Translations under genes and position numbers: made by a program
Notes under the pieces: model-generated
Database searches by the model: none
Told to the model about the DNA's origin: nothing
What the model saw: the letters and a program-made list of their open reading frames with translations, nothing else
Part shown: positions 1 to 49,149 of the stretch, in pieces
Numbering within the stretch: the stretch's first letter is position 1
How the letters are laid out: each line of letters opens with the position of its first letter
Origin: Schaalia cardiffensis
Lineage (GTDB): Bacteria > Actinomycetota > Actinomycetes > Actinomycetales > Actinomycetaceae
Assembly (NCBI RefSeq): GCF_016405145.1
Contig: NZ_JAEKIA010000015.1
Coordinates: forward strand, 1-49,149
Reading direction: 5' to 3'
Length of the DNA: 49,149 nt

Positions 1-119
1 CAGAAGAACACGACAACGCTCACACCCCACCCCCGCCGGAACAGACCAGACCCCACACCCCCCAAAAGGCAGCCGCCGCAACCAGATGAAACACCCTCTA
101 CAAAACCCGGGGCTTGACA
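1..119. repeat. Contig-terminal inverted repeat, left copy
   Basis: These 119 bases are an exact reverse complement of 49031-49149. Identity stops after CCCGGGGCTTGACA: the left copy continues AATACT and the right copy continues CTTCCC. The sequence is C-rich and has no convincing reading frame. The inner end (CTACAAAACCCGGGGCTTGACA-like) resembles the outer end of a mutator/IS256-type insertion sequence, but this is inference. A shared end of exactly k-mer-like length is also what an assembler leaves when it breaks at a multi-copy element. Confidence 0.85.
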
Positions 120-123
120 AATA

Positions 124-169
124 CTCCCCGGAAGAAGGAACCCGATTACCAAGTCCAACTTCCGGGGAG
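124..169. repeat. Stem-loop, 11-bp perfect inverted repeat
   Basis: CTCCCCGGAAG (124-134) pairs perfectly with CTTCCGGGGAG (159-169) across a 24-base loop. It lies just inside the terminal repeat. No T tract follows, so it may be an old terminator or an IS-associated hairpin. The rest of 120-338 shows no gene on either strand. Confidence 0.45.
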
Positions 170-338
170 CAGTCCATCTTCAGGCGCGGCCCCACCCCTC
201 ATTCTTCGACGGCTAAGACCTTCCCTGAAGCTGCCACATACTTGTGCTGGACCTGCACCGTTGCCCTGAACCCCGCACGCAAGACTCCCGGAGTCACGCC
301 CGCGCTTTAGGCTCCCCCGCTTCGCCTTGGGCTTTCCC

Positions 339-1619
339 TCATTCCTCTACAGCACGGGCCTGCGTCCAGATCCACTCGGGGTTGGAGGCCACGAGATCGA
401 AAAGAAACTCTTCACCGCCCGAAAGCTCCTGGCACTGTTCCGCTTCGCAGACTCGAGCGCTCTCCTCGCTAAGACGAACGCGCACCACCACGACGCCCTC
501 GTCACAGGATGGATCGGCCAACACCTCAACCCGCGTTTTCAACGCTTCAAAACGCATTCCAGAACTCTTCATAGCCTCGATCCGAGCCCGGTCCTGCTCA
601 AGCAAAGCTCCCCCGATAACCTCCTCAAGCCCCAAAGGATCACGAGACTCCAGGGCATGATCACGCAACTCGAGCGCCCGGCGCAGCGCTGAAGCGGCTT
701 CCTCTCGACTTGGACACACCAGCCCCGATTCAGCGCTCAGGGCCGTGGAAGGGGAGGAAGAGGATAAGCCGATCATTCCCAGCCCTACGCCGAGCCCGAC
801 TCCGGCGGCGAGTACAAGAAGACCAAGAGGCGCCATCTTCCTTCGGCGGCGCACAGGGATCCGCATTGTCTCTTCGCGTGCGGCGGCGACGCGCAATCGA
901 GATCCAGCGTCCTCATCCATGGTCAGCACCGGGGCTTGGGATGCTCTCTTCTTGCTCCGTATCCCCTCTTGAGTATCCTCCAAGCCTCCCTCCTTGCGCC
1001 TGTGAAGGCCGTCGGCCTCGAGCTCATGAACAGCCCCCTTCTTCGCCGCAGCCGCTGTGCTGCTCCGCTCCTGAGAAGGAGCACTAGTCTCGAGAGCCTT
1101 TTCGATCCTTTCCAGAGCCTCCCAATCGCTCTCGCAAGTCTTGTGTGAGGACACAGACCAGCCGACGCTTCCCTCCCCCTCATTGACGGGAACGGCGAGA
1201 TCCACGATGACCGCCTTTTCCCCGTTGACAATAATGTTCGCCGGTGCGAGATCACCGTGAACAATCCCTGCGGCATGAAGAGCTCGAACACCGCAACGCA
1301 GATCCTCAATGATCTTCTCCCTAACGCCCCGAGGCCGGAGTTGATCCGTTCCGAGAAGCAGATCCAGAGGACGCCCGTCGACTCGCTCCTGGATCAACGC
1401 CCAGCGCCCGTCCTCGTGACGGACGAGATCGACGAGGCGCGCAACGCAAGGACTCGTGATCGTGGACCAGGCGCGCCAGCGTTCGAGCGTACTCTCACCG
1501 AAAGCGGAGGAATAGACGCTGATCAGCACGCTTTCACCCGAGGACGAGGTCGCCGCCCACAGTGGGCCAAGCGCACTCATATGAACGATTCCGCCGAGCT
1601 CGTACCCTTCAATCTTCAT
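339..1619 (-). CDS. Membrane-anchored protein-kinase-like protein (probable pseudokinase)
   Basis: The 426-residue product has a kinase-like N-terminal lobe. HGDLAPANI (residues 121-129) corresponds to the catalytic-loop HRDLKPxN of Ser/Thr kinases, keeping the Asp and Asn. The glycine-rich loop and the VAIK lysine are not recognisable, and DFG is replaced by VDL (139-141), so catalysis is doubtful. A charged linker (about 180-260) leads to one membrane segment (about 263-284) and a C-terminal domain of about 140 residues, probably extracytoplasmic. Kinase-like proteins of this plan are common in actinomycetes, where some act as phosphothreonine or lipid II sensors. The start is the ATG next to MKIEGYELG, a typical kinase opening. 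It is divergent from the DUF4191 gene, with 110 bases between. Confidence 0.75.
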   Translation of the reverse strand: MKIEGYELGGIVHMSALGPLWAATSSSGESVLISVYSSAFGESTLERWRAWSTITSPCVARLVDLVRHEDGRWALIQERVDGRPLDLLLGTDQLRPRGVREKIIEDLRCGVRALHAAGIVHGDLAPANIIVNGEKAVIVDLAVPVNEGEGSVGWSVSSHKTCESDWEALERIEKALETSAPSQERSSTAAAAKKGAVHELEADGLHRRKEGGLEDTQEGIRSKKRASQAPVLTMDEDAGSRLRVAAAREETMRIPVRRRRKMAPLGLLVLAAGVGLGVGLGMIGLSSSSPSTALSAESGLVCPSREEAASALRRALELRDHALESRDPLGLEEVIGGALLEQDRARIEAMKSSGMRFEALKTRVEVLADPSCDEGVVVVRVRLSEESARVCEAEQCQELSGGEEFLFDLVASNPEWIWTQARAVEE

Positions 1620-1729
1620 GTTTCAACTCTCAGCGCGATTCCGCTTCAAGGCAAGGGGCCGCGTATCCTGTGGATAAAGCCCCTCGGGCACGGGCGAACA
1701 GCGCCCCAGACAGCTAGGATCATCCCGCT

Positions 1730-2422
1730 ATGAGTGAGAACAACACCCCGAAGAAGCGCCGCTGGTATCACAACCTCGCCGATGCCTACCGCATCACGAA
1801 GCGGACATACCCGTGGATCGCGTGGCTGCTCGTCGGCTCTGCGATCCTCACCCTGTGCCTCGCCCTCGTCATTGCGGCGCTGACGAATGGCAATTGGATT
1901 CTGTGGACGATTCTTGGCATCGCCCTGGGTGCGACCGTCGCGATGACGGTTCTTTCCCTTTTGGTTCGTCGCGCTATGTACGCGCAGATCGATGGAACGG
2001 TCGGCTCCGTTTACGCGGTACTCTCGCAGATCAAGTCCGGTTGGATCATTTCCGAAGAACCGGTCAATGTGACGCGTGAGCAGGATGTGATCTGGCGTCT
2101 GATCGGTAGGCCCGGCGTCGTCTTCATCTCCGAGGGCCCCTCGAACCGTGTTCAGCCTCTTCTTTCCGCTGAACGTAAGAAGGTCTCCCGCGTCATTAAG
2201 AACGTTCCCGTTCATGTCATCCAGGTCGGCCACGATGAAGGGCAGATTGAGCTCGCGAAGCTTGAGGGGCGCCTGAGGAAGCTGAAGAAGGTTCTGACGA
2301 AGGAAGAGGTTCCCGCGGTTTCGGCTCGTTTGAAGGCGCTCGGGTCTCGCGGCCTGCCGATTCCCAAGGGCGTGGATCCCACGAAGGTTCGTCCCAATCG
2401 TCGCGCCATGCGCGGCCGCTGA
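1730..2422 (+). CDS. DUF4191 family membrane protein
   Basis: The 230-residue product opens with a basic segment (KKRRWYHNLADAYRITKR), followed by two adjacent hydrophobic helices (about 30-48 and 54-78) and a cytoplasmic C-terminal half ending in a basic tail. This matches the actinobacterial DUF4191 family in length and layout. Family members usually sit near lipoate or glutamine synthetase genes; that context is absent here. The function is unknown. A strong hairpin follows the stop codon, so it is probably transcribed alone. Confidence 0.85.
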   Translation: MSENNTPKKRRWYHNLADAYRITKRTYPWIAWLLVGSAILTLCLALVIAALTNGNWILWTILGIALGATVAMTVLSLLVRRAMYAQIDGTVGSVYAVLSQIKSGWIISEEPVNVTREQDVIWRLIGRPGVVFISEGPSNRVQPLLSAERKKVSRVIKNVPVHVIQVGHDEGQIELAKLEGRLRKLKKVLTKEEVPAVSARLKALGSRGLPIPKGVDPTKVRPNRRAMRGR

Positions 2423-2452
2423 TTCGAGGCTCCCTTCGATTCCCTGTTCTTC

Positions 2453-2487
2453 AAGAGCCCGGCTCGTTTCCCTCGAGCCGGGCTCTT
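2453..2487 (+). terminator. Strong intrinsic terminator hairpin after the DUF4191 gene
   Basis: AAGAGCCCGGCTCG (2453-2466) pairs perfectly with CGAGCCGGGCTCTT (2474-2487) across a 7-base loop, 31 bases after the stop. The downstream tract is only moderately T-rich, as is usual in high-G+C actinomycetes. Confidence 0.8.
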
Positions 2488-2602
2488 CCGTATCTCTTTC
2501 ACGTGCGCTCGTCTGTGTGGGGCAAGGGCGAATGATCGGCTGCATAGGTGTTGGTGTTGCCCAGGGGCAGGCCTGAGAGCTCGCGTGTACACGCAGGACT
2601 AC

Positions 2603-2696
2603 AGCACTGTGAGTGCAAAGAGAGCACTGTGAGTGCAAGAAGGCTCACGGGAGCGAATCCGAGACAGATTGTGCATATTATGCATTCCAGTGCATA
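2603..2696 (+). promoter_or_regulatory. Cluster of operator-like palindromes upstream of the amino-acid importer
   Basis: The dyad GCACT-GTG-AGTGC occurs twice inside a 16-base direct repeat (2603-2618 and 2623-2638) with a 20-bp period, about two helical turns. Further on, TGCATA-T-TATGCA (2672-2684) and TATGCA-N6-TGCATA (2679-2696) share a half-site. All lie 41-134 bases before the lipoprotein start. The geometry suggests repressor or activator binding; the factor is unknown. The rest of the 314-base gap holds only the terminator. Confidence 0.5.
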
Positions 2697-2736
2697 CTTG
2701 GTTGTGTTGACGGACCCCATCACCGGAAGGCACACC

Positions 2737-3672
2737 ATGCGCACTCTTCCTGCAGCCATCGCCCTCGCCGCTTCCGCGGCCCTCCTCCTCGGCGCCTGCT
2801 CAGACCCGACCCCCTCCACCTCGAACAGCGCCGACTCCACCTCTACAGCCACCACCGCTGCGATCACACCCTTCGACGTCACGACCATCCCTGTCTCAGA
2901 AGAAGTCGCTGCCCTCGTCCCCCAGGCGGTCAAAGATCGCGGTGTGCTGCGCAACGGTGCCTCCACGGACTACGCTCCCGGTGAATACCTCGCCGAAGAC
3001 GGCCAGACCCCCGTCGGCTATGACGTCGACATCGTTAAAGCCCTTGCCCAGGCGATGGGCCTGAAGGAAGGCACCACTGAGACCGCGATCTTCGACACGA
3101 TCCTGCCCGCCCTCGGCACCAAGTTCGACATCGGCGCCTCCTCCTTCACCATCACCGCCGAGCGCGAAGAGGCCGCCAACCTCATCTCCTACGTCCAGGT
3201 CGGCTCCGCCTACGCGGTTGCCAAGGGCAACCCGAAGGGCTTCAATCCGGATGACCCCTGCGGCACGACCATCGGCGTCCAGAACGGCACCTTCCAGCAC
3301 GATTACGCCGAAAAGCTCTCCAAGGACTGCGTTGACGCGGGCAAAGAAAAGATCCAGGTTATGCCCCTCGACCTGCAGACCGACGTGTCCGTGAAGGTCA
3401 TCGGCGGCCAGTACGACGCCACCCTCGCGGACTCGACCGTCATCGGCTTCACCATCTCCCTCGCCGAAGGCCAGCTCGAACAGGTCGGCGAAGTCCTCGA
3501 AGCGGCACCCCAGGGCATCGCAGTCGCCAAGAACGACACCGAACTCGCGCTCGCCGTCCAAGCTGCAATGCAGTACCTCATCGACGAGGGCTACCTCGAA
3601 AAGATTCTCGAACCCTACGGCTCGCAGGATGCTGCTCTCAAGACCGCCGAACTCAACCCGGCGGCGCTCTGA
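2737..3672 (+). CDS. Amino-acid ABC transporter substrate-binding lipoprotein
   Basis: The 311-residue product has a signal peptide ending in a lipobox (LLLGAC, lipid-modified Cys21), then a Ser/Thr-rich linker and a periplasmic-binding-protein type 2 domain (family SBP_bac_3, about 65-300). GYDVDIVKALAQAMG and FDTILPALGTKFDIG are typical of polar amino-acid receptors. The ATG at 2737 is chosen because it directly precedes the signal peptide and has GAAGG upstream; the open frame runs further upstream without coding character. It is the first gene of a three-gene importer operon. The exact ligand cannot be read from sequence. Confidence 0.93.
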   Translation: MRTLPAAIALAASAALLLGACSDPTPSTSNSADSTSTATTAAITPFDVTTIPVSEEVAALVPQAVKDRGVLRNGASTDYAPGEYLAEDGQTPVGYDVDIVKALAQAMGLKEGTTETAIFDTILPALGTKFDIGASSFTITAEREEAANLISYVQVGSAYAVAKGNPKGFNPDDPCGTTIGVQNGTFQHDYAEKLSKDCVDAGKEKIQVMPLDLQTDVSVKVIGGQYDATLADSTVIGFTISLAEGQLEQVGEVLEAAPQGIAVAKNDTELALAVQAAMQYLIDEGYLEKILEPYGSQDAALKTAELNPAAL

Positions 3673-3684
3673 CCGACTGAGGGC

Positions 3685-3715
3685 GTGGGCCGATACCCTT
3701 GCGGTATCGGCCCAC
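3685..3715 (+). promoter_or_regulatory. Intergenic hairpin between receptor and permease genes
   Basis: GTGGGCCGATACC (3685-3697) pairs perfectly with GGTATCGGCCCAC (3703-3715) around a 5-base loop. It lies between the receptor stop and the permease start. In importer operons such a hairpin commonly protects the receptor mRNA or attenuates transcription into the permease, giving more receptor than channel. That role is inferred. Confidence 0.6.
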
Positions 3716-3731
3716 TTCCAGTGAGGAACAC

Positions 3732-4640
3732 ATGGCACACATCAAAGACGGCGTCGAACTGATCGACGCAAAACCCGTCCCACGGCCCGGGCGCTGGGCG
3801 AGCGCCATCATCGTCGCCCTCTTCGCACTGCTCCTCGCTCACGCGCTTGTGACGAACCCGAACTTCCAGTGGGGAGTCGTATGGCAGTGGCTCTTCTCCA
3901 AGACCATCGTCTCAGGGGTCATGTACACCCTGCTTCTCACGGTCATCGCCATGGTGATGGGCACGGTCCTCGCGATCACCATGGCGATTATGCGCCAATC
4001 CGTGAACCCGGTCCTGCGCTGGGTCGCGACCGCGTACATCTGGTTCTTCCGCGGCACCCCGATCTACACGCAGCTCATCTTCTGGTCGCTCCTGCCGAGC
4101 CTGTACCCGCAGATGTCCCTGGGAATCCCCTTCGCTCCTCCCTTCGTCACCGTCGACACGGCCACCTACTTCACCTCCTTCTGGATGGCGTTCATCGGCT
4201 TGGGCCTCAACGAGGGTGCCTACCTCGCAGAGATCATCCGCGCGGGCCTCCTCTCCGTTGACAAGGGCCAGTGGGAGGCCGCCACTGCCCTCGGCATGCC
4301 CCGTTCAATGATCTTCCGGCGGATCATTCTGCCCCAGGCGATGCGCGTTATCGTCCCGCCCATCGGCAACGAAACGATCTCCATGCTCAAGACGACCTCT
4401 CTCGTCTCCGCGATCCCCTACACGCTTGAACTGACCTTTGTCGCTTCAACGAAGGGCCAGAACCTGTTCAAACCCGTGCCGCTCCTCATCACGGCGGCGC
4501 TCTGGTACCTCTTCATCACCACGATCCTCATGTGGGTCCAATCCCATATCGAACGCCACTTCGGCAGGGGTTTCGAGCGACGCGAGGACACGAACGCCGA
4601 AAAGACCGCCAACACTCAGTTTCTGGATGTGACACCGTGA
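3732..4640 (+). CDS. Amino-acid ABC transporter permease
   Basis: The 302-residue product is a HisM/GlnP-type integral membrane permease. The EAA loop ([20 protein letters not shown]), which docks the ATPase, is clear in the C-terminal half, followed by the usual [24 protein letters not shown] and [11 protein letters not shown] are typical of the family. The ATG at 3732 follows GTGAGGAAC. The stop overlaps the GTG start of the ATPase gene by four bases, indicating translational coupling. Confidence 0.93.
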
Positions 4641-5410
4641 CCAATGAAACCCCTATGGTCTCCGTTCGTGGAGTCCACAAGTTCTTCGGCAATCTCCACG
4701 TCCTCAGGGGCATTGACTTGGACATCGCCCCCGGGGAGGTCTGCGTCATCCTCGGCCCTTCGGGTTCTGGCAAGTCGACCCTGCTGCGCTGCCTCAACCA
4801 GCTTGAGGAGATCAACGCCGGCAGGGTGAGCGTCGAGGGCGAGCTCCTCGGATACCGTGAGGGCGCTAAAGGCCAGCTCTACGAGCTCCCGGACAAGGTC
4901 ATTGCCTCCCAGCGCTCGCGCATTGGCATGGTGTTCCAGCGTTTCAATCTTTTCCCGCACAAGACTGCCCTCGAGAACGTCATGGAAGCGCCCGTCCGCG
5001 TCGCGAAGGTCGAGAAGGCGACAGCGAAGGCGCGTGCACTCGAGTTGCTCGAGCGGGTGGGCCTGGCTGATCGCGCCGACCACTACCCTTCAGAACTCTC
5101 CGGCGGCCAGCAGCAGCGCGTCGCGATCGCGAGGGCGCTCGCCATGGATCCGGAGATCATGCTCTTCGACGAGCCGACTTCCGCCCTCGACCCCGAACTC
5201 GTCGGAGAGGTGTTGCAGGTGATGAAGGATCTGGCGGCTTCGGGTATGACGATGGCCGTCGTCACCCATGAGATCGGCTTCGCCCGCGAGGTCGCCGACA
5301 CCGTCGTCTTCATGGACGAGGGGCAGATCGTCGAAATGGGCTCTCCCGCCCAGGTCATTGACAATCCTCAGGAGGAACGGACGCGCGAGTTCTTCTCGAA
5401 GGTCTTGTGA
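4637..5410 (+). CDS. Amino-acid ABC transporter ATP-binding protein
   Basis: The 257-residue product is a GlnQ/HisP-type ATPase. Visible motifs in order are Walker [11 protein letters not shown]-loop [10 protein letters not shown], signature LSGGQQQR, Walker [13 protein letters not shown] and the switch histidine in VTHE. The GTG at 4637 overlaps the permease stop (GTGA); an in-frame ATG at 4655 is the alternative. With the two preceding genes it forms a complete uptake system for a polar amino acid. Confidence 0.93.
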
Positions 5411-5434
5411 CCCTGTCGCCATCGCCCCTCGGGA

Positions 5435-5831
5435 CTACTCTTCGAGAACACGATCCGGGTCGAGGAGCGGCGCACTCACTTCGATGAGTTCCTTGCCGCC
5501 CTCACAGCGCAGCTGGATGAAATAGTTCTCGGAGAGCGCCGGGATCTGTGAGACGGATTTCCCCATCTCTTCAAGGACCTGCCGGTCGGCAAGGAGCTTG
5601 GAGTTTCGAACCTCCATCCTGCGGCCCCCGCTCTCGCTGTCTTCAGATCCCTTCGGGAACAACGAGGAAGCCCTTCGGATCATCAGGAATGACAACACCC
5701 GAGGCCGGGTAGGGATCGAGGGCGGGGTCTGGGACCGAGAGAGAGTGAAACGCCTCGAAAGTCTGATCGGAAACGTTCTCCACGGTGAAGTACCACGAGA
5801 TCCTCTGCTCGCCGCCACAGATGATCCACAT
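5435..5831 (-). pseudogene. Frameshifted remnant of a gene of unknown function
   Basis: Two minus-strand frames read as one protein. The upstream frame gives ISWYFTVENVSDQTFEAF and later VPDPALDPYPASG, ending at PEGI. The adjacent frame continues from about 5655 with SEDSESGGRRMEVRN to LLDPDRVLEE. The join needs a +1 shift inside CCCGAAGGGATC. A stop codon directly precedes the first ATG, so the 5' part (any signal peptide) is missing. The fold looks like a small beta-rich DUF4352-type accessory domain, but the family is not certain. Confidence 0.5.
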
Positions 5832-5880
5832 TCACCACTGGAACCCGCAATGAGATCGTCAAGTCGGGTAGGATGCGGGA

Positions 5881-6072
5881 ATGGAGATCATTGCGTGGGT
5901 GGTCATTGTCCTCATCGGCATCGTCGGGCTGGGGATCTGGTGGCATTTCTCCTTGCGCAGGCGCATTGATGCCAGAATGCATGAAGCCCAGCCTGAGGAG
6001 AGGCAGGCTCTCATGGACATTCAGCGCGATATCGATCGGGGTAAGGCCGCCCGCCAGGGTTTCTTCTTTTGA
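5881..6072 (+). CDS. Small single-pass membrane protein
   Basis: The 63-residue product has one N-terminal membrane helix (about residues 3-25), a short basic stretch (LRRRIDARM) and a charged amphipathic tail ending in QGFFF. Coding character fits the neighbours, and a GGATGCGGGA stretch precedes the ATG. It stands alone between a remnant and a convergent ABC-F gene. No function can be assigned. Confidence 0.6.
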   Translation: MEIIAWVVIVLIGIVGLGIWWHFSLRRRIDARMHEAQPEERQALMDIQRDIDRGKAARQGFFF

Positions 6073-6185
6073 GCTCCTACCAGCGAATTGACATCTTCAC
6101 ACCGATTGAGGGCCGCAAGTATTGTGAATAAGCCGCGGTGATCTGACAAGGCTCTAAACGCCCGCACTACATCAGCCATGCCACC

Positions 6186-7796
6186 TTAAGTCAGCGTGAC
6201 CAGATCAAGGTAGGAATCGTCCCACAGGTCCTCATCCGCGTCGGGCAGGAGGAGCACCCGATCGGGATGCAGGGCCAGGACGGCACCCGGATCGTGGGTG
6301 ACGAGGACGACCGCGCCCTCGTAGGAGCCGAGGGCGTTGAGGATCTCCTCGCGCGATGCCGGATCCAGGTTGTTCGTCGGCTCGTCGAGCAGGAGCACGT
6401 TCGCCCCCGACACGACGAGGGTCGCAAGCGCAAGCCGGGTCTTCTCCCCACCGGACAAAACCGACACCGGCTTATCGACGTCATCTCCTGAGAAGAGGAA
6501 CTGGCCGAGGATATTGCGCAAATGCGTTTCGTCCAGCTCAGGGGCGGCGTGCGCCATATTGTCGCGCACACTCGCCGCATCGTCGAGGGTCTCATGCTCC
6601 TGGGCGTAATAGCCGAGCTTGAGGCCGTGCCCGGGGATGACCTCGCCCATATCCGGCTCTTCAATGCCGGACAAGAGGCGCAGCAGGGTCGTTTTGCCCG
6701 CACCGTTCAAACCGAGGACCACGACCTTCGCTCCGCGGTCGATCGCAAGATCCACACCTGTGAACACCTCGAGGGAACCATAGGACTTCGACAAGCCCTC
6801 GGCTGTCAGCGGCACCCGCCCCGAGGGCGATGGATCGGGGAAACGCAGGCGCGCAACTTTCTCCTGCACCGCTTCGGCACCGGCCTGGGCGAGAAGCTCT
6901 TCCGCCCTTCGCAGCATCTGCTGAGCGGCAACAGCTTTCGTCGCCTTCGCTCGCATCTTTTCCCCCTGGGCGCGCAGCTGTTCCGCCTTCTTCACGGCAT
7001 TCGCCCGCTCCTTACGACGGCGCCTCTCGTCCTCCTCGCGCTGCTTGAGGTAGGCGGACCATCCGAGGTGGTAGATGTCGATTTCGGCCCGCAACGCGTC
7101 CAAGTAGAAGACCTGGTTGACGGTCTCCCCGAGGAGCTTGACGTCGTGAGAGATCATCATGACGCCGCCGGGGAAGGTTTTGATCCAGTCCCGCAGCCAC
7201 AGGATCGAATCATGATCGAGGTGGTTCGTCGGCTCATCCAACAGCAGAACATCCGCACCGGAGAAGAGCACGCGCGCAAGTTCCACGCGGCGTCTTTGCC
7301 CGCCTGAAAGAGTGTCAAGAGTCTGTTCGAGCACCCGATCCTCGAGCCCCAAAGAGTGAGCGATCTGGGCGGCTTCGGCATTCGCCGCCCACCCGCCCTG
7401 GGCGGTGAACTCCTGGTCGAGACGCACGTAGCGTTCCATCGCCTTTTGCTGGCGGGCGCCCACGGTCGAAGCCATCTCGTGCTCCGCCTTACGGATGCGC
7501 GCGATGATCTGATCAATGCCGCGAACGGAGATGATCCTCTCCCGGGCGGTCATCGACTGGTTCCCCACATGCGTGTCCTGCGCGAGGTAGCCGAGCGCAC
7601 CATTCGAGGTGATCGTCCCCTCATACTCTGCAGCCCCATGATCCGATTCACCGGCCAGGAGGCGCATTGTCGTCGTCTTCCCGGCCCCATTCCGACCTAC
7701 GAGGCCGATGCGCATGCCCTTATCGATGCGGAAACTCGCATTGCGCACGAGTTCACGAGCGCCGATTCGCAAGGAGAAGTTCTGAACATTGATCAC
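6186..7796 (-). CDS. ABC-F family ATPase (Rv1473-like)
   Basis: The 536-residue product has two ATP-binding cassettes and no membrane segment. Cassette 1 has GRNGAGKTT (35-43), LSGGQRRRVELAR and LLLDEPTNHLD. A basic linker follows (about 240-300). Cassette 2 has GLNGAGKTT, LSGGEKTRLALA and LLLDEPTNNLD. ABC-F proteins act on ribosomes, either in translation or in protection from antibiotics. The sequence closely resembles mycobacterial Rv1473, which has been linked to macrolide tolerance; that role is not shown here. Translation starts at GTG (7794-7796). The gene is divergent from yhhQ. Confidence 0.92.
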   Translation of the reverse strand: MINVQNFSLRIGARELVRNASFRIDKGMRIGLVGRNGAGKTTTMRLLAGESDHGAAEYEGTITSNGALGYLAQDTHVGNQSMTARERIISVRGIDQIIARIRKAEHEMASTVGARQQKAMERYVRLDQEFTAQGGWAANAEAAQIAHSLGLEDRVLEQTLDTLSGGQRRRVELARVLFSGADVLLLDEPTNHLDHDSILWLRDWIKTFPGGVMMISHDVKLLGETVNQVFYLDALRAEIDIYHLGWSAYLKQREEDERRRRKERANAVKKAEQLRAQGEKMRAKATKAVAAQQMLRRAEELLAQAGAEAVQEKVARLRFPDPSPSGRVPLTAEGLSKSYGSLEVFTGVDLAIDRGAKVVVLGLNGAGKTTLLRLLSGIEEPDMGEVIPGHGLKLGYYAQEHETLDDAASVRDNMAHAAPELDETHLRNILGQFLFSGDDVDKPVSVLSGGEKTRLALATLVVSGANVLLLDEPTNNLDPASREEILNALGSYEGAVVLVTHDPGAVLALHPDRVLLLPDADEDLWDDSYLDLVTLT

Positions 7797-7867
7797 TCGA
7801 CGATCCTAGTGGCTGTGGGCTGTTCTACCCTGTTCCAGTTCCTCGATTCCACGCAGGTGAAGGCACA

Positions 7868-8587
7868 ATGGGAGGGACTTCACGACAGACAAGGCTCTTC
7901 ATGATCGACTCCCCCGGCGCCAGCCCAGAGCGCGCACCCCGCATCTTCGACGTCATCGCCGTCATGTTCGTCGCTTTCCTCCTCATTTCGAACATTGCCG
8001 CAACGAAGGTGACGGCCCTGGATGCCGGGCCGATTCACCTCGTATTCGACGGGGGCGCGATCCTCTTCCCCCTCACCTACGTGCTCGGCGATGTGCTCTC
8101 CGAGGTCTACGGTTTTGCTCGGGCGAAGCGAGTTATCATCCTCGGATTCATCATGTCGGTTCTCGCCTCCCTGACCTTCCTCCTCGTGCAAGTCGCACCC
8201 ATCGGCCCCGGATACGAGAATCAAGCGGCCTTCGAAGCGGTCCTCGGTTTCGTTCCCCGTATCGTTGCAGCCTCCGTTGTCGGCTATCTCGTCGGGCAAC
8301 TCGTCAACTCCTTCGTACTCGTGAAGATTCGTCAGCGCTGGGGTGCCGAGCGTCTGTGGGCGCGCCTCATCGGTTCGACCCTGCTCGGTGAGGCCTTCGA
8401 CACCGTCCTTTTCTGCACGATCGCCTTCGTGGGGATCATCCCTGGTCTCGACTTTTTCAACTACGTGCTCACCGGTTACGTCTACAAGGTCGGCGTGGAG
8501 GTCGTCCTCCTTCCGATCACCTACCGCGTGGTCGCCCTCGTGAGGAAACACGAAGGTCTGAAACCTGAGGAGGTTCTCGCCGCATGA
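7868..8587 (+). CDS. yhhQ: Queuosine precursor transporter YhhQ
   Basis: The 239-residue product is a six-helix membrane protein of the YhhQ/VUT_1 family. Visible family features are FVAFLLISNIAATKV, GGAILFPLTYVLGDVLSEVYG and FDTVLFCTIAFVG. The family imports queuine or preQ bases. Its stop overlaps the start of tgt (ATGA), which makes salvage of a queuosine precursor the likely role. The ATG at 7868 has GAAGG upstream; an ATG at 7901 (MIDSPG) is an equally plausible start. Confidence 0.9.
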   Translation: MGGTSRQTRLFMIDSPGASPERAPRIFDVIAVMFVAFLLISNIAATKVTALDAGPIHLVFDGGAILFPLTYVLGDVLSEVYGFARAKRVIILGFIMSVLASLTFLLVQVAPIGPGYENQAAFEAVLGFVPRIVAASVVGYLVGQLVNSFVLVKIRQRWGAERLWARLIGSTLLGEAFDTVLFCTIAFVGIIPGLDFFNYVLTGYVYKVGVEVVLLPITYRVVALVRKHEGLKPEEVLAA

Positions 8588-9897
8588 ACACCCACTGGCT
8601 CTCCACTGCCCCAACGCCACTTCCCACTGAGCCCCCTCGTGTTCCGACTCGCGATCGCGGCTTCGAGCTGGGCACTCGCCTCAATGCCGGGCCCGGACTT
8701 GGCCGCACCGGTGTCCTGCACACTGCGCACGGCGAGATCCACACCCCCGCTTTCATCCCGGTCGGTACGAAAGCCAATGTGAAAGCCCTCGTCCCAGAAA
8801 TGGTGGCAGACTTGGGCGCCCAGGCGGTCCTCGCGAACGCCTACCACCTGTATTTACAACCCGGCTCCGATCTCGTAGACGAGGCCGGGGGGCTCGGCTC
8901 TTTCATGAACTGGCCGGGCCCCACCTACACGGACTCGGGGGGCTTCCAAGTCCTCTCCCTGGGCGCGGGCTTCAAGAAAGTCCTCTCCCAGGAGTTCTCC
9001 GGTTCGGCGAACACAGACGATCCGCGCCTCCATATGCAGGCCGTGAAAGCCTCCGAAGCGGTCGTCGACGAGGACGGGGTGGTGTTCCGCTCCCACATTG
9101 ACGGCACCAGACACCGTTTCACCGCGGAAGTGTCCATGCGGATTCAGCACGAGCTCGGAAGTGACATCATGTTCTCTTTCGACGAGCTCACTTCCCTCCT
9201 GCACCCCCGCTCCTATCAGGAAGAATCCTTGGAGCGTACCCACGCTTGGGCGAGGCGCTGTCTGCGCGCCCACGCACGCCTCACCGAAGAACGAGTTGAC
9301 AAGCCCTATCAGCAGCTATGGGGTGTCATCCAGGGGGCCCAGTACGAGGATCTTCGCCGAAAGGCCGCACGGACCATGGCGGAAATGGATGAAGGCGGGT
9401 GGCGTTTCGACGGTTTCGGTTTGGGCGGTGCTTTGGAGAAGGAGAACCTCGGGACGATCCTGACCTGGGTGAGTGAGGAACTCGGAGAGGATCGCCCCCG
9501 CCATCTCCTCGGCATTTCAGAACCGGAAGACTTCTTCAGTGGGGTCGAGGCCGGGGCTGACACTTTCGACTGTGTGAATCCTTCTCGCGTGGCCCGCAAC
9601 GCTGCGATCTACTCTCCCGATGGCCGTTTCAATGTGACGAATGCGCGATTCAAACGCGATTTCTCGCCCCTCGTTGAAGGCTGCGGCTGCTACACCTGCA
9701 CGCATTATTCGGCCGCCTACGTCCACCACCTGTTCAAGGCGAAGGAGATGCTCGCTTCCACTTTGGCGACGATCCACAACGAGTGGTTCACCGTCCGCCT
9801 AGTCGACGCGATCCGCGATTCCATTGACAATGGGGACTACGAGGCTTTCCGAGATGACATGCTCGGACGCTACACCTCGAAGGGATCGCCAGCGTGA
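8584..9897 (+). CDS. tgt: Queuine/preQ1 tRNA-ribosyltransferase
   Basis: The 437-residue product exchanges guanine for a 7-deazaguanine base at wobble position 34 of GUN tRNAs. TDSGGFQVLS (about 116-125) carries the catalytic Asp, FDCVNPSRVARN the nucleophilic Asp region, and CGCYTC with a downstream His forms the zinc site. It has about 25 extra N-terminal residues. The usual FDECTP stretch reads FDELTS, a variant near the substrate pocket. It is coupled to yhhQ, and no queuosine synthesis genes occur in the window. Confidence 0.93.
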   Translation: MNTHWLSTAPTPLPTEPPRVPTRDRGFELGTRLNAGPGLGRTGVLHTAHGEIHTPAFIPVGTKANVKALVPEMVADLGAQAVLANAYHLYLQPGSDLVDEAGGLGSFMNWPGPTYTDSGGFQVLSLGAGFKKVLSQEFSGSANTDDPRLHMQAVKASEAVVDEDGVVFRSHIDGTRHRFTAEVSMRIQHELGSDIMFSFDELTSLLHPRSYQEESLERTHAWARRCLRAHARLTEERVDKPYQQLWGVIQGAQYEDLRRKAARTMAEMDEGGWRFDGFGLGGALEKENLGTILTWVSEELGEDRPRHLLGISEPEDFFSGVEAGADTFDCVNPSRVARNAAIYSPDGRFNVTNARFKRDFSPLVEGCGCYTCTHYSAAYVHHLFKAKEMLASTLATIHNEWFTVRLVDAIRDSIDNGDYEAFRDDMLGRYTSKGSPA

Positions 9898-9934
9898 AAG
9901 CCCACTCCAGCATCCAGACTCTTCAGGGAGGTTC

Positions 9935-11665
9935 ATGGTGAATCAGATCGTGACCGAGGCTAGGCGCTTCTACGATCCGGGCTGCCCCTATGAGATCCCC
10001 GTCCCCGAGACCTCCCTGTTCTCCCTCCTCGAAGATGCGGCTTCCTTCTACCCGGATCGGATAGCGCTCGACTATTTCGCTAAGACGATGAGCTACCGAG
10101 ATCTTTACGAGTTCTCCTTGCGCGCGGCGGGTGTCTTATGGGATGCGGGAGTGCGCAAAGGTGATGTCGTTGCCATTGCCCTGCCGAACTGTCCTCAAGC
10201 GCTCATCGTCTTCTACGCATGCATGAGGATCGGTGCTGTTACCGCCCAACACAATCCTCTTGCACCCGCCGAAGAGATCGCCGACCAACTCCGCCGCCAT
10301 GGCGCGAAGATTGCGATCGTGTGGGAGAAGTGCGCTTCGAACTTTTCTCTGGACGATTCTGCTCTTGAGACTCTTTTCGTTGTGGATATCACCTACCACA
10401 TGCCCGTGTCGAAACGCGTGGCGCTCAAGGCTCCCCTCGCGAAAGCACGCAGGCTTCGCGAACAGATGCGCTCACCGCGTCCCCACGATGCCCGTTCTTT
10501 TGATCTCGCCCTCGCCAGTGCTAGAAGAATCGACGAGGACGTCGAGGGGGCTGAAGGATCTGATCGTGCGGTCATCTTGCATACGGGAGGGACGAATGGT
10601 GTTCCAAAGTCTGTGCCTCTCACCCACCGCAATATCGGGGCGAATGTTAACCAGTGTCTCTTTTGGGTGTGGCGTCTTCACGAGGGCGCGGAGACTTTCT
10701 TCTCACTGCTGCCCTACTTCCATGCTTTCGGTCTGACCTTCTTTTGTTGCGCGGCCATTGGGAAAGCGGCGACGCAGATTATCTTGCCGAAATTCGATGT
10801 GGATCTCGCCCTCGAAGCCCATAGGCGACGCCCCGTCACCTTCTTCGTCGGTGTGCCCCCAATGTTTGAACGTCTGGAACGTCGAGCCGCTGAAAGTGGG
10901 GATTCTCTGCGTTCCATCCGCTACTCGGTCGCCGGCGCGATGCCGCTTTCAGTTGAATCTGCGAAGCGCTGGGAGGAGGCCACGGGCGGAATGATCGTCG
11001 AAGGATATGGGCTCACCGAAACCTCTCCGGTGCTCATGGGTGCGCCATTATCGCCTTTGCGTCGTCATGGGGTCCTTGGTTTGCCTTTTGCTTCAACCGA
11101 GGTGCGCCTCGTTGATTTGGATGATCCTTCACGTGATGTTGACGAGGGCGAGCCGGGTGAGATCCTTGTTCGCGGCCCGCAGGTCTTCGAGGGGTATCTT
11201 GACGCTCCTGAGGAAACGGCGCGCGTCTTCACCGAGGACGGCTGGTTCCGTACGGGCGATGTCGGTGTTCTTGACGATGGGTTCTTGCGGATGACCGATC
11301 GGAAGAAGGAGCTCATTCTTTCCGGTGGTTTCAACGTGTATCCGAGCCAGGTGGAGGCCGCGATCCGTGGACTGCCGGGAGTCAAGGATGTGGCGGTCGT
11401 CGGGTTGCCGAGCGGGGATGCGAAGGAGGAGGTCGCAGCGGCCCTCGTCCTCGAAGATGATGCGCCTGCGATTACTGTGGAGCAGGTGCGTCTGTGGGCG
11501 GAGCGAAGGGTCTCTCACTACGCTTTGCCGCGAGTCGTCTCCGTTCTCGTGGATTTGCCGAGGAATCCTCTGGGGAAGGTGATGCGCAGAAAGGTCCGTG
11601 AGCAATTGCTCGCTGCCCGCCAGAATCCTTCGTCTCAGGATGGGAAGAAGTCTCCGATGGCTTAG
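9935..11665 (+). CDS. Long-chain acyl-CoA synthetase (AMP-forming)
   Basis: The 576-residue product belongs to the ANL superfamily. HTGGTNGVPKSVPLTHRN is the P-loop-like motif (usual form TGGTTGxxKG), YGLTETSP is the adenine-binding motif, and GWFRTGDVG with DRKKELILSGGFNVYP is the hinge. LGKVMRRKVRE near the end contains the catalytic lysine region. It probably activates fatty acids for lipid remodelling or beta-oxidation. The ATG at 9935 has AGGGAGG in front; the open frame extends upstream inside tgt but without a ribosome site. The gap to tgt is 37 bases, so the two may be co-transcribed. Confidence 0.9.
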   Translation: MVNQIVTEARRFYDPGCPYEIPVPETSLFSLLEDAASFYPDRIALDYFAKTMSYRDLYEFSLRAAGVLWDAGVRKGDVVAIALPNCPQALIVFYACMRIGAVTAQHNPLAPAEEIADQLRRHGAKIAIVWEKCASNFSLDDSALETLFVVDITYHMPVSKRVALKAPLAKARRLREQMRSPRPHDARSFDLALASARRIDEDVEGAEGSDRAVILHTGGTNGVPKSVPLTHRNIGANVNQCLFWVWRLHEGAETFFSLLPYFHAFGLTFFCCAAIGKAATQIILPKFDVDLALEAHRRRPVTFFVGVPPMFERLERRAAESGDSLRSIRYSVAGAMPLSVESAKRWEEATGGMIVEGYGLTETSPVLMGAPLSPLRRHGVLGLPFASTEVRLVDLDDPSRDVDEGEPGEILVRGPQVFEGYLDAPEETARVFTEDGWFRTGDVGVLDDGFLRMTDRKKELILSGGFNVYPSQVEAAIRGLPGVKDVAVVGLPSGDAKEEVAAALVLEDDAPAITVEQVRLWAERRVSHYALPRVVSVLVDLPRNPLGKVMRRKVREQLLAARQNPSSQDGKKSPMA

Positions 11666-11820
11666 GGGCCCTTTGCGGTGAAGGCGCACTTACTTATTGC
11701 TGTGGTCGAGGTCTTTGACGTCATTGGGGCGCGGCGTCTTAGGGGCCCGGCGTTTTAGGGCTCCTCAGCCCGGGGCCCTCTCGTCATTCAAGCTGAAGTT
11801 GTGGAGCCTAAGGCAAAGGC

Positions 11821-11861
11821 GGGGTACTTGGGTCTCATGCGGAGATGGGGTACTTGGGTCT
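11821..11861. repeat. Short tandem direct repeat (two copies, 26-bp period)
   Basis: GGGGTACTTGGGTCT occurs at 11821-11835 and 11847-11861. It sits in the 700-base non-coding stretch after the acyl-CoA synthetase, close to two larger repeats. No gene is visible on either strand from 11666 to 12373. Confidence 0.7.
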
Positions 11862-11930
11862 AGGCGGAGGCGGGGCGCGAGCATTCTTGCTGGCTGAGGG
11901 CACCTGAATGCCTCCCAAGGTCGATCCGCA

Positions 11931-12099
11931 CAACCCCACACACAATCTCGACCCACCCCACCACAACCCGACGCAGCCGAAAACATAAACAGGGTGCCCA
12001 AACACCCCCGAACGCCGATTCCAACAACCCCACACACAATCTCGACCCACCCCACCGCCACCCGACACGGCCGAAAACATAATCAGGGTGCCCAAACAC
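11931..12099. repeat. Pair of 75-bp direct repeats (94-bp period)
   Basis: Positions 11931-12005 and 12025-12099 are nearly identical, starting CAACCCCACACACAATCTCG and ending GGGTGCCCAAACAC. They differ at only a few bases (around CCACAACCCGACGCAG versus CCGCCACCCGACACGG, and AAACAGG versus AATCAGG). Substitutions do not follow codon positions, so this is probably a non-coding dispersed element. Confidence 0.8.
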
Positions 12100-12233
12100 T
12101 CTCCACAATCCATCTGAACGACACATGCCCCGCGAATACCTCCGCGTTATGCGGTATCACCCCAGGATTCTTCTCAGCCCGACTGCTCCACGACAGCGCG
12201 ACATTTCGGAGCAACAGAACGACAATCTGGAAC

Positions 12234-12329
12234 GACAACGCGGTGTATGCGGACGACAGCGCCCCATTGCGGGCAGACAACGCGATGTGTGCGGACGACA
12301 GCGCGCCATTGTGGGCCGACAACGCGGCG
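12234..12329. repeat. 42-bp tandem repeat, 2.3 units
   Basis: Units begin GACAACGCG at 12234, 12276 and 12318 (the last partial). Each contains GCGGACGACAGCGC and CCATTG. The period is a multiple of three and one plus-strand frame stays open (repeating ADNA...ADDSAPL), but there is no start site or family resemblance. The last unit merges into the suf terminator hairpin. Confidence 0.75.
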
Positions 12330-12353
12330 CCCCGGCCACAAGACCGGGGCGCC
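12326..12353 (-). terminator. Terminator hairpin at the end of the suf operon
   Basis: GGCGCCCCGG (12326-12335) pairs perfectly with CCGGGGCGCC (12344-12353) across 8 bases. It begins 20 bases after the sufT stop on the minus strand. No T tract is present, so termination may be partial. Confidence 0.65.
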
Positions 12354-12373
12354 TACAGTCAAGCTCGTGGAGC

Positions 12374-12793
12374 TCAGACGTTGAAACCAATGGCGCGCAA
12401 CTGATCGCGCCCATCCTGAGTGATCCGATCCGGACCCCACGGTGGCATCCACACCCAAGAGATCACAACCTCAGGGCTCAGGGTCGACAAGATCACCTGC
12501 GCCTGACGTTCAATGACATCGGTCAGCGGGCAGGCCGCCGAAGTCAGAGTCATCTCGAGGACGATCGAGTCGTTTTGTGCAATATTGATCCCGTAAACGA
12601 GGCCCAAGTCGACAATATTGATGCCAAGCTCCGGGTCGATGACATCGCGGAGCGCTTCGAGGACGTCCTCCGCTTTGAGGCTTCCCTTCTCGATGACATC
12701 CGTTCCCTCAATCGAGCGGAGCACCGGTTCAGCAGACTCGGGAGCGGCGAAACGCTGCTCCACCGGTTCGGACTGGGCCATGGGGTTGTTCAT
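12374..12793 (-). CDS. sufT: SufT-like iron-sulphur assembly factor (DUF59/MIP18)
   Basis: The 139-residue product has a DUF59 domain (about 45-130). VIDPELGINIVDLGLVYG is the family signature, and SAACPLTDVIERQ includes the conserved cysteine. It aids maturation of Fe-S proteins, probably as a carrier or targeting factor. About 40 acidic residues precede the domain. The ATG at 12793 overlaps the sufU stop (ATGA). It is the last gene of the suf operon. Confidence 0.9.
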   Translation of the reverse strand: MNNPMAQSEPVEQRFAAPESAEPVLRSIEGTDVIEKGSLKAEDVLEALRDVIDPELGINIVDLGLVYGINIAQNDSIVLEMTLTSAACPLTDVIERQAQVILSTLSPEVVISWVWMPPWGPDRITQDGRDQLRAIGFNV

Positions 12794-13260
12794 GCTCTGT
12801 CTCCTGCGATATCGGTTCCAAGCTTCGCGAGTGCATCGCGCAGCGCATACCAGCCAAGAAGCGCGCACTTCACGCGGTTCGCGAACTGGGACGTCGATTC
12901 AAGAGCCGCCGCGTCTCCGAGCAGGTCAAGAACTTCCTCGGGCACGCCGCGATTGCGCGAATGCATCATCTGTTCCATCGCCCCATAAGCTTTCGCGACC
13001 TCGTCAATACTCGGTCGTTCATCGACGAGTTCGGCGAGCATCGACAGCGAGGCCTGCGAAATGGAGCATCCGTCTCCGTCCCACACGATCCGCTCAATGG
13101 CACCATCGGGTGCGAGCTGCACCCCCAGGGTGACTTCATCTCCACAGGTCGGGTTGACCTGGTGGCTCGATGCGTCAACGCCCTCGACCGTGCCGAGCCC
13201 GTGACGAGCTCTCGCATGATCGAGGATGACCTGTTGGTAAAGCTGTTCGAGACTCGGCAT
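12790..13260 (-). CDS. sufU: SufU, zinc-dependent sulphurtransferase
   Basis: The 156-residue product receives persulphide sulphur from SufS and passes it to SufB. Zinc and catalytic ligands are visible: NPTCGDEV, DGDGCSIS and RVKCALLGW supply three cysteines, with a conserved Asp in CGD. The MPSLEQLYQQVILDH opening fits the family. The ATG at 13260 touches the sufS stop; an open extension upstream is not coding. Confidence 0.93.
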   Translation of the reverse strand: MPSLEQLYQQVILDHARARHGLGTVEGVDASSHQVNPTCGDEVTLGVQLAPDGAIERIVWDGDGCSISQASLSMLAELVDERPSIDEVAKAYGAMEQMMHSRNRGVPEEVLDLLGDAAALESTSQFANRVKCALLGWYALRDALAKLGTDIAGDRA

Positions 13261-14552
13261 CAGTGTCCTTTGAAGAAGGAGCGGACGCGCCCGAGGGACG
13301 CGATGAAACGGTCGATCTCCTCCGGGGAGGTCATCGGTGAAACAGAAGCACGAGCCGATGAGCGTACACCGAAGAAGCTGTGAAGGGGGATGGCGCAATG
13401 GTGACCGACGCGAATCGCAACATCATCAGCGTCGAGCACCTGCCCCACGTCATGAGGATGCACACCCTTGACTGCGAAGGCGAGGACACCGATGCGCTCC
13501 AAAGCGCCGCTAGGCCCGAGGACCCGCACTCCCTCAAGATCGAGGATCTGTTCGAGGAGGCGGGCGGTGAGTTGTTCTTCCTGAGCGCGGATCCGGTCCA
13601 TGCCGAGCTTCGAGAGGTATTCGAGGGCTGTGGTCCAGCCTGCGATCTGGGCGACCGGCTGTGAGCCCGCTTCGAACCTCTCAGGCGCCGGCATGTAGGT
13701 GGAGCCCTCCATTGTGACGTTTTCGATCATGGAGCCCCCGCTCAAGACAGGAGGCATCGCTTCAAGGAGCCCCCTCCTTCCCCATAGGGCGCCGACCCCG
13801 GTGGGGCCAAGCATCTTATGCGAGCTCATCACCGCGAAGTCGACGCCGAGGGCTCCAACATCAATGGGCATATGGGCGCTCGACTGGCAGGTGTCCAAAA
13901 GAACGAGGGCGCCGACACAGCGCGCTTTTTCGACGATCGGAGCGACCGGGGAGATCGCACCGGTCACATTCGAGACGTGCGTGAATGCGACGAGCTTCGT
14001 GTTCGCGCTGATCCTGTCGAGGGTCTCAAGGTCGATACGCCCATCAGGTAAAAGGTCGAGCCAGGCGAGCTCAGCGCCCGTGCGGGCGCACAATTCCTGC
14101 CAGGGCACGAGATTCGCGTGGTGTTCCGCCCGAGTCGTGACGATCCTGTCTCCCGGCCCGATCCTCAAAGGAGCAGCAGCCTTTCCTCCGCGCCCCAGGG
14201 AGGCGTGTCCGATTGAGAGAGCCACGAGGTTGATCGCCTCGGTCGCGTTCTTCGTCCACACGATCTCCTCGGGACGGCCCCCAATAAAAGAGGCGAGGGC
14301 GGCGCGCCCGTCCTCGAAAGCCGCAGTGGATTCGTCGCCGAGCAGGTGCGTACCCCGGTGGACCGCAGCGTTCGAGCGCCGGTAGAAGTCCGCTTCGGCG
14401 GAGATCACGCACTCGGGCTTCTGAGAGGTCGCTGAGGCATCAAGGTACGCGATCGGCTTCCCGCCCCGTCCCTTGCGGGACAGGATCGGGAAGTCCGCTC
14501 GAATGGCGTCAAGCTCTGCGGCGGTGAAGGCCGCGCCCGCGGAAGTGCTCAC
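13260..14552 (-). CDS. sufS: Cysteine desulphurase SufS
   Basis: The 430-residue PLP enzyme converts cysteine to alanine and a protein-bound persulphide. SSHKMLGPTGVG holds the PLP lysine and RVGHHCAIPLHSF the catalytic cysteine. TRAEHHANLVPWQ supplies the stacking histidine. Translation starts at GTG (14550-14552), overlapping the sufC stop by four bases. It is coupled to SufU, its usual sulphur acceptor in Gram-positive bacteria. Confidence 0.95.
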   Translation of the reverse strand: MSTSAGAAFTAAELDAIRADFPILSRKGRGGKPIAYLDASATSQKPECVISAEADFYRRSNAAVHRGTHLLGDESTAAFEDGRAALASFIGGRPEEIVWTKNATEAINLVALSIGHASLGRGGKAAAPLRIGPGDRIVTTRAEHHANLVPWQELCARTGAELAWLDLLPDGRIDLETLDRISANTKLVAFTHVSNVTGAISPVAPIVEKARCVGALVLLDTCQSSAHMPIDVGALGVDFAVMSSHKMLGPTGVGALWGRRGLLEAMPPVLSGGSMIENVTMEGSTYMPAPERFEAGSQPVAQIAGWTTALEYLSKLGMDRIRAQEEQLTARLLEQILDLEGVRVLGPSGALERIGVLAFAVKGVHPHDVGQVLDADDVAIRVGHHCAIPLHSFFGVRSSARASVSPMTSPEEIDRFIASLGRVRSFFKGH

Positions 14553-15301
14553 AGACCGAGGTACTCGTCGTAGCCGTTCTCTTCAAGCTGGTCGGCGAGC
14601 TCGGGGCCGCCTTCAGCGACGACGCGGCCCGCGACGAACACGTGAACGTGACTGGGCTTGATGTAGCGCAGGATGCGCGTGTAGTGGGTGATGAGCATGA
14701 CGCCGCACCCGGTTTTGTCGTGGACGCGGTTCACGCCCTCGGACACGATGCGCAGCGCATCAACGTCGAGGCCGGAGTCGGTTTCGTCGAGAACCGCGAA
14801 GCTGGGCTGGAGGAGTTCAGCTTGGAGGATCTCGAGCCTCTTCTTCTCACCGCCGGAAAAACCCACGTTGACATCGCGCTCGGCGAAGTCGGGGTCCATG
14901 CGCAAAAGCTCCATGGATTCCTTGACGTCCTTCACCCAGGTGCGCAGCTTCGGAGCCTCACCGGTGATCGCGGTTTTCGCGGTGCGAAGGAAGTTGGATA
15001 CGGACACGCCCGCGACCTCGACCGGGTACTGCATGGCGAGGAAGAGCCCAGCCTTCGCCCTCTCATCCACACTCATTTCGGTGATGAGCTGGTCGTCGAG
15101 CCAGGCTTCGCCCTGGGTGATCTCATAGTCGGGGTGACCGGCGAGAGCGTAGGCGAGGGTGGACTTGCCTGAGCCATTCGGACCCATGATCGCGTGGATC
15201 TCATTCGAGTTGATGACCAGGTTGACGCCCTTGAGGATCTCCTTGGGCCCCTCCGGGGTCTCAACGGAGACGTGAAGGTCCTTGATAGTCAGAGTCGACA
15301 T
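14549..15301 (-). CDS. sufC: SufC, ATPase of the SufBCD scaffold
   Basis: The 250-residue ABC-type ATPase has Walker A GPNGSGKST, signature FSGGEKKRLEILQ and Walker B FAVLDETDSGLD, the SufC-specific form. It drives conformational change in the SufB-SufD scaffold during cluster assembly. The ATG at 15301 directly precedes STLTIKDLHVSVE. It follows sufD after a 55-base gap. Confidence 0.96.
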   Translation of the reverse strand: MSTLTIKDLHVSVETPEGPKEILKGVNLVINSNEIHAIMGPNGSGKSTLAYALAGHPDYEITQGEAWLDDQLITEMSVDERAKAGLFLAMQYPVEVAGVSVSNFLRTAKTAITGEAPKLRTWVKDVKESMELLRMDPDFAERDVNVGFSGGEKKRLEILQAELLQPSFAVLDETDSGLDVDALRIVSEGVNRVHDKTGCGVMLITHYTRILRYIKPSHVHVFVAGRVVAEGGPELADQLEENGYDEYLGL

Positions 15302-15356
15302 TTCTTCTCCTGTTCGCGCAGATGCGCCAGTGTTTCGGTTGTGCGCTCTGCGCGCT

Positions 15357-16532
15357 TCAGTTGCGGTTCTTCGCGAGTTCGGCTTCGACCGATTCCATGA
15401 GGTGGTCGATGACCTCGGGCACGCCGATCTGGTTGATGAGTTCGGCGAAGAAGCCCCTCACGACGAGCCTGCGGGCATCCATTTCAGAAATACCGCGGCT
15501 CATCAGGTAGAAGAGCTGCTCATCGTCGAAACGTCCGGTCGCCGAAGCATGACCGGCGCCAGCGATTTCACCGTTCTCGATCTCCAGGTTCGGCACGGAG
15601 TCAGCCTTCGCGCCCTCGGTGAGCACGAGGTTGCGGTTGAGTTCGTAGGTGTCGGTGCCGTCCGCGGTTTCACGGATGAGGCAGTCGCCGATCCACACGG
15701 AGTGCGCGTCCTCGCCTTGGAGGGCGCCCTTGTAGGTGACCCGCGAGTAGCAGTTCGGCTGCGAATGGTCCACGAAGACTCGGTGCTCGAGGTGCTGTCC
15801 GCCGTCCACGAAGTACAGGCCGAGCATGGTGAGTTCCCCACCGGTCCCACGAAAGTCCGTGTCCGAGCAGATACGGACGAGGTCGCCGCCGAAGGTCACG
15901 ACAATGTGCGTGAGCTTCGTGTCCTTGCCGAGGGCGAGGCGGTGATTCGAAGCGTGCAAGGAGGTGTCGTCCCATTCTTGGATGGCAACGAAGGTGAGCT
16001 TCGAGGCGTCGGCCGCGTTGAGTTCGATCGTCTGATTGAGGGCCGCTTCGGGGCTGCCGCGGTGCGAAAGGATGATCGTCGCTTCGGCGAGCTCACCGAC
16101 TTCGATGCGGATGTGCTGGGGTCGGGTTCCCTCAATGGCATCGACGTTCAGGCGGATCGGCTCAGCCAGGACGCTTTCCTTGGGAATCGTGATGATGGTG
16201 GACTCGGTGAAGGTGTTCCATGCGACGACGGCTGTGCGGTCGCCGGGGGCGAGGACCGTGCCGAGGCGCTCATCGTCGCGGCCCGCCTTTTCAACGATCA
16301 CGCCTTCGGGAGCCTCAACGGTGACGGGGGCGTCGCCCTCGGCGTAGGAGGCGGGGTCGAAGAGGCGGTCGATTCGCCGGATCGGGGTAAAGCGCCAGTC
16401 CTCTTCGCGCCCACGGGGCACGGGAATCGCTTCGAGGTCGAAGGAGACGGGACGATCCGCGCGCGAGGCGTGGCCTCCCTCTTCGTTCGGACCGTGCGAG
16501 TGGGGCTTGGCCATTGCTGTTGCGGTGGTCAT
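15357..16532 (-). CDS. sufD: SufD, scaffold subunit
   Basis: The 391-residue product shares the right-handed beta-helix core with SufB. SRVTYKGALQGEDAHSVWIG and GHASATGRFDDEQLFYLMSR are SufD signatures, with the conserved histidine in GHASATG. It pairs with SufB on the SufC dimer and helps acquire iron. The ATG at 16532 follows the sufB stop by one base. Confidence 0.95.
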   Translation of the reverse strand: MTTATAMAKPHSHGPNEEGGHASRADRPVSFDLEAIPVPRGREEDWRFTPIRRIDRLFDPASYAEGDAPVTVEAPEGVIVEKAGRDDERLGTVLAPGDRTAVVAWNTFTESTIITIPKESVLAEPIRLNVDAIEGTRPQHIRIEVGELAEATIILSHRGSPEAALNQTIELNAADASKLTFVAIQEWDDTSLHASNHRLALGKDTKLTHIVVTFGGDLVRICSDTDFRGTGGELTMLGLYFVDGGQHLEHRVFVDHSQPNCYSRVTYKGALQGEDAHSVWIGDCLIRETADGTDTYELNRNLVLTEGAKADSVPNLEIENGEIAGAGHASATGRFDDEQLFYLMSRGISEMDARRLVVRGFFAELINQIGVPEVIDHLMESVEAELAKNRN

Positions 16533-16533
16533 A

Positions 16534-17982
16534 TCAGCCGACGGATCCTTCCATCTGCAGTTCGATGAGGCGATTGAGTTCGAGCGCGTACTCCATCGGG
16601 AGTTCCTTTGCGATCGGTTCGACGAAGCCTCTGACGATCATCGCCATCGCCTCGTTCTCGTCGAGGCCCCGGCTCATGAGGTAGAAGAGCTGGTCGGCGG
16701 ATACCTTTGAGACAGTCGCCTCGTGACCCATTTCGACATCATCCGTGCGCACGTCGACATAGGGGTAGGTGTCTGTCCTTGAGATCTTGTCGACGAGGAG
16801 CGCATCGCACAGCACATTCGACTTCGAGTGGCGTGCCCGCGCATTGACTTGGACGAGACCACGGTAGGAGGTGCGGCCGCCTCCTCGGGACACGGATTTC
16901 GACACGATGGACGAAGAGGTCTTCGGAGCCATGTGGACCATCTTCGCGCCGGTGTCCTGGTGCTGACCGGGGCCTGCGAAACCGATGGACAGGGTCTCGC
17001 CGCGGGCGTGATCGCCCATGAGGAAGCACGCCGGGTACTTCATGGTGATCGCAGCACCCATATTGCCGTCGACCCATTCCATGGTGCCGCCTTCTTCCAC
17101 GATGGCGCGCTGCGTCACGAGGTTGAGAACGTTGGTGGACCAGTTCTGGATCGTCGTGTAGCGCACGCGTGCGCCTTTCTTCACGAAAATCTCAATGACG
17201 CCCGAGTGCAGGGAGTTCTCGTCGTAGATCGGGGCGGTGCACCCCTCGACGTAGTGAACATAGGAGCCTTCGTCGGCGATGATGAGGGTGCGTTCGAACT
17301 GGCCGAGAGCCGCAGTGTTGATACGGAAATATGCCTGCAGGGGGATGTCGACGCGCACGCCCGGCGGAACGTAGACGAAGGAACCTCCCGACCATGCCGC
17401 AGTGTTGAGTGCGGAAAACTTGTTGTCACCGGAGGGAACGGCTTTGCCGAAGTACTCGTTGAAGATCTCCGGGTATTCACGAAGACCGGAGTCGGTGTCG
17501 AGGAAGATGACGCCTTGGCGTTCGAGGTCTTCTTGGATCTGCTGGTAGACGACCTCGGATTCGTACTGCGCGGCGACACCTGCGACGAGGCGGTTTTTCT
17601 CAGCCTCCGGGATTCCGAGACGGTCGTAGGTGTTACGAATCTCCTCGGGCAGGTCCTCCCAGTTCTTCACCAGACGATCAGTCGGGTTCACGTAGTAGCG
17701 GAATGCGTCGAAGTCGATCCCGGACAGATCCGGACCCCAAGTGGGCATCGGTTTGCGGTCGAAGATTTCAAGGGCTTTGAGGCGGCGCTCGCGCATCCAC
17801 TCGGGTTCGTTCTTGTGATCCGAGATGGAGCGGACGACCTCGGCGTTAATGCCGTATTCGGCATCCTTCGCATAGTCGTCGTTATCGCGCCAGCCGTACT
17901 CGTATGCGCCGATCGACTCGATGATCTCGTCATCGGTCATGTGACGGTCATCGAGGTCTGCGACCTGCGGTGACTGGGTCAT
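16534..17982 (-). CDS. sufB: SufB, Fe-S cluster scaffold
   Basis: The 482-residue product is the main scaffold on which the nascent cluster forms. Recognisable stretches are YVPPGVRVDIPLQAYFRIN, ARVRYTTIQNWSTNVLN and GHEATVSKVSADQLFYLMSR. Its length is normal for the family and no intein is present, unlike the M. tuberculosis orthologue. It lies 35 bases after sufR and is probably co-transcribed with it. Confidence 0.96.
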   Translation of the reverse strand: MTQSPQVADLDDRHMTDDEIIESIGAYEYGWRDNDDYAKDAEYGINAEVVRSISDHKNEPEWMRERRLKALEIFDRKPMPTWGPDLSGIDFDAFRYYVNPTDRLVKNWEDLPEEIRNTYDRLGIPEAEKNRLVAGVAAQYESEVVYQQIQEDLERQGVIFLDTDSGLREYPEIFNEYFGKAVPSGDNKFSALNTAAWSGGSFVYVPPGVRVDIPLQAYFRINTAALGQFERTLIIADEGSYVHYVEGCTAPIYDENSLHSGVIEIFVKKGARVRYTTIQNWSTNVLNLVTQRAIVEEGGTMEWVDGNMGAAITMKYPACFLMGDHARGETLSIGFAGPGQHQDTGAKMVHMAPKTSSSIVSKSVSRGGGRTSYRGLVQVNARARHSKSNVLCDALLVDKISRTDTYPYVDVRTDDVEMGHEATVSKVSADQLFYLMSRGLDENEAMAMIVRGFVEPIAKELPMEYALELNRLIELQMEGSVG

Positions 17983-18017
17983 ATTAATGTCAACCTCTCA
18001 ATTAAACGGTGTGCGCG

Positions 18018-18728
18018 CTACTTGCGAAGCGCGGCACGGGCTGCGGGGTGAATCACGGGTGCTCCCACAGGAATGTGGGTGGTGCACACGTGGTCCCCTC
18101 CTGCCAAGGTGGCGAGTCTTTGAACATGGACGTCGAGTAGCCTAGCGAAGGCTTTGGTCTCCGCTTCACACAGCGCCGGGAAATCGCCCGCGACCTGCTG
18201 AATCGGGCAGTGGCCCTGGCACAGTTGCACGGCGATCTGTCCGCCGCCAATATCACGGACTGTTGCGGCGTAGCCGTCTTGAGTGAGCGCATCAGCGAGG
18301 GCGAGGGCGCGGACCCGAGGGTCACTTCCCGCCGCCCGGACGATGGGCGCGTAGCGTCTTTCGATCTCGCGGGAGCGGGCTGCGGCGAATCCTTCGACGG
18401 CTTCTCCCCCGCCGACTTGCCCGAGATAGCCGAGCGCCTTGAGTGCGAGTTCCGAGTAGCCTTCGGGCAGGCTCGTGTGAGCGTTCTCGGTGGCGACGTA
18501 GTGGCGTGCGGGGCGGCCGCGTCCTCTTTTGCCGATGACTCCGGGTTCGTGTTCAACGATTTGTCCGGAGTTGAGGAGGATCGTGATGTGACGACGCACT
18601 GCGGCAGTTGTCAGGCCAAGGATCTTCGCGATCACGGTCGCCGTCACGGGGCCCTTTTCAACGATGAGGTCGAGGACTTGTTCGCGCGTGCAAACGTCTT
18701 GTTGCTCCGTCACGGCCTCTCCGTTCAT
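18018..18728 (-). CDS. sufR: SufR, Fe-S-sensing transcriptional regulator of the suf operon
   Basis: The 236-residue product has an N-terminal winged helix-turn-helix (about 12-75, GPVTATVIAKILGLTTAAVR) and a basic wing (GKRGRGRPARHY). The C-terminal half has the cysteine set CQGHC...LCE...HVC expected to bind a [4Fe-4S] cluster. SufR represses suf genes when clusters are plentiful. As first gene of the operon it probably controls its own promoter in 18729-18844. Confidence 0.92.
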   Translation of the reverse strand: MNGEAVTEQQDVCTREQVLDLIVEKGPVTATVIAKILGLTTAAVRRHITILLNSGQIVEHEPGVIGKRGRGRPARHYVATENAHTSLPEGYSELALKALGYLGQVGGGEAVEGFAAARSREIERRYAPIVRAAGSDPRVRALALADALTQDGYAATVRDIGGGQIAVQLCQGHCPIQQVAGDFPALCEAETKAFARLLDVHVQRLATLAGGDHVCTTHIPVGAPVIHPAARAALRK

Positions 18729-18844
18729 CTCGCCACCTTCAGATATGGCAAGTCTACGTCCTTTTACGCGCCATAGGCTTCACTTAATTACTATTCGGGC
18801 ACTTTCGTGTAGCGAAATAAACGAAGATCACAACACGGTGACAC

Positions 18845-18866
18845 ATCCGCGCTGAAATGCGCGGAT
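18845..18866 (-). terminator. Hairpin at the end of the Nudix gene
   Basis: ATCCGCGC (18845-18852) pairs with GCGCGGAT (18859-18866) around TGAAAT, two bases beyond the stop of the Nudix gene. It separates the steAB/recN transcription unit from sufR. Confidence 0.6.
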
Positions 18867-18868
18867 TC

Positions 18869-19519
18869 TCAACGCATCCAGGGAGCATCGCTGGGACGAA
18901 GATCCTGCCAGTTCCTTGCGCGCGCAGCAGCTGCGGAGAGGATTCCGACAAGCGCAGTGGGATTGTGAATCCGCCCGGCCAGAACATGGCTGACCGCCTC
19001 GTCGAGACTCACCCAGGCGCTCACCATCGTCGCCTCCTCGTCCTCACGTGTGAAGGTCTGCTCAGTCTCACTCACCTCACGGGCGAGGAAAACCCTCAAG
19101 GACTCGCTCGAACCACCCGGGGAGGTGAACAGGTCGACGAGCACATCCCAGCGCCCCGCCTCCAGATCCGTCTCTTCGGCGAGCTCACGCGCGGCCGCTA
19201 CCTGGTAGTCCTCTCCTTCAATGTCGAGAAGCCCAGCTGGGATCTCCCACAGTTCCGCTGACACGGGGTGACGATACTGGCGCAGGAGCAACACCTCCTC
19301 TTCACCGGCTTGTCCGCGCACCGCGAGGACTCCGACGGCCCCCGGGTGCTGCGTGTACTGGCGGATCACGGGCTCGCCTTCGTCGGACACGCGCACTAGG
19401 TCTTCCTTGAGGGCGATGATTCGCCCCTGCCAGATGCACCGCTGTTCGACGAGTTCACGACTCGTCTTCCGGTCGCACAGACGTGACTTTTCCTCGGGCG
19501 TAATCTCCTGCAAGCTCAC
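18869..19519 (-). CDS. Nudix hydrolase, ADP-ribose pyrophosphatase type (Rv1700-like)
   Basis: The 216-residue product carries a Nudix box (AGLLDIEGED, then ARELAEETDL), preceded by LLRQYRHPVSAELWEIPAG, typical of ADP-ribose pyrophosphatases. It probably hydrolyses ADP-ribose to AMP and ribose 5-phosphate. The GTG at 19519 is chosen because AAGGAGG lies six bases upstream; the open frame extends 84 bases further without a ribosome site. It lies 31 bases after steB; the pyrG gene found here in mycobacteria is absent. Confidence 0.88.
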   Translation of the reverse strand: MSLQEITPEEKSRLCDRKTSRELVEQRCIWQGRIIALKEDLVRVSDEGEPVIRQYTQHPGAVGVLAVRGQAGEEEVLLLRQYRHPVSAELWEIPAGLLDIEGEDYQVAAARELAEETDLEAGRWDVLVDLFTSPGGSSESLRVFLAREVSETEQTFTREDEEATMVSAWVSLDEAVSHVLAGRIHNPTALVGILSAAAARARNWQDLRPSDAPWMR

Positions 19520-19550
19520 CGGAGTCCTCCTTGGTTGAACAGGTGAAGCA

Positions 19551-20462
19551 TCACGGAAGAGTCGGCATGAGTGACTGGGCACTCGGCTCCGATCCGAAAG
19601 CACGCGCCGAGGCGGAAGCGTCCTTCAAAGCTGCAGTGGCTGAGACTGCGGAGAGCGCGGTTCCAGGAGAGTCGATGGTCGTCACGGGGTCCGCTGCGGC
19701 CCTGATGGAGGCGACCATTGACGTAGAGTCGTGGGCGTCGCCGATAATGACACCAGACTTCGGGGCGGAAGGAAGCGCTCGGGCAAGGCCTGACCAGGCC
19801 CTCGGAGAGGCGATGGACCCGGCAGATTGATCGGCGTCTTGCGACTGGGAGGAGTCTCTGGCGCCCACGACGACGATCGCCGTCGCAGAGCCTGCAGGAT
19901 CGGTGTTAATGCTCAAGATCGGTGTGGAGTCATCCGTGAGGATCTCCTGAACGAGGGCCGTCTCAGGTCCTGTTGAGGTCAGGGCCGCGACAATGGCGTA
20001 GCCGATGACCGCTTCGGAACTCGCATCTGAAGGCAGTGATGGCAGATGAGCTGCCAGCGGTGTGGCCAAGGTTTCACGGTATTTCGCCATCGCACTGGAT
20101 TCCCAGTTCGAGGTGAGGGCCGCTGAGCCAACGACCTCGGCTCCGGCTGCTTGGAGGCGCTCGGACACCATCGTCGAATCCTCAGCGTTCGCACCGGGAA
20201 GGGAGACGAGGGCAACCTTCGTGCCCGTCAAAGTGCCTTTGAGACGCTCGTCGGCAAGGGAGATCAGGCCCTGAGCGTCAGTGTGCGCGATCCTCGTGAC
20301 CTGTGTGAGCGCTTGCGCGTCGACCTCGTTGGTCGAGGCCTTCGTGGAACGCAAGGAGTCCGCGAGTCGTGATTGGAGCGGGCCCGCGCCAAGCACGACG
20401 CCAATCGCGAGAGCCGCGAAAACCGCGATCAATGAGACGAGGTGGTAACGGAAATTCAGCAT
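19551..20462 (-). CDS. steB: SteB/MctB-like membrane protein
   Basis: The 303-residue product has a short cytoplasmic start (MLNFRYHLVSL), one membrane helix (about 9-28) and a long exported domain with a coiled-coil-prone N-terminal part. It is the orthologue in position and layout of Rv1698 (MctB, linked to copper tolerance) and corynebacterial SteB, a cytokinesis partner of SteA. The ATG at 20462 lies inside the end of steA (7-base overlap). A longer open frame upstream lies within steA and is rejected. Confidence 0.85.
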   Translation of the reverse strand: MLNFRYHLVSLIAVFAALAIGVVLGAGPLQSRLADSLRSTKASTNEVDAQALTQVTRIAHTDAQGLISLADERLKGTLTGTKVALVSLPGANAEDSTMVSERLQAAGAEVVGSAALTSNWESSAMAKYRETLATPLAAHLPSLPSDASSEAVIGYAIVAALTSTGPETALVQEILTDDSTPILSINTDPAGSATAIVVVGARDSSQSQDADQSAGSIASPRAWSGLARALPSAPKSGVIIGDAHDSTSMVASIRAAADPVTTIDSPGTALSAVSATAALKDASASARAFGSEPSAQSLMPTLP

Positions 20463-21649
20463 GCGAATGCTCCTTGAATGAGCGCGGTCAAAGCGGCGGG
20501 CTCTTGGGCGGTGTGGTTCGTTCCCCACTCCACGAGCAGGCGGAAAAGATCTTGGCCAAGGGGCGTTGACCAGAAGGCGGCTCCCAGTCCTGCGAGCATC
20601 GCGATAAGGAGGAAGACGAGCCATGTGGAAGAGATGCGAGGACGGTGGGTGGCGGCGACCGCCTTCGCACTGACGAGGGCATCGCCGGCTCCAAGACGCG
20701 TGAAGAAAGAGGGGGCCATCGCGCTTCGCCCACGGTCGACGAAATCGTCGAGGTCGTGGCTTGCACCTGCGATCACAATGGAGGAGGCCCCCGAATGCGT
20801 GGCGACGAGCAGGGCCGCATCCTCTGAGGTCCCCGACATTTCAATCGTCTCGCAGCCCAACCCCATACGGTCGAGTCTTTCATGACCTGCGGTCAGGCCA
20901 TCGTGGCCGCGGCGCAAGATCCGGTGCTTCGCGTGACGCAAGACACCTTCTTTCATCTGGTCCATGTCACCGACGACGAAAGTGGGCTTCAGGCGGCGTT
21001 CCTTCGCCAGGTTCGCTCCCCCGTCGATGCCAAAGACGATCGGGGCGGCGTCTGTGATCCAGCGTTTCAAAGACTTGAGATCCTCGTTTGCGTGCTCGTC
21101 GTCGAGCACGAGGAGCACGGGATGCCCCTCAATCTCCTCGCGGTACGTGGGCACGCCCTCGCCTTTCAAAAGGGCGCCGTCACGTTCGAGGTATTCGTCG
21201 ATTGATGCCGCGAAGGAGCCGATCTGGGTGGAGATCATGCGCCGTTGTTCGCGTTCGTCGTTTTCAAGGTCTGAAGCGTCGAGGAGGTGCCCGTTTGCGA
21301 TGACGTCTCCTGCGCGCAAGATCTCTTGTCCGCGCACTTGGAGGGTTTCTCCTTCACGCACGGTCATGATGTCGGGGCCCAGATCGTCAATGACGAGGAT
21401 TCCCGCGTCGAGAAGGATCCTCGGTCCGAGGACGAAGTGGCGTCCTGAAGAGGAGGGCGCGGCGTTGAGGACCGCGATGGGGGCTTTGGACACGAGGGCG
21501 CGCGCGGAGGCTCGATCAAGGTCGCTCTGGTCGATAATCGCGATCTCGCCGGGTTCGATCCGCGTTACAAGGTTGCGGATGCGGCCGTCGACTCGTGCGA
21601 GCCCAGTGATCAGGGTCGGTGTCGCCGAAGAGTTTCGTTCTTCCATCAT
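20456..21649 (-). CDS. steA: Cytokinetic ring protein SteA (Rv1697-like)
   Basis: The 397-residue product has a thiamin-pyrophosphokinase-like core (FGIDGGANLAKERRLKPTFVVGDMDQM, about 225-250) and a C-terminal membrane helix (about 345-365, TWLVFLLIAMLAGLGAAFW). In corynebacteria SteA acts with SteB in cell separation. The start overlaps the recN stop (ATGATG context). Order recN-steA-steB-Nudix is conserved in actinobacteria. Confidence 0.9.
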   Translation of the reverse strand: MMEERNSSATPTLITGLARVDGRIRNLVTRIEPGEIAIIDQSDLDRASARALVSKAPIAVLNAAPSSSGRHFVLGPRILLDAGILVIDDLGPDIMTVREGETLQVRGQEILRAGDVIANGHLLDASDLENDEREQRRMISTQIGSFAASIDEYLERDGALLKGEGVPTYREEIEGHPVLLVLDDEHANEDLKSLKRWITDAAPIVFGIDGGANLAKERRLKPTFVVGDMDQMKEGVLRHAKHRILRRGHDGLTAGHERLDRMGLGCETIEMSGTSEDAALLVATHSGASSIVIAGASHDLDDFVDRGRSAMAPSFFTRLGAGDALVSAKAVAATHRPRISSTWLVFLLIAMLAGLGAAFWSTPLGQDLFRLLVEWGTNHTAQEPAALTALIQGAFAC

Positions 21650-23316
21650 CCCTGTGATTGTGGCATGGCTGAGGTGAGGACCTCGATCGCGTTGCGGCGT
21701 GCCGCCTCGGAGTGGGGATTTCCACCCATCATTCGTGTCAGTTCAGCTTCCCTTTCGCTTCCGCTGACCGCCGTGACACTCGTCAGCCCTTGCGTCTTTG
21801 ACACGACGAGGTGGGTGGAGGCGAAGACGGCGACTTGCGGCAGGTGAGTGACGACGATGACCTGTTTGTTCTTCGCGAGGCGGGCAAGGCGCGAACCAAC
21901 TTCACTTGCGGTTCGTCCGCCAATGCCCGAGTCGACTTCGTCGAAGATGAAGGTGTGTGCACTCGAGTTCTCGCCGAGGACGACTTCTAGGGCGAGCATG
22001 ATTCGTGAGAGTTCACCGCCGGAGGCCCCTTGTCCGAGGGGTCGGGCTTTCGTGCTCGGGTGTGGGCGCAAAAGGAGCGTGACTTCGTCGAGTCCGTGGG
22101 GGTTGGGGCGCGCCTTGACGACCTCGATTTCCAGGTGGGCGTCTTTCATTGCGAGCCCGGCGAGTTCAGCATCGACTTGTCGTGACAGTGCGGAGGCGAG
22201 GGCGAGTCGGGATTTGCGTAATCTTGCGCCGATCTCTAATACGCGTTCTTGAGCTTTAAGGAGAGCTTGGCGCACTTCTTCGGGGTCGGAGGCGGAGCCT
22301 GTGAGCTCGTCGAGGCGTTTGCGCGCTGCATCCGCCCACGCGAGGAGTTCAGTGACGTCTGAGACGCGCCCTTCGAGGAGGTTTTTGATCTGGGCTCGTC
22401 TTGAGTGGATCTCGGAAAGGCGAGCGGGGTCGGTGTCGAGGTTTCGCAAGTAGACGCGCAGGTCATCGGCGAGGGTCTCCACATCGATGATCGCCGATTG
22501 GAAGCGGGCGTGGAATTCCTCGAGTGAAGGATCGAGTCCCTCCCCCTGGGCGGTCCGCTCCCCCGCTTGGCGCAGGAGGGAGGCGGCACCCTCGGCGTCT
22601 TCTGTTCCTGAAAGCATCGCGGCTGCGGCGCCCACGTAGGAGCGCAGGTCCTCCACGCCCATGAGGCGTCTGCTTTCGAGTCTGAGTTCCTCGTCTTCGC
22701 CCGGATGCAGGTCAAGGGCGTCGATCTTTCCGAGGAGCTCGCTTAGCTCTTCCATCTCACTCGCGCGGTCTTCGCGGTGGAGGAGGAGGTCGTCGAGTTG
22801 GCGTTTGAGGGCGACGGCCTCGCGCCAGGCGGCGTGGTATTCGTCCATGAGTGCCGCGTGCTTTTCACCGCCGTAGGCGTCGAGGAGTTCACGCTGGGCG
22901 GCCGGGGACTTCAAACGCATCTGCTCAGCTTGGCCGTGGATTGAGATGAGGGGGGAGACGATTTCGCTGAGCAGGGAGGCTGGGACGGGTCGTCCGCCCA
23001 GGTGTGCGCGAGATCGGCCTTGAGCGGCGAGGGTGCGTGAGACGATGAGTTCTCCCTCGTCGATGCTCGCTCCCGCTTCGAGGGCGGCCTCTTTTGCGGT
23101 TTCATCGGCAAGGAAGACGCCGTCGACTTCTGCGCGTTTTTCGCCGCTTCGGACGAGGGCGGGGTCGGCGCGTCCTCCGAGGAGGAGTCCTAGGGAGGTG
23201 AGGACCATTGTTTTGCCCGCACCGGTTTCGCCTGTGAGGACTGTGAGGCCTTCACCGAATTCGAGGACGGCACGATCAATCACGCCGAGGCCTCGGATTT
23301 CGATCGTGGAGATCAT
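21646..23316 (-). CDS. recN: DNA repair protein RecN
   Basis: The 556-residue SMC-like ATPase acts in double-strand break repair. Walker A is GETGAGKT (near residue 30), the signature is GASGGELSRIMLALE and Walker B is TFIFDEVDSGIGG, separated by a long coiled coil. The ATG at 23316 (MISTIEIRGLGVID) overlaps the nadK stop and matches the usual family start; ten extra upstream codons are open but not needed. Confidence 0.95.
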   Translation of the reverse strand: MISTIEIRGLGVIDRAVLEFGEGLTVLTGETGAGKTMVLTSLGLLLGGRADPALVRSGEKRAEVDGVFLADETAKEAALEAGASIDEGELIVSRTLAAQGRSRAHLGGRPVPASLLSEIVSPLISIHGQAEQMRLKSPAAQRELLDAYGGEKHAALMDEYHAAWREAVALKRQLDDLLLHREDRASEMEELSELLGKIDALDLHPGEDEELRLESRRLMGVEDLRSYVGAAAAMLSGTEDAEGAASLLRQAGERTAQGEGLDPSLEEFHARFQSAIIDVETLADDLRVYLRNLDTDPARLSEIHSRRAQIKNLLEGRVSDVTELLAWADAARKRLDELTGSASDPEEVRQALLKAQERVLEIGARLRKSRLALASALSRQVDAELAGLAMKDAHLEIEVVKARPNPHGLDEVTLLLRPHPSTKARPLGQGASGGELSRIMLALEVVLGENSSAHTFIFDEVDSGIGGRTASEVGSRLARLAKNKQVIVVTHLPQVAVFASTHLVVSKTQGLTSVTAVSGSEREAELTRMMGGNPHSEAARRNAIEVLTSAMPQSQG

Positions 23317-24158
23317 CGCTTCTGCATCCTTTGGGCGCTGCGCCATCCTCGAACGGGCAGGTTGAAGCGTTCAACGAGGCGTGTTGAGAAGGTCGTGTCG
23401 TCGAGGCGCACGAGTTTCACTGGGCGCGCACCGACGGTCGTGGATACCACTGAGCCTGCGGGGAGGACCATGCAGCGGGTGCCGTCGCTCCACATTTCCG
23501 GTTCTTCCCAGTTCTCCTCGAGGATGACGACGTCGAGCCTCGTTGAGGGGCCGACGACGAGGGGGCGGGTGAAGAGCCCGTGGGCGGCCAGGGGCGCAAC
23601 GACGATTGCTTCTGTGTCCGGCCAGACGACTGGCCCGCCCGCTGAGAAGGCGTAGGCCGTGGATCCTGTCGGTGTCGCGAGGATGATGCCGTCCGCACCG
23701 TAGGTTGATACGTCTTGTCCGTCCACTGCGAGTGCGAGGTGGACGGGGTGGGCGACGTCGGCGTGGATGATCGCTGTTTCGTTCCACGCCCAGTCCCGTG
23801 TGCTCGTGCCGTCGAGGAAGTGCACGACGACGTCGAGAGTCATGCGTTTTTCGATCCGATAGTGTTCGTCGGCGATACGCCGGGCCACTTCTTCGAGGTC
23901 TGGGCCAATGTCTTCGGCGAGGAAGCCCATGTGTCCGAGGTTGACGCCGAGGAGGGGCACGTCCCATTTCCTCGCGCTTTCCGCTGCGGAGAGGATCGTG
24001 CCATCGCCTCCCATTGCGAGGACGAAATCGGGGTGCTTGCTGTCTTGCTCCGCAATGACGCGGATACCGAGGTCTTCAAGTCGTGCCTGGATGACGGACG
24101 CCGCCGTGATCGCGTCAGGCCGGTGGATGTGGCGCACGAGCATGACGGTGTTGATCAT
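23313..24158 (-). CDS. nadK: NAD kinase
   Basis: The 281-residue product phosphorylates NAD to NADP. GGDGTIL (catalytic Asp), NLGHMGFLAE and the ATPTGSTAYAFSAGGPVV stretch are diagnostic. The ATG at 24158 overlaps the tlyA stop (ATGA) and the stop overlaps the recN start, so the chain tlyA-nadK-recN-steA-steB is translationally coupled. Confidence 0.95.
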   Translation of the reverse strand: MINTVMLVRHIHRPDAITAASVIQARLEDLGIRVIAEQDSKHPDFVLAMGGDGTILSAAESARKWDVPLLGVNLGHMGFLAEDIGPDLEEVARRIADEHYRIEKRMTLDVVVHFLDGTSTRDWAWNETAIIHADVAHPVHLALAVDGQDVSTYGADGIILATPTGSTAYAFSAGGPVVWPDTEAIVVAPLAAHGLFTRPLVVGPSTRLDVVILEENWEEPEMWSDGTRCMVLPAGSVVSTTVGARPVKLVRLDDTTFSTRLVERFNLPVRGWRSAQRMQKR

Positions 24159-24991
24159 CGTGTGTCCTCTCCCCCGCCGGCGGGTCTCCTTCTGACTGCG
24201 TCTTCGATGCGCGAGTGCAACTCCTCAGACGCTATCGCATCTGAATCGCCTGCGCGCATGTGAAGGAAGTACTCGACGTTGCCGGAGGGGCCGGGAAGCG
24301 GAGAAGCCTCGATCGCGAGGATCCCCAGGCCATTGTCCATGGCGCAGCGTGCGACGCTCTCCACGGTTTCGACGTGGTGCTCCGGGTTGCGAACGACGCC
24401 CCCGTGGCCGAGTCGTTCTTTGCCGATTTCGAACTGCGGTTTCACCATGAGCAGGAAGTCCGCATTTTCGGCGGCAACGGCAACGAGGGCTGGGATGACG
24501 AGGGTGAGTGAAATGAAGGACATGTCGCCCACGACGAGGCTCGGCGCCGGATCGACGTCGCCTGCTTTCATTGTGCGAACATTCGTGCGGTCGCGGACTT
24601 CGACTCGGGGGTCGGATTGGAGACGCCATGCGAGTTGCCCGTAACCGACGTCAACGGCGACGACCGAGGCGGCGCCTCTTCGCAGCAAGACATCCGTGAA
24701 TCCGCCTGTGGAGGCTCCAGCGTCGAGGCAGCGACGTCCCCTGACGATAGGCGCTGCTTCGCCGAGCGAGTCGAGAGCACCAGCGAGCTTATGGGCTCCG
24801 CGTGAGACGTATTCGATCTGTTCGGATTCAGCGATGACAATCGCCTGGGCGGGGTCCATCTGACGAGCCGGTTTCATCACCACTTCCCCGTCAAGTTTGA
24901 CTCTTCCCTCTGCGATCATCTCTTGGGCGTGGGTTCGTGAGCGCGCGAGCTTGCGGCGGACGAGTTCAGAGTCGATCCGTCGAAGTCTCAT
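24155..24991 (-). CDS. tlyA: TlyA, rRNA 2'-O-methyltransferase
   Basis: The 278-residue product has an N-terminal S4 RNA-binding domain (about 5-65) and an FtsJ/RrmJ-like methyltransferase domain; CLDAGASTGGFTDVLLRRGA is the SAM-binding motif. In mycobacteria TlyA methylates 16S and 23S rRNA, and its loss gives capreomycin resistance. The old name haemolysin is misleading. It overlaps the small upstream gene by four bases. Confidence 0.93.
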   Translation of the reverse strand: MRLRRIDSELVRRKLARSRTHAQEMIAEGRVKLDGEVVMKPARQMDPAQAIVIAESEQIEYVSRGAHKLAGALDSLGEAAPIVRGRRCLDAGASTGGFTDVLLRRGAASVVAVDVGYGQLAWRLQSDPRVEVRDRTNVRTMKAGDVDPAPSLVVGDMSFISLTLVIPALVAVAAENADFLLMVKPQFEIGKERLGHGGVVRNPEHHVETVESVARCAMDNGLGILAIEASPLPGPSGNVEYFLHMRAGDSDAIASEELHSRIEDAVRRRPAGGGEDTR

Positions 24992-25158
24992 GACTGTTCC
25001 GGTGCGTCGAGGCTTTCTCGAAGGCCTCGCTCCAGGGTGGAGAGCATGTTGATCTTCACCTCGAGGGGGGCTTCGTCAAAGTCGGCGAGTAGGGCCTCAG
25101 CGTCGACACTCTGGGTCCCGGCGGGGGGCCGCCGGGACCCAGGAAGCGGAGTGCTCAT
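24988..25158 (-). CDS. Short conserved-position protein (Rv1693-like), 56 residues
   Basis: The ATG (25156-25158) overlaps the stop of the HAD gene and the TGA (24988-24990) overlaps the tlyA ATG, so it is coupled on both sides. The product begins MSTPLPGSRRPPAG and ends LRESLDAPEQS; the core (EALLADFDEAPLEVKINML) is acidic and helical. M. tuberculosis has a similarly short gene, Rv1693, at the same place. The function is unknown. Its first third contains a very strong RNA hairpin. Confidence 0.8.
   Translation of the reverse strand: MSTPLPGSRRPPAGTQSVDAEALLADFDEAPLEVKINMLSTLERGLRESLDAPEQS
25111..25142 (-). promoter_or_regulatory. 14-bp perfect hairpin inside the short Rv1693-like gene
   Basis: CTGGGTCCCGGCGG (25111-25124) pairs perfectly with CCGCCGGGACCCAG (25129-25142) around a 4-base loop. 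It lies 14 bases inside the coding sequence and would be extremely stable in RNA. It may attenuate transcription or gate translation into tlyA-nadK-recN. Confidence 0.65.
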
Positions 25159-28100
25159 TCGAGTTCGTCTCCGGAGCTCTTCTCGGGCTTTTCTTCGCTC
25201 TCCTCGTTCTTTTCGATCTGAGGAATGCTCAGGAGTTCGTCTTGAGTTTCTAAAAGGAGTTCGGCTTGAGCAGGAGCCTCTTCAGGCTCAGCCTCAGCAG
25301 GAACCTCCTCAGGCTCAGCCTCCGCAGGAACCTCCTCAGGCTCAGCCTCAGCGGGAACCTCTTCAGGCTCAGCGTCTCCGGGAGCCTCTTCAGACTCAGC
25401 CTCCGCAGGACCTTCTTCAGGCTCAGCCTCCGCAGGAGCCTCCTCAGGCTCGGCTTCCACTTCAGGCGTCACGCGCTCATTGTCAGCCGCTTCGCTTGCG
25501 GCCTCCTCCACGCCTTTGGCACCGGCCTTTTCAGACTCGGCCTCGTCCTCGCTGCCCTGCTCTTCCTGGGGCTCTTGCATTTTTGCAATTTGAGCAAAGT
25601 CATCGGATTCGACCCCTTCTTCCGTTTCAGCGAGGAGCCGTTCGAGCTCTTCTTCGCCGGGGAGGAAAGCCGGGGTGTCGAGTGCAGGATCGAGGCCATC
25701 AGCATCGGAAGAGAGCTCAGCATCCGTAGCATCGAACTCTTCGCCCTGCGCCTTCTCATCGGCTTCGTCGAGGACTAGCGGGGCTTCGATGACGCCGGAG
25801 GGGTCAGCGTTTTCAACGACCGTGATCGTGGCACAGCGCGGGGCGCGGCCAGACTCGTCCGCGTAGTCCCAGGCGGCAGCGGCGAGTGCACGGTAAGTGT
25901 CGAGCGTGACCGTGTACGACTCCTCGGCTTCGAGTTCGACATCATCAACCAGGAGCGTGCCGTATCGAGTCGCTTTCACGACCTGCGACTCACCACAGGT
26001 CCAGGTGTTGTCACGGTGGTGCTTGGCGCGCGGGTGCTCTTCGAGGAGGCCGCGCATGTCGAGCGCGAGGAAGCTCGGACGCTGACCGCGCTGCGCGAGG
26101 ATGACCTCGCGGGCGCCGTGAACGCCGGTGAGGACGTGCAAGGAGGGGATTCCCGCTGAAACGGCGCCAGCGATGTCGGTTTCGAGGCGGTCGCCCACCG
26201 CGATCGGCTTCTCGGAGTCGACGAGTGCGGCTCCGCGCAGGTAGATGCCCGGTTCGGGCTTGCCTGCCGCGATCGGGCGGGTGTGTGTCGCATGGGAGAT
26301 CGCTCTCACCAGGGAACCATTGCCGAGGGCGAAACCGCGTTCTTGCGGCAAGGTCGCGTCAAGGTTGGTGGCGAAGTAGGCTGCTCCGCGTTGAATCGCG
26401 AAGGCCCCTTCGGAGAGCATCGCCCAGTCGATGCTCTTATCGAGTCCCTGCACGACCGCGACGGGTTCGTCATCTGCCGAATCGACGAGGACGTACCCGG
26501 CGTTCTCGAGTGCCTGGCGCACGCCGCTTCCGCCGATGACGAAGACCTTCGAGCCGTCTTCGATGCTTTCCTTCATGATCGCGACAACATCCATCGCGGA
26601 GGTCATGACCATTGAAGCATCGGCTTCGAAGTCCATGCTGTTGAGTTTGTCGGCGACCTGTTCGGGGGTGCGCATCGCGTTGTTCGTGAGGAACACGGTC
26701 TTCATGCCTTGAGCGCGAGCCTCCACAACCGATGGCGCGGCGTGTTCGAGCGGAGAATCACCGTTCCACGAGGTCCCATCAAGATCGAGGAGGACCGCGT
26801 CGAAGAGTTCGACGAGCGGAGTCTCTGTTCCTCGAAGGGCGGTCCGCTTATTGTCGACGTCGCAATCCGCGAAGAGGGAGAGGTCGACGATCTCCGTGTC
26901 TTCGATTTCTTCGGGAAGATTCGCTTCGACCTCGTCAGCTTCCGATTCGCGTCCGAGTTCACGCAGACGGTCGATCTTCACTTCCATGAGTCTGCGGAGC
27001 AGTTCAGGATCCGTGTCGGCTGGCAGAGCGGCGAGTGCGTCGTCAACGATGAGGAGCCCGACCTCGTTCTCACCAAGATCAGCTCGAGCACCGGAGGAGA
27101 CGAGGATGAGTTCGACCTGTTCGGAGAGCTCCATGCCCTTTGTCGTGGTGGCGTCGATGATTTCGATGGCTTTCTCGGGACGTCCGAGGCCGCGTTCGCA
27201 ATCCGCTTCCACTGCGCGCAGGGAATCGTCACCGCGCATGCGTCGCACGGCGCGTACCTCGCGCAGGGCTTCTTCGTAACGGCCGGAGGCGTATGCGGTG
27301 AGAGCCGCCGCCTCACGGACCACGTCGACCCGTCCGGCGCGCGAAGATGCTGCTGCGGCGTGCTTGTAGGCCTCTTCAGGGTCAAGGTCGATGAGCTGTC
27401 CGGCCATCACGAGGTGACGGGCGACAATGTCTTTGTTCGGGCCGGAAAGGGTGTTGAGTGCGCGAAGCGCGTTGGCGTCGAGTTCCTCGGCGGACACGCC
27501 CGCGGGGATCGTCGGCTCGTCCGGATTCGGGGAGATATATTCCTCCGTGGAGGAGAAGTTCTGGTAGTCGGCGTCTTCACGGCGGGGTCCGCGCCTTTCG
27601 TCGCGGCCACCTGCAAAGCTTCCCTCTCGGCGTTGGCCGAATCCGCTTTCGCGGCGGTCATCACGACGTTCGTTGCGGCGCTCATCGCGGCCACGGTTAA
27701 AGCCTCCTGCGCGCCGGTCATCGCGGCCGCCAAAGCCTGAGCGTTCACCGCGACCACGCTCGTTGAAGTCGCGCCCGCGGTTAAAGCCTCCCTCTCGTCG
27801 ATCGTCTCGCCCGCGGTTAAAGCCGCCTTCTCGACGATCACCACGCGCATTGAAGTCCCGACTGTCGCCGCGACGATCCGAACGCTCACCGTAGGAACGA
27901 TTCGAATCCCGATCGAAACGACGCTCCCCATCACGACGATTCCCGAATCCGCCCTCACGACGATCGTCGCGGCCGCGACCGTAGCCTCCTGCGCGCCGCT
28001 CATCACGGCCGCCAAAGCCTGAGCGTTCACCGCGACCACGCTCGTTGAAGTCGCGCCCGCGCCCAAAACCGCCCTCACGGCGGTCATCTCGCCCTCGCGA

Positions 28101-28172
28101 GTCACGCCATTCCTGTCGGCGTTGGAATCCACCACGGCCTTCGTGTCCGCTTCGTCGCTGCTCGTCTGCCAT
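25155..28172 (-). CDS. RG-rich / TPR-like / HAD phosphatase fusion with acidic repeat tail
   Basis: The 1005-residue product has four parts. Residues about 8-215 are repeats of the type GGFxRGRDxRR, strongly basic and RNA-binding-like. About 225-430 is a helical TPR-like region matching Rv1691. About 440-720 is a HAD-IIA phosphatase of the NagD/Rv1692 type, with DAVLLDLDGTSWNGD, FLTNNAMRTPEQV and KPIAVGDRLETDIAGA. After a further small domain (about 740-830), the tail carries a nine-residue acidic repeat (EPEEVPAEA, 25259-25462). In mycobacteria Rv1691 and Rv1692 are separate; Rv1692 is a glycerol 3-phosphate phosphatase. The ATG at 28172 has GAGGA upstream; 24 earlier open codons are rejected. 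It probably heads the tlyA-recN operon. Confidence 0.85.
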   Translation of the reverse strand: MADEQRRSGHEGRGGFQRRQEWRDSRGRDDRREGGFGRGRDFNERGRGERSGFGGRDERRAGGYGRGRDDRREGGFGNRRDGERRFDRDSNRSYGERSDRRGDSRDFNARGDRREGGFNRGRDDRREGGFNRGRDFNERGRGERSGFGGRDDRRAGGFNRGRDERRNERRDDRRESGFGQRREGSFAGGRDERRGPRREDADYQNFSSTEEYISPNPDEPTIPAGVSAEELDANALRALNTLSGPNKDIVARHLVMAGQLIDLDPEEAYKHAAAASSRAGRVDVVREAAALTAYASGRYEEALREVRAVRRMRGDDSLRAVEADCERGLGRPEKAIEIIDATTTKGMELSEQVELILVSSGARADLGENEVGLLIVDDALAALPADTDPELLRRLMEVKIDRLRELGRESEADEVEANLPEEIEDTEIVDLSLFADCDVDNKRTALRGTETPLVELFDAVLLDLDGTSWNGDSPLEHAAPSVVEARAQGMKTVFLTNNAMRTPEQVADKLNSMDFEADASMVMTSAMDVVAIMKESIEDGSKVFVIGGSGVRQALENAGYVLVDSADDEPVAVVQGLDKSIDWAMLSEGAFAIQRGAAYFATNLDATLPQERGFALGNGSLVRAISHATHTRPIAAGKPEPGIYLRGAALVDSEKPIAVGDRLETDIAGAVSAGIPSLHVLTGVHGAREVILAQRGQRPSFLALDMRGLLEEHPRAKHHRDNTWTCGESQVVKATRYGTLLVDDVELEAEESYTVTLDTYRALAAAAWDYADESGRAPRCATITVVENADPSGVIEAPLVLDEADEKAQGEEFDATDAELSSDADGLDPALDTPAFLPGEEELERLLAETEEGVESDDFAQIAKMQEPQEEQGSEDEAESEKAGAKGVEEAASEAADNERVTPEVEAEPEEAPAEAEPEEGPAEAESEEAPGDAEPEEVPAEAEPEEVPAEAEPEEVPAEAEPEEAPAQAELLLETQDELLSIPQIEKNEESEEKPEKSSGDELE

Positions 28173-28480
28173 AGTGTCTTCCTCTATTCCGCGCCATCTG
28201 CGCTTGTTGATTCGCACGGATTCGCACCGCGCGTTGAAAATCATGATCTGCTTCCAATCCTAACGAAGACGGGAAGCAAACAGGAGGCGCCCTCATGAGC
28301 ATCTGCCCACAATCCAGAGCACCATCATCTGGCTCTTCGCGGTTGTGCGTACCCGATACCCTTGTACCTATTCTTCGCAATTGAGGGTGCAGGTCCGACT
28401 GGCGTGTCGGTGTTGGCTTGGTGTCGGCTCCCTTCATCGGAAGGCCCCGACCGGATTCTATGGGTGATTGCAGGGGGTCT
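28173..28480. other. Gene-free stretch, promoter side of the HAD fusion gene
   Basis: No coding frame is convincing in these 308 bases. The first part is the leader of the HAD fusion gene on the minus strand; the rest merges into insertion-sequence debris. I could not identify a promoter with confidence. Confidence 0.5.
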
Positions 28481-28870
28481 TTATGGTGTTGCGTTCGACC
28501 GAAATTGACTACCCCGATCCGAACGCACAATTAACCCGGCAAGGTTGCCGCGCATGCGAACAGCGTTGATCAGGCGCATCTCATACAAGATGGAGCCGTT
28601 TTCGTGTGGGACCCGAGATTGAAAAGTGTCGACGATCCGGTTAGAGAACACGTCCCAGGCAGCGTCATTATTCGCTTTGCTGTGCTTTCGCAAGTCAGGG
28701 CGCTCGGTGACGTCCATACGGTCGCAAACGCTTCGATGCATCAGCGCCGGACCGGTGACCGCGTCCTCATCTTTTGCATCGATAACCGTGCACAGGTCGC
28801 CTGGGATAACAAGACCATAGGGATGCTTGCTTCTCACTGGCGTTTCTTCTCTCGCAAAGTGCTCCACCAC
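28481..28870 (-). pseudogene. Degenerate IS3-type transposase fragment
   Basis: The minus-strand frame contains AWDVFSNRIVDTFQSR and ends LAGLIVRSDRGSQFRS, matching the DDE-domain stretches VFSRRIVGW and HSDRGSQY of IS3-family OrfB. The rest is diverged, and the C-terminal third with the last catalytic Glu is missing. It lies downstream of, not within, the other IS3 remnant. Confidence 0.6.
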
Positions 28871-28924
28871 TGGTTTTCGGGGCTCTTCTCATTTGAGGGT
28901 GTAGTGATGGTGTTACCTGGGGGC

Positions 28925-29450
28925 GGGTGGTGTTGCACGAATGGCCCCGTTGAGCCGCTGCGATCTCGAAGTTGTCGGTGGCTTCCCAAGAGCCCTTGTC
29001 GCCCACGAGTTCAGCTCTGTGGAGGAAGTTGAGTGCTTGGGCAAGCGCGTTGTCGCAGGAGTCTGCCTTGGAGCCCGCCGAAGTGACGGCATCACCATCG
29101 GCGAGGGCTTGCCCCTAGCGGATCGCCCCGTAGCGCACACCCCGATCCGAATGATGGATAAGGTTCTTCAAAGGGTCTTTGCCGCGCCTACGCTACCAAA
29201 ACGCTACAATTAACGCATTCAAGGCAAGGTCGGTGTACAGGCTGGTCGAGGTGGACCAAGCGAGGATCTGAGCCGAGTAGAGGTCGGTGACGAACGCGAC
29301 GTACGCCCATCCCGAGTATATTGTCACATAGGTAATATGTGCCACCTACAAGCTGTTGGACGCGAGCGCAGCGAAACGCCACTTCACTAGTTGTACTGAT
29401 CGGGGATGTTGGTTGAACGAGTGCGATCCGGAGGTGTGAGCGCACGGAGC
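28925..29450 (-). pseudogene. Decayed IS3-family OrfB transposase
   Basis: Minus-strand frames give, in order, AHITYVTIYSGWAYVAFVTD, LYSAQILAWSTSTSLYTDLA, LIHHSDRGVRYGAIR, DNALAQALNFLHRAELVGDK and NTTRP. These follow the order of IS3 OrfB (ITYVxTWxGFxYxAFVTD ... HSDRG ... DNALAESxNGLYKxELI ... NxxRPH). Internal stops and at least one frame change make it non-functional. The N-terminal helix-turn-helix part is missing. Confidence 0.75.
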
Positions 29451-29508
29451 GGGCCTTGCTGGTTGAGTGGTTGTTGCGACAGTTCCCTCAAGCTAGGAAG
29501 GCCCTCTT

Positions 29509-29672
29509 GTGTCCCACGCTGACGCAGCTTTGACTGCGCGCGCCCGTCTTCGAGTCTCTCAACTCGTCGTCAACGAGGGGTAGCCGATCTGCGAGGTCGC
29601 CGCCCGATTCCAGTGCGCTTGGCCCGCGGTCAACCCCAGGGCCAAGCGATGCGCCGTGGGCGAACCAATGTC
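29509..29672 (+). pseudogene. N-terminal fragment of an IS481-type transposase
   Basis: From GTG 29509 the frame reads VSHADAALTARARLRVSQLV and VNEG, an in-frame TAG (29581-29583), then PICEVAARFQCAWPAVNPRAK. This matches the IS481 opening SHANAxLTPRxRLRLxRLVV plus its helix-turn-helix. It stops where the opposite-strand IS481 remnant begins. A tail that may belong to the same copy lies at 30562-30610. Confidence 0.7.
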
Positions 29673-29682
29673 GAACGTTCCT

Positions 29683-30507
29683 CTAGTTGTGCTTCCTCGG
29701 GAGGTTGTGAGCGCGTTGCGCGGGGGTGGGGCCTTTGATGCTGGTGTGGGGACGGTGGTGATTGTAGGTGTGGAGCTAAGGCGCGTAGGCGGCTTCGCGT
29801 TCGGTTTCGCTGGTGTAGGGGCGCGTGTAGGCCCATTCGGCTGCGAGGGTGCGATTGAAGCGTTCGACATTCCCGTTCGTAGGGAGACGGTAAGGCCTGG
29901 TGTACCGGTGTTTGACTGTGCCTGTGAGCGCCTCGTTGAACACGCGCGATCGGTAGCACGAGGCGTTATCGGTCATCACCGCGGTGACCGTCACGCCCAG
30001 GCTCTCGAAGAACGCGTTGGCGCGGGTTCAGAATCCCGCTGCGCTCTGATTGCGTTCGTCGTCAAGAATCTTTGAGTACACCACCTGGGAATAGTCGTCA
30101 ACAGCGTGGTGGAGGTGGCGGTAGTCGCGTGAGCCTGCCGCTCATGCTCGAGCGGTTTGGCTTTTCGCCTCGAGCTTGCTTCAAGGTCCTGAGCAAAGAC
30201 TCGGCCGTGGACACGCCAACCGCTGCCGAGGATGCGTGCGAGCTTCTTGATGTCCACATGAACCAAATCACCCAAAGCGGGCCTCTCATAGCGCACCGGC
30301 AGCCCGCTAGCCCGGTCCACGTGCGCTAGGAGGAGCATACAGGTAGCGCTCCAGGACCCGCCCGACACCGGTCCACCCACCGCTTGACCGTCGTCGGCGA
30401 GCATCCAAACCGTTCAGCCACCCTGCACATCGACCACCCCCATCGAGCACCAAAGACACCTGGCATCGCCTTCCCTCCGGACTCAACGGTGCATTAGCGT
30501 GCGTCAC
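29683..30507 (-). pseudogene. Decayed IS481-type transposase
   Basis: From GTG 30507 the minus strand reads THANAPLSPEGRR, then LAHVDRASGLPVR, RYERPALGDLVHVDIKKLAR, TAVMTDNASCYRSRVFNEAL, TKHRYTRPYRLPTNG-like and NVERFNRTLAAEWAYTRPYT, ending LPRKHN. All are IS481 DDE-transposase landmarks in correct order, but several frameshifts and small deletions separate them. Confidence 0.8.
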
Positions 30508-30561
30508 GAAGGCCTTCTTGTACGAACTGTGAGTGTGATTACCCACATCCTGCCAAAAAGG

Positions 30562-30610
30562 CCTTCACCATACCCACACCGTTCACAACCTCCCGAGGAA
30601 GTACACCTAA
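30562..30610 (+). pseudogene. C-terminal tail of a plus-strand IS481 copy
   Basis: The frame GLHHTHTVHNLPRKYT ending at TAA (30608-30610) matches the usual IS481 C-terminus (HTALGG...VxNLPRKYT) with an internal deletion. Together with 29509-29672 it brackets the minus-strand IS481 remnant, as expected if one element landed in another. Confidence 0.5.
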
Positions 30611-30708
30611 CCCCCTGTCGCTATAACCTGCACCAGCCCCCAGGCCCCGATGAGCATTTCCTGGATCGAAAGACCCTGGACGCGCCACCCGAAGATGAGC
30701 ATGCGCTC

Positions 30709-30963
30709 TTACAAGAACAAGAATCGTTTGCTTACCCAATGAGGCCGACACTTCATGTACAGACGGTACCGATCCGCCTGCGTGGCAATACTGGCACGCT
30801 CACACCGCCCACTTTGGCGAGTACGCCCATTACGCCAGACCTTGCCCGTCTGTTTCAACGCACCAACACCGTGAGCCGCCTGCGCGAAGTTCAAACCATC
30901 CACAAGAGCCAAAACACACGCCCAACGCCGAACCTGACACGCCAACCTACGCCAGGGATACAC
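30709..30963 (-). pseudogene. Unidentified remnant, probably insertion-sequence related
   Basis: The minus-strand frame (VYPWRRLACQVRRWACVLAL, then ADRYRLYMKCRPHWVSK) has protein-like composition but no family I can name. It has no ribosome site and is surrounded by transposase debris. The rest of 30611-31248 holds no supported gene, only the A/T-richer leader of the next gene. Confidence 0.3.
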
Positions 30964-31248
30964 AACCCCACCAAAACACGACCAAAACCAGCCACAACGA
31001 ACCCCCTACACAAAGACCCCGTTGCAACCACCACAAAAACCTAGCCCTTAGAATCCAACCAACCTCCCACACACAACTATGGCGAGGTAGAGCATCGTAT
31101 TACTCCCCACTCTACGATCAACTACAATGGCGGTTACTTTTCGTTGCAAGTCGGCTACGATTCCCCGTGTGAGATTGTCGAGGGAAGAGGGATTTTAAGC
31201 TGTGTCGAGATACTGTAATGACATTCCCACTATGAGGTGGCACTTCCG

Positions 31249-32073
31249 GTGAGCACCGTATTTCAGGACTGCTCGAATCCCCGATGCATGGGCAGACGAA
31301 CGGTACACCGCGGAATGTGCACTCGCTGCGGCATGCGCCAGGCAGCTCCCGGTCCGTCTTCTCCCACCCCCTCGAGTGCTGTTCCGGCGAATGGTCAGTC
31401 TGACAGTTCTCACCCGCTGCCGCAAAGAGCTGCCCCACAAGCTTCCCCTCCAACACGGGCGTCCTTTCAACGATCAACTCAGGAACCTCTTCCGCCGACG
31501 TCGCGAGCGGTCTATACCAATTCGACTTCGAGTATTCACCCCACTTCAACAAAGGCAGGAACGATCGAGGGCAGGATAGTAAACCTTCCCGATCCCAGGA
31601 TGGAGTCGGTCGAGATCGGCATGGGCAGCGCGCTCGCTTTTGCCGCCGCGAGTTTTGTGATGCTGCCCATCAGAGCGATCTTCGTGCTCCTAGCCCTCGT
31701 TTTCACTCCTTTTCGAACATTTCTTCCTTTCCTCCTCTTTGGAAGATCTACGAAAGCGCTCGAAAGGCGTGAAGTACAGGTGCCCCTCCATGCGTTCACA
31801 CTCGAGAGGAGCTCGACCGGCGAGCGGATAGATGTCATTCTACGAGGGGAACTGTCAGGTGGTTATCTTGCTCTTGGAGATCTTGTCTTGGTGGATGGGC
31901 GTCAGAAACGGTCGGGCATCGTTGAGGCACGAAAGATCACCAATCTCGAGAAGGGGACGAGGATCAGCGGCCGTGAGCATCCCGCGATCCGGCGAGAGCG
32001 AGCACAGATCATGGCTGGTGTTTTCCTCCTCGTTGTGATCATTCTCTGCATCGCTTCCTGGTTCCTGAACTGA
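31249..32073 (+). CDS. Zinc-ribbon membrane protein of unknown function
   Basis: The 274-residue product opens with a four-cysteine ribbon (C8, C13, C24, C27), then a Pro/Ser/Thr-rich linker (about 30-100), a hydrophobic hairpin (about 126-163), a beta-rich segment (VPLHAFTLERSSTGERIDVI and following) and a C-terminal membrane helix (about 255-273). GTG 31249 is preferred because GAGGTGG lies eight bases upstream; GTG 31237 is also in frame. Zinc ribbon plus membrane segments recur in the 570-residue GTPase of the convergent operon. It is the first gene of the plus-strand island operon. Confidence 0.7.
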   Translation: MSTVFQDCSNPRCMGRRTVHRGMCTRCGMRQAAPGPSSPTPSSAVPANGQSDSSHPLPQRAAPQASPPTRASFQRSTQEPLPPTSRAVYTNSTSSIHPTSTKAGTIEGRIVNLPDPRMESVEIGMGSALAFAAASFVMLPIRAIFVLLALVFTPFRTFLPFLLFGRSTKALERREVQVPLHAFTLERSSTGERIDVILRGELSGGYLALGDLVLVDGRQKRSGIVEARKITNLEKGTRISGREHPAIRRERAQIMAGVFLLVVIILCIASWFLN

Positions 32074-32081
32074 GCAGCATT

Positions 32082-32753
32082 ATGATGGGGGACAATACCG
32101 AATCCACCGTGGACAACTTGGCGATCGAACCTGAACACTGCCCTGAATTGACCGAGTTCAACGACACATCACTCATTGAGATAGGACCAAGGGCTGAACT
32201 CCACGGCGCCGTTGACGTTCAGGAATTCAGGGAATTCTACGAGGGCGACTACATCGAACGTGGAACCGGAACGAGAGAGGTTTTTCCCTTCGAAGATCCC
32301 CGCAGCTTTGTCACGGAGATCAATCCACACTACGTTGACGGTGGGTATGCTTACGAAGTGAACTGCTCTGACTGCGCACGTTGCGTCGAGTCACGTTGGC
32401 GGGGAAGAGCTGTGGAGGCCGCAGGCAATCGCCGTGACGGAGAGCCGCTCGAACGGATGGAACGGTGGACGGGGGAAAGAAACTATGAGGCAACTCCAGC
32501 CGAGATCCGACGGGCTCTTGAGTTCGGCGGCCCCGGCTCAAGCGCGATTATCGGAACGCAGTGGGAAGGCCCGTTCGACGGGGGTCATCATTACAATGTC
32601 GTCAACAATCGTGGAACCCTGGAAGTCGTTGACGGCCAGATCGGCCGGGTACTTAGCTTCGACAATGAGTGCATTCACGCCATGCTCGACTCATACACTG
32701 GACTGAACCATCACGTGGTTGCGTGGGACGCTCGAGGACGGAGGATCCTGTGA
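32082..32753 (+). CDS. Papain-fold toxin-like protein (Tox-PL, glutamine deamidase type)
   Basis: The 223-residue product has a C-terminal domain (about 75-223) with the order expected for Tox-PL (papain fold toxin 1). INPHYVDGGYAYEVNCSDC holds the likely catalytic C95, RGRAVEA the RGxxVxA stretch, and GGHHYNVVNNRG the likely histidine (169 or 170). EVVDGQIG supplies the likely Asp184. All three catalytic positions are present, so it should be active. Such domains deamidate or cleave target proteins in polymorphic toxins. There is no signal peptide or delivery domain, so it probably acts inside the producing cell. It overlaps the next gene by four bases (GTGA). Confidence 0.75.
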   Translation: MMGDNTESTVDNLAIEPEHCPELTEFNDTSLIEIGPRAELHGAVDVQEFREFYEGDYIERGTGTREVFPFEDPRSFVTEINPHYVDGGYAYEVNCSDCARCVESRWRGRAVEAAGNRRDGEPLERMERWTGERNYEATPAEIRRALEFGGPGSSAIIGTQWEGPFDGGHHYNVVNNRGTLEVVDGQIGRVLSFDNECIHAMLDSYTGLNHHVVAWDARGRRIL

Positions 32754-32995
32754 GTTACGAACTGACTGAGGCCCAAGCGAGGGATATACTGCGCCGAGAG
32801 GGATCTCTCGCCGCTAACGTGAAGGAATATGATGCCGTCGAGACAGAGGGCGGCTTTTGGTTTCGTCGGCGCCAAACTTCCGCTGGGATTATCGGTGCTT
32901 TTCCGAGAGTTGTATCACACAATGGGCGAACCGGCACAGTTCGCCTCGGGGAAACCCCAGAGTCCGCAATTGCACGGATTTCCGGTAGTTTATGA
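32750..32995 (+). CDS. Probable immunity partner of the papain-fold protein (Imm35/YrhB-like)
   Basis: The 81-residue product starts at GTG 32750 (SYELTEAQARDILRREG) and overlaps both the toxin-like gene and the HerA gene by four bases. The central GGFWFRRR, PRVVSHNGRTGTVRLG and final EAIARI-like helix resemble small Imm35/YrhB-type immunity proteins. The size, position and coupling fit an immunity role; the family assignment is from memory of the pattern and is not certain. Confidence 0.55.
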   Translation: MSYELTEAQARDILRREGSLAANVKEYDAVETEGGFWFRRRQTSAGIIGAFPRVVSHNGRTGTVRLGETPESAIARISGSL

Positions 32996-35754
32996 ATTTC
33001 GGGCTCGCTGAGGTTCTACTTGGAAAGCCTCCAAGATCGGACGAATCAGAGGAACGTGCTGCCGAGATCCTCGATTCTCTCAACCATGGATCCGTGTACG
33101 AAGCGTGCACGGCCCCCTCATTCCGTTCGACTGCATGGATGCGAGTACGTGTCCTCCCTTCGAGGGAGCCTGAGTCGCCCCTCCCATTTGAAACCCTTCT
33201 CAGAGCATTATCTGGTGGACTGAACACTGTTGAAATCCTCATATCGTCGACGAGAGGCGAACTTGAGTTCAGGATCGGCTCGAATGCTCAGACACTCGAA
33301 GAATGCAGGCGCCTCCTCGCACCAGGCTTGCTGATGGAAAAAGTACCGTCTGCCGGAACGCTCCCACGCGATGGATTCGGCGCTGTGTTCAGAGTCAAGG
33401 CAGAAATCTCCACCCGCGATCCCCGAGACAAAGGCCGCGTTTCTCTTCTTGATAAGCTCGCAGTTCTTGAGGATGGGTGGGCATTGCTTCTACGCTTCGA
33501 AGCAGTCCAACCCGAAGATATTTTACCAATCCGATTCCAATTGACAACACTTGAGGATGAAGCCGCTTCAAGCACACAGATTTCTTACGCTGTTACACAG
33601 ACTGTCAGTAAGGTCAAGATTTCCCACCGATGGTCAAAAGTCACCAAGTGGCTCGCGGTACTCGAAGGACTTCTCGACGAAGGAGAGGGAGAGGGGCTGT
33701 GGGCTGTCGAGACCTGGCTTCTCGCAAATGACCGAAAGCGAAGATCCGGCGCATTTACAGCGCTTTCCTCCTCGATCCGGTCACGCGAAGGGCGTTGGTA
33801 TTCAACGCGAGAGGTGGAGATCAATTCGGCTGGAGTCTCACCAACGTCTATTCTGCCAACGGCTGATCTAGCTTCGCTTCTTGAAACGCCTCTACGCTCA
33901 TTCAATGGCCTCGAGGTGCGTCCAGCCCCACCCGATTCGCGTCGTCCTGCCGTTGGCGGCGACGCGCTTGTTCTTGGCACTTTCCTGGGGACTTCTGCGA
34001 CAGCATCTATCCATATTAGCGATCTTGAAGGGCACGGGTTCATTACGGGAACAACAGGGTCGGGAAAGACGACGACTCTTCACACCATACTTGTATCGTT
34101 GTGGAACGAACATCGGATTCCTTTTTTGATAGTCGATCCGGTAAAGGACGACTACTCGAATATTTCCGACCTTTTCGATGGGGGAATTCAAGTCTTCCAC
34201 GGAGCAAACATTCGATTCGATCTTCTCAGCCCGTGGTTTGGCGAAGAGCGACGCAGGCACATCACGCAAATTGCTGATGCCTTTCGCGGTGCCTTCACAA
34301 TGCCTTCACCAACCCCCTACGTCGTTACAAGGCTTTTCGATCAACTATCGCTCATGCCTGGCGAGGGTCGTGGGGCCACTCTCTTCGATGCCAGGGACAT
34401 GGTGCCAAAACTTGTTGCCTCCCTCGGGTACGCTCCTGAGCAGGAAGCGAATATTTCCGCGGTTCTTATGACCCGTTTAGACCTTCTTCTTTCGCCGGTT
34501 CGGGCTCACCGCTTTGTTTGGCCCGATACTGCGCTGATCGCGGATCTATTTGATCGTCCCACAGTTGTGACGCTCTCGGATCTTGGTGACGAGGAAGAGC
34601 GCTCTTTCCTTGTTATCCTCCTTGCAATCGCCGCCGCTGAACGGGCACGATCACAGAGTGTCGGGAGGGATGGCCCGAAGCGCTCTGTCGATCACGTGCT
34701 TGTTCTTGAAGAAGCCCACCGTGTTCTGCCCGAGGTTGGCATGGGGCTTGCAGACCCGGAATCAGGATCCGCAAAGAGAGTTGCGACCGAACTTCTCTCT
34801 TCTATGCTCTCGGAGGTCCGAAGTTACGGAGAACAGATAATTGTCGTCGACCAGAGCCCGTCTCGTGTTTCTTCCGAGGTTATTCGGAACACTAACCTCA
34901 AAATCGTTCACAGGGTTGTCCACCCCGACGATCAAGAGATAATGGCGGGCGCTCTTGGACTCGATACAGCTAAAAGGAGTGTACTCGGATCTCTTGGACG
35001 TGGAACTGCTGTGCTCACAACGAGGATGGAGCCGAGTGCGCAAACTATCGCCGTACGACGAGCTTTCCCGACTCGAAAGAGAAGCACTGTTTTTCCTGCA
35101 GAGGTTGTCTCTCCTTGGCCGTGTTCCTGCAAATCCCGACAGCATTTCGACGCTTGGGGACGAGCCCATCGTGCAGCCAGTCCGATGGCAGAATTTCTTG
35201 CTTCCCTAATGTGGGGAGAGGGCGACGGTCGAGAGGCAAGGGCTCGTATTCGCTCCCGCCTCGTCGCTATCGCAGAGGGAAACCAACAGCTAGTCAACTG
35301 TCTCGCCTGGTCAGGGCTCCGTACCCTTCTTTCAGATCGAAGACGTCTCGGCCACGCTACTGGCCCGCACTCAGCGGACGCGATGCTTACCCAGCTCTTT
35401 GACGCGTGGGCTTCAGGTCGGCCACTCACAGCATTCGAATTCGAGGACGAAATCATCTTTCCAACCAGCCGTGTTCGTGCAGACGGGGCACGGGGATTGT
35501 CCTGGGAAGAACGGGCCATTGCACGTTCGCTTCTCTCCGAAGAACCCCGTGACGGATTTGCTGCGCTTCGGACCGACTGGCGTAGGGGCATCGGTGACGT
35601 TATCGGCCGCCTCAATGAAATACGCAGAGATTTCGACCCCGTTCTCGGAGAAGGAACTCCTCGGCTCCTGCGTGTGCTCGTATTCGTCGCAGTCGAGCAA
35701 ATGAAGCTATCAGACAGCGTCGCCCATGAGATTCTCGACCGTTCGGGGCTATGA
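32992..35754 (+). CDS. HerA-type hexameric ATPase/translocase
   Basis: The 920-residue product has an N-terminal region of about 300 residues, then a HerA/FtsK-like motor. Walker A is GTTGSGKTTTLH (near residue 348), followed by FLIVDPVKDDY, the arm ITQIADAFRGAF and Walker B HVLVLEEAHRVLPE. Then come YGEQIIVVDQSPSRVSSEVI and NLKIVHRVVHPDD (sensor/arginine-finger region). A C-terminal region of about 200 residues starts near CSCKSRQHFDAWGRAH and is unassigned. HerA motors work with nucleases or other effectors in defence and repair; no NurA or Sir2 partner is adjacent, only the papain-fold pair. The ATG overlaps the preceding stop (ATGA). Confidence 0.85.
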   Translation: MNFGLAEVLLGKPPRSDESEERAAEILDSLNHGSVYEACTAPSFRSTAWMRVRVLPSREPESPLPFETLLRALSGGLNTVEILISSTRGELEFRIGSNAQTLEECRRLLAPGLLMEKVPSAGTLPRDGFGAVFRVKAEISTRDPRDKGRVSLLDKLAVLEDGWALLLRFEAVQPEDILPIRFQLTTLEDEAASSTQISYAVTQTVSKVKISHRWSKVTKWLAVLEGLLDEGEGEGLWAVETWLLANDRKRRSGAFTALSSSIRSREGRWYSTREVEINSAGVSPTSILPTADLASLLETPLRSFNGLEVRPAPPDSRRPAVGGDALVLGTFLGTSATASIHISDLEGHGFITGTTGSGKTTTLHTILVSLWNEHRIPFLIVDPVKDDYSNISDLFDGGIQVFHGANIRFDLLSPWFGEERRRHITQIADAFRGAFTMPSPTPYVVTRLFDQLSLMPGEGRGATLFDARDMVPKLVASLGYAPEQEANISAVLMTRLDLLLSPVRAHRFVWPDTALIADLFDRPTVVTLSDLGDEEERSFLVILLAIAAAERARSQSVGRDGPKRSVDHVLVLEEAHRVLPEVGMGLADPESGSAKRVATELLSSMLSEVRSYGEQIIVVDQSPSRVSSEVIRNTNLKIVHRVVHPDDQEIMAGALGLDTAKRSVLGSLGRGTAVLTTRMEPSAQTIAVRRAFPTRKRSTVFPAEVVSPWPCSCKSRQHFDAWGRAHRAASPMAEFLASLMWGEGDGREARARIRSRLVAIAEGNQQLVNCLAWSGLRTLLSDRRRLGHATGPHSADAMLTQLFDAWASGRPLTAFEFEDEIIFPTSRVRADGARGLSWEERAIARSLLSEEPRDGFAALRTDWRRGIGDVIGRLNEIRRDFDPVLGEGTPRLLRVLVFVAVEQMKLSDSVAHEILDRSGL

Positions 35755-35780
35755 TTCCCTGATACGAGACCGTCGCGAGA

Positions 35781-36410
35781 TCAGAACGAAATTCCGGAAA
35801 TCCTTCGCAGCCCAGTCGCTAGTTCACGGATTGATTGCTCGATCGCGTCGGATGAGGCATGACGGCGCTCCTCATAGTCGGCTAATTCACCTAAAGCATC
35901 TGCAGAATCCTCTCCGAGCCCACAGGTAATAATCCGGATGCCATCGGCACGGATTTGCGCGGCAATCTCGAGTGCACGCTCACGATCGCCAAGGTCCCCA
36001 TCCCCAAAGATTGCGATGACCCGGTCGCCGCTAGGGTCATCCTTCAGATCAGACCAAGCCACCTTCAGTGCCGGGACAACATTGGTGCCCCACCGCGCTT
36101 CCGCTGTTCTAAGAAGCTCTAAAGCCGCATGTGACTCACGCCGAAGCTCTACGTGCCCTGCTACGGCGCCATGCCATAGAACTAAACCGACCGAGTAGCC
36201 CCCATCTGCCGCTTCCGAAAGAAAATCTTCGGCTCCACGCTTTGCGGCGTTGAGAGGCTCCCCCTCCATCGAGTACGATACGTCAAGAGCGAGGACGACG
36301 GCGCCTCTGAAAAAAGAAGAAAGCGCTTCGAAGGCCGGACCGACAGGGTACTCCGTTGCCTCCATCGATTCAAACTGTCTCTTCATCCATTTTGCCATCG
36401 AATCCACCAC
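35781..36410 (-). CDS. von Willebrand factor A domain protein
   Basis: The 209-residue product is nearly all vWA domain. The metal site is visible: LDVSYSMEG (DxSxS near residue 42), TNVVPAL (Thr) and GDGDLGD (Asp). Soluble vWA proteins commonly pair with AAA ATPases or chaperones to bind targets. The start is GTG 36410, four bases after the Hsp70 stop; ATG 36398 is an alternative with GGTGG in front. Last gene of the minus-strand operon, convergent with herA (26-base gap). Confidence 0.85.
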   Translation of the reverse strand: MVDSMAKWMKRQFESMEATEYPVGPAFEALSSFFRGAVVLALDVSYSMEGEPLNAAKRGAEDFLSEAADGGYSVGLVLWHGAVAGHVELRRESHAALELLRTAEARWGTNVVPALKVAWSDLKDDPSGDRVIAIFGDGDLGDRERALEIAAQIRADGIRIITCGLGEDSADALGELADYEERRHASSDAIEQSIRELATGLRRISGISF

Positions 36411-36414
36411 ACCT

Positions 36415-37923
36415 TCAACCGATCAGCGCAAGACCGCCAACACTCGATTTCTGTTCCTCTATCTCCCTCTCGTCAACCACTCCGTTGACGAATGCTTCTA
36501 GCTTAAGCGGGGCCCCCGTATCGTGCATCTTTGCAGACATCTCGACACGACCGTTCGAGTCAAGTAAAATAAGAAGATCAACAGGGGTTCCCGCATCTAG
36601 CGGCGGGATTCCTGTAATCTGTGCGTCAAAAACGATCGAGTTGTTCTCCAGCCGTTGTGATGGAAATATACCGTTCTGTTCCATGATCCGCACACGGATG
36701 GCAGGCTGCCGGTCCTGAATCGTGGCAAGAACGATCGCCCTTTGTGCAGGGAGACGAGTTCCTCTAGGAAAAATTGGAAGAACAATAGGTATTGGGGAGA
36801 ACGGTGCAGCGGACGACATAATCCTTACTCCGAGCTGCCGAGAAAGCACGTTCCCGATTCTCACGGTGGAGTTATGCGAAATGATACGCTCTGCATAGAG
36901 AGCAGCTCCGCGTGCGACAGCACGATCGGGATCCACTGTTTCAACGGGAAGAGAAAACGTACGTTCGATCGCCCTCCGAAGCATCGGCATCCTCGTCGAA
37001 CCACCGACAAGAAAGACCTTCGTCGGTTTTGGCCCACCCCGCTTTTTAGATTCCTCGACGGTCCTTTCTGCGGCTTCGACGCAGATTCTGACGAGATCCG
37101 CCGATGCGCGCTCGAATTCTGCACGCGATATGCATACTGTGCGTCTAACGCCATTATATTTTAAAGAAACCGTCGCAGACTCATGTATCGACAAGCGCTT
37201 CTTTAGAATTTCAGATTTGAACGACACTTGGTCCACAAATTCCAAATCCGCTTCTGCATTCGAATCAATTCCGGCTTCGAACAGGCGCCGCCATACGAGC
37301 GTTTCAACACGCCGATCCCAGTCGAGTCCACCGAGACGACGTTCCCCGTCAACGGCCCAGACTTTCTGATTCTCTCCCCACCATTCAATAAGAGCTACGT
37401 CAAACGTCCCACCACCAACGTCAACCACGAGCGGAACTTCTCGAGAATCCTCCGAAAGCACCGCACAGGCAGCAGCAACAGGTTCGGCAAGCAATTCGAG
37501 ACACTCTATACCCGCTATCCTTGCAGCTGCCCGCGTCGCTTCTTGCTCCGCCAAACCAAAATAAGCTGGGATGGTGATGACCGCTTTTAGTTCTTCTGGG
37601 GCACAATCAAGGAATGATGCGCTATCGCTTGCGATGCGACGGAGAATAATCGCCGAAAGAGCTTCCGGCGTGAAGACAGCACCACCAACGGCGAACGATT
37701 CTTCCTTTCCCATATACCGCTTAATTCCGACGACGATTTCTTCATTCGTTCCGAGAAGCACCTTCGCGTCGTCACCAACTAAGACTCTACCATCACTTTC
37801 AAAGAGAATCACGGACGGCGTCAAATCACGTCCGGTTGAAGAAGGGATCACCCGCGTCTCACCATTTTGTGAGATCATCGCACAACTGTAGGTTGTTCCG
37901 AGGTCTATACCAATTACAGGCAT
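36415..37923 (-). CDS. Hsp70-family protein without lid domain (second copy)
   Basis: The 502-residue product has a full Hsp70 ATPase domain: IGIDLGTTYSCAM (phosphate 1), VITIPAYFGLAEQEATRAAA, LVVDVGGGTFDVALI (phosphate 2) and VFLVGGSTRMPMLRR (adenosine). A shortened substrate-binding beta region follows and the C-terminal helical lid is absent, unlike DnaK (about 600-640 residues). The ATG at 37923 has GGAGAGG upstream; earlier open codons overlap the neighbour and are rejected. Co-operonic GTPases and vWA suggest a dedicated, not general, chaperone. Confidence 0.88.
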   Translation of the reverse strand: MPVIGIDLGTTYSCAMISQNGETRVIPSSTGRDLTPSVILFESDGRVLVGDDAKVLLGTNEEIVVGIKRYMGKEESFAVGGAVFTPEALSAIILRRIASDSASFLDCAPEELKAVITIPAYFGLAEQEATRAAARIAGIECLELLAEPVAAACAVLSEDSREVPLVVDVGGGTFDVALIEWWGENQKVWAVDGERRLGGLDWDRRVETLVWRRLFEAGIDSNAEADLEFVDQVSFKSEILKKRLSIHESATVSLKYNGVRRTVCISRAEFERASADLVRICVEAAERTVEESKKRGGPKPTKVFLVGGSTRMPMLRRAIERTFSLPVETVDPDRAVARGAALYAERIISHNSTVRIGNVLSRQLGVRIMSSAAPFSPIPIVLPIFPRGTRLPAQRAIVLATIQDRQPAIRVRIMEQNGIFPSQRLENNSIVFDAQITGIPPLDAGTPVDLLILLDSNGRVEMSAKMHDTGAPLKLEAFVNGVVDEREIEEQKSSVGGLALIG

Positions 37924-37945
37924 GTCGACCAACCTCTCCTTTGTT

Positions 37946-38158
37946 TTAACCTTCCCAGGGGAAAGGGATCGCTGTCGAGAGTTCATAGCTTACCAATGAA
38001 ATTTCATTGTACACCGCATTGAAAAGCCGCAGCCCATTACCGTCAACAATGATCCACAAACCTAGAAAAAACGCGATAGCGCAGACAAAAATAATATGAA
38101 TAAATGACCAAAAAACTCGGTACAACGTGTAACTTCTAGGGACCTTAATGTCACGCAT
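37946..38158 (-). CDS. Small single-pass membrane peptide
   Basis: The 70-residue product has a basic start (MRDIKVPRSYTLYR), one long membrane helix (about 16-38, FIHIIFVCAIAFFLGLWIIV) and a short polar tail. AAAGGG lies seven bases before the ATG. It sits between the membrane GTPase and the second Hsp70, with gaps of 12 and 22 bases, so it is almost certainly part of the operon. A membrane adaptor or effector role is only a guess. Confidence 0.65.
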   Translation of the reverse strand: MRDIKVPRSYTLYRVFWSFIHIIFVCAIAFFLGLWIIVDGNGLRLFNAVYNEISLVSYELSTAIPFPWEG

Positions 38159-38170
38159 CAATTTTCCCTT

Positions 38171-39883
38171 TCATCGCGAATTAGAAACAGGGGTAGCTGG
38201 CAATTTGTTCGAAAACTCCACGGCTGGAAGAAGAGATACGGGAGATCCCTCGGCCGAGAAGAGCCAATCAAGTACAGCGATTGGTGAGGTGCGTGACCAC
38301 TCATCCTGAACATTCAGCGAATCGACCGCAAAATAAACGACTTCTTTAAAGTCCGACTCGAATGTCCGAACAAGCCCCTCAATCCCCGTTTCTACGAGCC
38401 ATGAACGCACCGATTGCGAGGAACTCGGATCGATGCTCACACCCGCACCAGTGCGGCGAAGAAGATCGAGCTTGGAGAGCACGACGCCGAGACGTCGGCG
38501 CTTAAGACTGATACCAGCATCACGTAATCGCTGTGCCACCGACTGGTAGGCGTCCTCTTGGTCGGAACTTGCGATCTCGTCCTGAATTCCTCCGGATACG
38601 TAGAGATCGTCGAAGACTCGAGGCAGCGCGAGAGGATCAAGGACGAAGATCATCGTCTTAGCTACGTCGAAATACGAGAGCGCTGAGCCAGAATCGCTTG
38701 TTACAAAACGCTCTCCGGCAACGTCCACAAAGTGAACCTCGAGCTGTTTACCACGCGCGTCCAAGAAAATGAGCGGCGTTCCGTTCGGTTTTTCCTGGCT
38801 CGGTGTCTTTGCCGTTGTCGTCCTCGAAAAAATTACGGAACGTGCTGTCTGGAGAACGCTATTAGCTTCGGGCGTTAAGGCTTCGACACTTCCCTTTTCC
38901 TTCACAAGTGCCCGCTCTGCTTCAACCAGAGCTGCTGAAACTAATCTAGTCTTACCGGCAGAAATCGCTCCGAAAACGGGGATTCGGAGCGTCATGCGCG
39001 TTCCGGCGCCACTCGGTAAAGTTGCGCGACATGAGGGGCAAACCGATTCAAGTACATTGGAAGCGTGAGTAACTGTTGTTGGTAATACAGCTCCACAGCC
39101 GCAGAGACGCTTCACAATTCCAAGTGCCCCTGGAGAAATGTCCGCGTGAATCTCTTGGCATGAAGAGCACTTGTATACCGGATTTGAATACTCCGCATAG
39201 CAAAAAGGGCAGGCGGAGCTCGCGTGTACAAGCCGCCGTTTAATCTTTTCGAAAAGGGAGTAGGCAGACGTGACCACAAACTGAAGAAACCAGATTCCTC
39301 CCCCGAGTATGAGCATCACGACTGTCCAAACGCCAACAGACATGACCAGTCCCGCACTAAAGGCAATGACGAGCGGAAGGAGAACAAGTATCCAGAAGAG
39401 CATGTTGCGGAGCCCGATGATAATTAAGTGAGTTTTGCCGATCTCCTCGGGCCCATGGTCGCGGACAGCGGCAGACCATGCGGCGAATGCGATCATCTGA
39501 CGTTTTGTCTCACCATGGATGGCCCTCATGTCCCTGCGCCCCTGGTACGGAATATACAGGGGCCAAGCTCGATCCCATCCGAAGTGCCGCGCAAGACCCC
39601 TTGGGGCACGCTGGTGGAATACCTCTCCGGCAACAACGAGATCAGGAGAAGCAATCTCAGGCTGCACAGAAGAATGTCCCCAGAGAACGCGTATGGGAAC
39701 TGCACATCCGCTAATCACTCCAACGGAAAATGCAATAAAGAATCCAATCGCAAACAAGACGACAACGACCGCGAGCACCTTTAAGATTACAACGAGCAGT
39801 ATCCAAAGAAGATAGAATACTGCTGCAACAATGAGCACGAACGCTATGATCGCAACAAGTAAAATAGCAAGTCCATCATCCAT
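38171..39883 (-). CDS. Membrane-anchored zinc-ribbon GTPase (TRAFAC, double-GTPase-like)
   Basis: The 570-residue product starts with two or three membrane helices (about 5-65), a soluble stretch, two more helices (about 160-215), and then several CxxC ribbons (CPFCYAEY, CSSCQEI, CGCG, CPSCRATL; about 228-290). The GTPase domain follows: FGAISAGKTRLV (G1), FVDVAGERF (G3) and VLSKLDLLRR (G4, SKLD replacing NKxD). The architecture matches the GTPases associated with GAP1-type proteins. It starts at ATG 39883, overlapping the end of the upstream gene, with GGAG in front. Confidence 0.78.
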   Translation of the reverse strand: MDDGLAILLVAIIAFVLIVAAVFYLLWILLVVILKVLAVVVVLFAIGFFIAFSVGVISGCAVPIRVLWGHSSVQPEIASPDLVVAGEVFHQRAPRGLARHFGWDRAWPLYIPYQGRRDMRAIHGETKRQMIAFAAWSAAVRDHGPEEIGKTHLIIIGLRNMLFWILVLLPLVIAFSAGLVMSVGVWTVVMLILGGGIWFLQFVVTSAYSLFEKIKRRLVHASSACPFCYAEYSNPVYKCSSCQEIHADISPGALGIVKRLCGCGAVLPTTVTHASNVLESVCPSCRATLPSGAGTRMTLRIPVFGAISAGKTRLVSAALVEAERALVKEKGSVEALTPEANSVLQTARSVIFSRTTTAKTPSQEKPNGTPLIFLDARGKQLEVHFVDVAGERFVTSDSGSALSYFDVAKTMIFVLDPLALPRVFDDLYVSGGIQDEIASSDQEDAYQSVAQRLRDAGISLKRRRLGVVLSKLDLLRRTGAGVSIDPSSSQSVRSWLVETGIEGLVRTFESDFKEVVYFAVDSLNVQDEWSRTSPIAVLDWLFSAEGSPVSLLPAVEFSNKLPATPVSNSR

Positions 39884-41280
39884 TATTCTGTCTCCTTTTT
39901 GAAAACTCTCTTAAACACGCGAATCGTTTTTCTAGAAAGCCTTCCTCTCTTCGTTTGCTCCGCAAAATTGGCAAGCAATTTCTGACTGCGAAGGCCAAGG
40001 AATTGCGTCGATTCGGCGGAAAGTAGACGCACCCGAAGTTCATTGTCATCACAAACCCAGGTGAGAAAATCCTCAGCCACTGCAGATTGGACGGATTTTG
40101 AATCTATCTCGAGCCATTCGAAGAAAATGTGAAGCAGCGGAGAAATACGTCTGGGATCAGACTTTCGCGATTCGAAGTCCCGACGCAGGCAAGCCTTCCA
40201 GAGAGTAAAATTTTTACCGACAAGAGTCGCAAAAGCACCTTGATTCCGCATATCGCAGAACGGGCTGACCATCTCATGGGGGATCGCCCAACCACAGGAG
40301 TCCAGCAAATTTGCGAGTCGGATTACGTCAATCTGAGCGCAGCTCTTGTTTCCAGATTCAAGCTCACTCAAAACAGACAGGGCTTCAACAGTTGCTAGCG
40401 CAAGATCAAGAAGGGAACCGAAACTCACGACATTGCTTGAAGTAGCGATCGCCGTGAGAAGAGGGGAAAATCTAGGAACTGGGCGGAGATTCCGTGCTGC
40501 TGTTTCGTATGATGCGAAGATACGGTGGCAGAGTCTATCTTCAAGAAAACCAACGCTCTCAAACCAGGCTTCAACAACCGCGATGTCTTCAGGTAACCGG
40601 CAATCAGCGAGGTAGTAGACCCAAGATCCAGGAGCCGGTCGGGGACGTTGGGATAAACGGTTGATTCTCTCCTCGATCCTGGCATCAGCGAGCGTAGCAG
40701 CCTCCCGCCACAGGTCAGCCAGGTGACGGAGTGGATCCGCAGCGTCCAGCTCATTAATGAGTGATGACCATTTTCCGCCCTCAAGCTCTTCGAGCGCAGA
40801 TCTGTCGCCCGATTCCCACGCAGAAATAAGGTCTGTCAGCACCACGCGCAAGAGTCCTTGATGAAACCTGTCCGGGGCGCTGAGAATTGAGAGATCACCG
40901 CTGCGGATATCCTTAGCAATAGTCTCCTGAGCTAATCTCAACGCGTCAGACTCAAGGTCAAGGTCCAGCAATGTCGCACATAAGTAGAGTGCATAAACGA
41001 ATCGTGTTTCGCAAGAAAATAGACGGCTCGACACTAAGTTTGAGGCGAGCTGTTGTGCCTCCGCATTGTTCCACGAGAAGATCATTATGCCGAAATGTTT
41101 GGCAAGTTGCCCCTCCCACACCGCGAATTCAGAATCCGAGGTTAGTGCAGCCTCCAGGCAATGAAGTACAAGGCTTTCGGCAAGTTCAACATGTCCGTTG
41201 AGAGAGAGGGCTGCGACCGCTGTGGCGGAGGCCCTGACCTCTGCATCATCTGTCGGCATTCGAGCAACGAGAAGATCCAT
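39883..41280 (-). CDS. GAP1-type protein, C-terminal part (separated by an in-frame stop)
   Basis: This 465-codon frame is in the same reading frame as the upstream 41410-42294 gene. The intervening codons also read as protein (AAEVVDALVSDCSTDSEVWG and on), so a single TGA (41410-41412) divides one 803-residue gene. The product is all-helical, repeat-like, with a basic end (RLSRKTIRVFKRVFKKETE), fitting the C-terminal domain of GAP1 proteins. The first ATG after the stop (41280) has no clear ribosome site, so independent translation is doubtful. Confidence 0.65.
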   Translation of the reverse strand: MDLLVARMPTDDAEVRASATAVAALSLNGHVELAESLVLHCLEAALTSDSEFAVWEGQLAKHFGIMIFSWNNAEAQQLASNLVSSRLFSCETRFVYALYLCATLLDLDLESDALRLAQETIAKDIRSGDLSILSAPDRFHQGLLRVVLTDLISAWESGDRSALEELEGGKWSSLINELDAADPLRHLADLWREAATLADARIEERINRLSQRPRPAPGSWVYYLADCRLPEDIAVVEAWFESVGFLEDRLCHRIFASYETAARNLRPVPRFSPLLTAIATSSNVVSFGSLLDLALATVEALSVLSELESGNKSCAQIDVIRLANLLDSCGWAIPHEMVSPFCDMRNQGAFATLVGKNFTLWKACLRRDFESRKSDPRRISPLLHIFFEWLEIDSKSVQSAVAEDFLTWVCDDNELRVRLLSAESTQFLGLRSQKLLANFAEQTKRGRLSRKTIRVFKRVFKKETE

Positions 41281-41409
41281 CAGGGAGTCACCATGATCGA
41301 AAATCTCATCCTCATCAGCAGCCAGAACTGAAAGAAGGTTCGCTACGCTGCCCCAGACCTCACTGTCGGTCGAGCAGTCAGAGACAAGAGCATCAACGAC
41401 CTCCGCTGC

Positions 41410-42294
41410 TCAATCTGGAGTAATGTACAAAGACCAGCGCCTTACGAGCTCAAGGGACTCGATTGCTTCGAATGGTGTGAACTCACGCAGCCGACGCGCG
41501 ATACGGGTCGCTGCGACTGTCGGTAGCAAGTCGGGAAGGATCCATTGGTCGAGGTTGATCACGTTGATTCCAAGATCCTGCTCATGCGGGTCTGGCGCAA
41601 GCCCAAATTTAGGGTGCACAGCAACAACTTGCCCACGGCACTTGAAAGGCTCTGCTACGAAACCCTCAAAACGGATGTCGCGGCACTGAGCGGGTTCGAG
41701 CAGGATGGAAACTACTGCGAACCATTGCATTGCGGTCACAGCATTCTCTGTAACGAATGCAAGCCGCTTCCCCTCAGAAGACAGCTGCTCAACCGCTGTG
41801 AGGAAAATCGGAAGCCCAAGGTCACCCCACGGTGCCTGCACTAACATCTCAACAAGGGCGTCAGTTTCAAAGGCTTCATCGAGGAGTAGCGGTGCAGCCC
41901 ATTGCAAGCAGGTGGTCGATGTCGGGACTGTAAGGTCCCACTCAGTTGCACCGAAAAGCTGAGCCGGTCTCAGCGGCTCAAAATCGAGCGTCGATGAGGT
42001 TAGCGCGCATTGTGTAAGAAAGTTGCCGCTTCTGCCGCCAATTGTTAATCCTGTTGGGATCCCACGGGCAATGAACATAATCCCATCGTGAGAATCAACA
42101 ATGAAACTCTCAGGATGCTCGAGTGGATCATGTTCAAGATCCCACCCTGTTCGAAGCTCAATTAGCATCCGACTCCGAATAAAAGCCATTTCAGCTTGTG
42201 AGATGCCTTCGGAAACTGCCGCGAAACCGAAACCCGAGGCACCTTCGACATTTGTCTCCCTCGTGGTATCGGTATAAACGACAACGTCAAACAT
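41410..42294 (-). CDS. GTPase-associated protein 1, N-terminal and middle domains, ended early by TGA
   Basis: The 294-residue product opens MFDVVVYTDTTRE, continues GASGFGFAAVSEGISQAEM and has LDFEPLRPAQLFGATEWDL and LVEMLVQAPWGDLGLPI, which matches the GAP1-N2 and GAP1-M domain pattern. GAP1 proteins accompany TRAFAC double-GTPases in conflict systems. The stop falls in LYITPD-stop-AAEVV, where the frame then continues without interruption to 39883; TGG (Trp) to TGA is the simplest explanation. The ATG overlaps the GTPase-gene tail, and a G8 tract lies in its ribosome-binding region. Confidence 0.75.
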   Translation of the reverse strand: MFDVVVYTDTTRETNVEGASGFGFAAVSEGISQAEMAFIRSRMLIELRTGWDLEHDPLEHPESFIVDSHDGIMFIARGIPTGLTIGGRSGNFLTQCALTSSTLDFEPLRPAQLFGATEWDLTVPTSTTCLQWAAPLLLDEAFETDALVEMLVQAPWGDLGLPIFLTAVEQLSSEGKRLAFVTENAVTAMQWFAVVSILLEPAQCRDIRFEGFVAEPFKCRGQVVAVHPKFGLAPDPHEQDLGINVINLDQWILPDLLPTVAATRIARRLREFTPFEAIESLELVRRWSLYITPD

Positions 42295-42485
42295 TCCTCA
42301 GCCCCCCCCTTTTCAGCACACCACGTTCAGCGAGGAGCCACAGTAGTGGCTCTCCTATCCGGTGGGGCGCAATTCCGTGAGAATCGACCTCGGTGGTCAC
42401 GTAATCAGGTTCTGCTCCTAGCGACGAGATAGCGAAGAGGCGGTAGTTTTTACAGTTGAGATCAAGAAGATCGATGAGCCCAGAA
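42287..42485 (-). pseudogene. Out-of-frame C-terminal tail of the DO-GTPase2-like gene
   Basis: Beyond the G8 tract the next frame reads SGLIDLLDLNCKNYRLFAIS, SLGAEPDYVTTEVDSHG and AERGVLKRGGLRNV, then stops. This is the expected helical end of the GTPase. Removing one G joins it in frame to the upstream gene, giving a 404-residue protein that overlaps the GAP1 start by eight bases. Confidence 0.75.
42302..42309. repeat. G8 homopolymer (C8 on plus) at the GAP1 ribosome-binding region
   Basis: On the minus strand the context is AAAAGGGGGGGGCTGAGGA followed by ATG. The tract lies seven bases upstream of the ATG and can pair with anti-Shine-Dalgarno sequence. It also lies inside the end of the GTPase frame, so length changes would alter both. 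Confidence 0.7.
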
Positions 42486-43502
42486 CCCCCCCCATTCGTG
42501 AACGAGGGAAGCAACGTGATCGTGGACGTTTTTTGACTCAGCGTCGTCGAAGTATGGGACATTCGGGCTAGCTGCACAGAGTGGATTGGATTGCGAAAGA
42601 GAAGGAAGAAAGGCATCGATCTTCGAAATTACGACCGCGATAGGCTGGACGATCTTCTTGCCCCGTTTGGTTCCCTCATTCGCCCTGAGAACATCGATGA
42701 CAGCACCGACGACGCTTTCAGGAGCATCGGTTCCCATTCCGCTTGGAGCTACGTCGCCTCGACGACCACGGTTTGCAGGGAAAGAAAATGGATCGAGCAG
42801 AAGTATGAGCCCCTTTGTGGCGCGGAGATAACCGATCGACATCGCTCGGTCCACACCATGAGACAAATCTTCACCTGCAGTGTCATAGAAGGAGAAGATC
42901 GTACAGTTGAAATCCTTCCAAGCCCTGCGTGTGGGGACCTTCCACTCAAAAACCACAGGTGAGCGCTTCTTGTCACGCATTACGTCTGTCTGATCGGGAA
43001 GAGTCCCATGCTCGCGCTCCATTTTCGCGAGGTTATTATCAAGTTCCCGCGAGGACTCTGAATCATTACGACAGTAGAAAACGTGACGATCGAAACGACG
43101 TGGGATCGAACCGTGTACCTGATTAAGCTCTCTCTTTAGCACAGAGAGCATAACTGTCTTACCTGCGGACCGTGCACCGACGAGGCCGAATATGGAGCTT
43201 TCTGAGCTGAATTCACCCGGAAGGGAAGAATGGCAATGCGGACAGAGACGAATCCGAGTCTTACCTCGACATTGTGGGCATTTTGCGCTCCGCGGTTCGG
43301 CAGAGAATCCCCGCTCTTCAGGTTCGAACGAGGGAAGAAGGGGTCTAGTATCTGAGAATATCTGTTTCAGCCTTGCATCTTCAACTTTCGGGCAAGGTGT
43401 ACAGCCAGCATCGGGGGTGCCGGCACAACGGAAGTGTACCTCTTTCAAGTTAATAGGGGTGTAGCAATAAGGACAGGGAACACTCTTGTTGATAATGGAC
43501 AC
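42462..43502 (-). CDS. Zinc-ribbon TRAFAC GTPase (DO-GTPase2-like), frameshifted at a G8 tract
   Basis: As read, the product has 346 residues. An N-terminal zinc region (CPYCYTPI, CAGTPDAGCTPC, CPQCRGKTRIRLCPHCHSSL) precedes a GTPase domain: LVGARSAGKTVML (G1), FYDTAGEDLSH (G3) and VVISKIDAFLP (G4, SKID). It ends HEWGGFWAHRSS after reading through GGGGGGGG (42486-42493). With seven Gs the frame continues to 42287. The GTG at 43502 is chosen because AAAGG precedes it, it follows the upstream stop by five bases, and the ribbon starts directly after; the open frame runs further upstream inside the neighbour. Confidence 0.78.
   Translation of the reverse strand: MSIINKSVPCPYCYTPINLKEVHFRCAGTPDAGCTPCPKVEDARLKQIFSDTRPLLPSFEPEERGFSAEPRSAKCPQCRGKTRIRLCPHCHSSLPGEFSSESSIFGLVGARSAGKTVMLSVLKRELNQVHGSIPRRFDRHVFYCRNDSESSRELDNNLAKMEREHGTLPDQTDVMRDKKRSPVVFEWKVPTRRAWKDFNCTIFSFYDTAGEDLSHGVDRAMSIGYLRATKGLILLLDPFSFPANRGRRGDVAPSGMGTDAPESVVGAVIDVLRANEGTKRGKKIVQPIAVVISKIDAFLPSLSQSNPLCAASPNVPYFDDAESKNVHDHVASLVHEWGGFWAHRSS
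42486..42493. repeat. G8 homopolymer (C8 on plus) causing frameshift in the GTPase gene
   Basis: Minus-strand context GAATGGGGGGGGTTCTGG. Eight Gs give a stop at 42462; seven (or ten) restore the full-length GTPase. Tracts of this length are prone to slipped-strand change and to sequencing error. Confidence 0.8.
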
Positions 43503-43507
43503 TGGAC

Positions 43508-46201
43508 TCAGCCTTTGAGATTCTGGGTGGGGGGATCGATAAGTTCGACATCGCCTAGAGAAAATAGACGAATCCAATAGGGACAGTTTGTTCGATTGAA
43601 ATGAACCGATGTCGTAAACGGCTTCCCCACTGATAGATTTGCGGCAAATCTTGAGACAACCTGTCCGTCCTCCGGAGAGTTCGGCATATATCTCCCCTGA
43701 GACAGAACTAGAACGCACTCGAGGGAGCCTTCGTAGTTTTCTGTCGACAACTCGATATCAGCTTTCGGTGAGCCGAACAGTGGCCGGGAAATACGCAACT
43801 TATAGGCTGCGCGGCGAGTCACCCGCGTCGGAATATACTCCAAAGGAGCTGAATCGATATCTCCGTTTTCATCTTTGAGAACTGCCCGAACGCGAACAAG
43901 CGAAACGGAGTCGGCGTCGGGAATGATTACGCCACCAGCCTGCTTATACGCAGTTCGACCGATATGCCGTGATCCGGAATGCTCGCCTTCCCATTCGACA
44001 AACGCTTCATATCGACCATACGGCCAGAGCCACGAAACCAAGAGGTTCGATCCCCGACGCTCCGCGATGAGCTCCCGCATCGGAGGTACAGAACCCCAGA
44101 GTATAGAACGACCAATAAGAGCGCTATCCGAATCCCACGTGACGGGCAGTAGAACGCGTATCTCGTCCAAAACTGGAAGCCGTACTTCCTCCTTATCCTT
44201 CTGTCGCGAGATTGTCTGACCCGCGCGAGACGCCCCAATATCCTCGAGATCCTCCACAGTACGCACTTCGCCATAGCGAGGATGTGGCACACCGACAGGA
44301 AGTGACCAGAGTTCTGTCGTGTACCCTGGGACGGCACTCCACGAAACCGTTCGAGCATCTGAGCTGATCTGTAAGTCTCCGACAGCGTGGATTTTGCCAC
44401 GCGAGATCACTTCGATACTAACTGGCGCCGCGGTTTCAATCCGCCCCTGAACCGAGTAAAGGGCGACAATCTCAAAACGCAGCCTACTGCCGATAGTCAG
44501 TCCTTCAACCGAAGCTTCTTCAACAGTCGAATCAGGGAGAGTCGAGTGACCGTCGTCGGAAAAAATCGTTACCCGCGCACCTGTGGAGGCAGACGGGCAC
44601 TTCCAACGAACGCCGACGGAGGTTGCTTCTGCCCATGAAGTCGGGGAGCTGATCGGAGGAAAGACAGGAACAGTGCAGTCGACCGGAGAAGATTGGATGC
44701 CGTTCTCATTCCGACCCGTCACGAAATAGGTTGTACGAGCCCCAATGACGGGTCGGTTATCGCACGCTGAAGCTACCCCCGAAACATCCGAAATCGGGAG
44801 ATCTAGAATTTCCTCAGAGCCGCCAGCAAAACCGGCTGCTCGCCTGCGAATTGTGTAGACAAGTCCGGGCACAGTTTTCCATCGAAGGCGAACTGAACCT
44901 ATCTTCGGATCGAAGACAGCTTGTACGTCGGCGGGAGCGAGAGGGGGAATCTGCCGGGCTAGATCTTCGATAACGGGATCTGTACGGTCAACCCTGGCTA
45001 GATCAGTAAGAAGCGCATGACACTCATCTATATCTCTTTTAACGAGAGCTAGGCGTAAATCGTCCAGAGCACGCGCCTTCACTTGCTCGCGTTCTTCGAC
45101 CGATTCTTTGGCGTGAAGGTAATCTAAATCCGTCCGAGCGGCGCCTGCAGGCGCAAAAGCGTCGAGGACACGACGCGCCGAAATAAGGTCACCTGCAGCA
45201 AGTAGCGGCGCAATGTCTGCGATGCTCATACCTTGCGCCCCAGAACGGATGGCCGCGTGGCTCGCAATCCTGCAAGCATCAACCTCGTCAAGTCCTCTTT
45301 CGACAAGTTGATCCCTCGTCTGATTCGCAAGCAGGCCATCCCGATTAAGCAGCTGCTCAGCTAGGTCAACAAACCATCTGAAGCAAAGATCGTGGTAGTG
45401 CACATCTGACTCGTCGGACCCCATCGCTTGGAGGGCCTTTCTTACGCTTTCGACGGTGTCCCCCCCGCTTGCGTCAGCATGTGCTTTTGACTTCCGAGCA
45501 TCATCTGCGCAGATCGGACGTCTCTTGCTACCGTTTTCGACCGAAAATTCGTCAATAATCCTAATGCCCGACGCGGGATGCCTTTCGTAGAAAAGTAGGA
45601 CGTCGACCGGAGATCGGAGAGCAGCATCGAGGTCCTTCGTTAGTGCAGGAGAATCCGCTCGAACCGATGGAAGTTCAAGCGCGGGAAATGCTCTGATTCC
45701 CTCATTTTCAAGGGCTGCAATGAAGTCATTCGCCTCAAGAGAGTTCCTTGTCGCTAGATCCACTGCCTCTTCCAAGGTGAGAACCTTGAGAGGATGAACC
45801 TCGGCGGTCTTCTTTGCAAGATCAACGAGCACTCGTTCTTGTAATTCGGCAGCTGCCTCTCTTAATGTGTGCCAAAAGTGGAGTTTTTCCACATCTTCGG
45901 AAAAGCGGTTCCGAATCGCATTAAGGAGGCGCTGTAGCGGAGCAGAACCTTGTAATCTCGCAAACGCGTTGAGATATCGCGACACCGCATCAAGCTGAGC
46001 GGCCACCTCAATGTCGTTGAGTGAATCATCAATCGCAAAGAGCGTCGAGACATCCGCGAGTGCAAGTGCATCCATTGCTTTATCGCGATCAAAGTTGGGC
46101 GCATTGACAGCGTTTGCCGCGGAATTGACTAGCGCAATACGCTTCTTCGACTTGGCTAGAGGTTGGAGAATCGTTGTTTTGTACTCCGCCTTTTCGATCA
46201 T
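43508..46201 (-). CDS. Large helical plus FN3-like beta-domain protein
   Basis: The 897-residue product has an all-helical N-terminal half (about 1-420) without a recognisable J-domain HPD. From about 425 it becomes a series of beta-sandwich modules resembling fibronectin type III (PADVQAVFDPKIGSVRLRWK, TSWAEATSVGVRWKCPS, SSDARTVSWSAVPGY, RGSNLLVSWLWPYG). There is no signal peptide, so these modules are probably intracellular, as in other Hsp70/GTPase loci. The ATG at 46201 has GAGGAG ten bases upstream. It lies 56 bases after the Hsp70 gene. It may be the scaffold or client-binding subunit; I cannot name a family. Confidence 0.7.
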   Translation of the reverse strand: MIEKAEYKTTILQPLAKSKKRIALVNSAANAVNAPNFDRDKAMDALALADVSTLFAIDDSLNDIEVAAQLDAVSRYLNAFARLQGSAPLQRLLNAIRNRFSEDVEKLHFWHTLREAAAELQERVLVDLAKKTAEVHPLKVLTLEEAVDLATRNSLEANDFIAALENEGIRAFPALELPSVRADSPALTKDLDAALRSPVDVLLFYERHPASGIRIIDEFSVENGSKRRPICADDARKSKAHADASGGDTVESVRKALQAMGSDESDVHYHDLCFRWFVDLAEQLLNRDGLLANQTRDQLVERGLDEVDACRIASHAAIRSGAQGMSIADIAPLLAAGDLISARRVLDAFAPAGAARTDLDYLHAKESVEEREQVKARALDDLRLALVKRDIDECHALLTDLARVDRTDPVIEDLARQIPPLAPADVQAVFDPKIGSVRLRWKTVPGLVYTIRRRAAGFAGGSEEILDLPISDVSGVASACDNRPVIGARTTYFVTGRNENGIQSSPVDCTVPVFPPISSPTSWAEATSVGVRWKCPSASTGARVTIFSDDGHSTLPDSTVEEASVEGLTIGSRLRFEIVALYSVQGRIETAAPVSIEVISRGKIHAVGDLQISSDARTVSWSAVPGYTTELWSLPVGVPHPRYGEVRTVEDLEDIGASRAGQTISRQKDKEEVRLPVLDEIRVLLPVTWDSDSALIGRSILWGSVPPMRELIAERRGSNLLVSWLWPYGRYEAFVEWEGEHSGSRHIGRTAYKQAGGVIIPDADSVSLVRVRAVLKDENGDIDSAPLEYIPTRVTRRAAYKLRISRPLFGSPKADIELSTENYEGSLECVLVLSQGRYMPNSPEDGQVVSRFAANLSVGKPFTTSVHFNRTNCPYWIRLFSLGDVELIDPPTQNLKG

Positions 46202-46257
46202 CGCACGACTAACTCCTCTATCTTTTACGACCGCCCCGAAGGGCTTCTAAGGCAGTA

Positions 46258-47859
46258 TCATGACTGTGTCGTAATTGCTGCAATCTGCACTCGGCTTGCC
46301 TCAACTTCTTCCTCGGTCAAAACAGAAACAGATGCCGTCGCGCGTACTTCCTTGCCGGTTGTCGGCTCCTTGCCAGTGAGCAGAATAGTCCCGTCCGAGT
46401 CGATTTCGATATTGATATCGACGGGCGATCCCTTCGGAAGCGGCGGAAGCCCAGAAATACAGGTATTCGGACCGGACACAAGTTCTCTGTTAGCCGCCGT
46501 ATCGTTACACTCCACTTCACCGAGTTGTTCGTAGAGTTCGATCTGGATCCGCGTCTGGTTGTCCTGAAGAGTTCCCGCACGGAGAGTAGCTGTCATCGGG
46601 ATAGAGTCATTCGCGTGAGCAAGAAAGGCAATCGAGTCAATGTAGGCCCCACTCGGGTCAACGTCAGTAACCTTGACACCGACACCGCGAGCAAGAACAT
46701 TAGACACAGCGACAGCCGTTCCAGGACCGACCAGGAGGGAAGAGTTTGCAGGCGGTGTCTTTTCATCGTAGTCTCCGCCCCCAATCTCGAGATTTGTGGT
46801 GCCAAGCGCAAAAATCGCAGCCCCCTTCGCAACCGCAAGATCGTACTCAGTCGCCTCAGGAGTGAAACCCTCCGCTCGCAGCCGATTCTCGATCATCGGC
46901 ATACGACACGAACCACCAACGAGAAGGAAATGGTCGATTTCAAGACCCGGTGTTTTTGCTTTTGCGGTCTCGATGCAGCGTTTTGCTATTTCAAGGGTCT
47001 GCTCGACAAGATCGTGCGTTGCCTCTTCGAATTCCTCGACGCCAACTTCAATCTTCTGTGAGATATCCTCGAATTTCATGCGGATCGCTGCTGAGGGGCG
47101 ACGAGAGAGTGTCTTCTTCGCCTCCTCTACACTGGCACGCAGCTCAACCATAAAATCTTCGTCAGCCTCTGGGTCTCGATCGAGTCCCAGCCCTGCGGAT
47201 TCTCGGAATCGTTCGAGGAATAACTGTTCCAAACGTCGATCCCAATCCGCCCCGCCCAGGAGGCGATTGCCATCAATAGCTATTACATCAACACGTCCCT
47301 GGGAGGCGCGCATAACAGTAGTATCAAAGGTACCGCCGCCGAGATCAAAAACCATGAAGGTTCCAGAAAGACCTCGTTCTGAGCTAACCGAAATCGAAGC
47401 TGCAACAGGTTCCGGGATGATCGAAACTACTTTGAGCCCTGCGATAACTCCTGCCTGGCGAGTTGCCTGTCGCTCCTGAACTCCGAAGTATGCAGGGACT
47501 GTGATTACAACGTCTTCGATCGCTGTACCTCGCTGATTGTTCGCGTTCGCGACCAGCTCTTTTAAGATGAGAGCGGAGATCGATTCGGGAGTGAATGTCT
47601 GCCCGCGATAATCTAGTGGAAAAGATTCTCCCATATGGCGCTTCACCAATGAGCTCGTGTTGTCAGGGTCGGAGATCTGCTCTCGTTTTGCCTGAGCACC
47701 GATGACGGCCGAACCGTCGTCCTCGAAATGAACGACCGAGGGTGTTGTATTCTCGCCCTCAAAGTTGGCTATCACCTCGGCTCCCCTTACGGGGTCGGCG
47801 ATAGCGATTGCGGAGTAAGTCGTGCCGAGGTCAATGCCGAAAGGCTGCGGAGTCATCAT
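46258..47859 (-). CDS. Hsp70-family protein without lid domain (first copy)
   Basis: The 533-residue product has the Hsp70 ATPase domain: FGIDLGTTYSAIAI (phosphate 1), VVITVPAYFGVQERQATRQA, MVFDLGGGTFDTTV (phosphate 2), LLVGGSCRMPMIENR (adenosine). A beta-type substrate-binding region occupies about 395-520 (NVLARGVGVKV, LPPLPKGSPVDINIEID) and no helical lid follows. It is clearly distinct from the second Hsp70, not a recent duplicate. ATG 47859 has AAAGG upstream. It follows the GrpE-like gene, its likely exchange factor. Confidence 0.9.
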   Translation of the reverse strand: MMTPQPFGIDLGTTYSAIAIADPVRGAEVIANFEGENTTPSVVHFEDDGSAVIGAQAKREQISDPDNTSSLVKRHMGESFPLDYRGQTFTPESISALILKELVANANNQRGTAIEDVVITVPAYFGVQERQATRQAGVIAGLKVVSIIPEPVAASISVSSERGLSGTFMVFDLGGGTFDTTVMRASQGRVDVIAIDGNRLLGGADWDRRLEQLFLERFRESAGLGLDRDPEADEDFMVELRASVEEAKKTLSRRPSAAIRMKFEDISQKIEVGVEEFEEATHDLVEQTLEIAKRCIETAKAKTPGLEIDHFLLVGGSCRMPMIENRLRAEGFTPEATEYDLAVAKGAAIFALGTTNLEIGGGDYDEKTPPANSSLLVGPGTAVAVSNVLARGVGVKVTDVDPSGAYIDSIAFLAHANDSIPMTATLRAGTLQDNQTRIQIELYEQLGEVECNDTAANRELVSGPNTCISGLPPLPKGSPVDINIEIDSDGTILLTGKEPTTGKEVRATASVSVLTEEEVEASRVQIAAITTQS

Positions 47860-47899
47860 TTTACCTTTCACCTTAATGGAAATCTTCTGAAAAGGTACA

Positions 47900-48718
47900 C
47901 TACTGAGTGTACCGGCTAACAGAGACGTCTGCGGGCACAAGGGCGCGGTCTTCTCCGAGCATGACGAGTCCCTGCTTGTAGACACGTACGATGAGGCCGT
48001 CGAATTCAGGGTTCTGAGTCTCTACGCTTCGTCGGGCATAGTGGAGATTCCTATCGAAAGGCTCCCCTATGCGCGCCTCGACGCTGCGCACGCCGTAAAG
48101 TTCAAGCATTTCGAGGAGCAACTCCTCAACATCCGAGAGTACTTCGTTGGCCGAGCGCTCGTCAACGACCGAATCGGATCCCGTCTCCTGGATCCTCGTG
48201 ATGATACGGGAAGCAGCGCGGAAAAAAGGGCCAAGAAGACGCCTTAACTGGTCAGAGCGCAGCTCAGAATTCTCAGCACGCAACTCCGAGATGATCAAAG
48301 CGTTCCTTTGATCGCTCCGTTCAATCCTCGACAGACTACATTCGAGGCGCTCAAATGCGGAGCGAAAATCAAAATCAGACGAGGATTGCTCGTCCCCGAT
48401 AACGGAAGTCTTAGCATCTGACAGAAGGTTTATCGGGAATCTGCTGGGACCTCCACAGCAGACATCCATCTCCGGAGAGCAGACAGTAACGCTTTTCTCT
48501 GCAGTAGGCATTTGTGCCTCATCAAGAGTCGAGCTATTCGATTCGGAAAGTTCACTCGTAGCAATATCACGGTCCCCCATCGATTGGGGACCAAATTCCT
48601 TCGCTGTTTCACTCATGTCAATATCCGACTCTACGGATCTACCTTCATCCGACGCGCTTTCGAAAGCATCCAACGGGGGTTGCGCATCGGGAGCCTTCGA
48701 AGGATCGATTCTGTTCAT
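47900..48718 (-). CDS. GrpE-like nucleotide exchange factor
   Basis: The 272-residue product has an acidic, disordered N-terminal third, a helical coiled coil (about 112-160) and a C-terminal head (about 185-268). There LLEMLELYGVRSVEARIGEP, FDRNLHYARRS and YKQGLVMLGEDRALVPADVS follow the GrpE pattern (VxxIxxxGxxFDPxxHxA ... GYxLxxRxLRPAxVxV). GrpE releases ADP from Hsp70. It is longer than usual GrpE (about 180-200) because of the N-terminal tail. First gene of the minus-strand operon. Confidence 0.75.
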   Translation of the reverse strand: MNRIDPSKAPDAQPPLDAFESASDEGRSVESDIDMSETAKEFGPQSMGDRDIATSELSESNSSTLDEAQMPTAEKSVTVCSPEMDVCCGGPSRFPINLLSDAKTSVIGDEQSSSDFDFRSAFERLECSLSRIERSDQRNALIISELRAENSELRSDQLRRLLGPFFRAASRIITRIQETGSDSVVDERSANEVLSDVEELLLEMLELYGVRSVEARIGEPFDRNLHYARRSVETQNPEFDGLIVRVYKQGLVMLGEDRALVPADVSVSRYTQ

Positions 48719-48789
48719 GAAGTATCACCTCATATTGGGGATTCGAATAACGACTCCAGTACCCACCTGTCTGACGCCTAGAGTAAGGC

Positions 48790-48818
48790 AGCAGATTGGC
48801 GTTCACAAGCTGTGTCAA
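48790..48818 (-). promoter_or_regulatory. Candidate promoter of the chaperone-GTPase operon
   Basis: On the minus strand a consensus TTGACA (48813-48818) lies about 95 bases before the GrpE-like start; the -10 at the usual spacing (TCTGCT, 48790-48795) is poor. The overlapping CTTGACACAGCTTGTGAACG is an imperfect dyad but does not match the HspR (HAIR) or HrcA (CIRCE) consensus. No other gene is seen in 48719-48882. Confidence 0.25.
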
Positions 48819-48882
48819 GCCTCTGATTAGTTCTGTCTGTTAAACGGTGTCTAGGATACAGCAGTTTTCATTAGTGGATTGT

Positions 48883-49029
48883 TCATTCGAACCGTCTGAT
48901 GAAGGTGATCGCGATCAGGTTCAGCGTGGGCTTCCACCTCATCATCCAGTGTGCTTTCCCGCCGCCGGGGACAACAAGCGACCTTGCCATGGGGCAGAGG
49001 CACTTCAGTGCGGCCTGCTCGTTCGGGAA
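48883..49029 (-). pseudogene. C-terminal fragment of an IS256/mutator-type transposase
   Basis: The minus-strand frame reads FPNEQAALKCLCPMARS and then HWMMRWKPTLNLIAITFIRR, ending FE and TGA (48883-48885). This matches the conserved end of IS256-family transposases (FPNExAALKxLYL ... RWKxALNxFAIxFxxR). The frame is cut at 49030, exactly where the 119-base terminal repeat begins, so the repeat seems to have inserted into this gene. Confidence 0.75.
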
Positions 49030-49030
49030 G

Positions 49031-49149
49031 TGTCAAGCCCCGGGTTTTGTAGAGGGTGTTTCATCTGGTTGCGGCGGCTGCCTTTTGGGGGGTGTGGGGT
49101 CTGGTCTGTTCCGGCGGGGGTGGGGTGTGAGCGTTGTCGTGTTCTTCTG
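49031..49149. repeat. Contig-terminal inverted repeat, right copy
   Basis: Exact reverse complement of 1-119. Its inner end TGTCAAGCCCCGGGTTTTGT joins the cut IS256-type fragment. Both copies have the same end facing the interior of the window. Confidence 0.85.

Follow-up and report, generated by a model that had tools for sequence, protein, structure and literature searches.

A chaperone and paired-GTPase operon in Schaalia cardiffensis and a toxin cassette linked to it in some relatives

The minus-strand operon at 35781-48718 of Schaalia cardiffensis contig NZ_JAEKIA010000015.1, whose 49,149 nucleotides are called the window here, unites HSP70 chaperones with paired GTPases. Operons of this kind are already known from genome predictions, and the new element is a toxin cassette that is linked to them in some relatives. 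As best read, the locus is a conflict system gated by GTPases and Hsp70, with an enzymatic toxin as its putative output. We give an even chance to the full reading, in which the locus is a GAP1-N2 DO-GTPase system belonging to the HSP70/GrpE theme, was probably acquired, is probably inactive in its assembled form and carries an effector cassette, and intact copies work as proposed below.

Results

Gene Content of the Operon and Its Chaperones

Open reading frame calls and Pfam matches confirmed all nine gene families of the operon. The first-pass annotation had listed a GrpE-like factor, two lid-less Hsp70s, a helical/FN3-like protein, two zinc-ribbon GTPases, a GAP1 protein, a membrane peptide and a vWA protein on the minus strand, and this list stood. 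Its interval held all nine families but left out the linked genes at 31237-35754. Its gene families were right, but two core genes are broken in the assembly, the soluble GTPase by a frame change and GAP1 by a TGA codon, which had been missed. It had also named two results that would speak against it, hits of the GTPase and GAP1 proteins to unrelated families and a failure of the genes to co-occur elsewhere. Neither was found, since these proteins matched DO-GTPase2, GAP1-N2 and GAP1-M, and the genes co-occur in other genomes. In all 10 loci that the core search returned, and also in the genome G747, the seven genes of the core from GrpE to the membrane peptide stand in identical order, so the arrangement is not due to chance.

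The GrpE-like nucleotide exchange factor (47900-48718, minus strand; PF01025, 3e-10) is followed by the lid-less Hsp70a (46258-47985, minus; PF00012, 2.7e-88), the true start of which is probably near 47859. The second chaperone, Hsp70b (36415-37986, minus; PF00012, 1.4e-71), probably starts near 37923 and has an ATPase domain and a beta substrate-binding domain without the alpha-helical lid. It could be aligned to DnaK (2v7y) over residues 4-481, and because the alignment reaches about residue 481, the beta part is present and the lid alone is missing. The pairing of HSP70 with GrpE that marks the second theme of GAP1-N2 systems was found in the operon by Pfam.

The 897-aa TPR-like/FnIII protein (43508-46201, minus) is a candidate sensor or scaffold. 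With the single sequence, Pfam gave a weak fn3 match (0.0066), while a 15-sequence profile matched fibronectin FnIII at 4.4e-11, which identifies the FnIII-repeat protein expected in a GAP1-N2 system; the same profile matched the TPR region of DNAJC3 weakly (0.0015). Pfam found no DnaJ match in the protein, and an HPD-like motif occurred in one of the 15 alignment rows, at residue 170. A 71-aa single-span membrane peptide (37946-38161, minus), recognised by hydropathy and alignment, is kept in all 10 core loci and in G747.

Plasmid carriage was dropped as an explanation, as the membrane GTPase had no match in the plasmid collection. Assignment of the operon genes to a known defence family was also rejected, because their PADLOC matches were only weak (the best, Hsp70b to the candidate PDC-M61B, at 6.5e-6); McrB and McrC families were absent among their Pfam matches. 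In addition, a degraded insertion element, with no strand assigned, lies at 29684-30609. An integrase-core fragment (29776-29994, minus; PF13683 rve_3, 9.7e-7) stands between 53-nt inverted arms (29684-29736 and 30557-30609, 74%), and a second piece at 29991-30404 had no Pfam match at 0.1. This element may be IS481-like.

The GTPases, GAP1 and Two Broken Genes

The membrane DO-GTPase2 (38171-39883, minus) carries zinc-ribbon cysteines and matched PF19993 at 2.1e-10, over the cut-off. Hydropathy placed hydrophobic stretches at residues 1-68 and 151-207, which together with the PF19993 match identifies a DO-GTPase with N-terminal membrane helices. The soluble zinc-ribbon DO-GTPase (42287-43502, minus) gave a DO-GTPase2 match of 1.4e-4, which at 22 bits is under the cut-off of 27. 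It is spread over two frames, 42462-43502 and a piece that ends at 42287, with 45% and 56% identity to an intact homologue, and the frame change falls on or close to eight consecutive G (42486-42493). GAP1 (39883-42294, minus; GAP1-N2 2.5e-18 and GAP1-M 3.6e-12, both over the cut-off) is split by an in-frame TGA at 41410-41412. The part at 41410-42294 holds GAP1-N2 and GAP1-M, and beyond the TGA the same frame stays open down to 39883, in the position of GAP1-C, for which Pfam found no match either in the window or in the intact homologue L046. As assembled, the window holds neither an intact soluble DO-GTPase nor GAP1-N2, M and C in one protein.

Programmed frameshifting or read-through was rejected as the simplest reading, because a single frame encodes the soluble GTPase in every one of 11 homologous loci; for GAP1 this holds in 10 of 11. 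The break at the G run is possibly a sequencing error, and the TGA has the appearance of a point mutation. Two G8 runs occur in the window, both inside the soluble GTPase gene; a Markov model gave a mean of 1.36, close to this count, and phase variation is therefore not claimed.

The FnIII and GAP1 genes of N. salina are frame-broken too, possibly through draft errors.

The Tagged vWA Protein

The operon also encodes a vWA protein (about 35781 to 36398 or 36410, minus; VWA_2, 1.1e-10), the first 28 residues of which (36315-36398) form a tag. The tag, which the first-pass annotation had missed, is common to this protein and one unrelated protein of 233-275 aa, and a search of eight genomes placed it exclusively at Hsp70b-bearing loci. 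The partner has no Pfam family, and its fold model was of middling quality (pLDDT 73); it may be ThuA/GATase-like.

The Cassette Next to the Operon

Four plus-strand genes at 31237-35754 are convergent with the core operon. The first (31237-32073) encodes a 278-aa membrane protein with a cysteine-rich start and, by hydropathy, hydrophobic stretches at about residues 125-169 and at 253-278. It has no Pfam family above the cut-off, and homologues were found in the loci L074 (1.5e-18) and L073 (8e-14) and in G747 (5e-32). The second (32082-32753) encodes a 223-aa papain-fold toxin of the Tox-PL1/Gln_amidase family (PF15644, 2.2e-14). The Tox-PL1 motif consists of NC, H and D (Zhang et al., 2012, PMC3482391, in its available text), and by alignment the catalytic residues are intact in the window (Asn94-Cys95, His169 and Asp184) and in L073 and L074, so that the sequence holds the Cys, His and Asp of the fold. 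By hydropathy, the toxin has no hydrophobic span.

A protein of about 82 aa (32750-32995) is encoded between the toxin and the ATPase and is a candidate immunity partner. It occupies the same place in L073, L074, G747 and G907 and matched no Pfam family, immunity families included. The last gene (32992-35754) encodes a 920-aa HerA/FtsK-like ATPase, whose central ATPase domain was recognised by DUF87 (9.2e-10) and by PADLOC (mad8 5.1e-20, HerA 8.5e-12); its homologues in L073, L074 and G747 are 39-46% identical. It resembles the HerA/mad8 proteins of anti-phage systems, among them the solved HerA-type chains 8xau, 9c1m and 8wiv, which we take to be anti-phage HerA proteins near an effector. Unlike those systems, the window pairs a papain-fold toxin with an ATPase that has large extra N- and C-terminal regions.

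Linkage of the Cassette to the Core

The cassette genes appear to be part of the chaperone-GTPase system. Their order, membrane protein, Tox-PL1, small protein and HerA, is identical in the window, L073, L074 and G747. HerA was also searched for independently of the core, with the best 2-3 candidates scored in most genomes. Among 396 genomes this returned G747 and G907, where HerA stands next to Hsp70b on a 5-kb contig, and among 296 genomes it returned G245; there, 5.3 kb separate the end of HerA from the Hsp70 gene that follows in an HSP70-type core, and a TNT-domain protein (1.5e-14) is encoded in this gap.

These data bear on the alternative that the HerA-toxin pair and the DO-GTPase/Hsp70 genes are two neighbouring defence units that share a preferred island and are not coupled in function, which we regard as unlikely. 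In the window the cassette lies on the opposite strand from the core, which counts against linkage, and the core occurs without a close HerA in eight other core genomes (three Frankia, one Pseudarthrobacter and four Nocardiopsis; the HOG45C contig ends early), one of which has a weak HerA match (1.2e-29). However, in G747, L073 and L074 (the last two from Cryobacterium and an actinomycete MAG) the cassette lies in line inside the operon, between the core and Hsp70b. Moreover, the five close homologues of HerA that were found outside the window (G245, G747, G907, G705 and G706, each at E < 1e-100) all lie beside system genes, although G705 and G706 were found via the core and are not independent in this count.

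Weaker HerA matches behaved differently. The class sample contained 17 genomes with only such matches (1e-40 to 1e-64); GAP1-N2 was present in five of them and nearby in none, being on other contigs or 728 kb apart. G902 (4.2e-74) had no core within the 20 kb read. Eight HSP70-type loci were annotated in the class sample, and cassette-type genes were found only at that of G245. In the tree, the branches of two cassette-less loci (G176 and G276) separate G245 from the remaining loci; common descent of the G245 cassette is therefore not shown and was dropped.

Discussion

Comparison With Known Systems

The link drawn in the first-pass annotation to the GAP1 and double-GTPase conflict systems of Kaur et al. 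was correct by the Pfam family assignments. It had suggested that the full set was uncharacterised, and this has to be revised, as the set is already described in the HSP70/GrpE theme of GAP1-N2 systems in the available text of Kaur et al. (2020, PMC7159879). This second theme, about 14% of GAP1-N2 neighbourhoods there, comprises HSP70 and GrpE, DO-GTPases, GAP1-N2 and an FnIII protein that carries a fused DnaJ or TPR region; a subset adds a second HSP70. The window agrees with that description in its zinc-ribbon DO-GTPases, GAP1-N2/M, FnIII protein, HSP70, GrpE and second HSP70, and in one DO-GTPase whose N-terminal hydrophobic stretches are consistent with four helices. It differs in that Hsp70b has a beta substrate-binding domain, whereas the second HSP70 described there is without a peptide-binding domain, in that no J domain was found, and in the added Tox-PL1/HerA cassette, tagged vWA protein and peptide of about 70 aa. 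The cassette was not found in that text, the main-text part of which lacks "deamidase", has "HerA" in a reference title only and uses "papain" solely for another system.

The nearest published parallel in layout is the Type III-A CoCoNuT, as far as the available sections of PMC11090510 describe it. Common to both are a GTPase-centred arrangement, Hsp70-like NBD/SBD, a TerY-type vWA, and extensions that bring FtsK/HerA ATPases with possible effectors. The CoCoNuT core is McrB/McrC with coiled coils and that of the window is DO-GTPase/GAP1, and those sections mention no GrpE, GAP1 or DO-GTPase. The CoCoNuT ATPases are EssC-, SpoVK- or EccE3/VirB4-like and are set beside the window HerA by description. 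The 28-residue tag recalls the EADs of Kaur et al. (PMC7159879, same text), where various domains are tied to a single system by a small module that they have in common; unlike these, it was confined to Hsp70b loci in the genomes searched.

Proposed Effector and Mechanism

We favour the linked Tox-PL1 over the vWA protein as the effector. In the proposed mechanism, the FnIII/TPR protein would sense an intruder or damage, GAP1 would couple it to the soluble and membrane DO-GTPases, and the peptide of about 70 aa would hold the complex at the membrane. Hsp70a with its own GrpE may hold the complex inactive, or reassemble it in response to a signal. The GTPase switch would then act on Hsp70b, a putative handler of tagged vWA-type adaptors, and also on the HerA-like ATPase ring. 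Tox-PL1, freed from its small partner, would attack a protein inside the cell, leading to growth stop or cell death. A nucleotide-gated assembly of a membrane-linked effector, the logic suggested in the first-pass annotation, is possible.

Alternatively, the toxin could serve delivery and not suicide, with HerA, the membrane GTPase and the membrane peptides exporting it to neighbours and the small protein protecting kin. The toxin, a papain fold with NC, H and D, and its adjoining small gene have the polymorphic-toxin layout, and T7SS export of such toxins is driven by FtsK/HerA ATPases (Zhang et al., 2012, PMC3482391, in the text available). Secretion is also considered for the FtsK/HerA proteins beside Hsp70- and vWA-bearing Type III-A CoCoNuTs in the accessible part of PMC11090510, and by hydropathy the locus has several membrane components. 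However, no channel was recognised, and HerA has no hydrophobic span by hydropathy. Compared with the polymorphic toxins in that text of Zhang et al., the window toxin is short and without a recognised trafficking region (Pfam at 0.01 gave no second domain), and its neighbours are a chaperone/GTPase core and no known secretion system. Most systems of Kaur et al. are argued, in the available text, to lack secretion features (PMC7159879). We consider delivery a minor possibility.

It is very unlikely that the Hsp70/GTPase assembly is itself the effector, acting as a multimeric assembly to which the toxin is accessory. Kaur et al. suggest this for the HSP70 and tubulin themes (PMC7159879, available text), and the four Nocardiopsis loci have the core alone within the DNA covered, with no Hsp70b and no tagged gene in about 5.7 kb downstream. 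Against it stands an enzyme-type toxin with catalytic residues in the operon of several lineages.

Returning to the chaperone-controlled toxin, a more specific version is held only tentatively. Under the control of the GTPase pair, the dedicated GrpE and both lid-less Hsp70s, aided by a HerA ring, would retain a papain-fold toxin and set it free, and the N-terminal tag would mark Hsp70b clients. The group with the seven-gene core would have started out with the HerA/toxin pair as its effector arm and lost it in the Frankia/Nocardiopsis branch, and toxins would be exchangeable between lineages if G245, with its TNT protein, shares the arm by descent.

The HSP70-type DO-GTPase systems are known as genome-based predictions (Kaur et al., 2020, PMC7159879, text available), and no experimental study of them was found in the literature searched. 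In some relatives, the toxin, its small partner and the DNA-pump-like ATPase may be a weapon under chaperone control. If the cassette is the effector arm, a concrete enzyme could be assayed and combined with its partner protein, the tag could be tried on a lid-less Hsp70, and the role of the private chaperones would become a question for the bench. If this is true, chaperone-gated toxin release would join the known bacterial controls on self-harming effectors.

Gene Content of the Locus

The first-pass annotation had described a nine-gene set on the minus strand at 35781-48718, which was present there, with most families backed by Pfam. In transcription order, the set opens with GrpE and a first Hsp70 (Hsp70a); an 897-aa protein, a soluble GTPase and GAP1 come next, followed by a membrane GTPase, a 71-aa membrane peptide, a second Hsp70 (Hsp70b) and a vWA protein. 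GrpE, both Hsp70s, GAP1-N2, GAP1-M and vWA were supported by Pfam, and DO-GTPase2 was matched above the cut-off by the membrane GTPase and under it by the soluble GTPase. Because the alignment to DnaK extended through the beta substrate-binding domain and stopped soon after, both Hsp70a and Hsp70b were judged lid-less. The 897-aa protein gave a weak single-sequence fn3 match in Pfam; a 15-sequence profile gave a match to fibronectin FnIII domains (within about 420-630) and a weak one to a TPR stretch of DNAJC3 (at 333-412). Neither Pfam nor a motif check revealed a J domain in it.

The annotation knew of no characterised example of the full set, but such a kind is already described (Kaur et al., 2020; PMC7159879). 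In that paper, the second theme of GAP1-N2 systems (about 14% of neighbourhoods) comprises HSP70, GrpE and an FnIII protein with a DnaJ or TPR fusion, with a second HSP70 in a subset. To this kind, the present locus adds a linked HerA/toxin cassette, an N-terminal tag, and a window copy broken in the GTPase and GAP1 genes. No experimental study of HSP70-type GAP1-N2 systems, and no link between them and HerA/toxin genes, was found among open-licence PMC papers. The Type III-A CoCoNuTs (PMC11090510) are a real parallel, with a GTPase core, Hsp70-like and vWA domains, and extensions adding FtsK/HerA ATPases; however, their GTPase core is different, and GAP1, DO-GTPase and GrpE are unmentioned in the excerpted text.

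Relatives of the Core and the Shared Tag

When named genomes were scanned with the soluble GTPase, 10 loci were recovered: three Frankia, Pseudarthrobacter siccitolerans, four Nocardiopsis, Cryobacterium aureum and the actinomycete MAG AUS1. The seven-gene core, from GrpE to the membrane peptide, was in identical order in all 10. Past the core, in AUS1 and Cryobacterium, a cassette of four genes precedes Hsp70b and a tagged vWA gene; Frankia QA3 and AgB1.9 carry Hsp70b and one tagged protein, and Frankia HOG45C a partial Hsp70b at the contig end. Pseudarthrobacter has Hsp70b, a tagged vWA, a VTT-domain membrane protein (17597-18325 of its locus, L066) and a second tagged protein, so the VTT-domain gene is flanked by two tagged genes. 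Within ~5.7 kb downstream of the Nocardiopsis cores, no Hsp70b, tagged gene, Tox-PL1 or HerA was matched; other genes lie there, one of them kinase-like by eye.

The tag is the 28-residue N-terminus of the vWA protein (36315-36398), with the consensus W-R-R-R-x-F-x-S-x-G-x-T-E-Y-P-x-G-P-x-L-x-R-L. It also opens an unrelated protein in Frankia QA3, AgB1.9, Pseudarthrobacter and G747, a genome of the same order. The tag score was reached by 0 of 2000 shuffles in all 12 cross-family pairs, and the bodies of one tagged pair (G747) scored 72 vs. a shuffle mean of 48 and maximum of 79 (200 shuffles). When a seven-tag profile was searched against eight whole genomes (in two of which 150 of 242 and 150 of 296 candidates were scored), nine matches fell below 1e-6, every one in these loci, and the next had E 0.1. 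Seven were profile members; the two new ones, in AUS1 (2e-8) and Cryobacterium (6e-7), are vWA genes immediately after Hsp70b. In G245, a genome without Hsp70b, no match fell below 1. In the genomes searched, the tag thus travels with Hsp70b. Our guess is that it may bind Hsp70b.

Distribution of the HerA/Toxin Cassette

The cassette occupies 31237-35754 on the plus strand, and a gap of 26 bases separates its end from that of the vWA gene, which lies on the opposite strand. Its products are a membrane protein of 278 aa, a papain-fold protein of the Tox-PL1/Gln_amidase family (PF15644, 2.2e-14), a protein of ~82 aa and a HerA/FtsK-like ATPase of 920 aa; all four genes are homologous to the cassette genes of AUS1 and Cryobacterium. 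The Tox-PL1 protein has the Cys, His and Asp given for this family in the excerpted text of Zhang et al. (2012; PMC3482391).

Among the top candidates of 396 genomes of the order, a HerA profile matched four at 1e-60: the window, G747, G907 and G902. In G747, the genes form a single uninterrupted series: the core with its membrane peptide, the membrane protein, Tox-PL1 (50% identical to that of the window), the small protein, HerA, Hsp70b, the tagged partner and the tagged vWA. G907 is a 5-kb contig bearing the small protein, HerA and Hsp70b, and G902 has no such core within 20 kb. In the class, where the top candidates of 296 genomes were scored, 19 genomes reached 1e-40, of which two, the window and G245, fell below 1e-100. 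In G245, HerA ends 5.3 kb ahead of an Hsp70 gene, which is followed by FnIII, GTPases, GAP1 and GrpE; the interval contains a TNT-domain gene, a 333-aa gene, a 100-aa gene, a related membrane protein and a vWA gene. The TNT-domain gene and, after it, the 333-aa and 100-aa genes lie at 11999-14677 of this locus (L098); the latter two matched no Pfam family and resemble, by eye only, a second toxin and its partner.

All five close HerA homologues outside the window adjoin genes of the GAP1-N2 HSP70-type system, and three were reached without using the core. GAP1-N2 was also present in 5 of 17 class genomes with weaker HerA matches, never nearby. Counting against the link, the eight core genomes besides AUS1 and Cryobacterium had no close HerA (one weak match, 1.2e-29), and seven of eight annotated HSP70-type loci had no cassette gene. 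That two systems are merely neighbours is a reading we consider improbable, as it is weakened by the in-operon arrangement of the cassette in three loci.

In another genome (G310; locus L048), a weaker HerA-like ATPase at 213-3431 (30% to Cryobacterium HerA, 4.5e-31) is separated by ~4 kb from a GAP1-N2 gene seemingly fused to its GTPase (7265-10234), and no Hsp70 was seen near them. A wider HerA/GAP1 link is possible.

Descent, Probable Acquisition and State of the Window Copy

Fourteen loci (N. salina excluded) were placed on a concatenated tree rooted on G245. AUS1 with Cryobacterium, and the window with G747, branched ahead of the Frankia/Nocardiopsis/Pseudarthrobacter group, which suggests that the cassette is ancestral to the seven-gene-core group and was lost in the latter, with the tree rooted on this one distant outgroup. 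This reading does not cover the G245 cassette, because the cassette-less G176 and G276 branch between G245 and the other loci.

G+C was 49-58% over 30.5-49.0 kb vs. 59-67% at 26-28.5 kb (500-base steps). GAP1-N2 was found in 32 of 296 genomes of the class sample and in 1 of 35 of the genus, the window's own, and the flanking gene at 25155-28244 is kept in 34 of these 35. A degraded insertion element (29684-30609) separates the cassette from the chromosomal flank; it has imperfect inverted arms of 53 nt and a fragment of an integrase core. The rarity of GAP1-N2 in the genus, the widespread flanking gene and the broken integrase-type element fit acquisition of the locus by the window's lineage.

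The soluble GTPase frame extends from ~43502 to a stop codon at 42462. The conserved C-terminal part of this protein follows in a different frame, down to 42287, and the switch falls at or close to eight consecutive G (42486-42493). GAP1 is interrupted by an in-frame TGA (41410-41412), after which the same frame is open to 39883. In 11 homologous loci (the 10 from the scan plus G747), the soluble GTPase was a single frame in all and GAP1 in 10, the exception being N. salina. Because both genes are broken here and mostly single-frame in homologues, the window copy as assembled is probably inactive, unless the breaks are sequencing errors. The runs at 42302-42309 and 42486-42493, both inside the soluble GTPase gene, are the sole eight-G runs on the coding strand of the 49 kb, a number within chance expectation. 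In the draft contig of N. salina (L071, 7317-13509), frame changes occur in the FnIII and GAP1 genes, by decay or assembly error.

Proposed Function

The core resembles a nucleotide switch tethered to the membrane, which would be served by a private chaperone cycle. The cassette would be its enzymatic effector, made up of the papain-fold toxin with its catalytic residues, the small neighbour and the HerA ATPase. The small protein goes with Tox-PL1: G245, with its TNT domain, had no Tox-PL1 match below 0.05 and no small-protein match below 0.1. The nearest solved relatives of the ATPase are HerA-type ATPases, and it resembles mad8/HerA of defence systems. Export of the toxin to neighbouring cells seems unlikely, given that neither a trafficking domain nor a channel was recognised. 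The reading we favour, at about an even chance, is that an intracellular toxin would be released under GTPase/Hsp70 control. The cassette would give the HSP70/GrpE theme the enzymatic effector that is missing for it in the excerpted text of PMC7159879.
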